This document shows positions 1 to 64,000 of a DNA stretch of 64,000 nt, piece after piece. The stretch is from Sympetrum striolatum. Its lineage: Eukaryota > Arthropoda > Insecta > Odonata > Libellulidae. Every line of letters starts with the position of its first letter. The first letter of the stretch is position 1. Both the position numbers and the translations under genes were made by a program. The stretch spans positions 186,001-250,000 of the forward strand of contig CANPUZ010000036.1 in the NCBI GenBank assembly GCA_947579665.1, given 5' to 3'. The notes under the pieces are model-generated. The model had not been told where the DNA came from. It did no database searches and saw only the letters and a program-made list of their open reading frames with translations.

Positions 1-40
1 TTGACGCTAGTGGTTTAGCCTGTGACTTTGTATCCTCTCT
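1..40 (-). repeat. Terminal 40 bp of a TTCGA-box unit cut by the window edge
   Basis: The window opens inside the 5' end (B1 class) of a unit lying on the minus strand. The GTATCC terminus at 31-36 and the preceding bases match the same part of complete units. The rest of the copy lies outside the window. Confidence 0.8.
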
Positions 41-98
41 ATATATCTATTATATATAGATGCTTCTCCGGATTCATTCATGTATCCATATATATATA
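41..98. repeat. Junction linker with CCGGA module
   Basis: Short A+T-rich spacer between two units. It carries one copy of the recurring linker module (TCTATTATATATAGATGC followed by TTCTCCGGATTCATTCAT), then a (TA) run. Confidence 0.8.
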
Positions 99-1177
99 CG
101 AGTAAAATGTTGCTTGCATGCTGCAAGCAGATCGACAACACTATTTTCATTACGGCATCATATCGGGACGGCCATCAAAAGAAAAAAATGGATTGAAATT
201 ATTCTTAAAATTCCCTGAAATTCCATGGTCTGGCATCGAACCCGGGTATTTACTGTGAACTAATTATGCAGCACAATAGTACATCACCATCTCTAACTAT
301 TAGTGAAAATTCAAGCAGAAATATGAGCTTCAACTGTCTCAAAAGACGTTCCAATTTTCACAAATTTAAATGACTCTCTGAATTCGAACCAAGGACGATC
401 ATGGAAATCTAAAAAATGTTTCTGAAAGTCATTTATGATCTCTATTTATATGCCGAATTTGAAGTTTCTATAATATTGGCAAGGGTTTTAAAATAATTCC
501 TAAAAATCGGATCAACTTCTGATTGCAGAGACACCTGGTGTCGAACCCAGGACACATTGATAGCTGTGAATGCTCTGTTTGATTTGTATGGACTTGATCT
601 TTCTATATGCAAAGTTTGAAGTCGATATCGTGCCGGGAAGTACCTAAAATTTGTTTCCGTTTTCTCCATAAGAAATGCATTGAGGAATTTAAAAGTCCCT
701 CTGGGATCGAACCAAGGACCATCAGCGAATATGCTAAATTCGATTATGATATATTTTTATGGTATCTAACCTCATACCAAATTTTAAGTTTCTATGCTAT
801 CGGATAAGGGTCCAAAAAAAATCTTAAAAATCGCCACAATGCATTTTAAACGGCCGATTTTTGCCCCGACCTAGCATCGAACCCAGAATATTTTCCGTAA
901 AACTCATTTATGTTTTCGATAGATCATCTTCATATATATAGGCTCCTTGAGTTTTGATTCTCTACCTATCCGGGAAGTATTTTTTTTTAATTCCCGAAAA
1001 TCAAAGCAATGCATTTAAACGGGAAAAATCGGGACTTTGGGGCCCTCTGGAATCGAACCCATGACACTGAGGTTCAAAATCGCAATTTTTCTGGAGGTTA
1101 TACCTTATGGCCAATGTGTCGTAAAAATTTCAAGCCTTTGACGCTAGTGGTTTAGCCTGGGAGTTTGTATCCTCTCT
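99..1177 (-). repeat. TTCGA-box unit 1 (type I, B1)
   Basis: Full 1,079-bp copy. The terminal hairpin is at the left; it reads CATGC rather than CATAC in the loop region, so this copy has a changed hairpin loop. Six B-box-like motifs appear as CGAACC or TCGAACC near 237, 386, 544, 707, 875 and 1052, giving spacings of about 150-177 bp. Confidence 0.85.
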
Positions 1178-1193
1178 ATATATATATATGATA

Positions 1194-2271
1194 CGAGTAA
1201 AATGTTGCTTGCATACTGCAAGCAGATCGACAACACTATTTTCATGTCGGCATCCTATCGGGACGGCCATCAAAAGAAAAAAATGGATTGAAATTTTTCT
1301 TAAAATTCGCTGAAATTCCATCGTCTGGCATTGAACCCGGGTCTTTACTGTGTACTTACTATGCAGGAAAATAGAACATCACCATCTCTAACTATTTGTG
1401 AAAATTCAAGCAGAAATATGGGCTACAACTTCATCAAAAGACGTTCTAATTTTCACGAATTTAAATGGCTCTCTGGATTCGAACCAAGGACGATCTTGGA
1501 AATCTAAAAAATGTTTCTGAAAGTTATTAATGATTTCTATCTATATGCCAAATTTGAAGTTTCTATATTATTGGCAATAGTTTCAAAATAATTCCTAAAA
1601 ATCGGATCAACTTCTGATTGCAGAGACACCTGGTGTCGAACCCAGGACACATTGATAACTGTGATTGCACTGTTTGATTTGTATGGACTTGATCTTTCTA
1701 TATGCAAGGTTTGAAGTTGATATCGGGCCGGGAAGTACCTAAATTTCGTCTCCGTTATCTCCGTAAGAAAAGCATTGAGGAATTTTAATGTCCCTCTGGG
1801 ATCGAACCAAGGACCATCAGCGAATATGTAAAATTTGATTATGAAATACTTTAATGGTATCTAACGTCATACAGAATTTCAAGTTTCTATGCCATCGTAA
1901 AAGGGTCCAAAAAAAATCTTTAAAATCGCCACAATGCATTTTAAACGGCCGATTTTTGCCCCGACCTAGCATCGAACCAAGGATAATATTCGTAGATGTC
2001 TTTATGGATTCCTTTAGATATGCACGTTATCTAGTGGTCCCTTGAATTTCAACTCTCTCCTTTTCCCGGAAGTGCCTCAAAAAAATTTTCGAAAATCCCC
2101 GCCATGTATTCTTATGGACAAAATCACGACTTTAAGGCCTTCTGGAATCGAACCCATGACACCGAGGTTCAAAGTCGGCTTTTTCCTGGAGGTTACACGT
2201 TATGGCCAATATGTCGTAAAAATTTCAAGGCATTGGCACTTGTGGAACATGGTTAGAATTTTGATCCCCTA
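1194..2271 (-). repeat. TTCGA-box unit 2 (type I, B2)
   Basis: Full 1,078-bp copy ending in GATCCCC, the alternative 5' terminus. It is separated from unit 1 by only 16 bp of TA-rich sequence without the linker module. Its first half resembles B1-type unit 1, while its last third resembles other B2 units, so it may be a recombinant between subfamilies. Confidence 0.85.
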
Positions 2272-2294
2272 TATATAACTTATATATATATATA

Positions 2295-3374
2295 TACGAG
2301 TAAAATGTAGCTTGCATACTGCAAGCATATCGGCAATACTAATTTCATATCGGCATCATATCGGGACGGTCCTCAAAAGAAAAGTAAAGGAATCAAATTT
2401 TTCTTAAAATTCGCTGAAATTTCATCGTCTGGCATCGAACCGGGGTCTTCTTGGTAAAATTACTATGCAGCGCAACAAAAGATAACCATCTCTAACTATG
2501 TGTGAAAATTCAAGCAGAAATATTGGCTACAACTGCCTCAAAAGACGTTCTAATTTCACGAATGTAAATGGCTCTCTTGATTCGAACCAAGGACGATCTT
2601 GGAAATCTAAAATTTGTTTCTGAAACCTATATATGATATCTATATATATACCGAATTTCAAGTTTCTATATTATTGGGAAAGGTTTCAAAATAATTCCTA
2701 AATATCGGATCAATTTCTGATTGCAGAGACACCTGGTGTCGAACCCAGGAAATATTGTAATCTGAGAATGCAAAGTTTGATTTGTAAGGGCTGGCTTTTT
2801 TATCATGCAAAGTTTGAAGTCGATAGCATGCCGGGAAGTACCTTAATTTTGTTACCGTTATCTCCGTAAGAAATGCATTGAGAAGTGCAAATGGCCCTCT
2901 GGGATCGAACCAAGGATCATCAGCGAACATCTAAAATTTGATTATGAAATATATTCATTTTATGTATTTACGTGCCGAGTTTCAAGTTTCCATGCCATCG
3001 GGAAAGGGTACGAAAAAAATCTTAAAAATCGCCACAATGCATTTTAAACGGCCGATTTTTGCCTCGACCTAGCATCGAACCCAGTATATTTTTAGTAAAA
3101 CTCATTTATGTTTTCGATAGATCATGACCATATATATCGGCTCCTTGAGTTTTGAGTCCCTACCTATCCGGCAAGTATTTTTTAAAAATTCCCGAAAATC
3201 AAAGCAATGCATTTAAACGGGAAAAATCGGGACTTTGGGGCCCTCTGGAATCGAACCCATGACACTGAGGTTCAAAATCACAATTTTTCTGGCGGTTACA
3301 CGTTATGGCCAATATGTCGTAAAAATTTCAATTCAATGACCCTTGTGGTTTAGGCTGTGAATTTGTATCCTCTC
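2295..3374 (-). repeat. TTCGA-box unit 3 (type I, B1)
   Basis: Full 1,080-bp copy with the GTAGCTTGC hairpin variant at its 3' terminus (left side) and GTATCC at its 5' terminus. All six box positions are recognisable. Confidence 0.85.
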
Positions 3375-3470
3375 TATATATATATATGATATATGAATGA
3401 ATCCGGAGAAGCATCTATATATAATAGATATGAATGAATCCGGAGAAGCATCTATATATAATAGATATAT
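3375..3470. repeat. Junction linker with two CCGGA modules
   Basis: Spacer where two B ends face each other. It holds two direct copies of AATGAATCCGGAGAAGC followed by TCTATATATAATAGA, embedded in TA-rich sequence. Confidence 0.85.
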
Positions 3471-4552
3471 AGAGAGGATACAAACTCACAGCCTAAACCA
3501 CAAGAGTGATTGAGCTGAAATTTTTACGGAGTATTGGCCATAACGTGTAACCACCAGAAAAATTGCGATTAGGATCCTCAGTGTCATGGGTTCGATGCCA
3601 GGGGGCTCCAAAGTCCCGATTTTTCCCGTTTAAATGCATTGCTTTGATTTTCGGGAATTAAAAAAAAATACTTCCCGGATAGGTACAGAATCAAAACTCA
3701 AGGAGCCTTTATATATGGTCATGATCTATCGAAAACATAAATGAGTTTTACGGAAAATAACCTGGGTTCGAGGCTAGGTCGATGCAAATATCTGCCGTTT
3801 AAAAAGCATTGTGGCGATTTTTAAGATTTTTTTTGGACCCTTTCCCGATGGCATGGAAACTTGAAATTCGGTATGAGGTTAGACATCATAAATATATTTC
3901 ATAATCAATTTTTATGCTTTCCCTGATGTTCCTTGGTTCGATCCCAGAGGGCCATTTACATTCCTCAATGCATTTCTTATGGAGATAACGGATTAAAATT
4001 TTAGGTACTTCCCGGCATGATATCGATTTCAAACTTTGCACAAAATAAGATCAAGTCCTTTAAAATCATACTGTGCATTCATAGCGTAAATATATTTCCT
4101 GGGTTCGACACCAGGCGTCTCTTATATCAGTAGTTGATGCGATTTTTATTAATTATTTTGAGCCCTATCCCAATAATATAGAAACTTGAAATTCGGCAAA
4201 TAGATAGAGATCATAAATAACTTTCATGAACATTTTTTAGATTTCCAAGATCGTCCTTGGTTCGAATCCAGAGAGCCATTTACATTCCTGAAATGTAGAA
4301 CGTCGTTTGAGGCAGTTGTTGCAAATATTTGTGCTTGAATTTTCACACATAGTAAGAGATGGTGATTTTCTGTTGTGCTGCATAGTAAGCTTACCAGGAA
4401 GACCCGGGTTCAATGCCAGACGATTAAATTGCAGCGAATTTTAAGAATATTTTCAATACCTTTTTTTTTCTTTTGAGGGCCGTCCCGATATGATGCCGAC
4501 ATGAAATTATTGTTGTCGATCTGCTTGCAGTATGCAAGCTACATTTTACTCG
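3471..4552 (+). repeat. TTCGA-box unit 4 (type I, B1)
   Basis: Full 1,082-bp copy in the orientation opposite to units 1-3. The first monomer reads GGTTCGATGCCAGGGGG instead of GGTTCGATTCCAGAGGG, a variant also seen in units 40 and 41. The hairpin terminus is at 4523-4552. Confidence 0.85.
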
Positions 4553-4571
4553 TATATATATATATATGATA

Positions 4572-4736
4572 CGAGTAAAATGTAGCTTGCATACTGCAAG
4601 CAGATCGGCAATACTAATTTCATATCGGCATCATATCGGGACGGTCCTCAAAAGAAAAAAAAAGGATTGAATCCTTTTTTTTTCTTACAATTAGTATTGC
4701 CGATCTGCTTGCAGTATGCAAGCTACATTTTACTCG
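4572..4736. repeat. Miniature foldback made of two opposed 3' ends
   Basis: A 165-bp element that begins CGAGTAAAATG and ends CATTTTACTCG. Both halves are 3' termini of the unit, each with the GCTTGCA hairpin, facing outwards around the short palindrome GGATTGAATCC. The right arm lacks about 45 bp that the left arm keeps. No B-box monomer remains. Confidence 0.85.
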
Positions 4737-4802
4737 TATCTATTATATATAGATGCTTCTCCGGATTCATTCATATATATACCTATATAGATAGATAGAT
4801 AG
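4737..4802. repeat. Junction linker with CCGGA module and (GATA)n
   Basis: Contains the module in the TCTATTATATATAGATGC orientation, then CTATATAG and a (GATA)n run abutting the GGATAC start of the next unit. Confidence 0.8.
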
Positions 4803-5905
4803 ATAGGATACAAATTCACAGCCTAAACATCAAGCGTCATTGATCTGAAATTTTTATGACATATTGGCCATAACGTGAAACCCCCAGGAAAAAAGAGACT
4901 TTGATCCTCAGTGTCATAGGTTCGATTCCAGAGGGCCCCAAATTCCCGATTTTTCCCGTTTGAATGCATTGCCGTGATTTTTGGGAATTAAAAAAAAATA
5001 CTTTCCGGATAGGTAGAGAAGTAAAACTCAAGGTGCCTATATTTATGGTCTTGGACTTTCGAAAACATCAATGACTTTTACAAAAGTTATTCTGGGTTCG
5101 ATGCTAGGACGATGCAAAGATCTGCCCTTTAAAATACATGGGAGCCGTTTTTCATTATTTTTTTAGATGCACTTATCGAAATGATAGGATGTTCGTGCTT
5201 GGCTGGAAGATGTATGGTACAAATAAGTTTTAGAAAAAAATTTTCATAAGACCGTACTGTTCCTGGGTTCGAAGCCAGAGCACAATAACGTTTCTCTCAT
5301 AAGGAATATAAAGGAAAAGTAGGACGTCATTTGAGGCAGTTGTAACCAATATTTCTGCTTGAATTTGTATACGCGGTTAGAGATGGTGTTTTTCTGTTGT
5401 GCTGCATAGAAAGTATTGCCTGAAAGACCCGGGTTCGATGCCGGGCGGTAAAAATATCCCCCATATATAATACTATGGGGTATCTTTTCGTAATTTTTTT
5501 ATGCATTTATCGATATGTTAGGGAGCTCTTGCTTAGATGGAAGATGTATATTAACAGTTTGTTTAAGAAAAAAAATAGATAAGACCATGCATTTCCTGGG
5601 TTCGATGCCAGAGCACATTATAATTTCTCTAATAAGGAGTGTATGTGAATAGTAGGACGTCGTTTGAGGTAGTTGCACCTAATAGTTTTGCTTGAATTTT
5701 CACACATAGTTTGATATGGTAATCTTCTATTTTGCTGCATAGTAAGTACACCAGGAAGACCGGGGTTCGCTGCCAGGCGATTAAATTGCAGCGAATTCTA
5801 CGAATATTTTGAATTTTTTTTTCTTTTGATGTCCGTTCAGATATGATGCCGATATGAAATTAGTGTTGTTGATCTGCTTGCAGTATGCAAGTAACATTTT
5901 ACTCG
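4803..5905 (+). repeat. TTCGA-box unit 5 (type II, B1)
   Basis: 1,103-bp copy with the alternative core. After the first two monomers come three that differ from type I, with boxes GGTTCGAAGCCAGAGCAC, GGTTCGATGCCGGGCGG and GGTTCGATGCCAGAGCAC, and then the usual last monomer and hairpin. The fourth box forms the hairpin CCCGG-GTTCGATG-CCGGG. Sequence and flanking linker closely match units 11 and 32 in inverted orientation. Confidence 0.85.
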
Positions 5906-5971
5906 TAATAGATAGATGCTTCTCCGGATTCATTCATATATATAGCTATATAGCTATATAGGTATATAGAT
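5906..5971. repeat. Junction linker with module and CTATATAG repeats
   Basis: Module in the GATGCTTCTCCGGATTCATT orientation followed by several CTATATAG-like repeats up to the next GGATAC. Confidence 0.75.
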
Positions 5972-7060
5972 AGGATACAAATTCACAGGCTAAGCCACAA
6001 GCGTCATTGCCTTGAAATTTTTATGACATATTGGCCATAACGTGAAACCCCCAGGAAAAAAGCGACTTTGATCCTCAGTGTCATAGGTTCGATTCCAGAG
6101 TGCCCCAAAGTCCCGATTTTTCCCGTTTGAATGCATTGCCGTGATTTTCGGGAATTTTTAAAAAATACTTTCCGGATAGGTAGAGAAGTAAAACTCAAGG
6201 TGCCTATATTTATGGTCTAGGACTTTCGAAAACATTAATGACTTTCACAAAAATTATCATGGGATCGATGCTAGGACGATGCAAAGATCTGCCCTTTAAA
6301 ATACATGGGAGCCGTTTTTCATTATTTTTTTAGATGCGCTTATCGAAATGATAGGATGTTCGTGCTTTGCTGGAAGATGTATGGTACGAATAAGTTTTAG
6401 AAAAAAATTTTCATAAGACCGTACTATTCCTGGGTTCGAAGCCAGAGCACAATAACGTTTCTCTCATAAGGAATATAAAGGAAAAGTAGGACGTCATTTG
6501 AGGCAGTTGTAACCAATATTTCTGCTTGAATTTGCATACGCGGTTAGAGATGGTGTTTTTCTGTTGTGCTGCATAGAAAGTATTGCCTCAAAGCCCCGGG
6601 TTCGATGCCGGGTGGTAAAAATATCCCCCATATATAATACTATGATGTATCTTTTCATAATTTTTTTAAGCATTTATCGATATGTAAGGGAGCTCTTGCT
6701 TAGATGGAAGATGTATATTAACACTTTGTTTAAGAAAAAAAATAGATAAGACCATGCTGTTCCTGGGTTCGATGCCAGAGCACATTATAATTTCTCACAT
6801 AAGGAGTGTATGTGAAAAGTAGGACGTCGTTTGAGGTAGTTGCACCTAATAGTTTTGCTTGAATTTTCACACATAGTTAGAGATGTTGATCTTCTGTTTT
6901 GCTGCATAGTAAGTACACCAGGAAGACCGGGGTTCCCTGCCAGGCGATTAAATTGCAGCGAATTTTAAGAATATTTTCAATCCTTTTTTTCCTTTCCGGG
7001 ACCGTCCCGATATGATGCCGATATGAAATTAGTGTTGTCGATCTGCTGTTGTCGATCTGC
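5972..7060 (+). repeat. TTCGA-box unit 6 (type II, B1), 3' end lost
   Basis: Closely related to unit 5 but without its terminal hairpin. The sequence stops in TGTTGTCGATCTGC, which is duplicated once in tandem, and then passes straight into TTCTCCGG of the linker. The last box is mutated to GGTTCCCTGCC. Confidence 0.85.
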
Positions 7061-7091
7061 TTCTCCGGATATACCTATATATATATATATA

Positions 7092-8740
7092 CGAGTAAAA
7101 TGTTGCTTGCATACTGCAAGCAGATCGACAACACTAATTTCATATCGGCATTATATCGGGACGGTCCTCAAAAGAAAAAAAAGAAGGATTTAATTTTTTC
7201 TTAAAATTCGCTGGAATTTCATCGTCTGGCATCGAACCCGGGTCTTTTTGGTGAAATTTCTATGCAGCACATCAGAAGATTATCTTCTCTAAATACGTGT
7301 GAAAATTCAAGCAGAAATATTGGCTGCAACTGCCTCAAACGAAGACCTACTTTTCACGAATGTTAATAGCTCTCAGGATTCGAACCAAGGACGATCTAGG
7401 AAAAATAAAATATGTTTTCGAAGTGTATCTGTAAGTTCTATTTATATGCCGAATTTCAAGTTTTAATATTATTGGGAAGGGGTTCAAAATAATTCTTAAA
7501 AATCGGATCATTAACTGATTGTAGAGACGCCTGGTGTCGAAACCTGGACGTATTGGAAGCTGTGAATGCACAAAATGACTTGCTAGAACTTCATCTAATT
7601 TCATACGTAGTTTGAAGTGGATATCATACCGGGAAGTACCTAAAATGTGTTTCCGTTATCCCCATAAGAAATGCATTGTGGAGTGCGAATGGCCCTCTGG
7701 GATCGAACCAAGGACCATCAGCGAATATGTAAAATTTGATTATAAAATATATTTATGATTTCTAACCCCATGCCAAATTTCAAGTTTCCATGCATTCGGG
7801 AAGGGGTCCAAAAAAAATCTTAAAAATCGCCACAATGCATTTTAAACGGCCGATTTTTGCCCCGACCTAGCATCGAACCCAGGATATTCTCCGTAAAACT
7901 CGTTTATGTTTTAGGTAGATCATGTTCATATATATAGGCTCCTTGAGTTTTGATTCTCTACCTATCCGGGAAGTATTTTTTTTTAATTCCCGAAAATCAA
8001 AGCAATGCATTTAAACGGAAGAAATCGGGACTTTGGGGCCCTCTGGAATCGAACCCATGACACTGATGTTCAAAATCGCAATTTTTCTGGAGGTTATACG
8101 TTATTTCATATTCCCTTATGGTCCTTGGTTCGATCCCAGAGGGCCATTTACATTCCTCAATGCATTTCTTATGGAGATTACGGAAACACATTTTAGGTAC
8201 TTCCCGGCACGATAAAGACTTCAATCTTTGCACTAAGAAAGATTAAATGTACGAAAATCAAACTGTGCATTCTTAGCTGTCAATGTGTCCTGGGTTTGAC
8301 ACCAGGTGTCTCTGCAATCAGAAGTTAATCCGATTTTTTGGAATTATTTTGAAACCTTTGCCAATAATATAGAAACTTAAAATTCGGCATATAGATAGAG
8401 ATCATAAATAACTTTCAGAAACAATTTTTAGATTTCCAAGATCGTCCTTGGTTCGAATCCAGAGAGCCATTTAAATTCGTGAAAATTAGAACGTCTTTTG
8501 AGGCAGTTGTTGCCCATATTTCTGCTTGAATTTTCACACATAATTAGAGATGGCGATGTTCTATTGTGCTGCATCGTAAGTTTACAGTAAAGACCCGAGT
8601 TCGATGACAGACGATGGAATTTCAGCGAATTTTAAGAAAAATCCATTCCATTTTTTTCTTTTGATGGCCGTCCCGATATGATGCCGACATGAAAATAGTG
8701 TTGTCGATCTGCTTGCAGTATGCAAGCAACATTTTACTCG
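7092..8740. repeat. TTCGA-box unit 7, orientation-switched chimera
   Basis: Starts as a minus-strand type I copy (7092 to about 8105) that loses its last 60-70 bp including the B end. At about 8106 it switches without a spacer to a plus-strand copy, entering in the third monomer and ending with a normal hairpin terminus at 8740. Both outer ends are therefore 3' termini. The left part belongs to the same subfamily as units 39, 40 and 48. Confidence 0.85.
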
Positions 8741-8801
8741 TATGATATATGAATGAATCCGGAGAAGCATCTATATATAATAGATAGATAGATAGATAGA
8801 T
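8741..8801. repeat. Junction linker with module and (GATA)n
   Basis: Holds AATGAATCCGGAGAAGC, the TATATAATAGA tail and a (GATA)n run leading into GGATAC. Confidence 0.8.
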
Positions 8802-9877
8802 AGGATACTAATTCACAGCCTAAACCACAAGCGTGATTGACTTGAAATTTTTACGACGTATTGGCCATAACGTGTAACCACCAGAAAAAATGTGATTTTG
8901 AACCTCGGTGCCATGGGTTCGATTCCAGAAGGCCCCAAAGTCGCGATTTTCCCCATAAGAATACATGGCGGGGATTTTCCAAAATTTTTTTGAGGCCCTT
9001 TCCGGAAAAGGAGAGAATTGAAATTCGAGGGACCGCTAGAAGCCGTGCATATGCAACGAAAATCAAAAAGACATCTTCGAATTTTGTCCATGGTTCGATG
9101 CTAGGTCAGTGCAAAAATCGGCCGTTTAAAATGCATTGCGGCGATTTTTAAGATTTTTTTTGGATCCTTTCCCGATAACATGGATACTTGAAACTCGGCA
9201 CGTCGATAGATATCATGAATATATATCATAATCAAATTTTAGATGTTCGCTGATGGTCCTTGGTTCGATCCCAGAGGTCCATTTGCACTTCTCAATGCAT
9301 TTCTTACGGAGATAACGGAAACAAAATTAAGGTACTTCCCGGCATGCTATCGACATCAAACTTTGCATGATAGAAAAGCCAGTCGTTACAAATCAAACTT
9401 TGCATTCACAGCTTACAGTATCTCCTGGCTTCGACACCAAATGTCTCTGCATTCAGAAATTGATCCGATTTTTAGGAATTATTTTCAAACCTTTCCCAAC
9501 AATATAGAAACTTGAAATTTGGCATATAGATAGAGATCATAAATAACTTTTAGAAACATATTTTAGATTTCCAAGATCGTCCTTGGTTCGAATCCAGAGA
9601 GCCATTTACATTCGTGAAAATTAAAACGTCTTTTGAGGCAGTTGTAGCCAAATATTTCTGCTTGAATTTTCACACATAGTTAGAATCGGTGATCTTCTAT
9701 TGTGCTGCATAGTAAAATCACCAGAGAGACCCGGGTTCATAGCCAGACGATGAAATTTCAGCGAATTTGAAGAAATATTTCAATCCTTTTTTTTCTATTA
9801 AGGACCGACCCGATATGATGCCGATATAAAATTAGTGTTGTCGATCTGCTTGCAGTATGCAAGCTACATTTTACTCG
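8802..9877 (+). repeat. TTCGA-box unit 8 (type I, B1)
   Basis: 1,076-bp copy. Two boxes are damaged: the fourth reads GGCTTCGACACC and the sixth GGTTCATAGCC. It meets unit 9 tail to tail through only TATATATA, forming a short perfect palindrome ACTCGTATATATATACGAGT. Confidence 0.85.
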
Positions 9878-9887
9878 TATATATATA

Positions 9888-10985
9888 CGAGTAAAATGTA
9901 GCTTGCATACTGCAAGCAGATCGACAACAATAATTTAAAATCGGCATTTTATCAGGACGGTCCTCAAAAAAAAAAAAAAAATTGAAAATATTTTTAAAAT
10001 TCGCTGAAAATTTCATCGTTTGGCATCGAACCCGGGTCTTCCTGCATAACTTACTATTCTATGTTCTGTAGTACTTACAGTACTACAGAAGATCGCCATC
10101 TCTAACAATGTGTGAAAATTCAAGCAGAAATATTGGCTGCAACTGCCTCAAAAGACGTTCTAATTTCCACGAATGTAAATAGCTTTCTAGATTCGAACCA
10201 AGGACGATCTTGGAAATCTAAAACATGTTTCTTAAAATTGTTTATGATCTCTATCTATGTGCCGAATTTCAAGTTTCTATATTATTGGGAAATGTTTCAA
10301 AATAATTCCTAAAAATCGCATCTACTGCTAATTGCAGACACAACTGGTGTCGAACCCAGGACATATTGTAAACTGTGAATCTTCAATTTGATTTTTACTA
10401 ACTTGATCTTTTTTTATGCAAAGTTTGAAGTTGATAGCATGCCGGAAAGTACCGAAATTTTGTTTCCGTTGTCTCCATAAGAAATGCATTGAAAAGTGCC
10501 AATAGCTCTCTGGGATCGAACCAAGGACCATAAGCAAACATGTATCATATTATTATAAAATATATTCATGATATCTATCTACGTGCCGAGTTTCAAGTAT
10601 CCATGTTATTGGGAAAGGATCCAAAAAAAATCTTCAAATTCGCCGCAATGCATTTTAAACGGCCGATTTTTGCCTCGACCTAGCATCGAACCCAGGATAT
10701 TTTCCGCAAAACTCATTTATGTTTTTGATAGATCATGACCATATATAAAGGCTCCTAGATTTTCGACTCTCTACCTATCCCGGAAGTATTTTTTAAAAAT
10801 TCCCGAAAATCAAAGCAATGCATTTAAACGGGAAAAATCGGGACTTTGGGGCCCTCTGGAATCGAACCCATGACACTGAGGTGCAAAATCGCAATTTTTC
10901 TGGCGGTTACACTCTATGGCCAATATGTCGTATAAATATCAAGTCAATGACGCTTGTGGTTTGGCCTGTGAGTTTGTATCCTCTC
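9888..10985 (-). repeat. TTCGA-box unit 9 (type I, B1) with palindromic insertion
   Basis: 1,098 bp, about 20 bp longer than its class. The excess is a 23-nt palindrome at 10066-10088 (stem CTGTAGTACT / AGTACTACAG around TAC) that replaces the usual GCAGCACA of the last monomer. The other monomers are normal. Confidence 0.85.
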
Positions 10986-11064
10986 TATATATATATATGA
11001 ATATATATATGGATACATGAATGAATCCGGAGAAGCATCTATATATAATAGATATATATATATA
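10986..11064. repeat. Junction linker with CCGGA module
   Basis: TA-rich spacer with one module copy in the AATGAATCCGGAGAAGC orientation. Confidence 0.75.
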
Positions 11065-12143
11065 CGAGTGCAATGTAGCTTGCATACTGCAAGCAGATCG
11101 GCAATATTATTTTTATTTCGGCATTATATCGGGACGGTCCTCAAAAGAAAAAAAAAGATTTGAAAATATTCTTAAAATTCGCTTCAAATTTAGCGTCTGG
11201 CATCGAATCCGGGTCTTCCTGGTGAACTTACTAAGCGGCACAATAGAAGATCACTATATCTAACTATGTGTGAAAATTCAAGCAGAAATCTTTGCTACAA
11301 CTGCTTCAAACGACGTTCTACTTTTCACGAATGTAAATGGCTCTCTGGATTCGAACAAAGGACGATCGTGTGAATCTAGAACATGTTCCTGAAAAGTATC
11401 TATAATCTCTATCTGTATGCTGAATTTCAAGTTTCTATATATTTGGGAAATGGTTCCAAAAAATTCTTAAATATCGGATCATTTACTGATTGTAGAGACG
11501 CCTGGTGGTGAAACCAGAAAACATTGGTAGCTGTGAATTCACAGTTTGATTAGTAATGACTTGATCTTATCTTATGCAAAGTTTGAAGTCAATATCATAC
11601 CGGGAAGTACCTAAAATGTGTTTCCGTAATCTCCATAAGAAATGCATTGAGGAATGTAAATGGCCCTCTGGGATCGAACCAAGGACCATAAGGGAATATG
11701 AAAAATTTGATTATGAAATATAATTATGATATCTAACGCCATGCCGAATTTCAAGTTTCTATGCCATCGGAAAAGGGTCCAAAAAAAATCTTAAAAATCG
11801 CCACAATGCATTTTAAACGGCCGATTTTTGCCCCGACCTAGCATCGAACCAAGGATAATATTCGTAGATGTCTTTATGGTTTCCTTTAGATATGCATGGC
11901 ATCTAGCGGTCCCTCAAATTTCAACTCTCTCCTTTTCCGGCAAGTGCCTAAAAAAAATTTTCGAAAATCCCCGCCATGTAATCTTATGGGGAAAATCGCG
12001 ACTTTGGGGCCTTCTAGAATCGAACCCATGACACCGAGGTTCAAAGTAGGCTTTTTCCTGGAAGTTACACGTCATGGCCATAACGTCGTAAAAATTTCAA
12101 AGCAGTGGCACTTGTGGAACATGGTTAGAATTTTGATCCCCTA
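11065..12143 (-). repeat. TTCGA-box unit 10 (type I, B2), box d lost
   Basis: 1,079-bp copy whose 3' end reads CGAGTGCAATG, a variant shared with unit 20. The fourth box is replaced by CCTGGTGGTGAAACCAG (11501-11517): TTCGA is lost but a hairpin stem remains. Units 20, 23 and 28 share this change. Confidence 0.85.
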
Positions 12144-12216
12144 TGAATGTATATATATATCTATTATATATAGATGCTTCTCCGGATTCATTCATGTATC
12201 CATATATATATATATA
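12144..12216. repeat. Junction linker with CCGGA module
   Basis: TGAATGTATATA, a module copy, GTATCC and a (TA) run. Confidence 0.75.
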
Positions 12217-13320
12217 CGAGTAAAATGTTGCTTGCATACTGCAAGCAGATCGACAACACTAATTTCATATCGGCATCATATCGGGACGGACATCAAAAGA
12301 AAAAGAAAATTCAAAATATTCGTAGAATTCGCTGCAATTTAATCGCCTGGCAGCGAACCCCGGTCTTCCTGGTGTACTTACTATGCAGCAAAATAGAAGA
12401 TTACCATATCAAACTATGTGTGAAAATTCAAGCAAAACTATTAGGTGCAACTACCTCAAACGACGTCCTACTATTCACATGCACTCCTTATTTGAGAAAT
12501 TATAATGTGCTCTGGCATCGAACCCAGGAACAGCATGGTCTTATCTATTTTTTTTCTTAAACAAAGTGTTAATATACATCTTCCATCTAAGCAAGAGCTC
12601 CCTTACATATCGATAAATGCATAAAAAAATTATGAAAAGATACCCCATAGTATTATATATTGGGGATATATTTACCGCCCGGCATCGAACCCGGGTCTTT
12701 CAGGCAATACTTTCTATGCAGCACAAAAGAAAAACACCATCCCTAACCGCGTATGCAAATTCAAGCAGAAATATTGGTTACTACTGCCTCAAATGACGTC
12801 CTACTTTTCCTGTATATTCCTTATGAGAGAAACGTTATTGTGCTCTGGCTTCGAACCCAGGAACAGTACGGTCTTATGAAAATTTTTTTCTAAAACTTAT
12901 TTGTACCATACATCTTCCAGCCAAGCACGAACATCCTATCATTTCGATAAGTGCATCTAAAAAAATAATGAAAAACGGCTCCCATGTATTTTAAAGGGCA
13001 GATCTTTGCATCGTCCTAGCATCGAACCCAGGATATTTTTTGTAAAAGTCATTGATGTTTTCGAAAGTCCAAGACCATAAATATAGGCACCTTGAGTTTT
13101 ACTTCTCTACCTATCCAGAAAGTATTTTTTTTTAATTCCCGAAAATCAGGGCAATGCATTCAAACGGGAAAAATCGGGACTTTGGGGCCCTCTGGAATCG
13201 AACCTATGACACTGAGGATCAAAGTCTCTTTTTTCCTGGGGGTTTTACGTTATGGCCAATATGTCATAAAAATTTCAGATCAATGACGCTTGTAGTTTAG
13301 GCTGTGAATTTGTATCCTAT
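12217..13320 (-). repeat. TTCGA-box unit 11 (type II, B1)
   Basis: 1,104-bp copy with the alternative core. It is nearly identical to unit 32 (same orientation) and to unit 5 (inverted). The similarity continues into the linker downstream of the B end, so the linker was copied with the unit. Confidence 0.85.
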
Positions 13321-13388
13321 CTATCTATATAGGTATATATATGAATGAATCCGGAGAAGCATCTATATATAATAGATATATATATATA
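13321..13388. repeat. Junction linker with CCGGA module
   Basis: CTATCTATATAGG, then the module and a (TA) run. It is the same linker as after unit 32 (44952-45024) and, inverted, before unit 5. Confidence 0.8.
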
Positions 13389-14468
13389 GAGAGGATACAA
13401 ACTCACAGCCTAAACCACAAGAGTGATTGAGTTGAAATTTTTACGACATATTGGCCATAACGTGTAACCTCCAGAAAAATTGCGATTTTGAACCTCAGTG
13501 TCATGGGTTCGATTCCAGAGGGCCCCAAAGTCCCGATTTTTCCCGTTTAAATGCATTGCTTTGATTTTCGGGAATTTTTAAAAAATACTTCCCGGATAGG
13601 TAGAGAATCAAAACTCAAGGAGCCTATATATATGGCCATGATCTATCGAAAACATAAATGAGTTTTACGGAAAATATCCTGGGTTCGATGCTAGGTCGGG
13701 GCAAAAATCGGCCGTTTAAATTGCATTGTGTCGATTTTTAAGATTTTTTTTGGACCCTTTGCCGATGGCATGGAAACTTGAAATTCGGCATGGAGTTGGA
13801 GATCAATAATAAATTTCAGGATCAAATTTTACATATTCGCTGATGGTCGTTGGTTCGATCCCAGAGGACCTTTTAAATTCCTCAATGCATTTCTTACGGA
13901 GATAACGGAAACAAATTATAGGTACTTCCCGGCACGATAAAGACTTCAAACTTTGTATTATGAAAGATTAAGTGTATACAAATCAAACTGTGCATTCCCA
14001 GCTGTCAATGTGTCCTGGGTTCGACACCAGGCGTCTCTGCAATCAGTAACTGATCCGGTTTTCAATAATTATTTTGAACCCTTTCCCAACAATATAGAAA
14101 CTTAAAATTCGGAATGTAGATAGAGATCATAAATAACTTTCAGAAACATTTTTTACATTTCCATGATCGTCCTTGGTTCGAATCCAGAGAGCCATTTAAA
14201 TTCGTGAAAATTAGAACGTCTTTTGAGGCAGTTTTAGCCCATATTTCTTCTTGAATTTTCACACATAGTTAGAGATGGCGATTTTCTATTGTGCTGCATA
14301 GTAAGTTCGACAGTAAAGACCCGGGTTCGATGCCAGACGATGGAATTTCAGCGAATTTTAAGAAAAAATTTCAATCCATTTTTTTCTTTTGATGGCCGTC
14401 CCGATATGATGCCGACATGAAAATAGTGTTGTCGATCTGCTTGCAGTATGCAAGCAACATTTTACTCG
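13389..14468 (+). repeat. TTCGA-box unit 12 (type I, B1), reference copy
   Basis: Well-preserved 1,080-bp unit usable as the family reference. Motifs of the form GGTTCGANNCC start at 13506, 13682, 13852, 14018, 14175 and 14324, giving spacings of 176, 170, 166, 157 and 149 bp. Most monomers also share a poly-T tract, a CCCGG- or CCCAA-type element, the motif AACTTGAAATTCGGCAT and, downstream of the box, an ATTTAAATTC-like stretch. The six are therefore diverged copies of one ancestral monomer. The 3' end has the 7-bp hairpin GCTTGCA-GTA-TGCAAGC followed by AACATTTTACTCG. The form of the box matches the tRNA T-arm / RNA polymerase III B box. I see no complete tRNA cloverleaf, and no conserved long reading frame that could be a gene. 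Confidence 0.9.
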
Positions 14469-14513
14469 TATATATATAGGTATATCCGGAGAAGCGTCTA
14501 TATATAATAGATA

Positions 14514-15622
14514 TAGGGGATCAAAAGTTTTACCATGTTCCACAAGTGCCAAAGACTTGAAATTTTTTCGACGTATTGGCCATAACGTGTAACCTCCAGG
14601 AAAAAGCCGACATTGAACCTCGGTATCATGGGTTCGATTCCAGAAGGCCCCAAAGTCCCGATTTTCTCCATAAGGATACATGGTGGCGATTTTGAAAATT
14701 TTTTAAATAATACTTCCCGGACAGGTAGAGAATCGAAATTCAAGGAGCTTAGAGATATGGTCAATAACTATTATAAACATTAATGATTTCTAATGAGAAC
14801 GTCCTGGGTTCGACGCTAGGACGATGCAAAAATCCCGCATTTAAAATGCATGGGGATAGTTTTTCATTAATTTTTTTGATGCACTTACCGGAATGTAAGG
14901 AACTTTTCGCTCAGCTGGAAGATATATATTAAGAATTGGATTCAGAAAAAAATTTCTTAAGCCCGTACTATTCCTGGGTTCGATGCCAGAGCACATTAAC
15001 ATTTCTCTCTTAAGGAATATAAGGGAAAAGTAGGACGCCGTTTGAGGCAGTTGCAGCCAATATTTCTGCTCGAATTTTCACACATAATTAGAGATAGTGA
15101 TCTTCTATTATGTTGCATAGGAAGAATTACCAGAAAGATCCGGGTTCGACGCCGGGCGTTAAATATGTCTCCCGTTTAAAATACATAGGGTTAATATTTC
15201 ATTATTTTTTTGATGCACTTATCGAAATGATAGGAAGTTCGTACTCGGCTGGAAGATGTATGAAAAGAATTGGTTTTAGAAAAAAAATCAGATAACACCG
15301 TACTATTCCTGGGTTCGATACCAGAGCACATTAGCATTCTATCATAAGGAATATAAGGGAAACGTAGGACGTCGTTTGAGGCAGTTGCAGTTAATATTTC
15401 TACTTGAATTTTCACACATAGTTACAGATGGTGATCTTCTATGGTTCTGCATAGTAAGTATGACCGGGAAGACCTGGGTTCGATGCCAGACGAATAAATT
15501 GCAGCGGAAATTAAGAATATTTTCTAACCATTTTTTTTTCTTTTGAGGACTCACTCTATGTGATGCCGACAAAAAACTTTTGTTATCGATGTGCTTGCAG
15601 TATGCAAGCAACATTTTACTCG
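14514..15622 (+). repeat. TTCGA-box unit 13 (type II core, B2)
   Basis: 1,109-bp copy joining the alternative core to the GGGGATC 5' end. One monomer contains GCTCAGCTGGAAG (14909-14921), which resembles a tRNA D-arm / A box, 68 bp upstream of the box at 14977. The fourth box forms a perfect hairpin CCGGGTTCGACGCCGGGC-like stem. Confidence 0.85.
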
Positions 15623-15685
15623 TCTATTATATATAGATGCTTCTCCGGATTCACTCATGATGTACCCAGATACCCAGATACCCAG
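15623..15685. repeat. Junction linker with module and (CCCAGATA)n
   Basis: Module (TTCTCCGGATTCACTCATG) and then about three copies of an 8-bp CCCAGATA repeat leading directly into GGATAC. Confidence 0.8.
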
Positions 15686-16754
15686 ATAGGATACTAATTC
15701 ACAGCCTAAACTACTAGCGTCATTGATCTGAAATTTTTATGACATATTGGCCATAACGTGAAACCCCCAGGAAAAAGCCGACTTTGATCCTCAGTGTCAT
15801 GGGTTCGATTCCAGAGGGCCCCAAAGTCGCGATTTTCCCCATAAGACTACATGGCGGGGATTTTCGAAAATTTTTTTGAGGCACTTTCCGGAAAAGTAGA
15901 GAGTTGAAATTCAAGGGATCGCTAGAAGCCGTGCAAATCCAACGTAAATCAGAAAGATATCGCCGAATATGGTCCATGGTTCGATGCTAGGTCGGGGCAA
16001 AAATCGGCCGTTTAAAATGCATTGCGGATATTTTCAAAAATTTTTTTGGATCCTTTCCCGATAACATGGATACTTGAAACTCGGCACGTCGATAGATATC
16101 ATAAATATATTTCGTAATCAAATTTTACATGTTCGCTGATGGTCCTTGGTTCGATCCTAGAGGGGCATTTGCATTTCTCAATGCATTCCTTACGGAGATA
16201 ACGGAAACAAAATTAAGGTACTTCCCGGCATGCTATCGACTTCAAACTTTGCATGATACAAGAAAAAGTCTTTACAAATCAAACTTTGCATTCACAGCTT
16301 ACAATATGAACTGGGTTCGACACCAGGTGTCTCTGCAATCAGAAGTTGATCCGATTTTTAGGAATTATTTTTATACCTTTCCCAATAATATAGAAATTTG
16401 AAATTCGGCATATAGATAGAGATCATAAATAACTTTCAGAAATATCTTTTAGATTTCCAAGATCGTCCTTGGTTCGAATCCAGAGAGCCATTTACATTCG
16501 TGATAATTAGAACGTCTTTTGAGGCAGTTGTAGCCAATATTTCTGCTTGAATTTTCACACATGGTTAGAGATGATGATCTTCTATTGTGCTGCATAGTTA
16601 GTTCACCAGTAAGACCCGGGTTCGATGCCAGACGATGAAATTGTATCGAATTTTAAGAAAAATTTCAATCCTTATTTTTTTTCTTTTGAGGAGCGTACCG
16701 ATATGAAATTAGTATTGCCGATCTGCTTGCAGTATGCAAGCTACATTTTACTCG
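15686..16754 (+). repeat. TTCGA-box unit 14 (type I, B1)
   Basis: 1,069-bp copy with all six boxes. The third reads GGTTCGATCCTAGAGGG. It is slightly short because of small deletions near the 3' end. Confidence 0.85.
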
Positions 16755-16831
16755 TATATATATATATATATCTATTATATATAGATGCTTCTCCGGATTC
16801 ATTCATATATATTGCTATATAGCTATATAGA
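16755..16831. repeat. Junction linker with module and CTATATAG
   Basis: (TA)n, module in the TCTATTATATATAGATGC orientation, then CTATATAGCTATATAG before GGATAC. Confidence 0.75.
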
Positions 16832-17936
16832 TAGGATACAAATTCACAGGCTAAACCACGAGCGTCATTGACTTGAAATTTTTATGACATATTGGCCATA
16901 ACGTGAAACCCCCAGGAAAAAAGCGACTTTGATCCTCAGTGTCATAGGTTCGATTCCAGAGGGCCCCAAAGTCCCGATTTTTCCCGTTTAAATGCATTGC
17001 CGTGATTTTCGGGAATTTAAAAAAAATACTTTCCGGATAGGTAGAGAAGTAAAACTCAAGGAGCCTATATTTATGGTCTTGGACTTTTGAAAACATCAAT
17101 GACTTTCACAAAAAATATCCTGGGTTCGATGCTAGGACGATGCAAAGAACTGCCCTTTAAAATACATGGGAGCTGTTTTTCATTATTTTTTTTGATGCAC
17201 TTCTCGAAATAATAGGAAGTTCGTGCTAAGCCGGAAAGTGTAAGGTAACAATTGGTTTAAGAAAAAAATTTTCAGAAGACCGTACTATTCCTGGGTTCGG
17301 TGCCAGAGCACATTAACATTTCTCTCTTAAGGAATATAAGGGAAAAGTAAGACTTCGATTGAGGCAGTTGCAGCCTATATTTCTGCTTGAATTTTCGCAC
17401 ATAGTTAAAGAATAATATCTTCTATAATGTTGCATAGGAAGTTTCACCAGAAAGACCCGGGATCGATGCCGGGCGGTAAATATGTCTCCCGTTTAAAATA
17501 CATAGGGTTAGTATTTCATTATTTTTTTGATGCACTTATCGAAATGATAGGAAGTTCGTGCTTGGCCGGAAGATGTATGGTTAAAACAGGTTTAAGAAAA
17601 CAGTTTTCAGAAGACCGTAATATTCCTGGGTTCGATGCCAGACCACATTAACATTTCTCTCATAAGAAATATAAGGGAAAGGTAGGACGTCGTTTGATGC
17701 AGTTGCAGTTGATATTTCTGCTTGTATTTTCACAGATAGTTAGAGATGGTGATATTCTATTGTGCTCTATAGTAAGTATCACCAAGAAGACCCGAGTTCG
17801 ATGCCGGACGAATAAATTGCAGCGAATAATCAGAATATTTTCAATCCTATTTTTTTCTTTTGACGGCCTTCCCGATATGATGACATGAAATTAGTGTTGT
17901 CCATCTGCTTGCAGTATGCAAGCTACATTTTACTCG
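16832..17936 (+). repeat. TTCGA-box unit 15 (type II, B1)
   Basis: 1,105-bp copy. The third box is mutated to GGTTCGGTGCC, the fourth to GGGATCGATGCC and the sixth to GAGTTCGATGCC. It abuts unit 16 tail to tail through TATATATA. Confidence 0.85.
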
Positions 17937-17946
17937 TATATATATA

Positions 17947-19025
17947 CGAGTAAAATGTAGCTTGCATACTGCAAGCAGATCGACAACACTAATTTCATGT
18001 CGGCATCATATCGGGACGGCCCTCAAAGAAAAAAAAACGGATTGAAAATATTCTTAAAATTCGCTGCAAATTTCATCGTCTGGCATCGAACCCGTGTCTT
18101 ACTGGTGAACCTACTATGAAGCACAATAGAAGATCACCATCTCTAACTATGTGTGAAAATTGAAGCAGAAATATTGGCTACAACTGCCTCAATAGACGTT
18201 CTAATTTTCACGAATGTAAATGGCTGTCTGGATTCGAACCAAGGACGATCTTGAAAATGTAAAAGATGTTTCGGAATGTTATTTATGATTTCTACCCATA
18301 TGCCGAATTTCAAATTTCTATATTATTGGGAAAGGTTTCAAAATAATTCCTAAAAATCGGATCAACTTCTGATTGTAGAGACACCTGGTGTCGAACCCAG
18401 GACATATTGTAAGCTGTGAATTCACAGTTTGATTTGTAAAGAATTGTTCTTGTATCTTGCAAAGTTTGAAGTCGATAGCATGCCGGGAAGTACCATAATT
18501 TTGTTTCCGTTATCTCCGTAAGAAATGCATTGAGAAGTGCAAATGGCTCTCTGGGATCGAACCAAGGACCATCAGCGAACATGTAAAATTTGATTATGAT
18601 ATAATTTCATGATATCTATCCACGTGCCGAATTTCAAGTTTCCATGCCATTGGAAAAGGATCCAAAAAAAATCTTCAAAATCGCCGCAATACATTTTAAA
18701 CGGCCGATTTTTGCCCCAACGTAGCATCGAACCATGGACCATATTCGGCGATGTCTTTTTTATTTTCGTTGGATATGCTTGGCTTCTAGCGATCCCTGGA
18801 ATTTCAACTCTCTCCTTTTCCGGGAAGTGCCTCAAAAAAATTTTCGAAAATCCCTGCCATGTAATCTTATGGGGAAAATCGCGACTTTGGGGCCTTCTGG
18901 AATCGAACCCATGACACCGAGGTTCAAAGTCGGCTTTTTCCTGGAGGTTACACGTCATGGCCATAACGTCGTAAAAATTTCAAGTCAATGACGCTTTTGG
19001 TTTAGCCTGTGAATTTGTATCCTAT
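17947..19025 (-). repeat. TTCGA-box unit 16 (type I, B1)
   Basis: 1,079-bp copy. Its B end runs directly into a (TATCTGGG)n microsatellite. The region near the B end has a subfamily trait, GTTACACGTCATGGCC, also found in units 10, 26 and 30. Confidence 0.85.
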
Positions 19026-19232
19026 CTGGGTATCTGGGTATCTGGGTATCTGGGTATCTGGGTATCTGGGTATCTGGGTATCTGGGTATATATATGAATG
19101 AATCCGGAGAAGCATCTATATATAATAGATAGATGCTTCTCCGGATTCATTCATGTATCCATATATATCTATTATATATAGATGCTTCTCCGGATTCATT
19201 CATATATATAGCCATATAGCTATATAGCCATA
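19026..19232. repeat. Junction linker: (TATCTGGG)n plus modules in both orientations
   Basis: About eight tandem copies of the 8-mer TATCTGGG (to about 19088). They are followed by a module, an inverted module sharing its ATAGA hairpin, a further module and CTATATAG repeats. This is among the longest linkers, at 207 bp. Confidence 0.85.
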
Positions 19233-20308
19233 CGAGTAAAATGTAGCTTGCATACTGCAAGCAGATCGACAACACTATTATCATGTGGGCATCATATCGG
19301 GACGGCCATCAAAAGAAAAAAAAGGATTGAAATTTTTCTTAAAATTCGCTGAAATTCCATCGTCTGGCATCGAACCCGGGTCTTTACTGAGAACTTACTA
19401 TGCAGCACAATAGAACATCACCATTTCTAACTATGTGTGAAAATTCAAGCAGAAATATGGGCTACAACTGTCTCAAAAGACGTTCTAATTTTCACGAAAT
19501 TAAATGGCTCTCTGGATTCGAACCAAGGACGATCTTGGAAATCTAAAAAATGTTTCTGAAAGTTATTTATGATCTCTATCTATATGCCGAATTTGAAGTT
19601 TCTATATTATTGGCAAAGGTTTCAAAATAATTCCTAAAAATCGGATCAACTTCTGATTGCAGAGACACCTGGTGTCGAACCCATGACACAATGATAGCTG
19701 TGAAAGCAGTGTTTGAATTGTATGGACTTGATCTTTCTATATGCAAAGTTTGAAGTCGATATCGTCCCGGGAAGTACCTAAAATTTGTTTCCGTTATCTC
19801 TGTAAGAAATGCATTGAGGAATTTAATGTCCCTCTGGGATCGAACCAAGGACCATCAGCGAATATGTAAAATTCGATTATGATATATTTTTATGGTATCT
19901 AACCTCATACCGAATTTTAAGTTTCTATGCCATCGGAAAAGGGTCCAAAGAAAATCTTAAAAATCGCCACAATGCATTTTAAACGGCCGATTTTTGCCGT
20001 GACCTAGCATCGAACAAAGGATAATATTCGTAGATGTCTTTATGGTTTTCTTTAGATATGCACTGCATCTAGCGATCCCTTGAATTTCATCTCTCTCCTT
20101 TCCCGGGAAGTGCCTCAAAAAAATTTTCGAAAATCCCTGCCATGTATTCTTATGGAGAAAATCGCGACTTTGGGGCCTTCTGGAATCGAACCCATGACCC
20201 CGAGAATCAATGTCGGCTTTTTCCTGGAGGTTACACGTTATGGCCAATATGTCGTAAAAATTTCAAGTCAATGACGCTTGTGGTTTAGCCTGTGAATTTG
20301 TATCCTAT
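19233..20308 (-). repeat. TTCGA-box unit 17 (type I, B1)
   Basis: 1,076-bp copy with recognisable motifs at all six box positions. Its B end opens into an expansion of CTATATAG. Confidence 0.85.
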
Positions 20309-20402
20309 CTATATAGCTATATAGCTATATAGCTATATATATGAATGAATCCGGAGAAGCATCTATATATAATAGATAGCTATATAGCTATATAGCTATA
20401 TA
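20309..20402. repeat. Junction linker: (CTATATAG)n flanking a module
   Basis: CTATATAG repeats on both sides of one module, between two B ends. The arrangement is nearly palindromic. Confidence 0.8.
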
Positions 20403-21513
20403 GATAGGATACAAATTCACAGGCTAAACTACAAGCGGCATTGCCTTGAAATTTTTATGACGTATTGGCCATAACGTGAAACCCCCAGGAAAAAAGCGAC
20501 TTTGATCCTCAGTGTCATAGGTTCGATTCCAGAGGGCCCCAAAGTCCCGATTTTTCCCGTTTAAATGCATTGCCGTGATTTTCGGGAATTAAAAAAAAAT
20601 ACTTTCCGGATAGGTAGAGGAATAAAACTCAAGGTGCCTATATTCATGGTCTTGGACTTTCGAAAACATCAATGACTTTCACAAAAAATATCCTGGGTTC
20701 GATGCTAGGTCGATGCAAAGATCTGCCCTTTAAAATACATGGGAGCTGTTTTTCATTATTTTTTTTGATGCACTTCTCGAAATAATAGGAAGTTAGTGCT
20801 TAGCCGGAAAGTGTAAGGTAGGAATTGGTTTAAGAAAAAAAATTTCGTAAGACCGTACTATTCCTGGGTTCGATGCCAGAGCACATTAACATTTCTTTCA
20901 TAAGGAATGTAAGGGAAAAGTAAGACTTCGATTGAGGCAGTTGCAGCCAATATATCTGCTTGAATTTTCGCACATAGTTAAAGATTAATATCTTCTATAA
21001 TTTTGCATAGGAAGTTTTACCAGAAAGACCCGGGTTCGATGCCGGGCGGTAAATATGTCTCCCGTTTAAAATACATAGGGTTAGTATTTCATTATTTTTT
21101 TGATGCACTTATCAAAATGATAGGAAGTTCGTGCTTGGCTGGAAGATGTATGGTTATAACTGGTTTAAGAAAACAGATTTCAGAAGACCGAACTATTCCT
21201 GGGTTCGATGCCAGAGCACATCAACATTTCTCTCATAAGAAAAATAAGGGAAAAGTAGGACGTCGTTTGAGGCAGTTGCAGATAATATTTCTGCTTGAAT
21301 TTTCGCAGATAGTTAGAGATGGTGATCTTCTATTGTGCTGCATAGTAAGTATCACCAGGAAGACCCGGGTTCGATGCCGGACGAATACATTGCATCGAAT
21401 AATCAGAATATTTTCATTCCATTTTTTTTTCTTTTTACGGCCTTCCCGATATGATGCCGACACGAAATTAGTGTTGTCGATCTGCTTGCAGTATGCAAGC
21501 TACATTTTACTCG
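20403..21513 (+). repeat. TTCGA-box unit 18 (type II, B1)
   Basis: 1,111-bp copy, the longest regular unit. Loss of stop codons in one frame leaves a 207-codon open frame (21003-21626) crossing the unit boundary. I read it as accidental because it covers several non-coding monomers and the junction. Confidence 0.85.
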
Positions 21514-21579
21514 TATATATATATAGATGCTTCTCCGGATTCATTCATGTATCCATATATATATTCATATATATATATA

Positions 21580-22657
21580 GAGAGGATACAAACTCACAGG
21601 CCAAACCAAAAGCGTCAATGACTTGAAATTTTTACGACATATTGGCCATAGAATGTAACCGCCAGAAAAATTGCGATTTTGATTCTCAGTGTCATGGGTT
21701 CGATTCCAGAGGGCCCCAAAATCTCGATTTTTCCCGTTTAAATGCATTGCTTTGATTTTCGGGAATTTTTAAAAAATACTTCCGGGATAGGTAGAGAATC
21801 GAAAATCTAGGAACCTTTATATATGGTCATGATCTATCGAAAACATAAATGAGTTTTAAGGAAAATATCCTGGGTTCGATGCTAGGTCGAGGCAAAAATC
21901 GGCCGTTTAAAATGTATTGTGGCGATTTTTAAGATTTTTTTTGGACCCCTTCCCGATGGCATGGAAACTTGAAATTCGGCATGGAGTTGGAGATAATAAA
22001 TATGTTTCATAATCAAATTTTACATATTCGCTGATGGTCCTTGGTTCGATCCCAGGGCGCCATTTACATTTCTCAATGCATTTCTTATGGAGATAACGGA
22101 AACAAATTTTAGGTACTTCCCGGCATGCTATCGACTTAAAACTTAGCATGATAGAAGAACCAGTGTTAACAAATCAAACTAAGCATTCATAGCTATCAAT
22201 GTGTCCTGGGTTCGACACCAGGTGTCTCTGCAATCAGAAGTTGATCCGATTTTTAGGAATTATTTTGAAACCTTTCCCAATAATATAGAAACTTGAAATT
22301 TGGCATATGGATTGAGATCATTGATAAATTTCAGAAAGATTTTTTAAATTTCCAAGATCGTCCTTGGTTCGAGTCCCGAGAGCCATTTACATTCGTGAAC
22401 ATTAGAGCGTCTTTTGAGGTAGTTGTAGCCAATATTTCTGCTTGAATTTTCACACATAGTTAGAGATGGTGATCTTCTATTGTGCTACATAGTAAGTTCA
22501 CCAGTAAGATCCGGGTTCGATGCCAGACGATGAAATTTCAGCGAATTTATAAAAAAATTAAACCTTTTTTTTTTCTTATGAGGACCGTCCCGATGTGATG
22601 CCGATATGAAATTAGTATTGCCGATCTGCTTGCAGTATGCAAGCTACATTTTACTCG
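21580..22657 (+). repeat. TTCGA-box unit 19 (type I, B1)
   Basis: 1,078-bp copy meeting unit 20 tail to tail through TATATATA. The third monomer reads CCAGGGCGCC after its box, a change shared with unit 38. Confidence 0.85.
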
Positions 22658-22667
22658 TATATATATA

Positions 22668-23745
22668 CGAGTGCAATGTAGCCTGCATACTGCAAGCAGA
22701 TCGGCAATATTATTTTATTTCGGCATCATATCGAGACGGTCCTCAAAACAAAAAAAAAGGATTGAAAATATTCTTAAAATTCGCTTCAATTTTAGTGTCT
22801 TGCATCGAACCCGGGTCTTCCTGGTGAACTTACTAAGCGGCACAATAGATGATAACTATATCTAACTATGTGTGAAAATTCAAGCAGAAATATTTGCTAC
22901 AACTGCTTCAAACGACGTTCTACTTTTCACTAATACAAATGGCTCTCTGGATTCGAACCAAGGACGATCGTGGGAATCTAAAACATGTTCCTGAAATGTA
23001 TCAATAATCTCTATCCGTATGCTGAATTTCAAGTTTCTATATAATTGGGATATGGTTCCAAAAAATTCTGAAAAATCGGATCATTTACTGATTGTAGAGA
23101 CGCCTGGTGGTGAAACCAGGGAACATTGGTAGCTGTGAATTCACAGTTTGATTAGTAATGACTTGATCTTATCTTATGCAAAGTTTCAAGTGGATATAAT
23201 ATCGGGAAGCACCTAAAATGTGTTTCCGTAATCTCCATAAGAAATGCATTAAGGAATGTAAATGGCCCTTTGGGATCGAACCAACAACAATAAAGGAATA
23301 TGTAAAATTTGATTATGAAATATAATTATGATATCTAACGCCATGCCGAATTTCAAGTTTCTATGCCATCGGAAAAGGGTTCAAAAAAAATCATAAAAAT
23401 CGCCGCAATGCATTTTAAACGGCCGATTTTTGCCTCGACCTAGCATCGAACCAAGGATAATATTTGTAGATGTCTTTATGGTTTCCTTTTGATATGGGCG
23501 GCATCTAGCGATCCCTCGAGTTTCAACTCTCTCCTTTTCCGGGAAAAGCCTCAAATAAATTTTCGAAAATCCCCGCCATGTAATCTTATGGGGAAAATCG
23601 CGACTTTAGGGCCTTCTGGAATCGAACCCATGACACTCAGGTCCAAAATCACATTTTTTCTGGTGGTTACACGTTATGGCCAATACGTCGTAAAAATTTC
23701 AAGTCAATGACGCTTTTGGTTTAACCTGTGAATTTGTATCCTATC
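22668..23745 (-). repeat. TTCGA-box unit 20 (type I, B1), box d lost
   Basis: 1,078-bp copy with CGAGTGCAATG at the 3' end and the box-d replacement CCTGGTGGTGAAACCAGG at 23103-23120, both as in unit 10. Unit 10 carries a B2 end and this copy a B1 end, so 5' ends have been exchanged between close relatives. Confidence 0.85.
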
Positions 23746-23904
23746 TGGGTATATATATGAATGAATCCGGAGAAGCATCTATATATAATAGATATATATA
23801 TATATGGATACATGAATGAATCCGGAGAAGCATCTATATATAATAGATAGATATGAATGAATCCGGAGAAGCATCTATATATAATAGATATATATATATA
23901 TACA
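23746..23904. repeat. Junction linker with three CCGGA modules
   Basis: 159-bp spacer between two B ends with three module copies in the same orientation, separated by TA-rich sequence. Confidence 0.85.
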
Positions 23905-24981
23905 CTGGGGATCAAAAGTCTAAGCATGTTCCACAAGTGCCAACGACTTGAAATTTTTACGACGTATTGGCCATAACGTGTAACCTCCAGGAAAAAGCCG
24001 ACTTTGAACCTCGGTGTCATGGGTTCGATTCCAGAAGGCCCCAAAGTCGCGATTTTCCCCATAAGGATACATGGCGGGGATTTTCGAAAATTTTTTTGAG
24101 GCACTTCCCGGAGAAGCAGAGAGTTGAAACTTGAGGGATCGCTAGATGCCATGCATAGCCAACGAAAATCAAAAAGACATCTTCGAATATTGTCCTTGGT
24201 TCGATGCTAGGCCGGGGCAAAAATCGGCCGTTTAAAATGCATTGCGGCGATTTTGAAGATTTTTTTGGACCCCTTCCCGATGGCATAGAAACTTGAAATT
24301 CAACATGAGCTTAGATATCATAAATATATCTCATAATCAAATTTTACATATTTGCTTATGGTCCTTGGTTCGATCCCAGAGGGACATTTATATTCCTCAA
24401 AGCCTTTCTTACGGAGATAACGGAAACAAAATTTAGGTACTTCCCGTTATGCTATCGACTTCAAACTTTGCATGATACAAAAGCATGTCTTTACAAATGA
24501 AACTATGCATTCACAGCTTACAATATGTCCTGGGTTCGACACCAGGTGTCTCTGAAATCAGAAGTTGATCCGATTTTTAGTAATTATTTTGAAAGCTTTC
24601 CCAATAATATAGAAACTTGAAATTCGGCATATAGATAGAGTTCATAAATAACTTTCAGAAGCATGTTTAAGATTTCCAAGATTGTCCTTGGTTCGAATCC
24701 AGAGAGCCATTTACATTCGTGAAAAATAGAACGTCTTTTGAGGCAGTTGCAGGCAATATTTCTGCTTGAATTCACGCACATAGTTAGAGATGGTGATGTT
24801 CTTTTGTGCTGCATAATAAGTTCACAGTAAAGACCCGGGTTCGATGCCAGACGATGGAATTTTAGCGAATTTTAAGAAAAATTTTTATCCATTTTTTTTC
24901 TTTTGAGGACCGTCCCGATATGATGCCGATATGAAATTAGTATTGCCGATCTGCTTGCAGTATGCAAGCTACATTTTACTC

Positions 24982-24982
<1 letters not shown>
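23905..24982 (+). repeat. TTCGA-box unit 21 (type I, B2), last unit before the island
   Basis: 1,078-bp copy starting CTGGGGATC, a B2 variant shared with units 24, 25, 27, 33 and 35. It ends the left array block. Confidence 0.85.

Positions 24983-25051
<69 letters not shown>
24983..25051. repeat. (TA)n microsatellite at the array/island border
   Basis: About 69 bp of pure TA between the hairpin end of unit 21 and the start of non-array sequence. Confidence 0.95.
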
Positions 25052-25054
<3 letters not shown>

Positions 25055-25545
25055 CCAAATTAATTTACCTTCTTTGATGACGTGAAGACGTGACAGAATA
25101 GCGTAAACTTTTGCCTGAAACACTGTCACATAGTTTCCTAGTGGAATAGCTAGGTTGGTTGAAGGAGTTTTACAGTAAATTCCTACTCCAAAACATCCAT
25201 TCCATACTGGATCCGTCTGTGTACCTCGATCCTTGGGGGACGTGTTTTCCTTCCCTCCAATCCTGTAGAGAAAGGAAGTGAGTTCTAAAAACTGGACCCT
25301 TAGCAAGAAAGGTTGCCACTAGATTATCATGTCCCATTTCATAGATGGGACTTGTACCCCTAAGGTAGTTCCATAGCTTCCTGTGACTTAATATAATTCC
25401 TCGGTTATTCCACTAGCATAAGTGCTTCAAGCGCAGGGCCGAGCATCTTGCTTGCTTTTCTATCTGAAGTGCAGTGAGGTTTAGCAAGGTCTCCAATGCC
25501 AAGGTTGGGGCGGTCCTCATGGCTCCAGTAACCCCAAGACAACTA
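25052..25545 (-). mobile_element. Degenerate LINE ORF2 fragment (linker and RNase H region)
   Basis: On the minus strand, parts of a non-LTR retrotransposon ORF2 can be read in shifted frames. First comes TGAMRTAPTLALETLL, typical of the segment between reverse transcriptase and RNase H. After a frameshift an RNase H start follows (YTDGSSMEW near 25190-25220, with the DG catalytic region). After a further shift comes VGIYCKTPSTN ... IPLGNYVTVFQAKVYAIL, the segment with the second acidic position. The frame then runs into the (TA)n tract, so the RNase H domain is cut off. RNase H of this kind is known in I, R1 and LOA-type LINEs; I cannot name the clade. It is a pseudogene fragment. Confidence 0.75.
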
Positions 25546-26274
25546 AATACGTATACAATAGTACGTAAATGGTATCCATATATAATAAATCATAATTTAC
25601 GTTATGGATTGCTACCACAAAGTCGTGCCTGAAACTACTGTTAGTGTTGAATAAATTCCTCTCGGGTACCCAGCCGGGTTAAGTTGGTGTATTCCACCAA
25701 CGTTTCTACTGTTAGCGTTATCTTGATTATCACATTACCTAACTTTTTAATCTAACAAACCCATTACTACCTTCATCTTAACCAACGGCGAGTTATCACA
25801 TTAAATCAGATTATTTTTAAACATCAGATTTAAATATTTGATACATATAATTAAAAATCAGAACAATTTTAAGAACATAATACGTATGAAAAGCCATATA
25901 TCAATAATTAAATAATTACTATAAAAGTAACATAGCAAATATATATTCCATATGAGTAAAATTTTCTCACATTCTGCTGGCAATGCATTTATGATATAGT
26001 TAGATAAAAATAAATGATGAATTAGGTGAGAAAAACTAGCTCCATTTTCATTCAAAGCACAATTTCCTTGCTCCCCGCACAATTCTAAGGGAAATAGGGT
26101 CCCAAGCTCTTAGCTCTCAAACATATTGTCGCTGCTGCAACTGGGCGTCTTGAAACGGGCCCCAATCGGGCCTCGTCTCCGGACCCCTCCGACGACGTCT
26201 TCCCAATTGAAAGGTTGAGTAATCGGAGGAAGGACGAAATGTGCGTTTAGGAAGTACATTTACTAATGGAAGAA
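25546..26274. other. Island sequence without a recognised gene
   Basis: A+T-rich sequence. Within 25630-25725 there is a small hairpin (GTTGGTG / CACCAAC, 25683-25701) flanked by direct copies of CTACTGTTAG, possibly a remnant of a small element. The open frame at 25858-26082 (minus) matches nothing I recognise. Confidence 0.5.
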
Positions 26275-26345
26275 TACGGTCCGGCTTCGAACCCAGGACC
26301 TATTGGAGATGCATCTCATGAAACATAATCACGAGCTCAATTCAC
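26275..26345 (-). repeat. Solitary tRNA-like sequence with A- and B-box-like motifs
   Basis: On the minus strand TGAGCTCGTG lies about 46 nt upstream of CCTGGGTTCGAAGCCGG, spacing compatible with an internal RNA polymerase III promoter. The box and the following ATAGGTCCTGGG resemble the fourth monomer of the array units (GACCTACTGG in unit 26). It could be a tRNA-derived SINE head or a lone array monomer. No full cloverleaf was found. Confidence 0.4.
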
Positions 26346-28728
26346 GTGTGGGGTGATAACTATCTATATATTTTTTAGAAATAATATAATCATTGTTTCA
26401 AATGTATAAAAGAATTTCTAATGTGAGATTTTTCATACTGTCCTGATGTCGCACTCAGCATCATTTATTTTAAGTTAATTTATTATTTATAAAGTTTATT
26501 TCACGACTTCACCTATTTATTACCTCTGGTTAAGAATCTATCGTTTCGGTAAGGAGTGTCGCAATTGTATTCTTATGGTGGTTTTGAACCTCCAATGACT
26601 CGTGGGGTCTTTCTTTTAGCGGTCGTTGCCGAATCTACCTATCTATCTACTGACGTAAATATTTCGATACAGCGCTTATAATTTGCGCAGTGAATTCTCA
26701 TCCTGTATGTATTCGGAGAATCGTTTTTATACATCATTTCATAGGAAAGAATCATTTTCATACTCATTACTTTGATGCTACATCATGAGTGTGAATCGCA
26801 TCATCCGAAATTGAATCCAACATTTATCCGAACAAACGCAAAATTGCATCTAATTGCACATAACTACTAAGTAATGATTTTTAAATCTTCTAAGCTCGTT
26901 CGATAATAAATTCCACAAAAATAAAACAGGGACGGAATTTCGTTTAGATAGTTCATCGTGTTTCGTCGGACCGCGAACTGGATGGATGTGTTTATTCGAA
27001 AGCAGGAAGTTCTCAACTAATGTGGCGCAATCTGGAATGAACGTGCTCAACTAATTATAGCCGAACTAAGGGGAAACATGAGAGGAAGTATTCGGAAGCA
27101 GTGCTTTCCAAACGGTGAATGAATTAGCTTCCGTTTTCTCTCTAATTCATGTGAACATTTCTCTCGGAGACAGTTTCACGCTAGTACTCTGCATGGGGTC
27201 TCCGGTTTATGCTGCAAAATCATCTTCGTTTTTTGCCTTTAAATGCTACGGATGATATGCTATGATCATTTTGAAGTTATTCCAGCAATTACGACAAAAT
27301 GACGTGGCCATTGCTCTATTAAACAACGCCCCTTCTGCAGCTCAGGACGGAGACAACATTTTATACTTGTAAATATCGCTATTATGTCATATGTGTCTTC
27401 CGTTCTCAATGGAATATGCGGATGAACGTAATGAGTTTATGACAGTACAAATATATTCAGAGTCAATTCGGGAATTAATAAACCTGAAAAAAGAGCATCA
27501 TTCCCCGTTTTGAAAAGTCATCAAAATTTTAAAAAATAGATTTACGCCGCCATTCATTCGAACGAGAAGGTTTAACAGAGATTTGTGTGAATACTTACAA
27601 AATATAAACATATTCAACTTCTCGACTTAGTATCAATTTTTTATTCTCGGCGTATCCCCTTTTTAAGCAGCGGTAATATTTAAAATAATCATCGTTTTCT
27701 CTTTTAGTATGCTCAGAAATTTTATGTTCGGATCAAATTTGCATGAAAAAGAAAATACATCAACGGTTAAAATTAATATAACTGCACTTAGATTCATACA
27801 AGATTCACTTAGGGATTTCAATCGAGCTCTTAAATCTGCTTTGTGTGACGTCATAAGTCTGAGGTGTTTTTAAGAGGTATTAACTTCTTAAATTTGCCAA
27901 GGATTAGCCACCTTGAAATTCAATCGTAATTTGTTACAAAATTGTATATTTTTGCTATGAGCTTTTTTCAATTGAGAACCCTTAGAGTAAGAATAAGAGT
28001 CTATTTCATTTCTTGAAATGCGGGCGTCCCTATCGCTAAAGGCAATAAAGTCTACAACAACTTGTCACGATAAAAAGTAAAGAATATTATAAGGAATAAA
28101 ATATAAGGAATTTGTTTCGGTAAGGAAAAGAATATCTCACTAATAGGTGAATATTCAATTACAAAATATTATTTATTGTTACCACTAAAATACCTTAACC
28201 GGATGCGAAGCCTTTGTTCACTTGGTTCCTCCAATTTCGTGCAGCCATTACGTCTACTTAAAAGTGAAAAAAACGAGTATTTTAAACACTTCGTGCGCAG
28301 ATCTCAAGGCTCGGGTCCAATGGTGTCCAATTCAAAACTATTTCAGTAGAACGGCCATTTCAAGTTTCTCTGTGATGCGGAAATCAAATCCAAGATAGAC
28401 TTTAACAAGACAGTTCCAATAAGTTCATCTTTGCATAGTTTTGCCTTTGGATACAGATCAACGAAATAAGTACGAAACTCTCAATAAAGACTACAATAGT
28501 AATACTTCAGGCGCTCTCTTAATTGGCACTAGAAGTATCGTCAAAAGTGCTTCGACAGCTAAGGTCACTTCGCACATGGGCTCCGATAGAGAGTCTAACC
28601 CGGTATTGCTATTTCTGAAGCCGAATGCTTTGCCCGCAAGCTCGCTCACCTTATTCTATGGTAGATGAAGTATAAAAGTGCAATGTTGATTCATAACATC
28701 ATTTCTTACGCAAAAAACATACCCCGAT
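26346..28728. other. Island sequence without a recognised gene
   Basis: A+T-rich, apparently single-copy within this window. Only short open frames occur (75 codons or fewer), none with a domain I recognise. No repeat monomer of the flanking array was seen. Confidence 0.5.
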
Positions 28729-29190
28729 ATGTTGTGTGATATGTGTAGAATATGTCTCTGTGGTTATTATGGTAGATTTGCTCTCTATAGTGTTGAAACT
28801 TCATCACGGATTACCTGCAGCAATTTATTCTTCCCTCGTTTATTTGGGTACTTTTGCATCAAGGAAAGCGGCGACCGCAGAAGCAATTCTACGCCCGGAA
28901 TCTGTTTGATCTTTCGCCCGTACCGATTTCAAAGACCATTCCAAGGATTTTCCTTGAGTTGCACACAAAGCAGCTTCTTCTTCTGTATCCAAGCGATGTC
29001 TTTTGCACTGCAGGGCCTTTATGCTCTCAGACAATGCTCAAGTGCTTGCTAACCATTGTACTGGGTCTCGATGAAACTTTAATTGCTTCCACAACTGTTT
29101 TTGGTGGAAAAATTTCTCTTATTATTATAATCATTCATTTAAGTATATCCGGCATCTCATCAGATTTGTTAAATTCATCAAATATCTAAT
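28729..29190. other. Stretch with overlapping short reading frames, possible coding remnant
   Basis: More G+C-balanced than its surroundings, with open frames on both strands. The minus-strand frame 28840-29034 (64 codons; contains LDTEEEAALCATQGK and ends FLDAKVPK) has a soluble-protein-like composition. Two plus-strand frames overlap it. No family was recognised, so this is at most a candidate exon or transposon remnant. Confidence 0.25.
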
Positions 29191-29291
29191 TGAAATCCGT
29201 CCTTATGTAATTGACAATGACGGCGTAGTAAAGTCCTTTTTTGTGATACAGCGTATATTAATATATATTCCACGGAAGAAGGCATTGTTCT

Positions 29292-29459
29292 GAATAAATG
29301 AAGCATGTACTATTCTCCACAGTTTATTTGACACGACCGGTTTCAACGATACGTCGTCATCATCACGTGATAATGCTCTCATCCTGATAATTGGCGATGT
29401 ATCGTTGAAACTGGTCGAGTCAAATAAACTGCAGAGAACAGTACATGCTTCATTTATTC
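29292..29459. mobile_element. Foldback MITE-like element
   Basis: Two inverted arms of about 61 bp (29292-29352 and 29399-29459) surround a 46-bp centre. Each arm includes AATAAATGAAGCATGTAC and GTTTATTTGAC, and they differ at about six positions. The inner part GTTTCAACGATAC and the GTCGTCATCATC centre resemble widespread arthropod foldback elements. It has no coding capacity. Confidence 0.8.
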
Positions 29460-32400
29460 TCTCATCATTATATTTAATGAGTAAATGACATTTAATTCAT
29501 TAATTATCTTGGTTTGTAGTTGTGGTTGCACCGATTCCTAAATCTCGTACGTCTTAAATGAATGCATTCCTATGTATATCCATCGTGTATTTAATTTTAG
29601 TTTTCGATCGGTAAAAATTAGTGAATCGTTTTAATTTACGCTTTTAGCCGTTTTTTCAATGTGAAATAAAATCACTACTTGGAAGACTGAAAAAGTTCTC
29701 CAAAACTTTGGATCAATGAATACGTTAAAAATGTCCTAACTCAGCGAAGCTGTTCATCAAACAATCTACTTTTCTAATGCACACGGTTCTTAATTTTACT
29801 GCAAATATATATATATTAACATCCTCATCCGAAAATAACAAATTCCTTCGATAAAGAACTCCGTCATTTCAAATACAAAGCTCCTACTTAAATATTAAGC
29901 AGCAAAATTCCACAAAAATCGAATTTTTCTATTTGGAAGACCGATATTGGCCGCATTATAAAAGAATTCAAATGAAATTCCACGTTTCCCTCAAATATTT
30001 GAGTTTCTCTGTTTAGCCTAGGGCATCACTAAGGTCGATCTTTTTACCCCGATTCTTACACGTTGCCGATGGCTACGCTCTTCAATTGTCATCGTTTTGT
30101 TTCATTTACTCTTCAGACACTTATTACGTCTGCACATCAAATATTTACTAAACTTTTCAGCTCACCGCATGACGGCGTAGCTTACGATTGCTTTCCCTCA
30201 ATGACTTGGATCTTACATTTAAATTATTTTCGCAAGTCGTTTGTTTCCATTTATATGTAAAACGAAACTTTACTTATAAAAATTCTAAAACATATACATT
30301 ACAAATAAAGTAATGTGGATTTGATAAGTAAATATATATTGAAGAGATGCAACAAGAAGGAATACATTTTATCGATTATTTTATTCAGAGATACACTAAA
30401 AATCACAGCCATTGGATCATCTGTCGCTAAGTTAATAGTGTGTAAATATTGATAATATTAAGATATATTTTATTATTTAAAGAGGAATGGAATCAAGCCT
30501 AATGATCTGATGGGAATCAAGCAAGGAAACGTACATCACGAAAGCCATGGCGACAGTTTATTCCTTCCTACGTTTCATAACAATCAGCTGGTGTCATTCA
30601 CCATTGAATCGGTGTAACGATGCGAGCAAGATGGCCGAAACAACGAATGTAGAGATTGAGAGTGGTGCAAAAGGGAGAAGAAGGCTGAAAAAAAGTGAGA
30701 AAGGCATACAATAAAAGGGAATCGCTCAAAATGCTTGTTTGAATCTGCTGCAAAAAAATCACGAAATGCTGCAAAAGTGTGTTCGATAGATTTGATTATG
30801 GGCACCAAATCCATACTTTTGTCAAGATCTATCCACATGATCGGAAAGTCAATATCAGCCGAATAAATATCCATATCCATTACCTCTGGATTGCATTGTT
30901 CGTCATTTTTAATTTTTCTTTAAACTCTCGATGAAACCGTATCGGTTTTAGAATAGAATGAAAAAGTGCCCTTTATTCGCTACCCCTTCCGAAGGCAATG
31001 GGAGGGCCTCGGGGATCGAGAGACCAAACTGGAATGAAATCTGTGACGAGCTCGCAAAGGATTGTGGGATGCTTTTTGTTTAGAATTTCTTCGGAAAGAC
31101 AACCACTTGCTCTGGGCGATTTGGAAGACTAGAAAAATTCCCGTAACGTTTAAAAGTCACCATTGTATACGTAATTTAAATTAAATATTTCGTGAATGAA
31201 TGGAGTTATGCGGTGTGTATACTTGTTCATAACAAACAAATGGATGCAGCTGGAATGGGTTATATGCGTACAGGAGAACGATAACGAATGGATACTGAAT
31301 AAGAAATAAGATCATAATCGATGCCTTGAATAATGCGTGAATTACTTGTTTTATTTTAAACATTAGAAGGGATAAAATGGAAGCATAATGACAAAGATGT
31401 AGGTGAATATAGGGAAAGGACGTCCTGAAGTAGGAATTTATATTTTAAGAGGAATTGAAGAGATTGCGAAGACGTAGCAAAAGATGTACGTTATGAAACA
31501 TATGGGTTAGTTCCTTTATTAAAGGTGGCAAGAGAACACCATGAAAAGAAAGAGCATGCGTACATAATTAAAAGAGGGAAACATGGAGTAATAATCATTT
31601 TTGATTATATATCTTTTAAGGTTGCAAAGGCAATACTTACATGCTGCGTAGGCAATTTATTTCAAAGGAAATAATTATGTTAGAATTACTCGTAAATAAA
31701 CAGTCGAATAAATTTAAATTCAGTCTAATCGGCTCAATTTGTTGCTGTACACTCTAACAATAACTTAAACATCCATATTAGAAAAAGCAATTAAGAAGGC
31801 TCTAGAAATATCATCGTCGGTGGTTGGAAAGAGAGCGATCGAAAGTTGTGAAATTCCGTTCTCCGATATTGAACTCATGAGAAAACAGCGAGGGAAATAC
31901 TGCGAAATCATTTTTCTTACTAATAGCAAAACTAATAATTGAAAAATACAAAATTTTTATGAATGACGAATTTCATAATAATCATTTGCAGAATGTAATT
32001 TAGGACTTTTATTCTTATTCATCATTTAAGATAAATTTGCATTTAGGACATATACCACAGAAATTAAAGGCATTGAATTCAAAGTAGACTTTAGGTGTCT
32101 ATTCGTAATAATTTTATAATGTTTAGTAAAGTTTAATTTTCATTAGTACAGCATTAATTGTGCTCGGATAAGAACAAGAGTGACAAGAGATTGGGAAATC
32201 GAGGTTAATTGTGTGAAATGCACGCAACAGTAGCATGGCTGTCCTATGAAATGAAAATATAATTTTGGAGTAAATTGGTCGAGTGGCGACATCCTTACGT
32301 AACGTGATGTTTATTTCTTCACCACGAAGTAATTAGTAGAATAACGCGTGAGTAATTTGAAGGTTACGTTGGTAGAATAAAAAGGAGTTTTACACTTCGA

Positions 32401-33600
32401 ACATCGTCGGTAGTTAGCCGAATAAAAGTCATGGCATGAAGTTAAAAGGCTGGAATTCTTAAAGAGAGGAGAAAGCGATGAAGTAAATGCTAATGAGAGA
32501 GTACGGCTGACAAGGAACTACTTGATTGTGCTGAAAATGATGATTAAGTGACTACAAATTGAATCCATAAAAGTATGCATGGATTACAGCGAAAGGTGTG
32601 TGTAAGTATAGCGTGGCTGGTGTTTTATGCAAGATGATATTAATGTGATAAGCGTGCATACAAGCCTACACTATGCTAAGGATGTCTGTCGACTTAAAAA
32701 GCTAAAGTACTGAGCAGCAATTCAAATTTACTTAACACAATACCAGTTTCGATTTTGTAATGTGCGCATGAAGACACTCAAAATATTTACGTTAAGAGGA
32801 AATTTTGCGATGAAGTTTCTTGGAGTGAATACGAACGGTTTGAGAAATTCTATGAGGTGAAACCTTTGGAAGCTAATGAAAGGAAACACGCATTATAAAC
32901 ACTGTCTCGTCTTTCACACCAATTAAACCGATGGCTTAATTATCGCGCTATCGAATTACACCAACGGACTTTATGGCGAAGGGTGAATTTGTGATACTTT
33001 GGAAATCATATCGCAGAAATCACACAAGGATTAGAAATGTTAGCGTGGAGGAAATTTTTCACAATGAAAGTTTATGGATATTCGTGTTTTACTAATTTCG
33101 TCGCTTATGCTAATTTTATATTCCATCGGAGAGCATTGGTGAATGGGGCCGAGTGTAGGATAATTGGCTTTGTTAAATTCCGTCAATTATTCTTCATTGT
33201 TACAACGTGACATTTGTGGAGATTTTATTTAACTAATACCGTATTAAAATAAATTTCTTTGAATGCAATTCGAGTACTTTGCTATCCAAGTTTCCTATTC
33301 TGATCTCTCATACTTTTTTAATTCCAGTATGATACTTTCATCGTCTCCTATAAGCAATTATTATAATTTCTTGAACATCTTCCGATGATATACAACTTTC
33401 GTCTTCTTCAATTTCACGAAACTATTTCCGGTTAATCGAAGAAATTTTCCAAAACACCTTCAGCCTTACGCTGAACGTTTTCAAATAACTAGAGAAAGTG
33501 TAATTCTGTATGCAAGTAAAAAGAAAATAAAAACTATTGTATTTAACATTTTAGATTATTCCATCGGTTGTATCCAGTCATTATCATCGTCGAGTTTGAC
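29460..33600. other. Long A+T-rich island sequence without a recognised gene
   Basis: About 4.1 kb with only short open frames, the longest being 98 codons at 30584-30880 (minus), whose translation I do not recognise. From about 31350 to 32950 the plus strand is noticeably purine-rich. No array monomers, tRNA or known transposon were seen. Distant regulatory or intronic sequence is possible. Confidence 0.5.
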
Positions 33601-34087
33601 TGAATTCTGTTCCCATTTCACTTATCAATAGATGTCATACCGAAATCCTCTATGCTCAAGAGGCGTCCGATTCCATTTCGGGACGAATTACGGACGAAAT
33701 TCTTATCAAAAGCATTCTGTGGGAGGCTTTTGATGGCAGAGACAGGGAGACAGCAAATCTCGAGATGACTGAAAAAAACGAAAATAAAACTAACAAAAGA
33801 TGACATCTTAAAAAAGGACTTCTTTTGTTGAACGCTTTTTCCAAATCGCTTTCATTTCGTTCTCAAGAGAGTAATCGCGCTGTTAGTCCGTCTCTTTTTC
33901 AAGAAAAGGGCGGAAAATGTTATCTCGAAAAAAGCAAAGAGCCCGGCCACATCCGTCTTTTGTTCCGTCCAAAGTTTAATGGTCCACTCTTGCTTTCATC
34001 CCATCTTGAGGTCAACTTCAGGAAAACCAGATGTGCTCTTAAAATGGTGTCCATGCAAATGGCATTTTGTAATCCGCCATCCTTGAT
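33601..34087. other. Island sequence between single-copy DNA and the RTE fragment
   Basis: Abuts the point where similarity to the RTE reverse transcriptase stops. The minus-strand frame continues for 30 codons past that point into sequence that is not RTE-like before its stop at 33996. This indicates a breakpoint, not read-through of the retrotransposon. Confidence 0.5.
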
Positions 34088-34949
34088 GCATAGATTTATG
34101 GAGCATTACAGAAGCTGTGGCATTCTCGTAGACACTGCGCAAGAGGCGGATGTACTCAGAATCTATCCCTTGATTCTTCAGAGCTTTCAGAGTGGAGGAG
34201 GTACTTACCGAGTCGAAGGCCTGTTCATAATCTACAAAGCAAAGGACGAGTGGCATCTCGTATTCATTCGTTCTGTTTATAATTTCCTGTAATGTGTGGA
34301 TGTGGTCCATAGTGCTGAAGCCTTTCCGGAATCCCGCTTGTTCTCGAGGCTGGGCTGAAGACAGGGTCATCTTAAGACGTTCCGCTATTATCCTCATGAA
34401 TGTTTTGTAGACAACTGGAAGGAGGCTAATGGGGCGATAGTTCTTCAAATCTTCTTTGCTTCCTTTCTTGTGCAGAAGGGCAATCCTTGCGTGGTTCCAT
34501 TCCTTGGGAATCATTCCTTGTTTTAGACAATTACTGAATAATTGTGCTAAAACATTAGCAATCTCTGTTCCACCAGCTTTCAGATATTCCGCCAACACCC
34601 CATCTGCTCCTCCTGCTTTCCCATTCTTCATCTGCTTAATCGCCGCCATTACTTCTTCTGGGAGGATTGAGAGGAGATTTTGTGAGCTTTGGCTTTCATC
34701 CTTGTTCTCCTCTTCGGCGTTTCCTACCTTCTTGTATAGGTTGCCAAAGTATTCTGCTACAATCCTTAATATTGCTGGTCTGTTATATGTTGTGGTGCCA
34801 TCTCCTTTCTGTAAGGCTAAAATCTGTTTCCTACCAATTGCTAGGCGTCTTCTAGCCCTCTTTATGCTTTTGTTATTTTCTATGGCCTCTTGCACAATCT
34901 TTTCATTGAAATTCCTCACGTCTTCCTTGATTGCTTGATTGCTTGATTT
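34088..34949 (-). pseudogene. RTE-type LINE reverse transcriptase fragment
   Basis: The minus-strand frame, stop at 33996, gives 357 codons from a methionine at 35069; residues about 41-327 are retrotransposon-derived. Visible in order: the pre-RT segment ILPEEVMAAIKQMKNGKAGG (about 135-154), NYRPISLLPVVYK (210-222), EQAGFRKGFST (243-253) and CFVDYEQAFDSV (277-288), which carries the first catalytic aspartate. The apurinic endonuclease domain upstream and the FADD/YADD motif downstream are both missing, so the copy is truncated at both ends and cannot be active. The first 40 residues come from an adjoining array unit read in frame. Assignment to an RTE-like clade rests on motif resemblance. 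Confidence 0.85.
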
Positions 34950-35131
34950 TGAAAATCGCCACCATGTATCCTTATGGAGAAAATCGGGACTTTGGGGCAT
35001 TCTGGAATCGAACCCATGACACCGAGGTTCAATGTCGGCTTTTTCCTGGAGGTTACACGTTATGGCCAATACGTCGTAAAAATTTCAAGTCTTTGGTACT
35101 TGTGGAACATGGTAAAACTTTTGATCCCCTA
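34949..35131 (-). repeat. TTCGA-box unit 22, only first monomer kept (B2)
   Basis: 183-bp remnant with the GATCCCC 5' end and one box (TCGAACCC near 35010), cut by the RTE fragment on the left. The missing part of the unit does not reappear on the far side of the RTE fragment. Confidence 0.85.
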
Positions 35132-35178
35132 TATATCTATTATATATAGACGCTTCTCCGGATATACTTATATATATA
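35132..35178. repeat. Junction linker, GACGC variant of the module
   Basis: Carries the second module form (ATAGACGCTTCTCCGGATAT), often found next to B2 ends. Confidence 0.75.
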
Positions 35179-35731
35179 CGAGTAAAATGTTGCTTGCATA
35201 CTGCAAGCAGATCGGCAACACTATTTTAATGTCGGCATCATATCCGGACGGCCATCAAAAGAAAAAAAAAAGATTGAAATTTTTCTTAAAATTTGCCTAA
35301 ATTCCATCGTCTGGCATCGAACCCGGGTCTTTACTGTGAACTTACTATGCAGCACACTAGAACATCACCATCGCTAATGATGTGTGAAAATTCAAGCAGA
35401 AATATGGGCTACAACTGCCTCAAAAGACGTTCTAATTTTCACGAATTTAAATGCCTCTCTGGATTCGAACCAAGGACGATCTTGGAAATCTAAAAAATGT
35501 TTCTGAAAGTTATTTATGATCCTTATCTATATGCCGAATTTCAAGTTTCTATATAATTGGGAAATGGTTCCAAAAAATTCTTAAAAATCGGATCATTTAC
35601 TGATTGTAGAGACGCCTGGTGGTAAAACCAGGAAACATTGGTAGCTGTGAATTCACAGTTTGTAAAAATTTTTTCGTAAAAATTTCAAGACGGTGGCACT
35701 TGTGGAACATGGTTAGAATTTTGATCCCCTA
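35179..35731 (-). repeat. TTCGA-box unit 23 (B2), internal deletion
   Basis: 553 bp: the three 3' monomers joined near 35660 to the last few tens of bases before the B2 end. About 525 bp, roughly three monomers, are missing relative to a full unit. Box d is the hairpin variant CCTGGTGGTAAAACCAGG (35615-35632). Confidence 0.85.
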
Positions 35732-35777
35732 TGAATGAATGAATGAATGAATGTATGAGTGAGTGTGTATATAGGTA
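35732..35777. repeat. (GAAT)n / (GAGT)n junction linker
   Basis: GAAT repeats followed by GAGTGAGTGTGTATATAGG, also seen after unit 42. No CCGGA module. Confidence 0.8.
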
Positions 35778-36836
35778 CGAGTAAAACGATGCTTGCATAC
35801 TGCAAGCAGATCGACAACACTATTTTCATGTCGGCATCATATCCGGACGGCCATCAAAAGAAAAAAAAAAAGGTTGAAATTTTTCTTAAAATTTGCCTAT
35901 ATTCCATCGTCTGGCATCGAACCCGGGTCTTTACTGTGAACTTACTATGCAGCACAATAGAACATCACCATCTCTAACGATGTGTGAAAATTCAAGCAGA
36001 AATATGGGCTACAACTGCCTCAAAAGACGTTCTAATTTTCACGAATTTAAATGGCTCTCTGGATTCGAACCAAGGACGATCTTGGAAATCTAAAAAAAGT
36101 TTCTGAATATTATTTATGATCTCTATCTATATGCCGAATTTGAAGTTTCTATATTATTGGCAAAGGTTTTAAAATAATTCCTAAAAATCGGATCAACTTC
36201 TGATTGCAGAGACACCTGGTGTCGAACCCAGGACACTTTGATAGCTGTGAATGAACTGTTTGATTTGTATGGACTTGATCTTTCTACATGCAAAGTTTGA
36301 AGTCGATATCGTGCCGGGAAGTACCTAAAATTTGTTTCCGTTATCTCCGTAAGAAAAGCATTGGGAAGTGCAAATGGTCCTCTGGGATCGAACCAAGGAC
36401 CATAAGCTAATATGTAAAATTCGATTATGAAATAAATTCATGATATCTATCGACGTGCCGAGTTTCAAGTATCTATGTTATCGGGAAAGGATCCAAAAAA
36501 AATCTTATAAATCGCCGCAATGCATTTTAAACGGCCGATTTTTGCCCCGGCCTAGCATCGAACGAAGGACAATATTCGAAGATGTCTTTCTGATTTTCGT
36601 TGGCTATGCACGGCATTTAGCGGTCCCTCGAGTTTCAACTCTCTACTTTTCCGGGAAGTGCCTCAAAAAAATTTTCGAAAATCCCCGCCATGTAATCTTA
36701 TGGGGAAAATCGCGACTTTGGGGCCTTCTGGAATCGAACCCATGGCACCGAGGTTCAATGTCGGCTTTTTCCTGGAGGTTATACGTTATGGCCAATATGT
36801 CGTAAAAATTTCAAGTTGGTGGCACTTTGATCCCCA

Positions 36837-36837
<1 letters not shown>
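35778..36837 (-). repeat. TTCGA-box unit 24 (type I, B2)
   Basis: 1,060-bp copy. About 20 bp are missing just inside the B2 end (GGCACTTTGATCCCC), and the 3' end is mutated to CGAGTAAAACGATGC. Otherwise complete. Confidence 0.85.
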
Positions 36838-36923
<86 letters not shown>

Positions 36924-36956
36924 TATATCCGGAGAAGCGTCTATCTATTATATATA
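36838..36956. repeat. Long (TA)n linker with module
   Basis: About 80 bp of TA dinucleotides (36842-36921) followed by the GCGTC form of the module. Confidence 0.9.
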
Positions 36957-38064
36957 CGAGTAAAATGTTGCTTGCATAATGCAAGCACCTCGATAACAAA
37001 AGTTTTTTGTCGGCATCACATTGAGTGAGTCCTCAAAAGAAAAAAAAATGGATGGAAAATATTCTTAATTTCCGCTGCAATTTATTCGTCCGGCATCGAA
37101 CCCAGGTCTTCCCGGTCATACATTCTATGCAGCACCATAGAAGATCATCTGTAACTATGTGTGAAAATTCAAGTAGAAAAATTAACTGCAACGGCCTCAA
37201 ACGACGTCCTACGTTTCCCTTATATTACTCATGAGAGAAATGCTAATGTGCTCTGGCATCGAACCCAGAAATAGTACGGTGTTATCTAAATTTTTTTCTA
37301 AAACCAATTCTTTTCATACATCTTCCTGCCGAGTACGAACTTCCTATCATTTCGATAAGTTCATCAAAAAGATAATGAAATACTAAACCAATGTATTTTA
37401 AACGGGAGACATATATGCCGCCCGGCATCGAACCCGGATCTTTCTGGTAATACTTCCTATGCAACATAATAGAAGATCACTATCTCTAACTATGTGTGAA
37501 AATTCGAGCAGAAATATTGGCTGCAACTGCCTCAAACGACATCCTACTTTTCCCTTATATTCCTTATGAGAGAAATGTTAATGTGCTCTGGCATCGAACC
37601 CAGGAATAGTACGGGCTTAAGAAATTTTTTTTCTGAAACCATTACTTAATATATATCTTCTAGCAGAGCGAAAAGTTCCTTACATTCCGGTAAGTGCATC
37701 AAAAAAATTAATGAAAAACTATCCCCATGCATTTTAAATGCGGGATTTTTGCATCGTCCTAGCATCGAACCCAGGAGGTTCTCATTAGTAGTCATTAATG
37801 TTTTTAATAGTTCTTGACCGTATCTGTAAGCTCCATGAATTTCGAATCTCTACCTGTCCGGGAAGTATTATTTAAAAAATTTTGAAATTCGTCACCATGT
37901 ATCCTTATGGAGAAAATCGGGACTTTGGGGCCTTCTGGAATCGAACCCATGACACATAGGTTCAATGTCGGCTTTTTCCTGGAGGTTACACGTTATGGCC
38001 AATATGTCGTAAAAATTTCAAGTCGGTGGCACTTGTGGAACATGCTTAGACTTTTGATCCCCAG
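36957..38064 (-). repeat. TTCGA-box unit 25 (type II core, B2), left palindrome arm
   Basis: 1,108-bp copy with a mutated hairpin (CATAATGC) and a divergent 3' end (CACCTCGATAACAAAAG). It is near-identical in inverse orientation to unit 35. Confidence 0.9.
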
Positions 38065-38092
38065 TGTATATATATATATATATATATATATA

Positions 38093-39166
38093 CGAGTAAA
38101 ATGTTGCTTGCATACTGCAAGCAGATCGACAACACTATTTTCATGTCGGCATCATATCGGGACGGCCATCAAAAGAAAAAAGTGGATTGAAATTTTTCTT
38201 AAAATTCGCTGAAATTCCATCGTCTGACATTGAACCCCGGTCTTACTGGTGAACCTACTATGAAACACAATAGAACATCACCATCTCTAACTATGTGTGA
38301 AAATTCAAGCAGAAATATGGGCTACAACTGCCTCAAAAGACGTTCTAATTTTCACGAATTTAAATGGCTCTCTGGATTCGAACCAAGGACGATCTTGGAA
38401 ATCTAAAACATATTTCTGAAAGTTATTTATGATCTCTATCTATATGCCGAATTTGAAGTTTCTATATTATTGGGAAAGGGTTCAAAATAGTTCCTAAGAA
38501 TTGAATCAATTACTGATTGTAGAGACGCCTGGTGTCGAACCCAGGACCTACTGGCAGCTGTAAAAACACATTATGACTTGATTTGACCTGATCTTATTAA
38601 ATGCAAAGTTTGAAGTCAACATCTTGCCAGGAAGTACCTAAAATTTGCTTCCGTTATCTCCATAAGAAATGCATTGTAGGATGTAAATGGCCCTCTGGGA
38701 TCGAACCAAGGACCATCAGCGAGTTCTAAAATTTTATTATAAAATATATTTATGATATATATCCACGTGCCAAGTTTCAAGTTTCCAAGTCATCTGTAAG
38801 TAATTTAAAAAAATCTTAAAAATCGCAATGTAAATTAAACGGGAGAATATTTGCCCTGGCCTAGCATCGAACCAAGGATAATATTTGTAGATGTCTTTAA
38901 GATTTCCTTGAGATATACATGGCATCTAACGATCTCTGGAATTTCAACTCTCAACTCTTCCGGGAAGTGCTTCAAAAAAATTTTCGAAAATCCCCGCCAT
39001 GTAATCTTATGGGGAAAATCGCGACTTTGGGGCCTTCTGGAATCGAACCCATGACACCTAGGTTCAAAGTCGGCTTTTTCCTGGAGTTTACACGTCATGG
39101 CCATAACGTCGTAAAAATTCCAAGTCGGTGGCACTTGTGGAACATGGTTAGAATTTTGATCCCCTA
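38093..39166 (-). repeat. TTCGA-box unit 26 (type I, B2), left palindrome arm
   Basis: 1,074-bp copy, inverse partner of unit 34. The monomer before the B2 end has unusual features (AATTTAAAAAAATCTTAAAA, a shortened GCAATGTAAATTAAACGG) found otherwise only in unit 34. Confidence 0.9.
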
Positions 39167-39214
39167 TGAATGTATATATATATAGGTATATCCGGAGAAG
39201 CGTCTATATATAAT

Positions 39215-39259
<45 letters not shown>
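39167..39259. repeat. Junction linker with GCGTC module and (TA)n
   Basis: TGAATGTATATATATATAGG, module, and about 60 bp of (TA)n. The inverted counterpart at 46105-46195 has a slightly different TA length. Confidence 0.85.
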
Positions 39260-39260
<1 letters not shown>

Positions 39261-40339
39261 GAGTAAAATGTTGCTTGCATACTGCAAGCAGATCGACAAC
39301 ACTATTTTCATGTCGGCATCATATCCGGACGGCCATCAAAAGAAAAAAAAAAAGGTTGAAATTTTTCTTAAAATTTGCCTAAATTCCATCGTCTGGCATC
39401 GAACCCGGGTCTTTACTGTGAACTCACTATGCAGCACAATAGAACATCACCATCTCTAACGATGTATGAAAATTCAAGCAGAAATATGGGCTACAACTGC
39501 CTCAAAAGACGTTCTAATTTTCACGAATTTAAATGGCTCTCTGGATTCGAACCAAGGACAATCTTGGAAATCTCAAAAATGTTTCTGAAAGTTATTTATG
39601 ATCTCTATCTATATGCCGAATTTGAAGTTTCTATATTATTGGCAAAGGTTTTAAAATAATTCCTAAAAATCGGATCAACTTCTGATTGCAGAGACACCTG
39701 GTGTCGAACCCAGGACACTTTGATAGCTGTGAATGCACTGTTTGATTTGTATGGACTTGATCTTTCTACATGCAAAGTTTGAAGTCGATATCGTGCCGGG
39801 AAGTACCTAAAATTTGTTTCCGTTATCTCCGTAAGAAAAGCATTGTGAAGTGCAAATGGTCCTCTGGGATCGAACCAAGGACCATAAGCTAATATGTAAA
39901 GTTTGATTATGAAATAAATTCATGATATCTATCGACGTGCCGAGTTTCAAGTATCTATGTTATCGGGAAAGGATCCAAAAAAAATCTTAAAAATCGCCGC
40001 AATGCATTTTAAACGGCCGATTTTTGCCCCGGCCTAGCATCGAACCAAGGACAATATTCGAAGATGTCTTTCCGATTTTCGTTGGCTATGCACGGCATAT
40101 AGCGGTCCCTCGAGTTTCAATTCTCTACCTTTCCGGGAAGTGCCTCAAAAAAATTTTCGAAAATCCCCGCCATGTAATCTTATGGGGAAAATCGCGACTT
40201 TGGGGCCTTCTGGAATCGAACCCATGGCACCGAGGTTCAATGTTGGCTTTTTCCTGGAGGTTACACGTTATGGCCAATATGTCGTAAAAATTTCAAGTCG
40301 GTGGCACTTGTGGAACATGCTTAGACTTTTGATCCCCAG
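39260..40339 (-). repeat. TTCGA-box unit 27 (type I, B2), left palindrome arm
   Basis: 1,080-bp copy, inverse partner of unit 33. Confidence 0.9.
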
Positions 40340-40427
40340 TGTATATATATATATATCTATTATATATAGATGCTTCTCCGGATTCATTCATATATATACC
40401 CAGATACCCAGATACCCAGATACCCAG
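40340..40427. repeat. Junction linker with module and (CCCAGATA)n
   Basis: (TA) run, module, and four copies of an 8-bp CCCAGATA repeat abutting GGATAC. Confidence 0.8.
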
Positions 40428-41504
40428 ATAGGATACTAATTCACAGCCTAAACCACCAGCGTCATTGACTCGAAATTTTTACCACGTATTGGCCATAACG
40501 TGAAACCCCCAGGAAAAAAGCGACTTTGATCCTTGGTATCATGGGTTCGATTCCAGAAGGCCCCAAAGTCGCGATTTTCCCCATAAGATTACATGGCGGG
40601 GATTTTCGAAAATTTATTTGAGGCACTTCCCGGAAAAGGAGAGAGTTGAAACTCGAGGGACCGCTAGATGCCCCCCATATCAAAAGAAAACCATAAAGAA
40701 ATCTACGAATATTATCCTAGGTTCGATGCTAGGACGGGGCAAAAGTCGGCCGTTTAAAATGCATTGCGGCGATTTTTAAGTTTTTTTTTGAACCCTTTTC
40801 CGTTGGCATAGAAACTTGAAATTCGGCATGGCGTTAGATATCATAATTATATTTCATAATTAAATTTTACATATTCCCTTATGGTCCTTGGTTCGATCCC
40901 AGAGGGCCATTTACATTCCTCAATGCATTTCTTATGGAGATTACGGAAACACATTTTAGGTGCTTCCCGATATTATATCTACTTGAAACTTTGCATAAGA
41001 TAAGATCAAGTCATTAATTATCAAACTGTGAATTCACAGCTACCAATGTTTCCTGGTTTTACCACCAGGCGTCTCTACAATCAGTAAATGATCCGATTTT
41101 TAAGAATTTTTTGGAACCATTACCCAATTATATAGAAACTTGAAATTCGGCATTTAGATAGAGATCATAAATAACTTTCAGAAACATTTTTTAGATTTCC
41201 AAGATCGTCCTTGGTTCGAATCCAGAGAGCCATTTAAATTCGTGAAAATTAGAACGTCTTTTGAGGCAGTTGTAGCCCATATTTCTGCATGAATTTTCAC
41301 ACATTGTTAGAGATTGTGATGTTCTATTGTGCTGCATTGTAAGTTCACAGTAAAGACCCGGGTTCGATGCCAGACGATGGAATTTAGGCAAATTTTAAGA
41401 AAAATTTCAATCTTTTTTTTTCTTTTGATGGCCGTCCGGATATGATGCCGACATGAAAATAGTTTTGCCGATCTGCTTGCAGTATGCAAGCAACATTTTA
41501 CTCG
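40428..41504 (+). repeat. TTCGA-box unit 28 (type I, B1), box d lost
   Basis: 1,077-bp copy. Box d is CCTGGTTTTACCACCAGG (41052-41069): the TTCGA core is gone and the flanking stem kept, as in units 10, 20 and 23. Confidence 0.85.
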
Positions 41505-41641
41505 TATATATATAAGTATATCCGGAGAAGCGTCTATATATAATAGATATATATATATATAAGTATATCCGGAGAAGCGTCTATATATAATAGATATATA
41601 GATGCTTCTCCGGATTCATTCATATATATATATATATATAT
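41505..41641. repeat. Junction linker with both module forms
   Basis: Two GCGTC-form modules in one orientation, then a GATGC-form module in the other, then a (TA) run. Confidence 0.8.
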
Positions 41642-41732
41642 AGAGAGGATACAAAGTCACAGGCTAAACCACTAGCGACAATGGCTTGAAATTTTTACCA
41701 CATATTGGCCATAACGTGCAACCTCCAGAAAA
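41642..41732 (+). repeat. TTCGA-box unit 29, 91-bp 5' remnant (B1)
   Basis: Only the B1 terminus survives, up to AACCTCCAGAAAAA just before the first box. An AGTAT-type microsatellite (41733-41759) then leads into unit 30. Confidence 0.85.
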
Positions 41733-41759
41733 AGTATAGTATAGTATAAGTATAAGTTA

Positions 41760-42835
41760 CGAGTAAAATGTTGCTTGCATACTGCAAGCAGATCGACAAC
41801 ACTATTTTCATGTCGGCATCATATCGGGACGGCCATCAAAAGAAAAAAATGGATTGAAATTTTTCTTAAAATTCGCTGAAATTCCATCGTCTGGCATCGA
41901 ACCCGGGTCTTTACTGTGAACTTACTATGAAGCACAATAGAACATCACCATCTCTAACTATGTGTGAAAATTCAAGCAGAAATATGAGCTGCAACTGCCT
42001 CAAAGGCGTTCTAATTCTCACGAATTTAAATGCCTCTCTGGATTCGAACCAAGGACGATCTTGGAAATCTAAAAAATGTTTCTGAAAGTTGTTTATGATC
42101 TCTACCTATCTGCCGAATTTGCAGTTTCTATATTATTGGCAAAATTTAAAAATAATTCCTAAAAATCGGATCAACTTCTGATTGCAGAGACACCTGGTGT
42201 CGAACCCAGGACACATTGATAGCTGTGAATGCACTGGTTGATTTGTATGGACTTGATCTTTCTATATGCAAAGTTTGAAGTCGATATCGTGCCGGGAAGT
42301 ACCTAAAATTTGTTTCCGTTATCTCCGTAAGAAATGCATTGAGGAATTTAAATGTCCCTCTGGGATCGAACCAAGGACCATCAGCGAATATTTAAAATTC
42401 GATTATGATATATTTTTATGGTATCTAACCTCATACCGAATTTCAAATTTCTATGCCATCGGGAAAGGGTCTAAAAAAAATCTTAAAAATCGCCACAATG
42501 CATTTTAAACGGACGATTTTTGCCCCGACCTAGCATCGAACCAAGGATAATATTCGTAGATGTCTTTATGGTTTCCTTTAGATATGCATGGCATCTAGCG
42601 GTCCCTCAAATTTCAACTCTCTCCTTTTCCGGGAAGTGCCTCAAAAAAAATTTCGAAAATCCCCGCCATGTAATCTTATGGGGAAAATCGCGACTTTGGG
42701 GCCTTCTAGAATCGAACCCATGACACCAAAGTTCAAAGTCAGCTTTTTCCTGGAGGTTACTCGTCATGGCCATAACGTGGTAAAAATTTCAAGTCGGTGG
42801 CACTTGTGGAACATGGTTAGACTTTTGATCCCCTA
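41760..42835 (-). repeat. TTCGA-box unit 30 (type I, B2)
   Basis: 1,076-bp copy. Its B2 half shares the GTCATGGCCATAACGTGG trait with units 10 and 26. Confidence 0.85.
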
Positions 42836-42911
42836 TATATATATATATAACTTATAGGTTTATCCGGAGAAGCGTCTATATCTATTATATATATATATAT
42901 ATATATATATC

Positions 42912-42967
<56 letters not shown>

Positions 42968-43024
42968 GAATCTATTATATATAGACGCTTCTCCGGATAT
43001 ACCTATATATATATAAGTTATATA
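42836..43024. repeat. Palindromic TA-rich linker between two B2 ends
   Basis: 189 bp, roughly mirror-symmetric: CCGGAGAAGCGTCTATA, long (TA)n with TCTATTATATA blocks, then TATAGACGCTTCTCCGG. Two modules point at each other around the TA tract. Confidence 0.85.
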
Positions 43025-43797
43025 TAGGGGATCAAAATTCTAACCATGTTCCACAAGTGCCACCGACTTGAAATTTTTACGATAAATTGGCCATTACGTG
43101 TAACCTCCAGGAAAAAGCTGACCTTGAGCATCGGTGTCATGGGTTCGATTCCAGAAGGCCCCAAATTCGCGATTTTCTCCATAAGGATACATGGTGGCAA
43201 TTTTCAAAACTTTTTACATAATACTTCCCGGATAGGTAAAGAATCAAAATTCAAGGAGCATACAGATATGGTCGAGAACTATTGAAAACGTTAATGACTA
43301 CTAATAAGAACGTCCTGGGTTCGATGCTAGGACGATGCAAAAATCTTGCATTTAAAATGCATGGGGATGGTTTTTCATTAATTTTTTTGATGCACTTATC
43401 GGAATGTAAGGATTTTCTCCCTTAGCTAGAAGATATATATTAAGAATTTGTTTAAGAAAAAAAATTTCATAAGACCGTACTATCCCTGGGTTCGATGCCA
43501 GAGCACATTAAGTTTTCTCTCATAAGGAATATAAGGGAAAAGTAAGACGTCGTTTGAGGCTGTTGCAGCCAATATTTTTGCTTGAATTTTCACACATAGT
43601 TAAAGATTGTGATCTTCTTTTATGTTGCATAATAGGTTAACCAGGAAGACCCGGGTTCGATGCCAGACGATTAAATTTGCAGCGAATTTTAAGATTATTT
43701 TCAATTTTTTTTTTCTTTTTACGACCGTCCCGAAAGGTTGCCGACATTAAAATGGTGTTGTCGATCTGCTTGCAGTATGCAAGCAACATTTTACTCG
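43025..43797 (+). repeat. TTCGA-box unit 31 (type II core, B2), two monomers deleted
   Basis: 773-bp copy with four boxes (near 43144, 43320, 43495 and 43655). Compared with unit 13 (1,109 bp) it lacks 336 bp, two monomers, so the deletion kept the repeat register. Confidence 0.85.
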
Positions 43798-43848
43798 TAT
43801 CTATCTATTATATATAGACGCTTCTCCGGATATACTTATATATATATA

Positions 43849-44951
43849 CGAGTAAAATGTAGCTTGCATACTGCAAGCAGATCGACAACACTAATTTCAT
43901 ATCGGCATCATATCGGGACGGACATCAAAAGAAAAAAAAAATTCAAAATATTCGTAGAATTCGCTGCAATTTAATCACCTGGCAGCGAACCCCGGTCTTC
44001 CTGGTGTACTTACTATGCAGCAAAATAGAAAATTACCATATCAAACTATGTGTGAAAATTCAAGCAAAACTATTAGGTGCAACTACCTCAAACGACGTCC
44101 TACTATTCACATACACTCCTTATTTGAGAAATTATAATGTGCTCTGGCATCGAACCCAGGAACAGCATGGTCTTATCTATTTTTTTTCTTAATCAAAGTG
44201 TTAATATACATCTTCCATCTAAGCAAGAGCTCCCTTACATATCGATAAATGCATAAAAAAATTATGAAAAGATACCCCATAGTATTATATATGGGTGATA
44301 TTTTTACCGCCCGGCATCGAGCCCGGGTCTTTCAGGCAATACTTTCTATGCAGCACAAAAGAAAAACACCATCTCTAACCGCGTATGCAAATTCAAGCAG
44401 AAATATTGGTTACAACTGCCTCAAATGACGTCCTACTTTTCCTTTATATTCCTTATGAGAGAAACGTTATTGTGCTCTGGCTTCGAACCCAGGAACAGTA
44501 CGGTCTTATGAAAATTTTTTTCTAAAACTTATTCGAACCATACATCTTCCAGCCAAGCACGAACATCCTATCATTTCGATAAGTGCATCTAAAAAAATAA
44601 TGAAAAACGGCTCCCATGTATTTTAAAGGGCAGATCTTTGCATCGTCCTAGCATCGAACCCAGGATAACTTTTGTAAAAGTCATTGATGTTTTCGAAAGT
44701 CCAAGACCATAAATATAGGCACCTTGAGTTTTACTTCTCTACCTATCCGGAAAGTATTTTTTTTTAATTCCCGAATATCACGGCAATGCATTCAAACGGG
44801 AAAAATCGGGACTTTGGGGCCCTCTGGAATCGAACCTATGACACTGAGGATCAAAGTCTCTTTTTTCCTGGGGGTTTCACGTTATGGCCAATATGTCATA
44901 AAAATTTCAGATCAATGACGCTTGTAGTTTAGGCTGTGAATTTGTATCCTA
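43849..44951 (-). repeat. TTCGA-box unit 32 (type II, B1)
   Basis: 1,103-bp copy, a close direct relative of unit 11 and inverted relative of unit 5, including the downstream linker. Confidence 0.85.
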
Positions 44952-45024
44952 TCTATCTATATAGGTATATATATGAATGAATCCGGAGAAGCATCTATAT
45001 ATAATAGATATATATATATATACA
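44952..45024. repeat. Junction linker with CCGGA module
   Basis: CTATCTATATAGG, module, (TA) run. Same composition as 13321-13388. Confidence 0.8.
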
Positions 45025-46103
45025 CTGGGGATCAAAAGTCTAAGCATGTTCCACAAGTGCCACCGACTTGAAATTTTTACGACATATTGGCCATAACGTG
45101 TAACCTCCAGGAAAAAGCCAACATTGAACCTCGGTGCCATGGGTTCGATTCCAGAAGGCCCCAAAGTCGCGATTTTCCCCATAAGATTACATGGCGGGGA
45201 TTTTCGAAAATTTTTTTGAGGCACTTCCCGGAAAGGTAGAGAGTTGAAACTCGAGGGACCGCTATATGCCGTGCATAACCAACGAAAATCGGAAAGACAT
45301 CTTCGAATATTGTCCTTGGTTCGATGCTAGGCCGGGGCAAAAATCGGCCGTTTAAAATGCATTGCGGCGATTTTTAAGATTTTTTTTGGATCCTTTCCCG
45401 ATAACATAGATACTTGAAACTCGGCACGTCGATAGATATCATGAATTTATTTCATAATCAAACTTTACATATTAGCTTATGGTCCTTGGTTCGATCCCAG
45501 AGGACCATTTGCACTTCACAATGCTTTTCTTACGGAGATAACGGAAACAAATTTTAGGTACTTCCCGGCACGATATCGACTTCAAACTTTGCATGTAGAA
45601 AGATCAAGTCCATACAAATCAAACAGTGCATTCACAGCTATCAAAGTGTCCTGGGTTCGACACCAGGTGTCTCTGCAATCAGAAGTTGATCCGATTTTTA
45701 GGAATTATTTTAAAACCTTTGCCTATAATATAGAAACTTCAAATTCGGCATATAGATAGAGATCATAAATAACTTTCAGAAACATTTTTTAGATTTCCAA
45801 GATCGTCCTTGGTTCGAAACCAGAGAGCCATTTAAATTCGTGAAAATTAGAACGTCTTTTGAGGCAGTTGTAGCCCATATTTCTGCTTGAATTTTCATAC
45901 ATCGTTAGAGATGGTGATGTTCTATTGTGCTGCATAGTGAGTTCACAGTAAAGACCCGGGTTCGATGCCAGACGATGGAATTTAGGCAAATTTTAAGAAA
46001 AATTTCAACCTTTTTTTTTTTCTTTTGATGGCCGTCCGGATATGATGCCGACATGAAAATAGTGTTGTCGATCTGCTTGCAGTATGCAAGCAACATTTTA
46101 CTC

Positions 46104-46104
<1 letters not shown>
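45025..46104 (+). repeat. TTCGA-box unit 33 (type I, B2), right palindrome arm
   Basis: 1,080-bp inverse partner of unit 27. Confidence 0.9.
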
Positions 46105-46147
<43 letters not shown>

Positions 46148-46195
46148 ATTATATATAGACGCTTCTCCGGATATACCTATATATATATACATTCA
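46105..46195. repeat. (TA)n and GACGC module linker
   Basis: Inverse counterpart of 39167-39259, with (TA)n of different length. Confidence 0.85.
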
Positions 46196-47269
46196 TAGGG
46201 GATCAAAATTCTAACCATGTTCCACAAGTGCCACCGACTTGAAATTTTTACGACGTTATGGCCATGACGTGTAAACTCCAGGAAAAAGCCGACTTTGAAC
46301 CTAGGTGTCATGGGTTCGATTCCAGAAGGCCCCAAAGTCGCGATTTTCCCCATAAGATTACATGGCGGGGATTTTCGAAAATTTTTTTGAAGCACTTCCC
46401 GGAAGAGTTGAGAGTTGAAATTCCAGAGATCGTTAGATGCCATGTATATCTCAAGGAAATCTTAAAGACATCTACAAATATTATCCTTGGTTCGATGTTA
46501 GGCCAGGGCAAATATTCTCCCGTTTAATTTACATTGCGATTTTTAAGATTTTTTTAAATTACTTACAGATGACTTGGAAACTTGAAACTTGGCACGTGGA
46601 TATATATCATAAATATATTTTATAATAAAATTTTAGAACTCGCTGATGGTCCTTGGTTCGATCCCAGAGGGCCATTTACATCCTACAATGCATTTCTTAT
46701 GGAGATAACGGAAGCAAATTTTAGGTACTTCCTGGCAAGATGTTGACTTCAAACTTTGCATTTAATAAGATCAGGTCAAATCAAGTCATAATGTGTTTTT
46801 ACAGCTGCCAGTAGGTCCTGGGTTCGACACCAGGCGTCTCTACAATCAGTAATTGATTCAATTCTTAGGAACTATTTTGAACCCTTTCCCAATAATATAG
46901 AAACTTCAAATTCGGCATATAGATAGAGATCATAAATAACTTTCAGAAATATGTTTTAGATTTCCAAGATCGTCCTTGGTTCGAATCCAGAGAGCCATTT
47001 AAATTCGTGAAAATTAGAACGTCTTTTGAGGCAGTTGTAGCCCATATTTCTGCTTGAATTTTCACACATAGTTAGAGATGGTGATGTTCTATTGTGTTTC
47101 ATAGTAGGTTCACCAGTAAGACCGGGGTTCAATGTCAGACGATGGAATTTCAGCGAATTTTAAGAAAAATTTCAATCCACTTTTTTCTTTTGATGGCCGT
47201 CCCGATATGATGCCGACATGAAAATAGTGTTGTCGATCTGCTTGCAGTATGCAAGCAACATTTTACTCG
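46196..47269 (+). repeat. TTCGA-box unit 34 (type I, B2), right palindrome arm
   Basis: 1,074-bp inverse partner of unit 26. One box differs between the arms (GATGTTAGG here, corresponding to GATGCTAGG in unit 26). Confidence 0.9.
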
Positions 47270-47295
47270 TATATATATATATATATATATATACA

Positions 47296-48403
47296 CTGGG
47301 GATCAAAAGTCTAAGCATGTTCCACAAGTGCCACCGACTTGAAATTTTTACGACATATTGGCCATAACGTGTAACCTCCAGGAAAAAGCCGACATTGAAC
47401 CTATGTGTCATGGGTTCGATTCCAGAAGGCCCCAAAGTCCCGATTTTCTCCATAAGGATACATGGTGACGAATTTCAAAATTTTTTAAATAATACTTCCC
47501 GGACAGGTAGAGATTCGAAATTCATGGAGCTTACAGATACGGTCAAGAACTATTAAAAACATTAATGACTACTAATGAGAACCTCCTGGGTTCGATGCTA
47601 GGACGATGCAAAAATCCCGCATTTAAAATGCATGGGGATAGTTTTTCATTAATTTTTTTGATGCACTTACCGGAATGTAAGGAACTTTTCGCTCTGCTAG
47701 AAGATATATATTAAGAAATGGTTTCAGAAAAAAAATTTCTTAAGCCCGTACTATTCCTGGGTTCGATGCCAGAGCACATTAACATTTCTCTCATAAGGAA
47801 TATAAGGGAAAAGTAGGATGTCGTTTGAGGCAGTTGCAGCCAATATTTCTGCTCGAATTTTCACACATAGTTAGAGATAGTGATCTTCTATTATGTTGCA
47901 TAGGAAGTATTACCAGAAAGATCCGGGTTCGATGCCGGGCGGCATATATGTCTCCCGTTTAAAATACATTGGTTTAGTATTTCATTATCTTTTTGATGAA
48001 CTTATCGAAATGATAGGAAGTTCGTACTCGGCAGGAAGATGTATGAAAAGAATTGGTTTTAGAAAAAAATTTAGATAACACCGTACTATTTCTGGGTTCG
48101 ATGCCAGAGCACATTAGCATTTCTCTCATGAGTAATATAAGGGAAACGTAGGACGTCGTTTGAGGCCGTTGCAGTTAATTTTTCTACTTGAATTTTCACA
48201 CATAGTTACAGATGATCTTCTATGGTGCTGCATAGAATGTATGACCGGGAAGACCTGGGTTCGATGCCGGACGAATAAATTGCAGCGGAAATTAAGAATA
48301 TTTTCCATCCATTTTTTTTTCTTTTGAGGACTCACTCAATGTGATGCCGACAAAAAACTTTTGTTATCGAGGTGCTTGCATTATGCAAGCAACATTTTAC
48401 TCG
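47296..48403 (+). repeat. TTCGA-box unit 35 (type II core, B2), right palindrome arm
   Basis: 1,108-bp inverse partner of unit 25, sharing its mutated hairpin (GCATTATGC). Confidence 0.9.
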
Positions 48404-48443
48404 TATATATATAGACGTTTCTCCGGATATACCTATATATATA

Positions 48444-49452
48444 TAGGGGATGAAAATTCTAACTATGTTCCACAAGTGCCACCGAGTTGAAATTTTAACG
48501 ACGTTATGGCCATAACGTGTAACCTCCAGGAAAAAGCCGACTTTGAACCTCAGTGTCATGGGTTCGATTCCAGAAGGCCCCAAAGTCGCGATTTTCCCCA
48601 TAAGAATACATGGCGGGGATTTTCGAAAATTTTTTTGAGGCATTTCCCGGAAAAGGAGAGAGTTGAAATTCGAGGCATCGCTAGAAGCCGTACATATCCA
48701 ACGAAAATCAAAAAGACATCTTTGAATATTGTCCATGGTTCGATGGTAGGTCGGTGCAAAAATCGGCCGTTTAAAATGCATTGCGGCGATTTTTAAGATT
48801 TTTTTTTGGACCCATTCCCGATGGCATAGAAACTTGAAATTCAACATGAGGTTATATATCATAAATATATCTCATAATCAAATTTTACATATTTGCTGAT
48901 GGTCCTTGGTTCGATCCCAGAGGGACATTTAAATTCCTCAATGCCTCTCTTACGGAGATAACGGAAAAAAAATTAAGGTAGATTTAAAAAATGTATAGGT
49001 AGAGAATCAAAACTCAAGCAGCCTATATATATGGTCATGATCTATCGGAAACATAAACGAGTTTTGCGAAAAATATCCTGGGTTCGATGCTAGGTCGGGG
49101 CAAAAATCGGCCGTTTAAAATGCATCGTGGCGATATTTAAGATTTTTTTTGGACCCCTTTCCGAATGCATGGAAACTTGAAATTTGGCATGGGGTTAGAA
49201 ACCATAAATATATTTCATAATAAAATTTAATATATTCGCTGATGGTCCTTGGTTCGATCCCAGAGGGCCATTAGCACTCAACAATGCATTTCTTATGGGG
49301 ATAACGGAAACACATTTTAGGTACTTACCGGTTTGATATCGACTTTAAACTTTGTATGAAATTAGATCAAGTCCTAGCAAGTCATTTTGTGCATTAACAG
49401 CTTCCAATACGTCCAGGGTTCGACACCAGGCATGTCTACAATCGGTCACTAT
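48444..49452 (+). repeat. TTCGA-box unit 36, chimeric (B2)
   Basis: B2 end and the first three monomers (to about 48980), then an internal jump back to a second-monomer context (CATGATCTATCGG and GGTTCGATGCTAGGTCGG near 49080). Third- and fourth-type monomers of another subfamily follow. It stops at about 49452 without the last two monomers or hairpin. Box order is thus a, b, c, b, c, d. Confidence 0.85.
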
Positions 49453-49519
49453 ATAAGTATATCCGGAGAAGCGTCTATATATAATAGATATCCGGAGAAG
49501 CGTCTATATATAATAGATA
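49453..49519. repeat. Junction linker with two GCGTC modules
   Basis: Two tandem module copies next to the truncated end of unit 36. Confidence 0.75.
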
Positions 49520-50060
49520 CGAGTAAAATGTAGCTTGCATACTGCAAGCAGATCGACAACACTAATTTCATAACGGCATTATATCGGGACGGTCCCAGAA
49601 AGGAAAAAAAATGGATTGAAAATATACTTAAAATTCGCTTCAATTTAATCGTCTGGCATCGTACCCGGGTCTTTTTGGTGAAATTACTATGCAGCACATC
49701 AGAAGATCATCTTCTCTAAATACATGTGAAAATTCAAGCAGAAATATTGGCTGTAACTGCCTCAAAAACCGTTCTAATTTTCACGAATGTATTATGTTTT
49801 CGATAGATCATGTTCATATATATAGGCTCCTTGAGTTCTGATTCTCTACCTACCCGAAAAGTATTTTTTTTTAATTCCCGAAAATCAAATCAATGCATTT
49901 AAACGGGAAAAATCGGGACTTTGGGGCCCTCTGGAATCGAACCCATGACACTGAGGTTCAAAATCGCAATTTTTCTGGAGGTTATACGCTATGGCCAATA
50001 CGTCGTAAAAATTTCAAGCCATTGACGCTAGAGGTTTAGCCTGTGAATTTGTATCCTCTC
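49520..50060 (-). repeat. TTCGA-box unit 37 (B1), internal deletion
   Basis: 541 bp: 3' hairpin and last monomer (box mutated to ATCGTACCC), a breakpoint near 49790, then the end of the second monomer and the first monomer with the B1 terminus. About 540 bp are missing. Confidence 0.85.
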
Positions 50061-50074
50061 TATCTCTATTAAAT

Positions 50075-51155
50075 ACGAGTAAAATGTAGCTTGCATACTG
50101 CGAGCAGATCGGCAATACTAATTCCTTATCGGCATCATATTGGGACGGTCCTCAAAAGAAAAAAAAAAAGGTTGAAATTTTTCTTAAAATTCTCTGAAAT
50201 TTCACCGTCTGGCATCGAACTCGGGTCTTTACTGTGAACTTACTATGCAGCACAATTGAAGATCACCATCTCTAACGATGTATGAAAATTCAAGCAGAAA
50301 TATGGGCTACAACTGCCTCAAAAGACGTTCTAATTTTCACGAATGTAAATGGCTCTCTGGATTCGAATCAAGGACGATCTTGAAAATCTAAAACATGTTT
50401 CTGAAAGTTATTAATGATCTCTATCTAGATGCCAAATTTCAAGTTTCTATATTATTGGGAAAGGTTTCAAAATAATTCATAAAAATCGGATCAACTTCTG
50501 ATTGCAGAGACACCTGGTGTCGAACCCAGGACACATTGATAGCTATGAATGCATAGTTTGATTTGCTAAGACTGGTTCTTCTATCACATTAAGTTTTAAG
50601 TCGATAGCATGCCGGGAAGTACCTAAAATATGTTTCCGTTATCTCCATAAGAAATGCATTGAGAAATGTAAATGGCGCCCTGGGATCGAACCAAGGACCA
50701 TCAGCAAATATATAAAATTTGATTATGAAATATATTTATAATCTCCAACTTCATGCCGAATTTCAAGTTTCCATGCCATCGGGAAGGGGTCCAAAAAAAA
50801 TCTTAAAAATCGCCACAATGCATTTTAAACGGCCGATTTTTGCCTCGACCTAGCATCGAACCCAGGACATTTTCCGTAAGAATCTTTTATGTTTTCGATA
50901 GATCATGAGAATATATATAGGCTCCTTGAGTTTTGATTCTCTACCTATCCGGAAAGTATTTTTTTTTAATTCCCGAAAATCGAAGCAATGCATTTAAACG
51001 GGAAAAATCGGGACTTTGGGGCCCTCTGGAATCGAACCCATGACACTGAGGTTCAATATCACAATTTTTCTGGAGGTTGCACGTTATGGCCAATATGTAG
51101 TAAAAATTTCAAGCCAATTACGCGAGTGGTTTAGCCTGTGACTTTGTATCCTCTC
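50075..51155 (-). repeat. TTCGA-box unit 38 (type I, B1)
   Basis: 1,081-bp copy only 14 bp from unit 37. The hairpin stem carries one mismatch (CTTGCATACTGCGAGC). Box c context GGCGCCCTGGG matches unit 19. Confidence 0.85.
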
Positions 51156-51212
51156 TCTATCTATTATATATAGATGCTTCTCCGGATTCATTCATGTATC
51201 CATATATATATA
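51156..51212. repeat. Junction linker with CCGGA module
   Basis: Module plus GTATCCATATATATA, the same as 41-98. Confidence 0.8.
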
Positions 51213-52290
51213 CGAGTAAAATGTAGCTTGCATACTGCAAGCAGATCGACAACACTAATTTCATAACGGCATTATATTGGGACGGTACCGGAAAGGAAAA
51301 AAAGAATTTGAAAATATTCTTAAAATTCGCTTCAATTTAATCGTCTGGCATCGAACCCGGGTATTTTTGGTGAAATTTCTATGCAGCACATCAGAAGATC
51401 ATCTTCTCTAAATACGTGTGAAAATTCAAGCAGAAATATTGGCTGCAACTGCCTCAAACGAAGACCTACTTTTCACGAATGTTAATAGCTCTCTGGATTC
51501 GAACCAAGGACGATCCAGGAAGTATAAAATATGTTTTCGAAATTTATCTATAAGTTCTATATATATGCCGAATTTCAAGTTTTAATATTATGGGGAAGCG
51601 GTTCAAAATAATTCTTAAAAATCTGATCAGTGACTGATTGAAGAGACACCTGGTGTCGAACCCTGGAGGTATTGGATGCTGTAAATGCACAAAATGACTT
51701 GATAAGACTTGATCTAATTTCATACAAAGTTTGAAGTCGATATCATACTGGGAAGTACCTAAAATGTGTTTCCGTTATCCCCATAAGAAATGCATTGTGG
51801 AGTGCAAATGGCCCTCTGGGATCGAATCAATGACCATCAGCGAATATGTAAAATTTTATTATGAAATATATTTATGATTTCAAACCCCATGCCAAATTTT
51901 AAGTTTCAAAGCATTCGGAAAGGGGTCCAAAAAAAATCTTAAAAATCGCCACAATGCATTTTAAACGGCCGATTTTTGCCCCGACCTAGCATCGAACTCA
52001 GGATATTTTCCGTAAAACTCATTTATGTTTTCGATAGATCATGTTCATATATATAGGCTCCTTGAATTTTGATTTTCTACCTATCCGGAAAGTATTTTTT
52101 AAAAATACCCGAAAATCAAAGCAATGCATTTAAACGGGAAAAATCGGGACTTTGCGGCCCTCTGGAATCGAACCCATGACACTGAGATGCAAAATCGCAA
52201 TTTTTCTGGAGCTTACACGTTATGGCCAATATGTCGTAAAAATTTCAAGCCAATGACGCTTGTAGTTTAGGCTGTGAATTAGTATCCTAT
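51213..52290 (-). repeat. TTCGA-box unit 39 (type I, B1)
   Basis: 1,078-bp member of the subfamily with CAAAATGACTTG after box d, shared with units 7 (left part), 36 (second part), 40 and 48. Confidence 0.85.
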
Positions 52291-52365
52291 CTATCTATAT
52301 AGGTATATATATCCATGAATGAATCCGGAGAAGCATCTATATATAATAGATATATATATATAGAG
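52291..52365. repeat. Junction linker with CCGGA module
   Basis: CTATCTATATAGG followed by the module and TATATATATAGAGAG. Confidence 0.75.
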
Positions 52366-53443
52366 AGAGGATACAAACTCACAGCCTAAACCACAAGAGT
52401 GATTGAGCTGAAATTTTTACGGCGTATTGGCCATAACGTGTAACCACCAGAAAAATTGCGATTTTGATCCTCAGTGTCATAGGTTCGATGCCAGGGGGCT
52501 CCAAAGTCCCGATTTTTCCCGTTTAAACGCATTGCTTTGATTTTCGGGAATTAAAAAAAAATACTTCCCGTATAGGTAGAGAATTAAAACTCAAGGAGCC
52601 TATATATATGACCATGATCTATCGAAAACATTAATGAGTTTTACGGAAAATATCCTGAGTTCGATGCTAGGTCGGGGCAAAAATCGGCCGTTTAAAATGC
52701 CTTGTGACGATTTTTAAGATTTTATTTGGACCCCTTTCCGAATGCATGGAAACTTGAAATTTTGCATGGGGTTAGAAATCATAAATATATTTCCTAATAA
52801 AATTTTACATATTCGCTGAGGGTCCTTGGTTCGATCCCAGAGGGCCATTTGCACTCCACAATGCATTTCTTATGGGGATAACGAAAACACATTTTAGGTA
52901 CTTCCCGGTATGATATCGACTTCAAACTTTGTATGAAATTAGATCAAGTCCTAGCAAGTCATTTTGTGCATTTACAGCTTCCAATACGTCCAGGGTTCGA
53001 CACCAGGCGTCTCTACAATCAGTCACTGATCCGAATTTTAAGAAATATTTTGAACCCCTTCCCAATAATATTAAAACTTGAAATTCGGCATATATATAGA
53101 ACCTATAGATAAATTTCGAAAACATATTTTTTATTTCCTAGATCGTCCTTGGTTCGAATCCAGAGAGCTATTAACATTCGTGAAAAGTAGGTCTTCGTTT
53201 GAGGCAGTTGCAGCCAATATTTCTGCTTGAATTTTCGCACGTATTTAGAGAAGATGATCTTCTGATGTGCTGCATAGAAATTTCACCAAAAAGACGCGGG
53301 TTCGATGCCAGACGATTAAATTGAAGCGAATTTTAAGAATATTTTCAAATTCTTTTTTTCCTTTTCGGGACCGTCCCGATATAATGCCGTTATGAAATTA
53401 GTGTTGTCGATCTGCTTGCAGTATGCAAGCTACATTTTACTCG
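52366..53443 (+). repeat. TTCGA-box unit 40 (type I, B1)
   Basis: 1,078-bp copy facing unit 39 head to head. First box GGTTCGATGCCAGGGGG as in unit 4; last box context GACGCGGGTTCGATGCC. Confidence 0.85.
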
Positions 53444-53466
53444 TATATATATATATATATATGATA

Positions 53467-54544
53467 CGAGTAAAATGTTGCTTGCATACTGCAAGCAGAT
53501 CGGCATTACTAATTTCATATCGGCATCATATCGGGACGGTCCTCAAAAGAAAAAAAAAGGATTTCATTTTTCTTAAAATTCGCTGAAATTTCATCGTCTG
53601 GCATCGAACCCGGGTCTTACTGGTAAACCTACTATGAAACACAATAGAATATCACCATCTCTAACTATGTGTGAAAATTCAAGCAGTAATATTGGGTGCA
53701 ACTGCCTCAAACGACGTTCTACTTTCCACGAATGTAAATGCCTCTCTGGATTCGAACCAAGGACGATCTTGGAAATCTAAAATATGTTTCTGAAAGTTAT
53801 TAATGATCTATATCTATATGCCACATTTCAACTTTCTATATTATTGGGAAAGGTTTTTTAAATAATTCCTAAAAATCGGATCAACTTCTGATTTAGGAGA
53901 CACCTGGTGTCGAACCCAGGACACATTGATAGCTATGAATGCATAGTTTGATTTGTTAAGAGTGGTTCTTCTATCATGATAAGTTTTAAGTCGATAGCAT
54001 GCCGGGAAGTACCTAAAATTTGTTTCCGTTATCTCCATAAGAAATGCATTGAGGAATGTAAATGGCCCTCTGGGATCGAACCAAGGAACATCAGGGAAAA
54101 CATAAAAATCGATTATGAAATATATTTATGATATCTAACCCCATACCGAATTTCAAGTTTCCATTCCATCGGGAAAGGGTCAAAAAAAATCTTAAAAATC
54201 GCCACAATGCATTTTAAACGGCAGATTTTTGCATCGACCTAGCATCGAACCCAGGTTATTTTCCGTAAAACTCATTTATGTTTTCGATAGGTCATGACCA
54301 TATATAAAGGCTCCTTGAGTTTTGATTCTCTACCTATCCGGGAAGTATTTTATAAAAATTCCCGAGAATCAAAGCAATGCATTTAAACGGGAAAAATCGG
54401 GACTTTGGAGCCCCCTGGCATCGAACCCATGACACTGAGGATCAAAATCGCAATTTTTCTGGAGGTTATACGTTATGGCCAATATGTCGTAAAAATTTCA
54501 AGCCATTGACGCTAGTGGTTTAGCCTGTGACTTTGTATCCTCTC
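53467..54544 (-). repeat. TTCGA-box unit 41 (type I, B1)
   Basis: 1,078-bp copy tail to tail with unit 40 through a (TA) run ending GATA. Confidence 0.85.
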
Positions 54545-54560
54545 TATATATATATATATA

Positions 54561-55636
54561 CGAGTAAAATGTTGCTTGCATACTGCAAGCAGATCGACAA
54601 CACTATTTTCATGTCGGCATCATATCGGGATGGCCATCAAAAGAAAAAATGGATTGAAATTTTTCTTAAAATATGCCTAAATTCCATCGTCTGGCATCGA
54701 ACCCGGGTCTTTACTGTGAACTTATTATGCAACACAATAGAACATCACCATCTCTAACTATGTGTGAAAATTAAACAGAAATATGGGCTACAACTGCCTC
54801 AAAAGAAGTTCCAATTTTCACGAATATAAATGGCTTTCTGGATTCGAACCAAGGACGATCATGGAAATCTAAAAAATGTTCCTGAAAGTTATTCATGATC
54901 TCTATCTATAAGCCGAATTTGAAGTTTCTATATTATGGGCAAGGTTTTTAAAATAATTCCTAAAAATCGGATCAACTTCTGATTGCAGAGACACCTGGTG
55001 TTGAACCCAGGACACATTGATAGCTGTGAATGCATAGTTTGATTTGTTAAGTCTTGCTCTTCTATCATGCAAAGTTTGAAGTCGATATCATGCCGGGAAG
55101 TACCTAAAATTTGTGTCCGTTATCTCCGTAAGAAATGCATTGAGGAATTTAAATGTCCCTCTGGGATCGAACCAATGACCATAAGCTAATATGTAAAATT
55201 TGATTATGAAATATATTCATGATATCTATCGGCGTGCTGAGTTTCAAGTATGTATGTTATCGGGAAAGGATCCAAACAAAATTTTCAAAATCGCCGCAAT
55301 GCTTTTTAAACGGCCGATTTTTGCCCCGGCCTAGCATCGAACCAAGGACAATATTCGAAGATGTCTTTCTGATTTTCGTTGGCTATGCACGGCATCTAGC
55401 GGTCCCTCGAGTTTCAACTCTCTGCTTTTCCGGGAAAAGCCTCAAAAAAATTTTCGAAAATCCCCGCCATGTAATCTTATGGGGAAAATCGCGACTTTGG
55501 TGCCTTCTGGAATCGAACCCATGAAACCGAGGTGCAATATCGGATTTATTCTGGAGTCTACTCGTTATGGCTAACACGTCGTAAAAATTTCAAGTCGGTG
55601 GCACTTGTGGAACATGGTTAGAATTTTGATCCCCTA
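54561..55636 (-). repeat. TTCGA-box unit 42 (type I, B2)
   Basis: 1,076-bp copy. Box d is mutated to TTGAACCCAGG. Near the B2 end it is more diverged than its relatives (GGCTAACACGTCG). Confidence 0.85.
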
Positions 55637-55890
55637 TGAATGAATGAATGAATGAATGAGTGAGTGTGTATATAGGTATATCCGGAGAAGCGTCTATATA
55701 TAATAGATATATGAATATATGATATATGAATGAATCCGGAGAAGCATCTATATATAATAGATATATATATATGGCTATATAGCTATATGGCTATCTATTA
55801 TATATAGATGCTTCTCCGGATTCATTCATATATCATATCTATTATATATAGATGCTTCTCCGGATTCATTCATATATATAGCTATATAGA
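55637..55890. repeat. Longest mosaic junction linker
   Basis: 254 bp between a B2 and a B1 end. It contains (GAAT)n/(GAGT)n, a GCGTC module, a GATGC module, CTATATAG/CTATATGG repeats, then two modules in the opposite orientation and CTATATAG. It brings together several linker blocks used singly elsewhere. Confidence 0.85.
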
Positions 55891-56992
55891 TAGGATACAA
55901 ATTCACAGGCTAAACCACAAGCCTCATTGACTTGAAATTTTTATGACGTATTGGCCATAACGTGAAACCCCCAGGAAAAAAGCGACTTTGATCCTCACTG
56001 TCATAGGTTCGATTCCAGAGGGCCCCAAAGTCCCGATTTTTCCCGTTTAAATGCATTGCCGTGATTTTCGGGAATTAAAAAAAAATACTTTCCGGATACG
56101 TAGAGAAATAAAATTCAAGGAGCCTATATTTATGGTCTTGGAATTTTGAAAACATCAATGACTTTCACAAAAAATATCCTGGGTTCGATGCTAGGACGAT
56201 GCAAAGATCTGCCCTTTAAAATACATGGGAGCGATTTTTCATTATTTTTTTTGGTGCATTTCTCGAAATAATAGGATGTTCGTGCTTAGCCAGAAAGTGT
56301 AAGGTAACAATTGGTTTAAGAAAAAAATTTTCATAAGACCGTACCATTCCTGGGTTCGATGCCAGAGCACATTAACATTTCTCTCATAAGGAATATAAGG
56401 GAAAAGTAAGACTTCGATTGAGGCAGTTGCAGCCAATATTTCTGCTTGAATTTTCGCACATAGTTAAAGAATAATATCTTCTATTATCTTGCATAGGAAG
56501 TTTTACCAGAAAGACCCGGGTTCGATACCGGGCGGTATATATGTCTCCCGTTTAAAATACATAGGGTTAGTATTTCATTATTTTTTTGATGCACTTATCG
56601 AAATGATATTTGCTTGGCTGGAAGATGTCTGGTTAAAACTGGTTTAAGAAAACAGTTTTCAGAAGACCGTAATATTCCTGGGTTCGATGCCAGACCACAT
56701 TAACATTTCTCTCATAAGAAATATAAGGGAAAAGTAGGACGTCGTTTGATGCAGTTGCAGATAATATTTCAGCTTGAATTTTCACAGATAGTTAGAGATG
56801 GTGATTTTCTATTGTGCTGCATAGTAAGTATCACCTGGAAGACCCGGGTTCGATGCCGGAAGAATAAATTGCAGCGAGTAATCAGAATATTTTCAATCCT
56901 TTTTTTTTTCTTTTGACGGCCTTCACGATATGATGCCGACATGAAATTAGTGTTGTCGATCTGCTTGCAGTATGCAAGCTACATTTTACTAG
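55891..56992 (+). repeat. TTCGA-box unit 43 (type II, B1), CTAG terminus
   Basis: 1,102-bp copy whose 3' end reads TTTTACTAGTATTC instead of TTTTACTCG, giving a Helitron-like CTAG|T end in this single copy. About 10 bp are missing near 56610 (GATATTTGCTTGGCTGG). Confidence 0.85.
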
Positions 56993-57018
56993 TATTCATA
57001 TATATATATATATATATA

Positions 57019-58096
57019 GAGAGGATACAAAGTCACAGGCTAAACCACTAGCGTCAATGGCTTGAAATTTTTACGACATATTGGCCATAACATATAACCA
57101 CCAGAAAAATTGCGATTTTGAACCTCGATGTCATGGGTTCGATTCCAGAGGGCCTCAAAGTCCCGATTTTTCCCGTTTAAATGCATTGCTTTGATTTTCG
57201 GGAATTAAAAAAAAATATTTTCCGGATAGGTAGCGAATCAAAACTTTAGGAGCCTATATATATGGTCATGATCTATCAAAAACATAAATGAGTTTTACGG
57301 AAAATATCCTGGGTTCGATGCTAGGTCGAGGCAAAAATCGGCCGTTTAAATTGCATTGTGGCGATTTTTAGGATTTTTTTTGGACCCTTTCCCGATGGCA
57401 TGGAAACTTGAAATTCAGCATGGAGTTGGAGATCAATAATTAATTTCAGGATCAAATTTTACATATTCGCTGATGGTCCTTGGTTCGATGCCAGAGGGCC
57501 ATTTAAATTCCTCAATGCATTTCTTACGGAGATAACGGAAACAAATTATAGGTACTTCCCGGCACGATAAAGAGTTCAAACTTTGCACTACGAAAGATTA
57601 AGTGTATGCAAATCAAACTGTGCATTCCCAGCTGTCAATATGTACTGGGTTCGACACCAGGCGTCTCTAATATCAGTAACTGATCCGATTTTCAATAATT
57701 ATTTTGAGCCCTTTCCCAACAATATAGAAACTTGAAATTCGGCATGTAGATAGAGATCATAAATAACTTTCAGAAACATTTTTTAGATTTCCAAGTTCGT
57801 CCTTAGTTCGAATCCAGAGAGCCATTTAAATTCGTGAAAATTAGAACGTCTTTTGAGGCAGTTGTAGCCCATATTTCTGCTTGAATTTTCACACATAGTT
57901 AGAGATGGCGATGTTCTATTGTGCTGCATGGTAAGTTCAACAGTAAAGACCCGGGTTCAATGCCAGACGATGGAATTTCAGTGAATTTTAAGAAAAATTT
58001 CAATCCATTTTTTCTTTTGATGGCCGTCCCGATATGATGCCGACATGAAAATAGTGTTGTCGATCTGCTTGCAGTATGCAAGCAACATTTTACTCG
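57019..58096 (+). repeat. TTCGA-box unit 44 (type I, B1)
   Basis: 1,078-bp copy. Third box reads GGTTCGATGCC, fifth is changed to AGTTCGAATCC and sixth to GGTTCAATGCC. Confidence 0.85.
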
Positions 58097-58144
58097 TATA
58101 TATGAATGAATCCGGAGTAGCATCTATATATAATAGATATATAT

Positions 58145-59226
58145 AGAGAGGATACAAAGTCACAGGCTAAACCACTAGCGTCAATGGCTTGAAATTTTTA
58201 CGACATATTGGCCATAACGTATAACCTCCAGAAAAATTGCGATTTTGAACCTCAGTGTCATGAGTTCGATTCCAGAGGGCCCCAAAGTCCCGATTTTTCC
58301 CGTTTGAATGCATTGCTTTGATTTTCGGGAATTTAAAAAAAATACTTTCCGGACAGGTAGAGAATTAAAACTCAAGGAGCCTATATATATGAACATGATC
58401 TATCGAAAACATAAATGAGTTTTACGAAAATTATCCTGGGTTCGATGCTAGGTCGGGGCGAAAATCGGCCGTTTAAAACGCATTGTGGAGATTTTTAAGA
58501 TTTTTTTTGGACCCCTTTCCGAATGCATGGAAACTTGAAATTTGGCATGTGGTTAGAAATCATAAATATATTTCATAATCAAATCTTTTTTATTCGCTTA
58601 TGGTCCTTGGTTCGATCCCAGAGGGCCATTTGTACTCCACAATGCATTTCTTATGGAGATAACGGAAACAGATTTTAGGTACTTCTCGGCATGATATTGA
58701 CTTCAAACTTTGCATAAAATATGATCAAGTTCATAAAAATCTAACTGTGCAGTCACAGCTACCAGTGTGTCCTGGGTTCGAAACCAGGCGTCTCTACAAT
58801 CAGTAACTAATCCGATTTTCAATAATAATTTTGAACCCTTTCCCAACAATATAGAAACTTGAAATTCGGCATGTAGTTAGATATCATAGATAAATTTCAA
58901 AATCATGTTTTAGATTTCCAGGATCGTCCTTGGTTCGAATCCAGAGAGGCATTTACATTCGTGAAAATAAGAACGTCTTTTGAGGCAGTTGTAACAAACA
59001 TTTCTGCTTGAATTTTCACACATAGTTAGAGACGTTGATCTTCTATTGTGCTGCATAGTAAGTTTACCAGTAAGACCCGGGTTCGATGCCAGACGATAAA
59101 ATAACAGCGAATTTTAAGAATATTTTGAATATTTTTTTTTGTTCAATTGAGAACCGTTCCGATATGATGCCGATATGAAATTAGTATTGCCGATCTGCTT
59201 GCAGTATGCAAGCTACATTTTACTCG
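58145..59226 (+). repeat. TTCGA-box unit 45 (type I, B1)
   Basis: 1,082-bp copy. First box changed to AGTTCGATTCC. The preceding linker has a mutated module (CCGGAGTAGC). Confidence 0.85.
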
Positions 59227-59286
59227 TATTTAATAGATAGATGCTTCTCAGGATTCATTCAAGGATATAGATAGATAAATAGATAG

Positions 59287-60364
59287 ATAGGATACTAATT
59301 CACAGCCTAAACTAGAAGCGTCATCGACTTGAAAATTTTACGACTTATTGGCCATAACGTATAACCGCCAGAAAAATTGCGATTTTGAAACTCAGTGTCA
59401 TGGGTTCAATTCCAGAGGGCCCCAAAGTTGCGATTTTCCCCATAAGAATACATGGCGGGGATTTTCGAAAATTTTTTTGAGGCACTTCCCGGAAAAGGAG
59501 AGAGTTGAAATTCGAGGGATCGCTAGAAGCCGTGAATATCCTACGAAAATCAAAAAGACATTGCCGAATATGGTCCTTGGTTCGCTGCTAGATCGGGGCA
59601 AAAATCGGCCGTTTAAAATGCATTGTGGCGAATTTGAAGATTTTTTTAGGATCCTCTCCAGATAACATGGATACCTGAAACTCGGCACGTGGATATATAT
59701 GTTGAATATATTTCATAATTAAATTTTATGTGTTCGCTGATGGTCCTTGGCTCGATCCCAGAGGGCCATTTGTACTTCTCAATGCTTTTCTTACGGAGAT
59801 AACGGAAACAAAATTTAGGTACTTCCCGGCATGTTATCGACTTCAAACTTTCCGTGATCGAAGAGCAAATCTTTACAAATCAAACTATGCATTCACAGCT
59901 ATCAATGTGTCCTGGGTTCGACACCAGGTGTCTCTGCAATCAGAAGTTAATCCGATTTTTAGGAACTATTTTGATAACTTTCCCAATAATATAGAAACTT
60001 GAAATTCGGCATCTAGATAGAGATCATTAATAACTTTCAGAAACATGTTTTAGATTTTCAATATTGTCCTTGGTTCGAATCCAGAGAGCCATTTACATTC
60101 GTGAAAATTAGAACGGCTTTTGAGGCAGTTTTAGCCATTATTTCTGCTTGAATTTTCTCACATAGTAAGAGATGGTGATCTTCAATTGTGCTGCATAGTA
60201 AGTTCACAGTAAAGACCCGGGTTTTATGCCAGACGGTGAAATGTCTGAAAATTTTAAGAAAATTTCAATCCTTTTTTTTTTCTTTTGAGGACCGTCCCAA
60301 TATGATGCCGATATGAAATTAGTATTGCCGATCTGCTTGCAGTATGCAAGCTACATTTTACTCG
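59287..60364 (+). repeat. TTCGA-box unit 46 (type I, B1)
   Basis: 1,078-bp copy with several degraded boxes: first GGTTCAATTCC, second GGTTCGCTGCTAG, third GGCTCGATCCC, sixth GGTTTTATGCC. It ends just before the Helitron insertion. Confidence 0.85.
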
Positions 60365-60377
60365 TATATATATATAT

Positions 60378-60605
60378 CTATACTAGCTTTACCCGTTCAC
60401 ACGTTGTTGTGTTTAGAGAAGTGTGATCTCTTTCTTGCCTTGCTTGCCTCTGTTCACTCGTTTCTAATGATCGAGCAAGAGTAGTGTGATTTCGATCTCT
60501 TTCTTGACTTGCTTGCTTCTGTTCACTCGTTTCTAATGATCGTTCTTCTCTTCTCCTTTTTGCTTGATTTGTAGATAGACCAATAGCACTTCGCGTTGGC
60601 GGCAT
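60378..60605 (-). pseudogene. Remnant of Helitron protein N-terminus
   Basis: 75-codon minus-strand frame beginning MPPTRSAIGLSTNQAKRRRE with two imperfect repeats of the type RSLETSEQRQARQERD. Basic, Arg/Glu-rich repeats of this kind are found at the start of Helitron-encoded proteins. The frame runs directly into the 3' end of the element, so the Rep and helicase portion was deleted. An internal DNA repeat of about 69 bp (60430-60545) corresponds to the peptide repeat. Confidence 0.6.
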
Positions 60606-61897
60606 AATTGTAGGGTTAAATAAAACGTATTTCCAATTATTTTCTTCAGCTGGAAATTAATAATATTTTTATTTATTCGCGTATTAATAATTTATTCTCG
60701 TATTAATAATTGCAAAAGTTTTTGACTGCATTTTTTTATTTATTAGAATTTACTGGAGAAAAATCGAACGTCAAATGCATTAATGTTCTTTTTTGTAATT
60801 TACATTTAAATTAATTTTTTGAAATCTTATAAGAAATACAATTTATGTATTTAAAATATTTTAAATTTTAATATAATTAGTAATATTTAAACAATAATTG
60901 AAAAAATATAAATTCTACCCAAATGGGATCAATTGTATCAAATGTATCGTACTTCTATTTTTCCCGTAGAAAATCCATTCGCAATTTGTATGGCAGGCAG
61001 CTATTCGCGTTGCAAGGCTATTATAATGAAATCATACATACTATCTACATTACTTTCATTCAGTATATAAGAAAATATATTATCACAGTACCTTATCAGT
61101 TCGGAGTAAGATATGCTAAATTATGTGCTACTCTACACTTCGCATCTCGCAAATCTCAAATAGAACACATATTCAACTGAAGAAGACCTAAAAATTAAAT
61201 TCAGTCTCGTCAAAGACATAAAATAAATTGAAATGTTGAAAATAGATGATATTTGTAATCAAAGTCGGTAACGTCATCAACTCACCAAGTTGTCCAGTAC
61301 ATACAATCTCTTGAATTTATCAAAATATAATTTTCATTAAATATCAAAAACCGTTTACTCCACGATAATATACGTAAATATTTACGTTGCTATAAACAAA
61401 CATCATTTGAATACGGGAGTAAATTCTCAATGTGTTCTTATGAGAAAATTCAACAATCGCATTCGTTGTAACTGAGAAATAGTTTGTTTATAGCCTCAAA
61501 ATTCATCAAAATTATCATCTAATTATCTCAAAGTCTCGTAATTTCCGATCGTAAACTATATTTCATGACCAAAATGAGAAACTTTATTCAATTTCCCTTC
61601 TTTTGGTGGTACTTCTAAATCCATACGTTGGTTATTTCTAATTTAATTTTGCAAAAGAAAGGAAGCATGAAAGTGATAAAAATCGAAGTTTACATGTATT
61701 TCTTATGGAAACTGTTTTTCCTTCTGGAGTCGAACTGAGTACTCCGATTAAAATAAAAATTTACAAAAACCTTTCCGGGGATATACGTAATCATTTCCCA
61801 AATTTTCACGACGATTGGATGTATGGTTTTTGAATCTATCGAGTACAGACAGACAGACAGACAGACAGACACACATTCATTTTTATATATATATAGA
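60383..61897 (-). mobile_element. Helitron derivative, about 1.5 kb
   Basis: On the minus strand the element starts TCTATATATATATAAAAATG (5' end at 61897), the known start of many insect Helitrons. It ends GGGTAAAGCTAG (at 60383), with a short hairpin ACAC-AACAAC-GTGT about a dozen bases before CTAG. The flanking bases are A on the 5' side and T on the 3' side, the standard Helitron target. A (CAGA)n run lies at 61847-61872. No Rep or helicase domain was seen, so it is non-autonomous. It sits inside a linker between units 46 and 47, splitting no unit. Confidence 0.85.
60606..61680. other. Interior of the Helitron, no gene recognised
   Basis: Very A+T-rich. The 85-codon frame at 60923-61180 (plus) has no family I recognise. 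This may be unrelated DNA captured by the Helitron. Confidence 0.45.
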
Positions 61898-61971
61898 TAT
61901 AATAGATATGAATATCTATTACATATAGATGCTTCTCCGGATTCATTCATATATATAGGGATATAGATAGA
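61898..61971. repeat. Right part of the linker split by the Helitron
   Basis: Holds ATATCTATTACATATAGATGC with the CCGGATTCATTCAT module, then GATAGATAGG into the next unit. The left part of this linker is 60365-60382. Confidence 0.75.
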
Positions 61972-63048
61972 TAGGATACTAATTCACAGCCTAAACAACA
62001 AGCGTGATTGACTTAAAATTTTCACGGCGTATTGGCCATAATGTGTAACCACCAGAAAAAATGCGACCTTGAACCTCGGTGTCATGGGTTCGATTCCAGA
62101 AGGCCCCAAAGTCGCGATTTTCCCCATAAGAATACATGGCGGGAATTTCGGAAAATTGTTTGAGGCACTTCCCGGAAAAGTAGAGAAATGAAATTCAAGG
62201 GATCGCTAGAAGCCGTGCATATCCAACGAAAATCAAAATGACATTGCCGAATATGGCCCATGGTTCGAGGCTAGGTTGGGGCAAAAATCGGCCGTTTAAA
62301 TAGCACTGCGGCGATTTTGAAGATTTTTTCTGGATCATTTCCCTATAACATGGATACTTGAAACTCGGCACGTAGATAGATATCATTGATATATTTCATA
62401 ATCAAATTTTACGTGTTCGCTGATGGTCCTTGGTTCGAGCTCAGAGGGCCATTTCACTTCTCAATGCATTTCTTACGGAGATAACGGAAACAAAATTTAG
62501 GTACTTCCCGGCATGCTATCGACTTCAAACTTTGCATGATAGAAGAGCATGTCTTTAAAAATCAAACTGTGCATTCACAGCTTACAATATGTTCTGGGTT
62601 CGACACCAGGTGTCTCTACAATCAGAAATTGATCCGATTTTTAGGAATGATTTTGAAACCTTTCCCAATAATATAGAAACTTGAAATTCGGCATATAGAT
62701 AGAAATCATAAATAACTTTCAGAAACATGTTTTAGATTTCCAAGATTGTCCTTGGTTCGAATCCAGAGAGCCATTTAAATTCGTGAAAATGAGAACTATT
62801 TTTGAGGCAGTAGTAGCCCATATTTCTGCTTGAATTTTCACACATAGTTAGAGATGGCGATGTTCTATTGTGCTGCATAGTAAGTTCAACAGTAAAGACC
62901 CGGGTTCGATGCCAGACGATGGAATTTCAGTGAATTTTAAGGAAAATTTCAATCCTTTTTTTTTTCTTATGAGGACCGTCCCGATATGATGCCGACATGA
63001 AAATAGTTATGTCGATCTGCTTGCAGTATGCAAGCAACATTTTACTCG
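61972..63048 (+). repeat. TTCGA-box unit 47 (type I, B1)
   Basis: 1,077-bp copy. Box c is changed to GGTTCGAGCTCAG. It is followed by only about 23 bp of TA-rich linker without a module. Confidence 0.85.
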
Positions 63049-63071
63049 TATATTCATATATATATATATAT

Positions 63072-64000
63072 AGAGAGGATACAAAGTCACAGGCTAAACC
63101 ACTAGCGTCAATGGCTTGAAATTTTTAGGACATATTGGCCATAACGTATAACCTCCAGAAAAATTGCGATTTTGAACCTCAGTGTCATGGGTTCGATTCC
63201 AGAGGGCCCCAAAGTCCCGATTTTTCCCGTTTAAATGCATTGCTTTGATTTTCGGGAATTAAAAAAAAATACTTCCCGTATAGGTAGAGAATTAAAACTC
63301 AAGGAGCCTATATATATGACCATAGTCTATCGAAAACATAAATGAGTTTTACGGAAAATATCCTGGGTTCGATGCTAGGTCGGGGCAAAAATCGGCCGTT
63401 TAAAATGCGTTGTGGCGATTTTTAAGATTTTTTTTGGACCCCTTTCCGAATGCATGGTAACTTGAAATTTGGCATGGGGTTAGAAATCATAAATATATTT
63501 CATAATAAAATTTTACATATTCGCTGAGTGTCCTTGGTTCGATCCCATAGGGCCATTTGCACTCCACAATGCATTTCTTATGGGGATAACGGAAACACAT
63601 TTTAGGTACTTCCCGGTATGATATCGACTTCAAACTTTGTATGAAATTAGATCAAGTCCTAGCAAGTCATTTTGTGCATTTACAGCTTCCAATACGTCCA
63701 GGGTTCGACACCAAGCGTCTCTACAATCAGTCACTGATCCGATTTTTAAGAGTTATTTTGAACCCGTTCACTGTAATATTAAAACTTGAAATTCGGCATA
63801 TATATAGAACTTATAGATACATTTCGAAAACACATTTTATGTTTCCTAGATCGTCCTTGGTTCGAATCCAGAGAGCAATTAACATTCGTGAAAAGTAGGT
63901 CTTTGTTTGAGGCAGTTGCAGCCAATATTTCTGCTTGAATTTTCACACGTATTTAGATAAGATGATCTTCTGATGTGCTGCATAGATATTTTACCAAAAA
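63072..64000 (+). repeat. TTCGA-box unit 48 (type I, B1), cut by window end
   Basis: 929 bp of a copy containing the first five boxes. It belongs to the subfamily of units 39 and 40 and is an inverted relative of the left part of unit 7 near the other end of the window. Confidence 0.85.

Follow-up and report, generated by a model that had tools for sequence, protein, structure and literature searches.

A six-monomer repeat clustered in the genome of Sympetrum striolatum carries a B-box-type motif conserved beyond its surroundings

A stretch of 64,000 nucleotides from a single contig of Sympetrum striolatum was analyzed and is referred to below as the window. It contains 48 units of a repeat of about 1.1 kb, of which 25 lie on the forward strand and 23 on the reverse strand. 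This count was reached after four split pairs had been merged (three without the fourth motif and one taken as an internal deletion), and it agrees with the 48 copies of the original prediction. The units are arranged in three cluster blocks, and their orientations form 20 runs where 25.0 (sd 3.4) would be expected if they were random, so that a head-to-tail satellite or higher-order repeat was ruled out by the mixture of orientations. The features of the cluster and of one example unit from each of two subfamilies are as follows.

1..25051, no single strand: first cluster block, close-packed units in both orientations
34951..60366, no single strand: second cluster block
36322..48980, no single strand: large inverted duplication of units (36322-40789 versus 48980-44591)
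61974..64000, forward strand: third cluster block, consisting of two units, of which the second is truncated at the end of the window
13393..14470, forward strand: example unit of subfamily I ("unit 12"), 1078 bp, 5' GGATAC and 3' ACTCGTA, ends common to other units
13506..13516, forward strand: B-box 1, monomer class A, exact GGTTCGANNCC, with the first T of TTCGA 115 bp from the 5' end
13682..13692, forward strand: B-box 2, class B, reads GGTTCGATGCT, ending in CT where the 11-mer has CC
13852..13862, forward strand: B-box 3, class D, exact GGTTCGANNCC
14018..14028, forward strand: B-box 4, class F, exact GGTTCGANNCC
14175..14185, forward strand: B-box 5, class E, exact GGTTCGANNCC
14324..14334, forward strand: B-box 6, class C/M, exact GGTTCGANNCC, the least conserved of the six in both subfamilies
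14439..14455, forward strand: 3' hairpin GCTTGCA-GTA-TGCAAGC, 15 bp from the unit end and within the most conserved stretch of subfamily I
14471..14517, forward strand: spacer, a TA tract with the mini-element ATCCGGAGAAGCRTCTATATATAATAGAT
20407..21515, forward strand: example unit of subfamily II (A-B-K-M-K-M), 1109 bp

Full-length units measure 1068-1096 bp in subfamily I (30 units) and 1102-1109 bp in subfamily II (nine units), with mean pairwise identities of 0.844 within the former (26 units) and 0.850 within the latter (nine units). Monomers of subfamily I follow the class order A-B-D-F-E-C (or -M) at spacings of 176, 170, 166, 157 and 148, and all five spacings are kept within 1 bp in 25 of 28 units. 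The order in subfamily II is A-B-K-M-K-C (or -M), at spacings of 176, 170-171, 166, 162-169 and 163-166 (10 units); both subfamilies have their first two monomer classes and their 3' end in common. The monomers are homologous at least in part, as exemplified by positions 340-493 and 664-816 of the subfamily I consensus, which are 79.9% identical. The single hexameric layout proposed beforehand holds insofar as units consist of six diverged monomers, but there are two subfamilies rather than one, and units outside these two layouts are partial, deleted or recombined. Among them are recombined units with the orders A-B-D-B-D-F (48448-49419) and A-B-K-C (43029-43799), and a stretch at 49518-50056 that looks like an A-to-C deletion of a unit. 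The example unit of subfamily I had been placed at 13389-14468 and is shifted by a few bases when delimited by its ends. No coding frame belonging to the repeat unit was seen, and a protein search found no relatives of a frame read from the repeat.

Both ends of the units are fixed. The 5' end reads GGATAC or GGATC and lies 115 bp before the first motif in all 44 units measured, while the 3' end reads CATTTTACTCGTA and lies 135-146 bp past the last motif (44 units). Since only four tetramers precede the 5' end in these 44 units (GATA in 16, GAGA in 13, TAGG in 10 and CTGG in 5), the 5' boundary may sit a few bases further out. TATA directly follows the 3' end in 30 of the 44. Between units lie short tracts of TA or other microsatellite sequence, which often carry the 29-bp mini-element ATCCGGAGAAGCRTCTATATATAATAGAT; there are 33 exact copies of the latter (e.g., 3401-3429, 13349-13377 and 14484-14512) in either orientation relative to the units, and it may be the end of another element. 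Half of the six 3'-to-3' junctions found by exact pattern have just TATATA between the ends, namely those at 9873, 17932 and 22653, where exactly these six bases separate two ACTCGTA ends. The arms of the inverted duplication are about 4.5 kb long and 94.3% identical over 4473 aligned columns, around a center of about 3.8 kb. The cluster probably owes its shape both to insertion into microsatellite tracts and to subsequent segmental duplication.

Intact units carry six B-box-type motifs, GTTCGANNC, one per monomer. At the six positions originally named in the subfamily I example this motif is present throughout, whereas the full 11-mer GGTTCGANNCC is present at five of them, the exception being 13682; no class B site in the window (0 of 45) has the full 11-mer. 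Exact copies of GGTTCGANNCC in the window number 185 versus 0.18 expected, a count reached by none of 100 shuffles. A looser scan with a 17-base consensus, allowing up to 5 mismatches, gave 407 matches versus 3-9 in five Markov controls. Eight monomer classes account for 267 of these matches (236 with GTTCGANNC and 184 with GGTTCGANNCC). The other 140 were dropped, comprising 130 opposite-strand echoes at a distance of exactly 5 bp from a class site, which arise because the motif is an imperfect palindrome, 7 matches near class A that represent a weak reverse-strand site 16 bp away, and 3 singles. The B-box form GTTCRANNC occurs 241 times in the repeat part of the window and 3 times in its 11.5 kb of non-repeat DNA, where 2.6 are expected, that is, at chance level. 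Chance was rejected as the source of the motif's abundance on the basis of the exact counts, the looser scan against its controls and this chance-level frequency in non-repeat DNA. Seven of the eight class consensuses (K being the exception) also have a further box in common, TTGAAATT or similar, which lies some 75 bp upstream of the motif. In addition, a lone degenerate monomer piece with one B-box motif lies inside a non-repeat stretch (26275-26329, reverse strand) and is 72.7% identical to subfamily II over 55 bp (E 7.5e-6).

Two comparisons were used to ask how well the motif is kept relative to its surroundings. Between monomer types, an ungapped alignment of the eight class consensuses showed all seven core positions of GTTCGANNC to be identical in 8/8, against a mean of 0.505 over the 137 columns outside the core, a comparison that leans toward the motif because the classes rest on sites found through it. 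The motif matches the invariants of the B-box/T-loop and varies at N59 and N60 (0.75 and 0.50 across class consensuses), the two positions that are free in B-boxes. Between copies, 39 full-length units were picked by their ends alone, trees were built without the motif, parsimony changes were counted, and expectations were drawn 20,000 times each from window-matched and composition-matched columns. With one tree per set, although units are related by recombination and segmental duplication, the core of subfamily I (30 units, 42 core columns) had 24 changes versus 77.3 (sd 16.6) for window-matched columns (P=5e-5) and 83.0 (sd 13.3) for composition-matched columns (0 of 20,000 draws as low). 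In subfamily II (nine units) there were 4 core changes versus 18.0 (sd 4.8; P=4.5e-4) and 18.7 (sd 4.2; P=5e-5), respectively. Exact GTTCGANNC was found at 159/180 sites of the end-picked units in subfamily I and at 48/54 in subfamily II. An earlier version of the test used 35 units built from motif matches, so that units with a lost motif were left out; core changes in subfamily I went from 19 in its 26 motif-assembled units to 24 in the 30 end-picked ones, and the result was kept.

CpG dinucleotides are not depleted in the window (observed/expected 1.07). In the 35 motif-assembled units, the CpG of the motif changed on average 1.5 times versus 3.28 for other CpGs in subfamily I, and 0 versus 1.3 times in subfamily II; 9 of 36 and 12 of 33 other CpGs, respectively, changed no more than the motif mean. 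Conservation is uneven among sites. The sixth B-box is weakly kept (exact in 22/30 units of subfamily I and 6/9 of subfamily II), and at site 4 TTCGA was lost in three units by a common change while the flanking arms CTGG...CCAGG were kept. Stretches around consensus positions 135-150, 310, 700 and 850 are as conserved as the motif, and the 3' hairpin more so. The TTCGA match might have proved no better conserved than the rest of the monomer, an outcome that the original prediction had itself named as refuting; it is better kept both between monomer types and between copies. This suggests that the motif is of some use to the repeat; as far as sequence conservation goes, the B-box reading is supported. 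Selection would be the cause of this conservation.

A more conventional reading of a B-box would be that the repeat is a multimeric tRNA-derived SINE or an array of Pol III genes, whose monomers are decayed tRNA-like promoters that are or once were transcribed. The tRNA T-arm/B-box form of the motif agrees with this, and so does class A, which has a conserved, weak A-box-like stretch, TGGCCATAACG, about 55 bp upstream of the motif, with 2.33 mean mismatches to the strict A-box versus 3.94 after shuffling in subfamily II, and 3.00 versus 3.82 in subfamily I. However, tRNA genes and known RNAs were ruled out for the window: a tRNA-model scan, which had been put forward for the B-box monomers, returned 0 tRNA genes (ARAGORN), no Rfam family reached the gathering (curated) threshold, and no tRNA was among the 5 Rfam matches up to E 10 (two units, 2.2 kb). 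Furthermore, in the region 18-100 bp before the motif, scanned in those 186 of the 210 monomers of the 35 motif-assembled units that have GTTCGANNC, the loose A-box consensus was exact in 0/186 cases versus 5.8 expected from shuffles. With no tRNA gene, Rfam family or exact A-box, the monomers do not look like Pol III genes, and we regard this explanation as highly improbable. What stands of the Pol III B-box/T-arm reading is the form of the motif, the freedom of N59-N60 and the extra conservation; A-box, tRNA and Rfam evidence did not bear it out. tRNA-derived SINEs share with this repeat a B-box within a repeated sequence, and the repeat differs from them in that no consensus A-box or tRNA body was found, there are six sites, and no poly-A or LINE-like tail was shown. 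Plain inheritance would hold that the monomers descend from one ancestor and that the motif is a remnant conserved by chance or homogenized by conversion. The homology of the monomers fits, and chimeric and deleted units reveal recombination, but the motif is retained beyond matched columns in both subfamilies and is complete across class consensuses whose flanks are only about half identical, which leaves this the least credible of the explanations considered. The chief rival to a TFIIIC platform is a dyad-binding protein. Here the conserved thing would be an imperfect dyad of 17-18 bp (CCTGG..TCGA..CCAGG), recognized by a dimeric protein or the element's own Rep or transposase, or forming a hairpin, and its likeness to a B-box would be incidental. 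The reverse-strand echoes, which come mainly from five of the eight classes, speak for such a dyad. In the register with an 8-nt loop, each of the five positions of class F is paired in 84-100% of copies, and in class K four of the five pair; a change on both sides has preserved one pair in class M (C-G in 13/19, where others have T-A), and the three site-4 copies without TTCGA retain both arms. Yet the core changes less than the arms (0.57 versus 0.85 per column in subfamily I, 0.10 versus 0.19 in subfamily II), GTTCGANNC is identical in every class consensus, class A pairs at three of five positions in either register, and in class C the pair that covaries is broken (C-A in 30/36). The register also differs, since D and E pair better with a 7-nt loop and F, K and M with an 8-nt loop; a single T-arm hairpin as the conserved thing was rejected because classes use different pairing registers. 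On balance we consider the dyad rather unlikely.

Another explanation concerns the element rather than the motif, and would make the repeat a non-autonomous Helentron-type element (HINE, like pearl and Cg_HINE), with the B-box a mere conserved motif of satellite-like central repeats that has no TFIIIC role. HINEs are described as having up to six central repeats of about 160 bp (pearl), a microsatellite and a palindrome close to the 3' end. Their subterminal inverted repeats of 11-15 bp lie close to the 5' end and some tens of bp before the 3' end, and they insert into TT or T-rich DNA without target duplication (PMC7492417, PMC4067079). The build of our repeat is closest to that of the bivalve pearl/Cg_HINE elements, which are likewise short and dispersed, with central repeats of about 160 bp (up to six in pearl), a 3' palindrome and a microsatellite (PMC7492417), and the palindrome near the 3' end is present here as the hairpin listed above. 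On the other hand, subterminal inverted repeats were not found in the first and last 130 bp of either subfamily consensus, where the best matches were the low-complexity TTGAAATTTTT at 40 and 980 of 1076 in subfamily I and 7 bp in subfamily II, and for this reason the unit was not filed as a HINE. The 3' end is followed in most units by TA rather than TT, the usual TATA not being a T run, and no Rep or helicase was noticed in the one window (Pfam on six frames). The repeat further differs from pearl/Cg_HINE in its six old, individually diverged monomers in one register, with a B-box in each. Canonical Helitrons, which begin with TC and end with CTRR, with a palindrome about 11 bp from the 3' end (PMC4067079), were rejected as a match: the unit ends (5' GGATAC/GGATC, 3' CTCGTA) do not fit, and the palindrome alone does. 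A HINE of which the B-box is an idle part appears improbable.

The reading that we tentatively favor, as possible rather than probable, is that of a non-autonomous mobile-like element of about 1.08 kb that serves as a six-site, A-box-less platform of TFIIIC type, akin to 'extra TFIIIC' (ETC) sites, with the motif kept by selection. It was reached because the exact B-box form is kept six times per unit, at nucleosome-like spacing and without a consensus A-box. Mobility is inferred from the fixed ends, the near-random orientation and the position between microsatellite tracts, while TFIIIC would be the protein that binds the motif, with a presumed effect on chromatin. The element body would consist of six tandem, mutually diverged monomers of nucleosome length, each offering a single motif of B-box type (about CCYKGGTTCGANNCCAG) and lacking a consensus A-box, so that a unit may act as a six-site, ETC-like TFIIIC platform without Pol III. 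Such a platform could keep the chromatin of the element accessible or insulated, which in turn would help copies to survive and spread, and the selection that keeps the motif may act on the propagation of the element or on the cluster. Retention of GTTCRANNC beyond its surroundings, expected of an ETC site, is what was found. If correct, this would give mobile DNA a natural means of scattering insulator-like or condensin-loading sites through a genome, six at a time, in a dispersed repeat whose multiply kept part is neither a gene nor a whole promoter but a TFIIIC-type site. It would also provide a clean system for asking why solo B-boxes persist, and whether TFIIIC serves as an address for transposons that are not themselves Pol III genes. 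An extension by analogy, decidedly improbable in our view, is that the six TFIIIC sites form a landing pad that draws further copies to microsatellite tracts just outside existing units. The insertion machinery would then be the element's own or a partner's, and copies would pile up in clusters like this one, sparing genes. As a precedent, TRE5-A targets B-box DNA in Dictyostelium, with isolated B-boxes hit at <1% of the tRNA-gene frequency (PMC5391098).

Several B-box systems without tRNA genes offer points of comparison. The IR-L/IR-R boundaries of S. pombe hold five B-boxes within a 327-bp stretch and resemble the repeat as short elements with several B-boxes and no tRNA genes, but they bound one locus and form no repeat family, and their TFIIIC role is experimental, whereas here it is inferred (PMC4502379). 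Drosophila ETC loci, 348 of which have the B-box motif and at which cohesin and condensin are present, are likewise TFIIIC sites without tRNA genes; the B-box occurs there in a subset, and they are known from ChIP and not described there as a repeat unit (PMC4226948). The extrachromosomal rDNA palindrome of Dictyostelium carries 22 B-boxes per arm of about 44 kb, an over-representation of GTTCRANNC outside any tRNA context that was partly spread by segment duplication. Some of these B-boxes attract the retrotransposon TRE5-A; the targeted loci possess A-boxes and, in the view of the authors, do not count as ETC sites. The palindrome differs from the window in its lower number (22 per arm versus 241), in some A-boxes and in not being a dispersed element (PMC5391098).

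Searches for relatives were also carried out. Four unit-derived patterns and one taken from the spacer mini-element had no match in prokaryotic and viral contig collections, and one unit had no match among plasmids and phages; for animals, these results say little. A generic pattern of three B-boxes spaced by about 160 bp matched at least 120 viral stretches; ARAGORN detected 12-28 tRNA genes in each of 8 among the 80 listed, a set picked largely for its multiple matches, and the pattern matches in these 8 overlap the runs of tRNA genes. Taken by itself, then, the three-B-box pattern lacks specificity. Many repeat families are described solely in Repbase or Dfam. No hexameric B-box repeat was named among the literature matches listed, and pearl is a published near-match in build to the six-monomer repeat. 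Finally, an open frame at 33996-35084 (reverse strand) combines a unit's first monomer with an internal reverse transcriptase fragment (Pfam RVT_1, E 1.7e-16). The best relative of this reverse transcriptase among the matches listed is a partial protein (77%) on an 812-bp contig labeled Staphylococcus aureus, which is probably animal DNA in that assembly. Among the 120 matches listed out of 124, named relatives come mostly from invertebrates, together with one killifish and a few contigs labeled bacterial.
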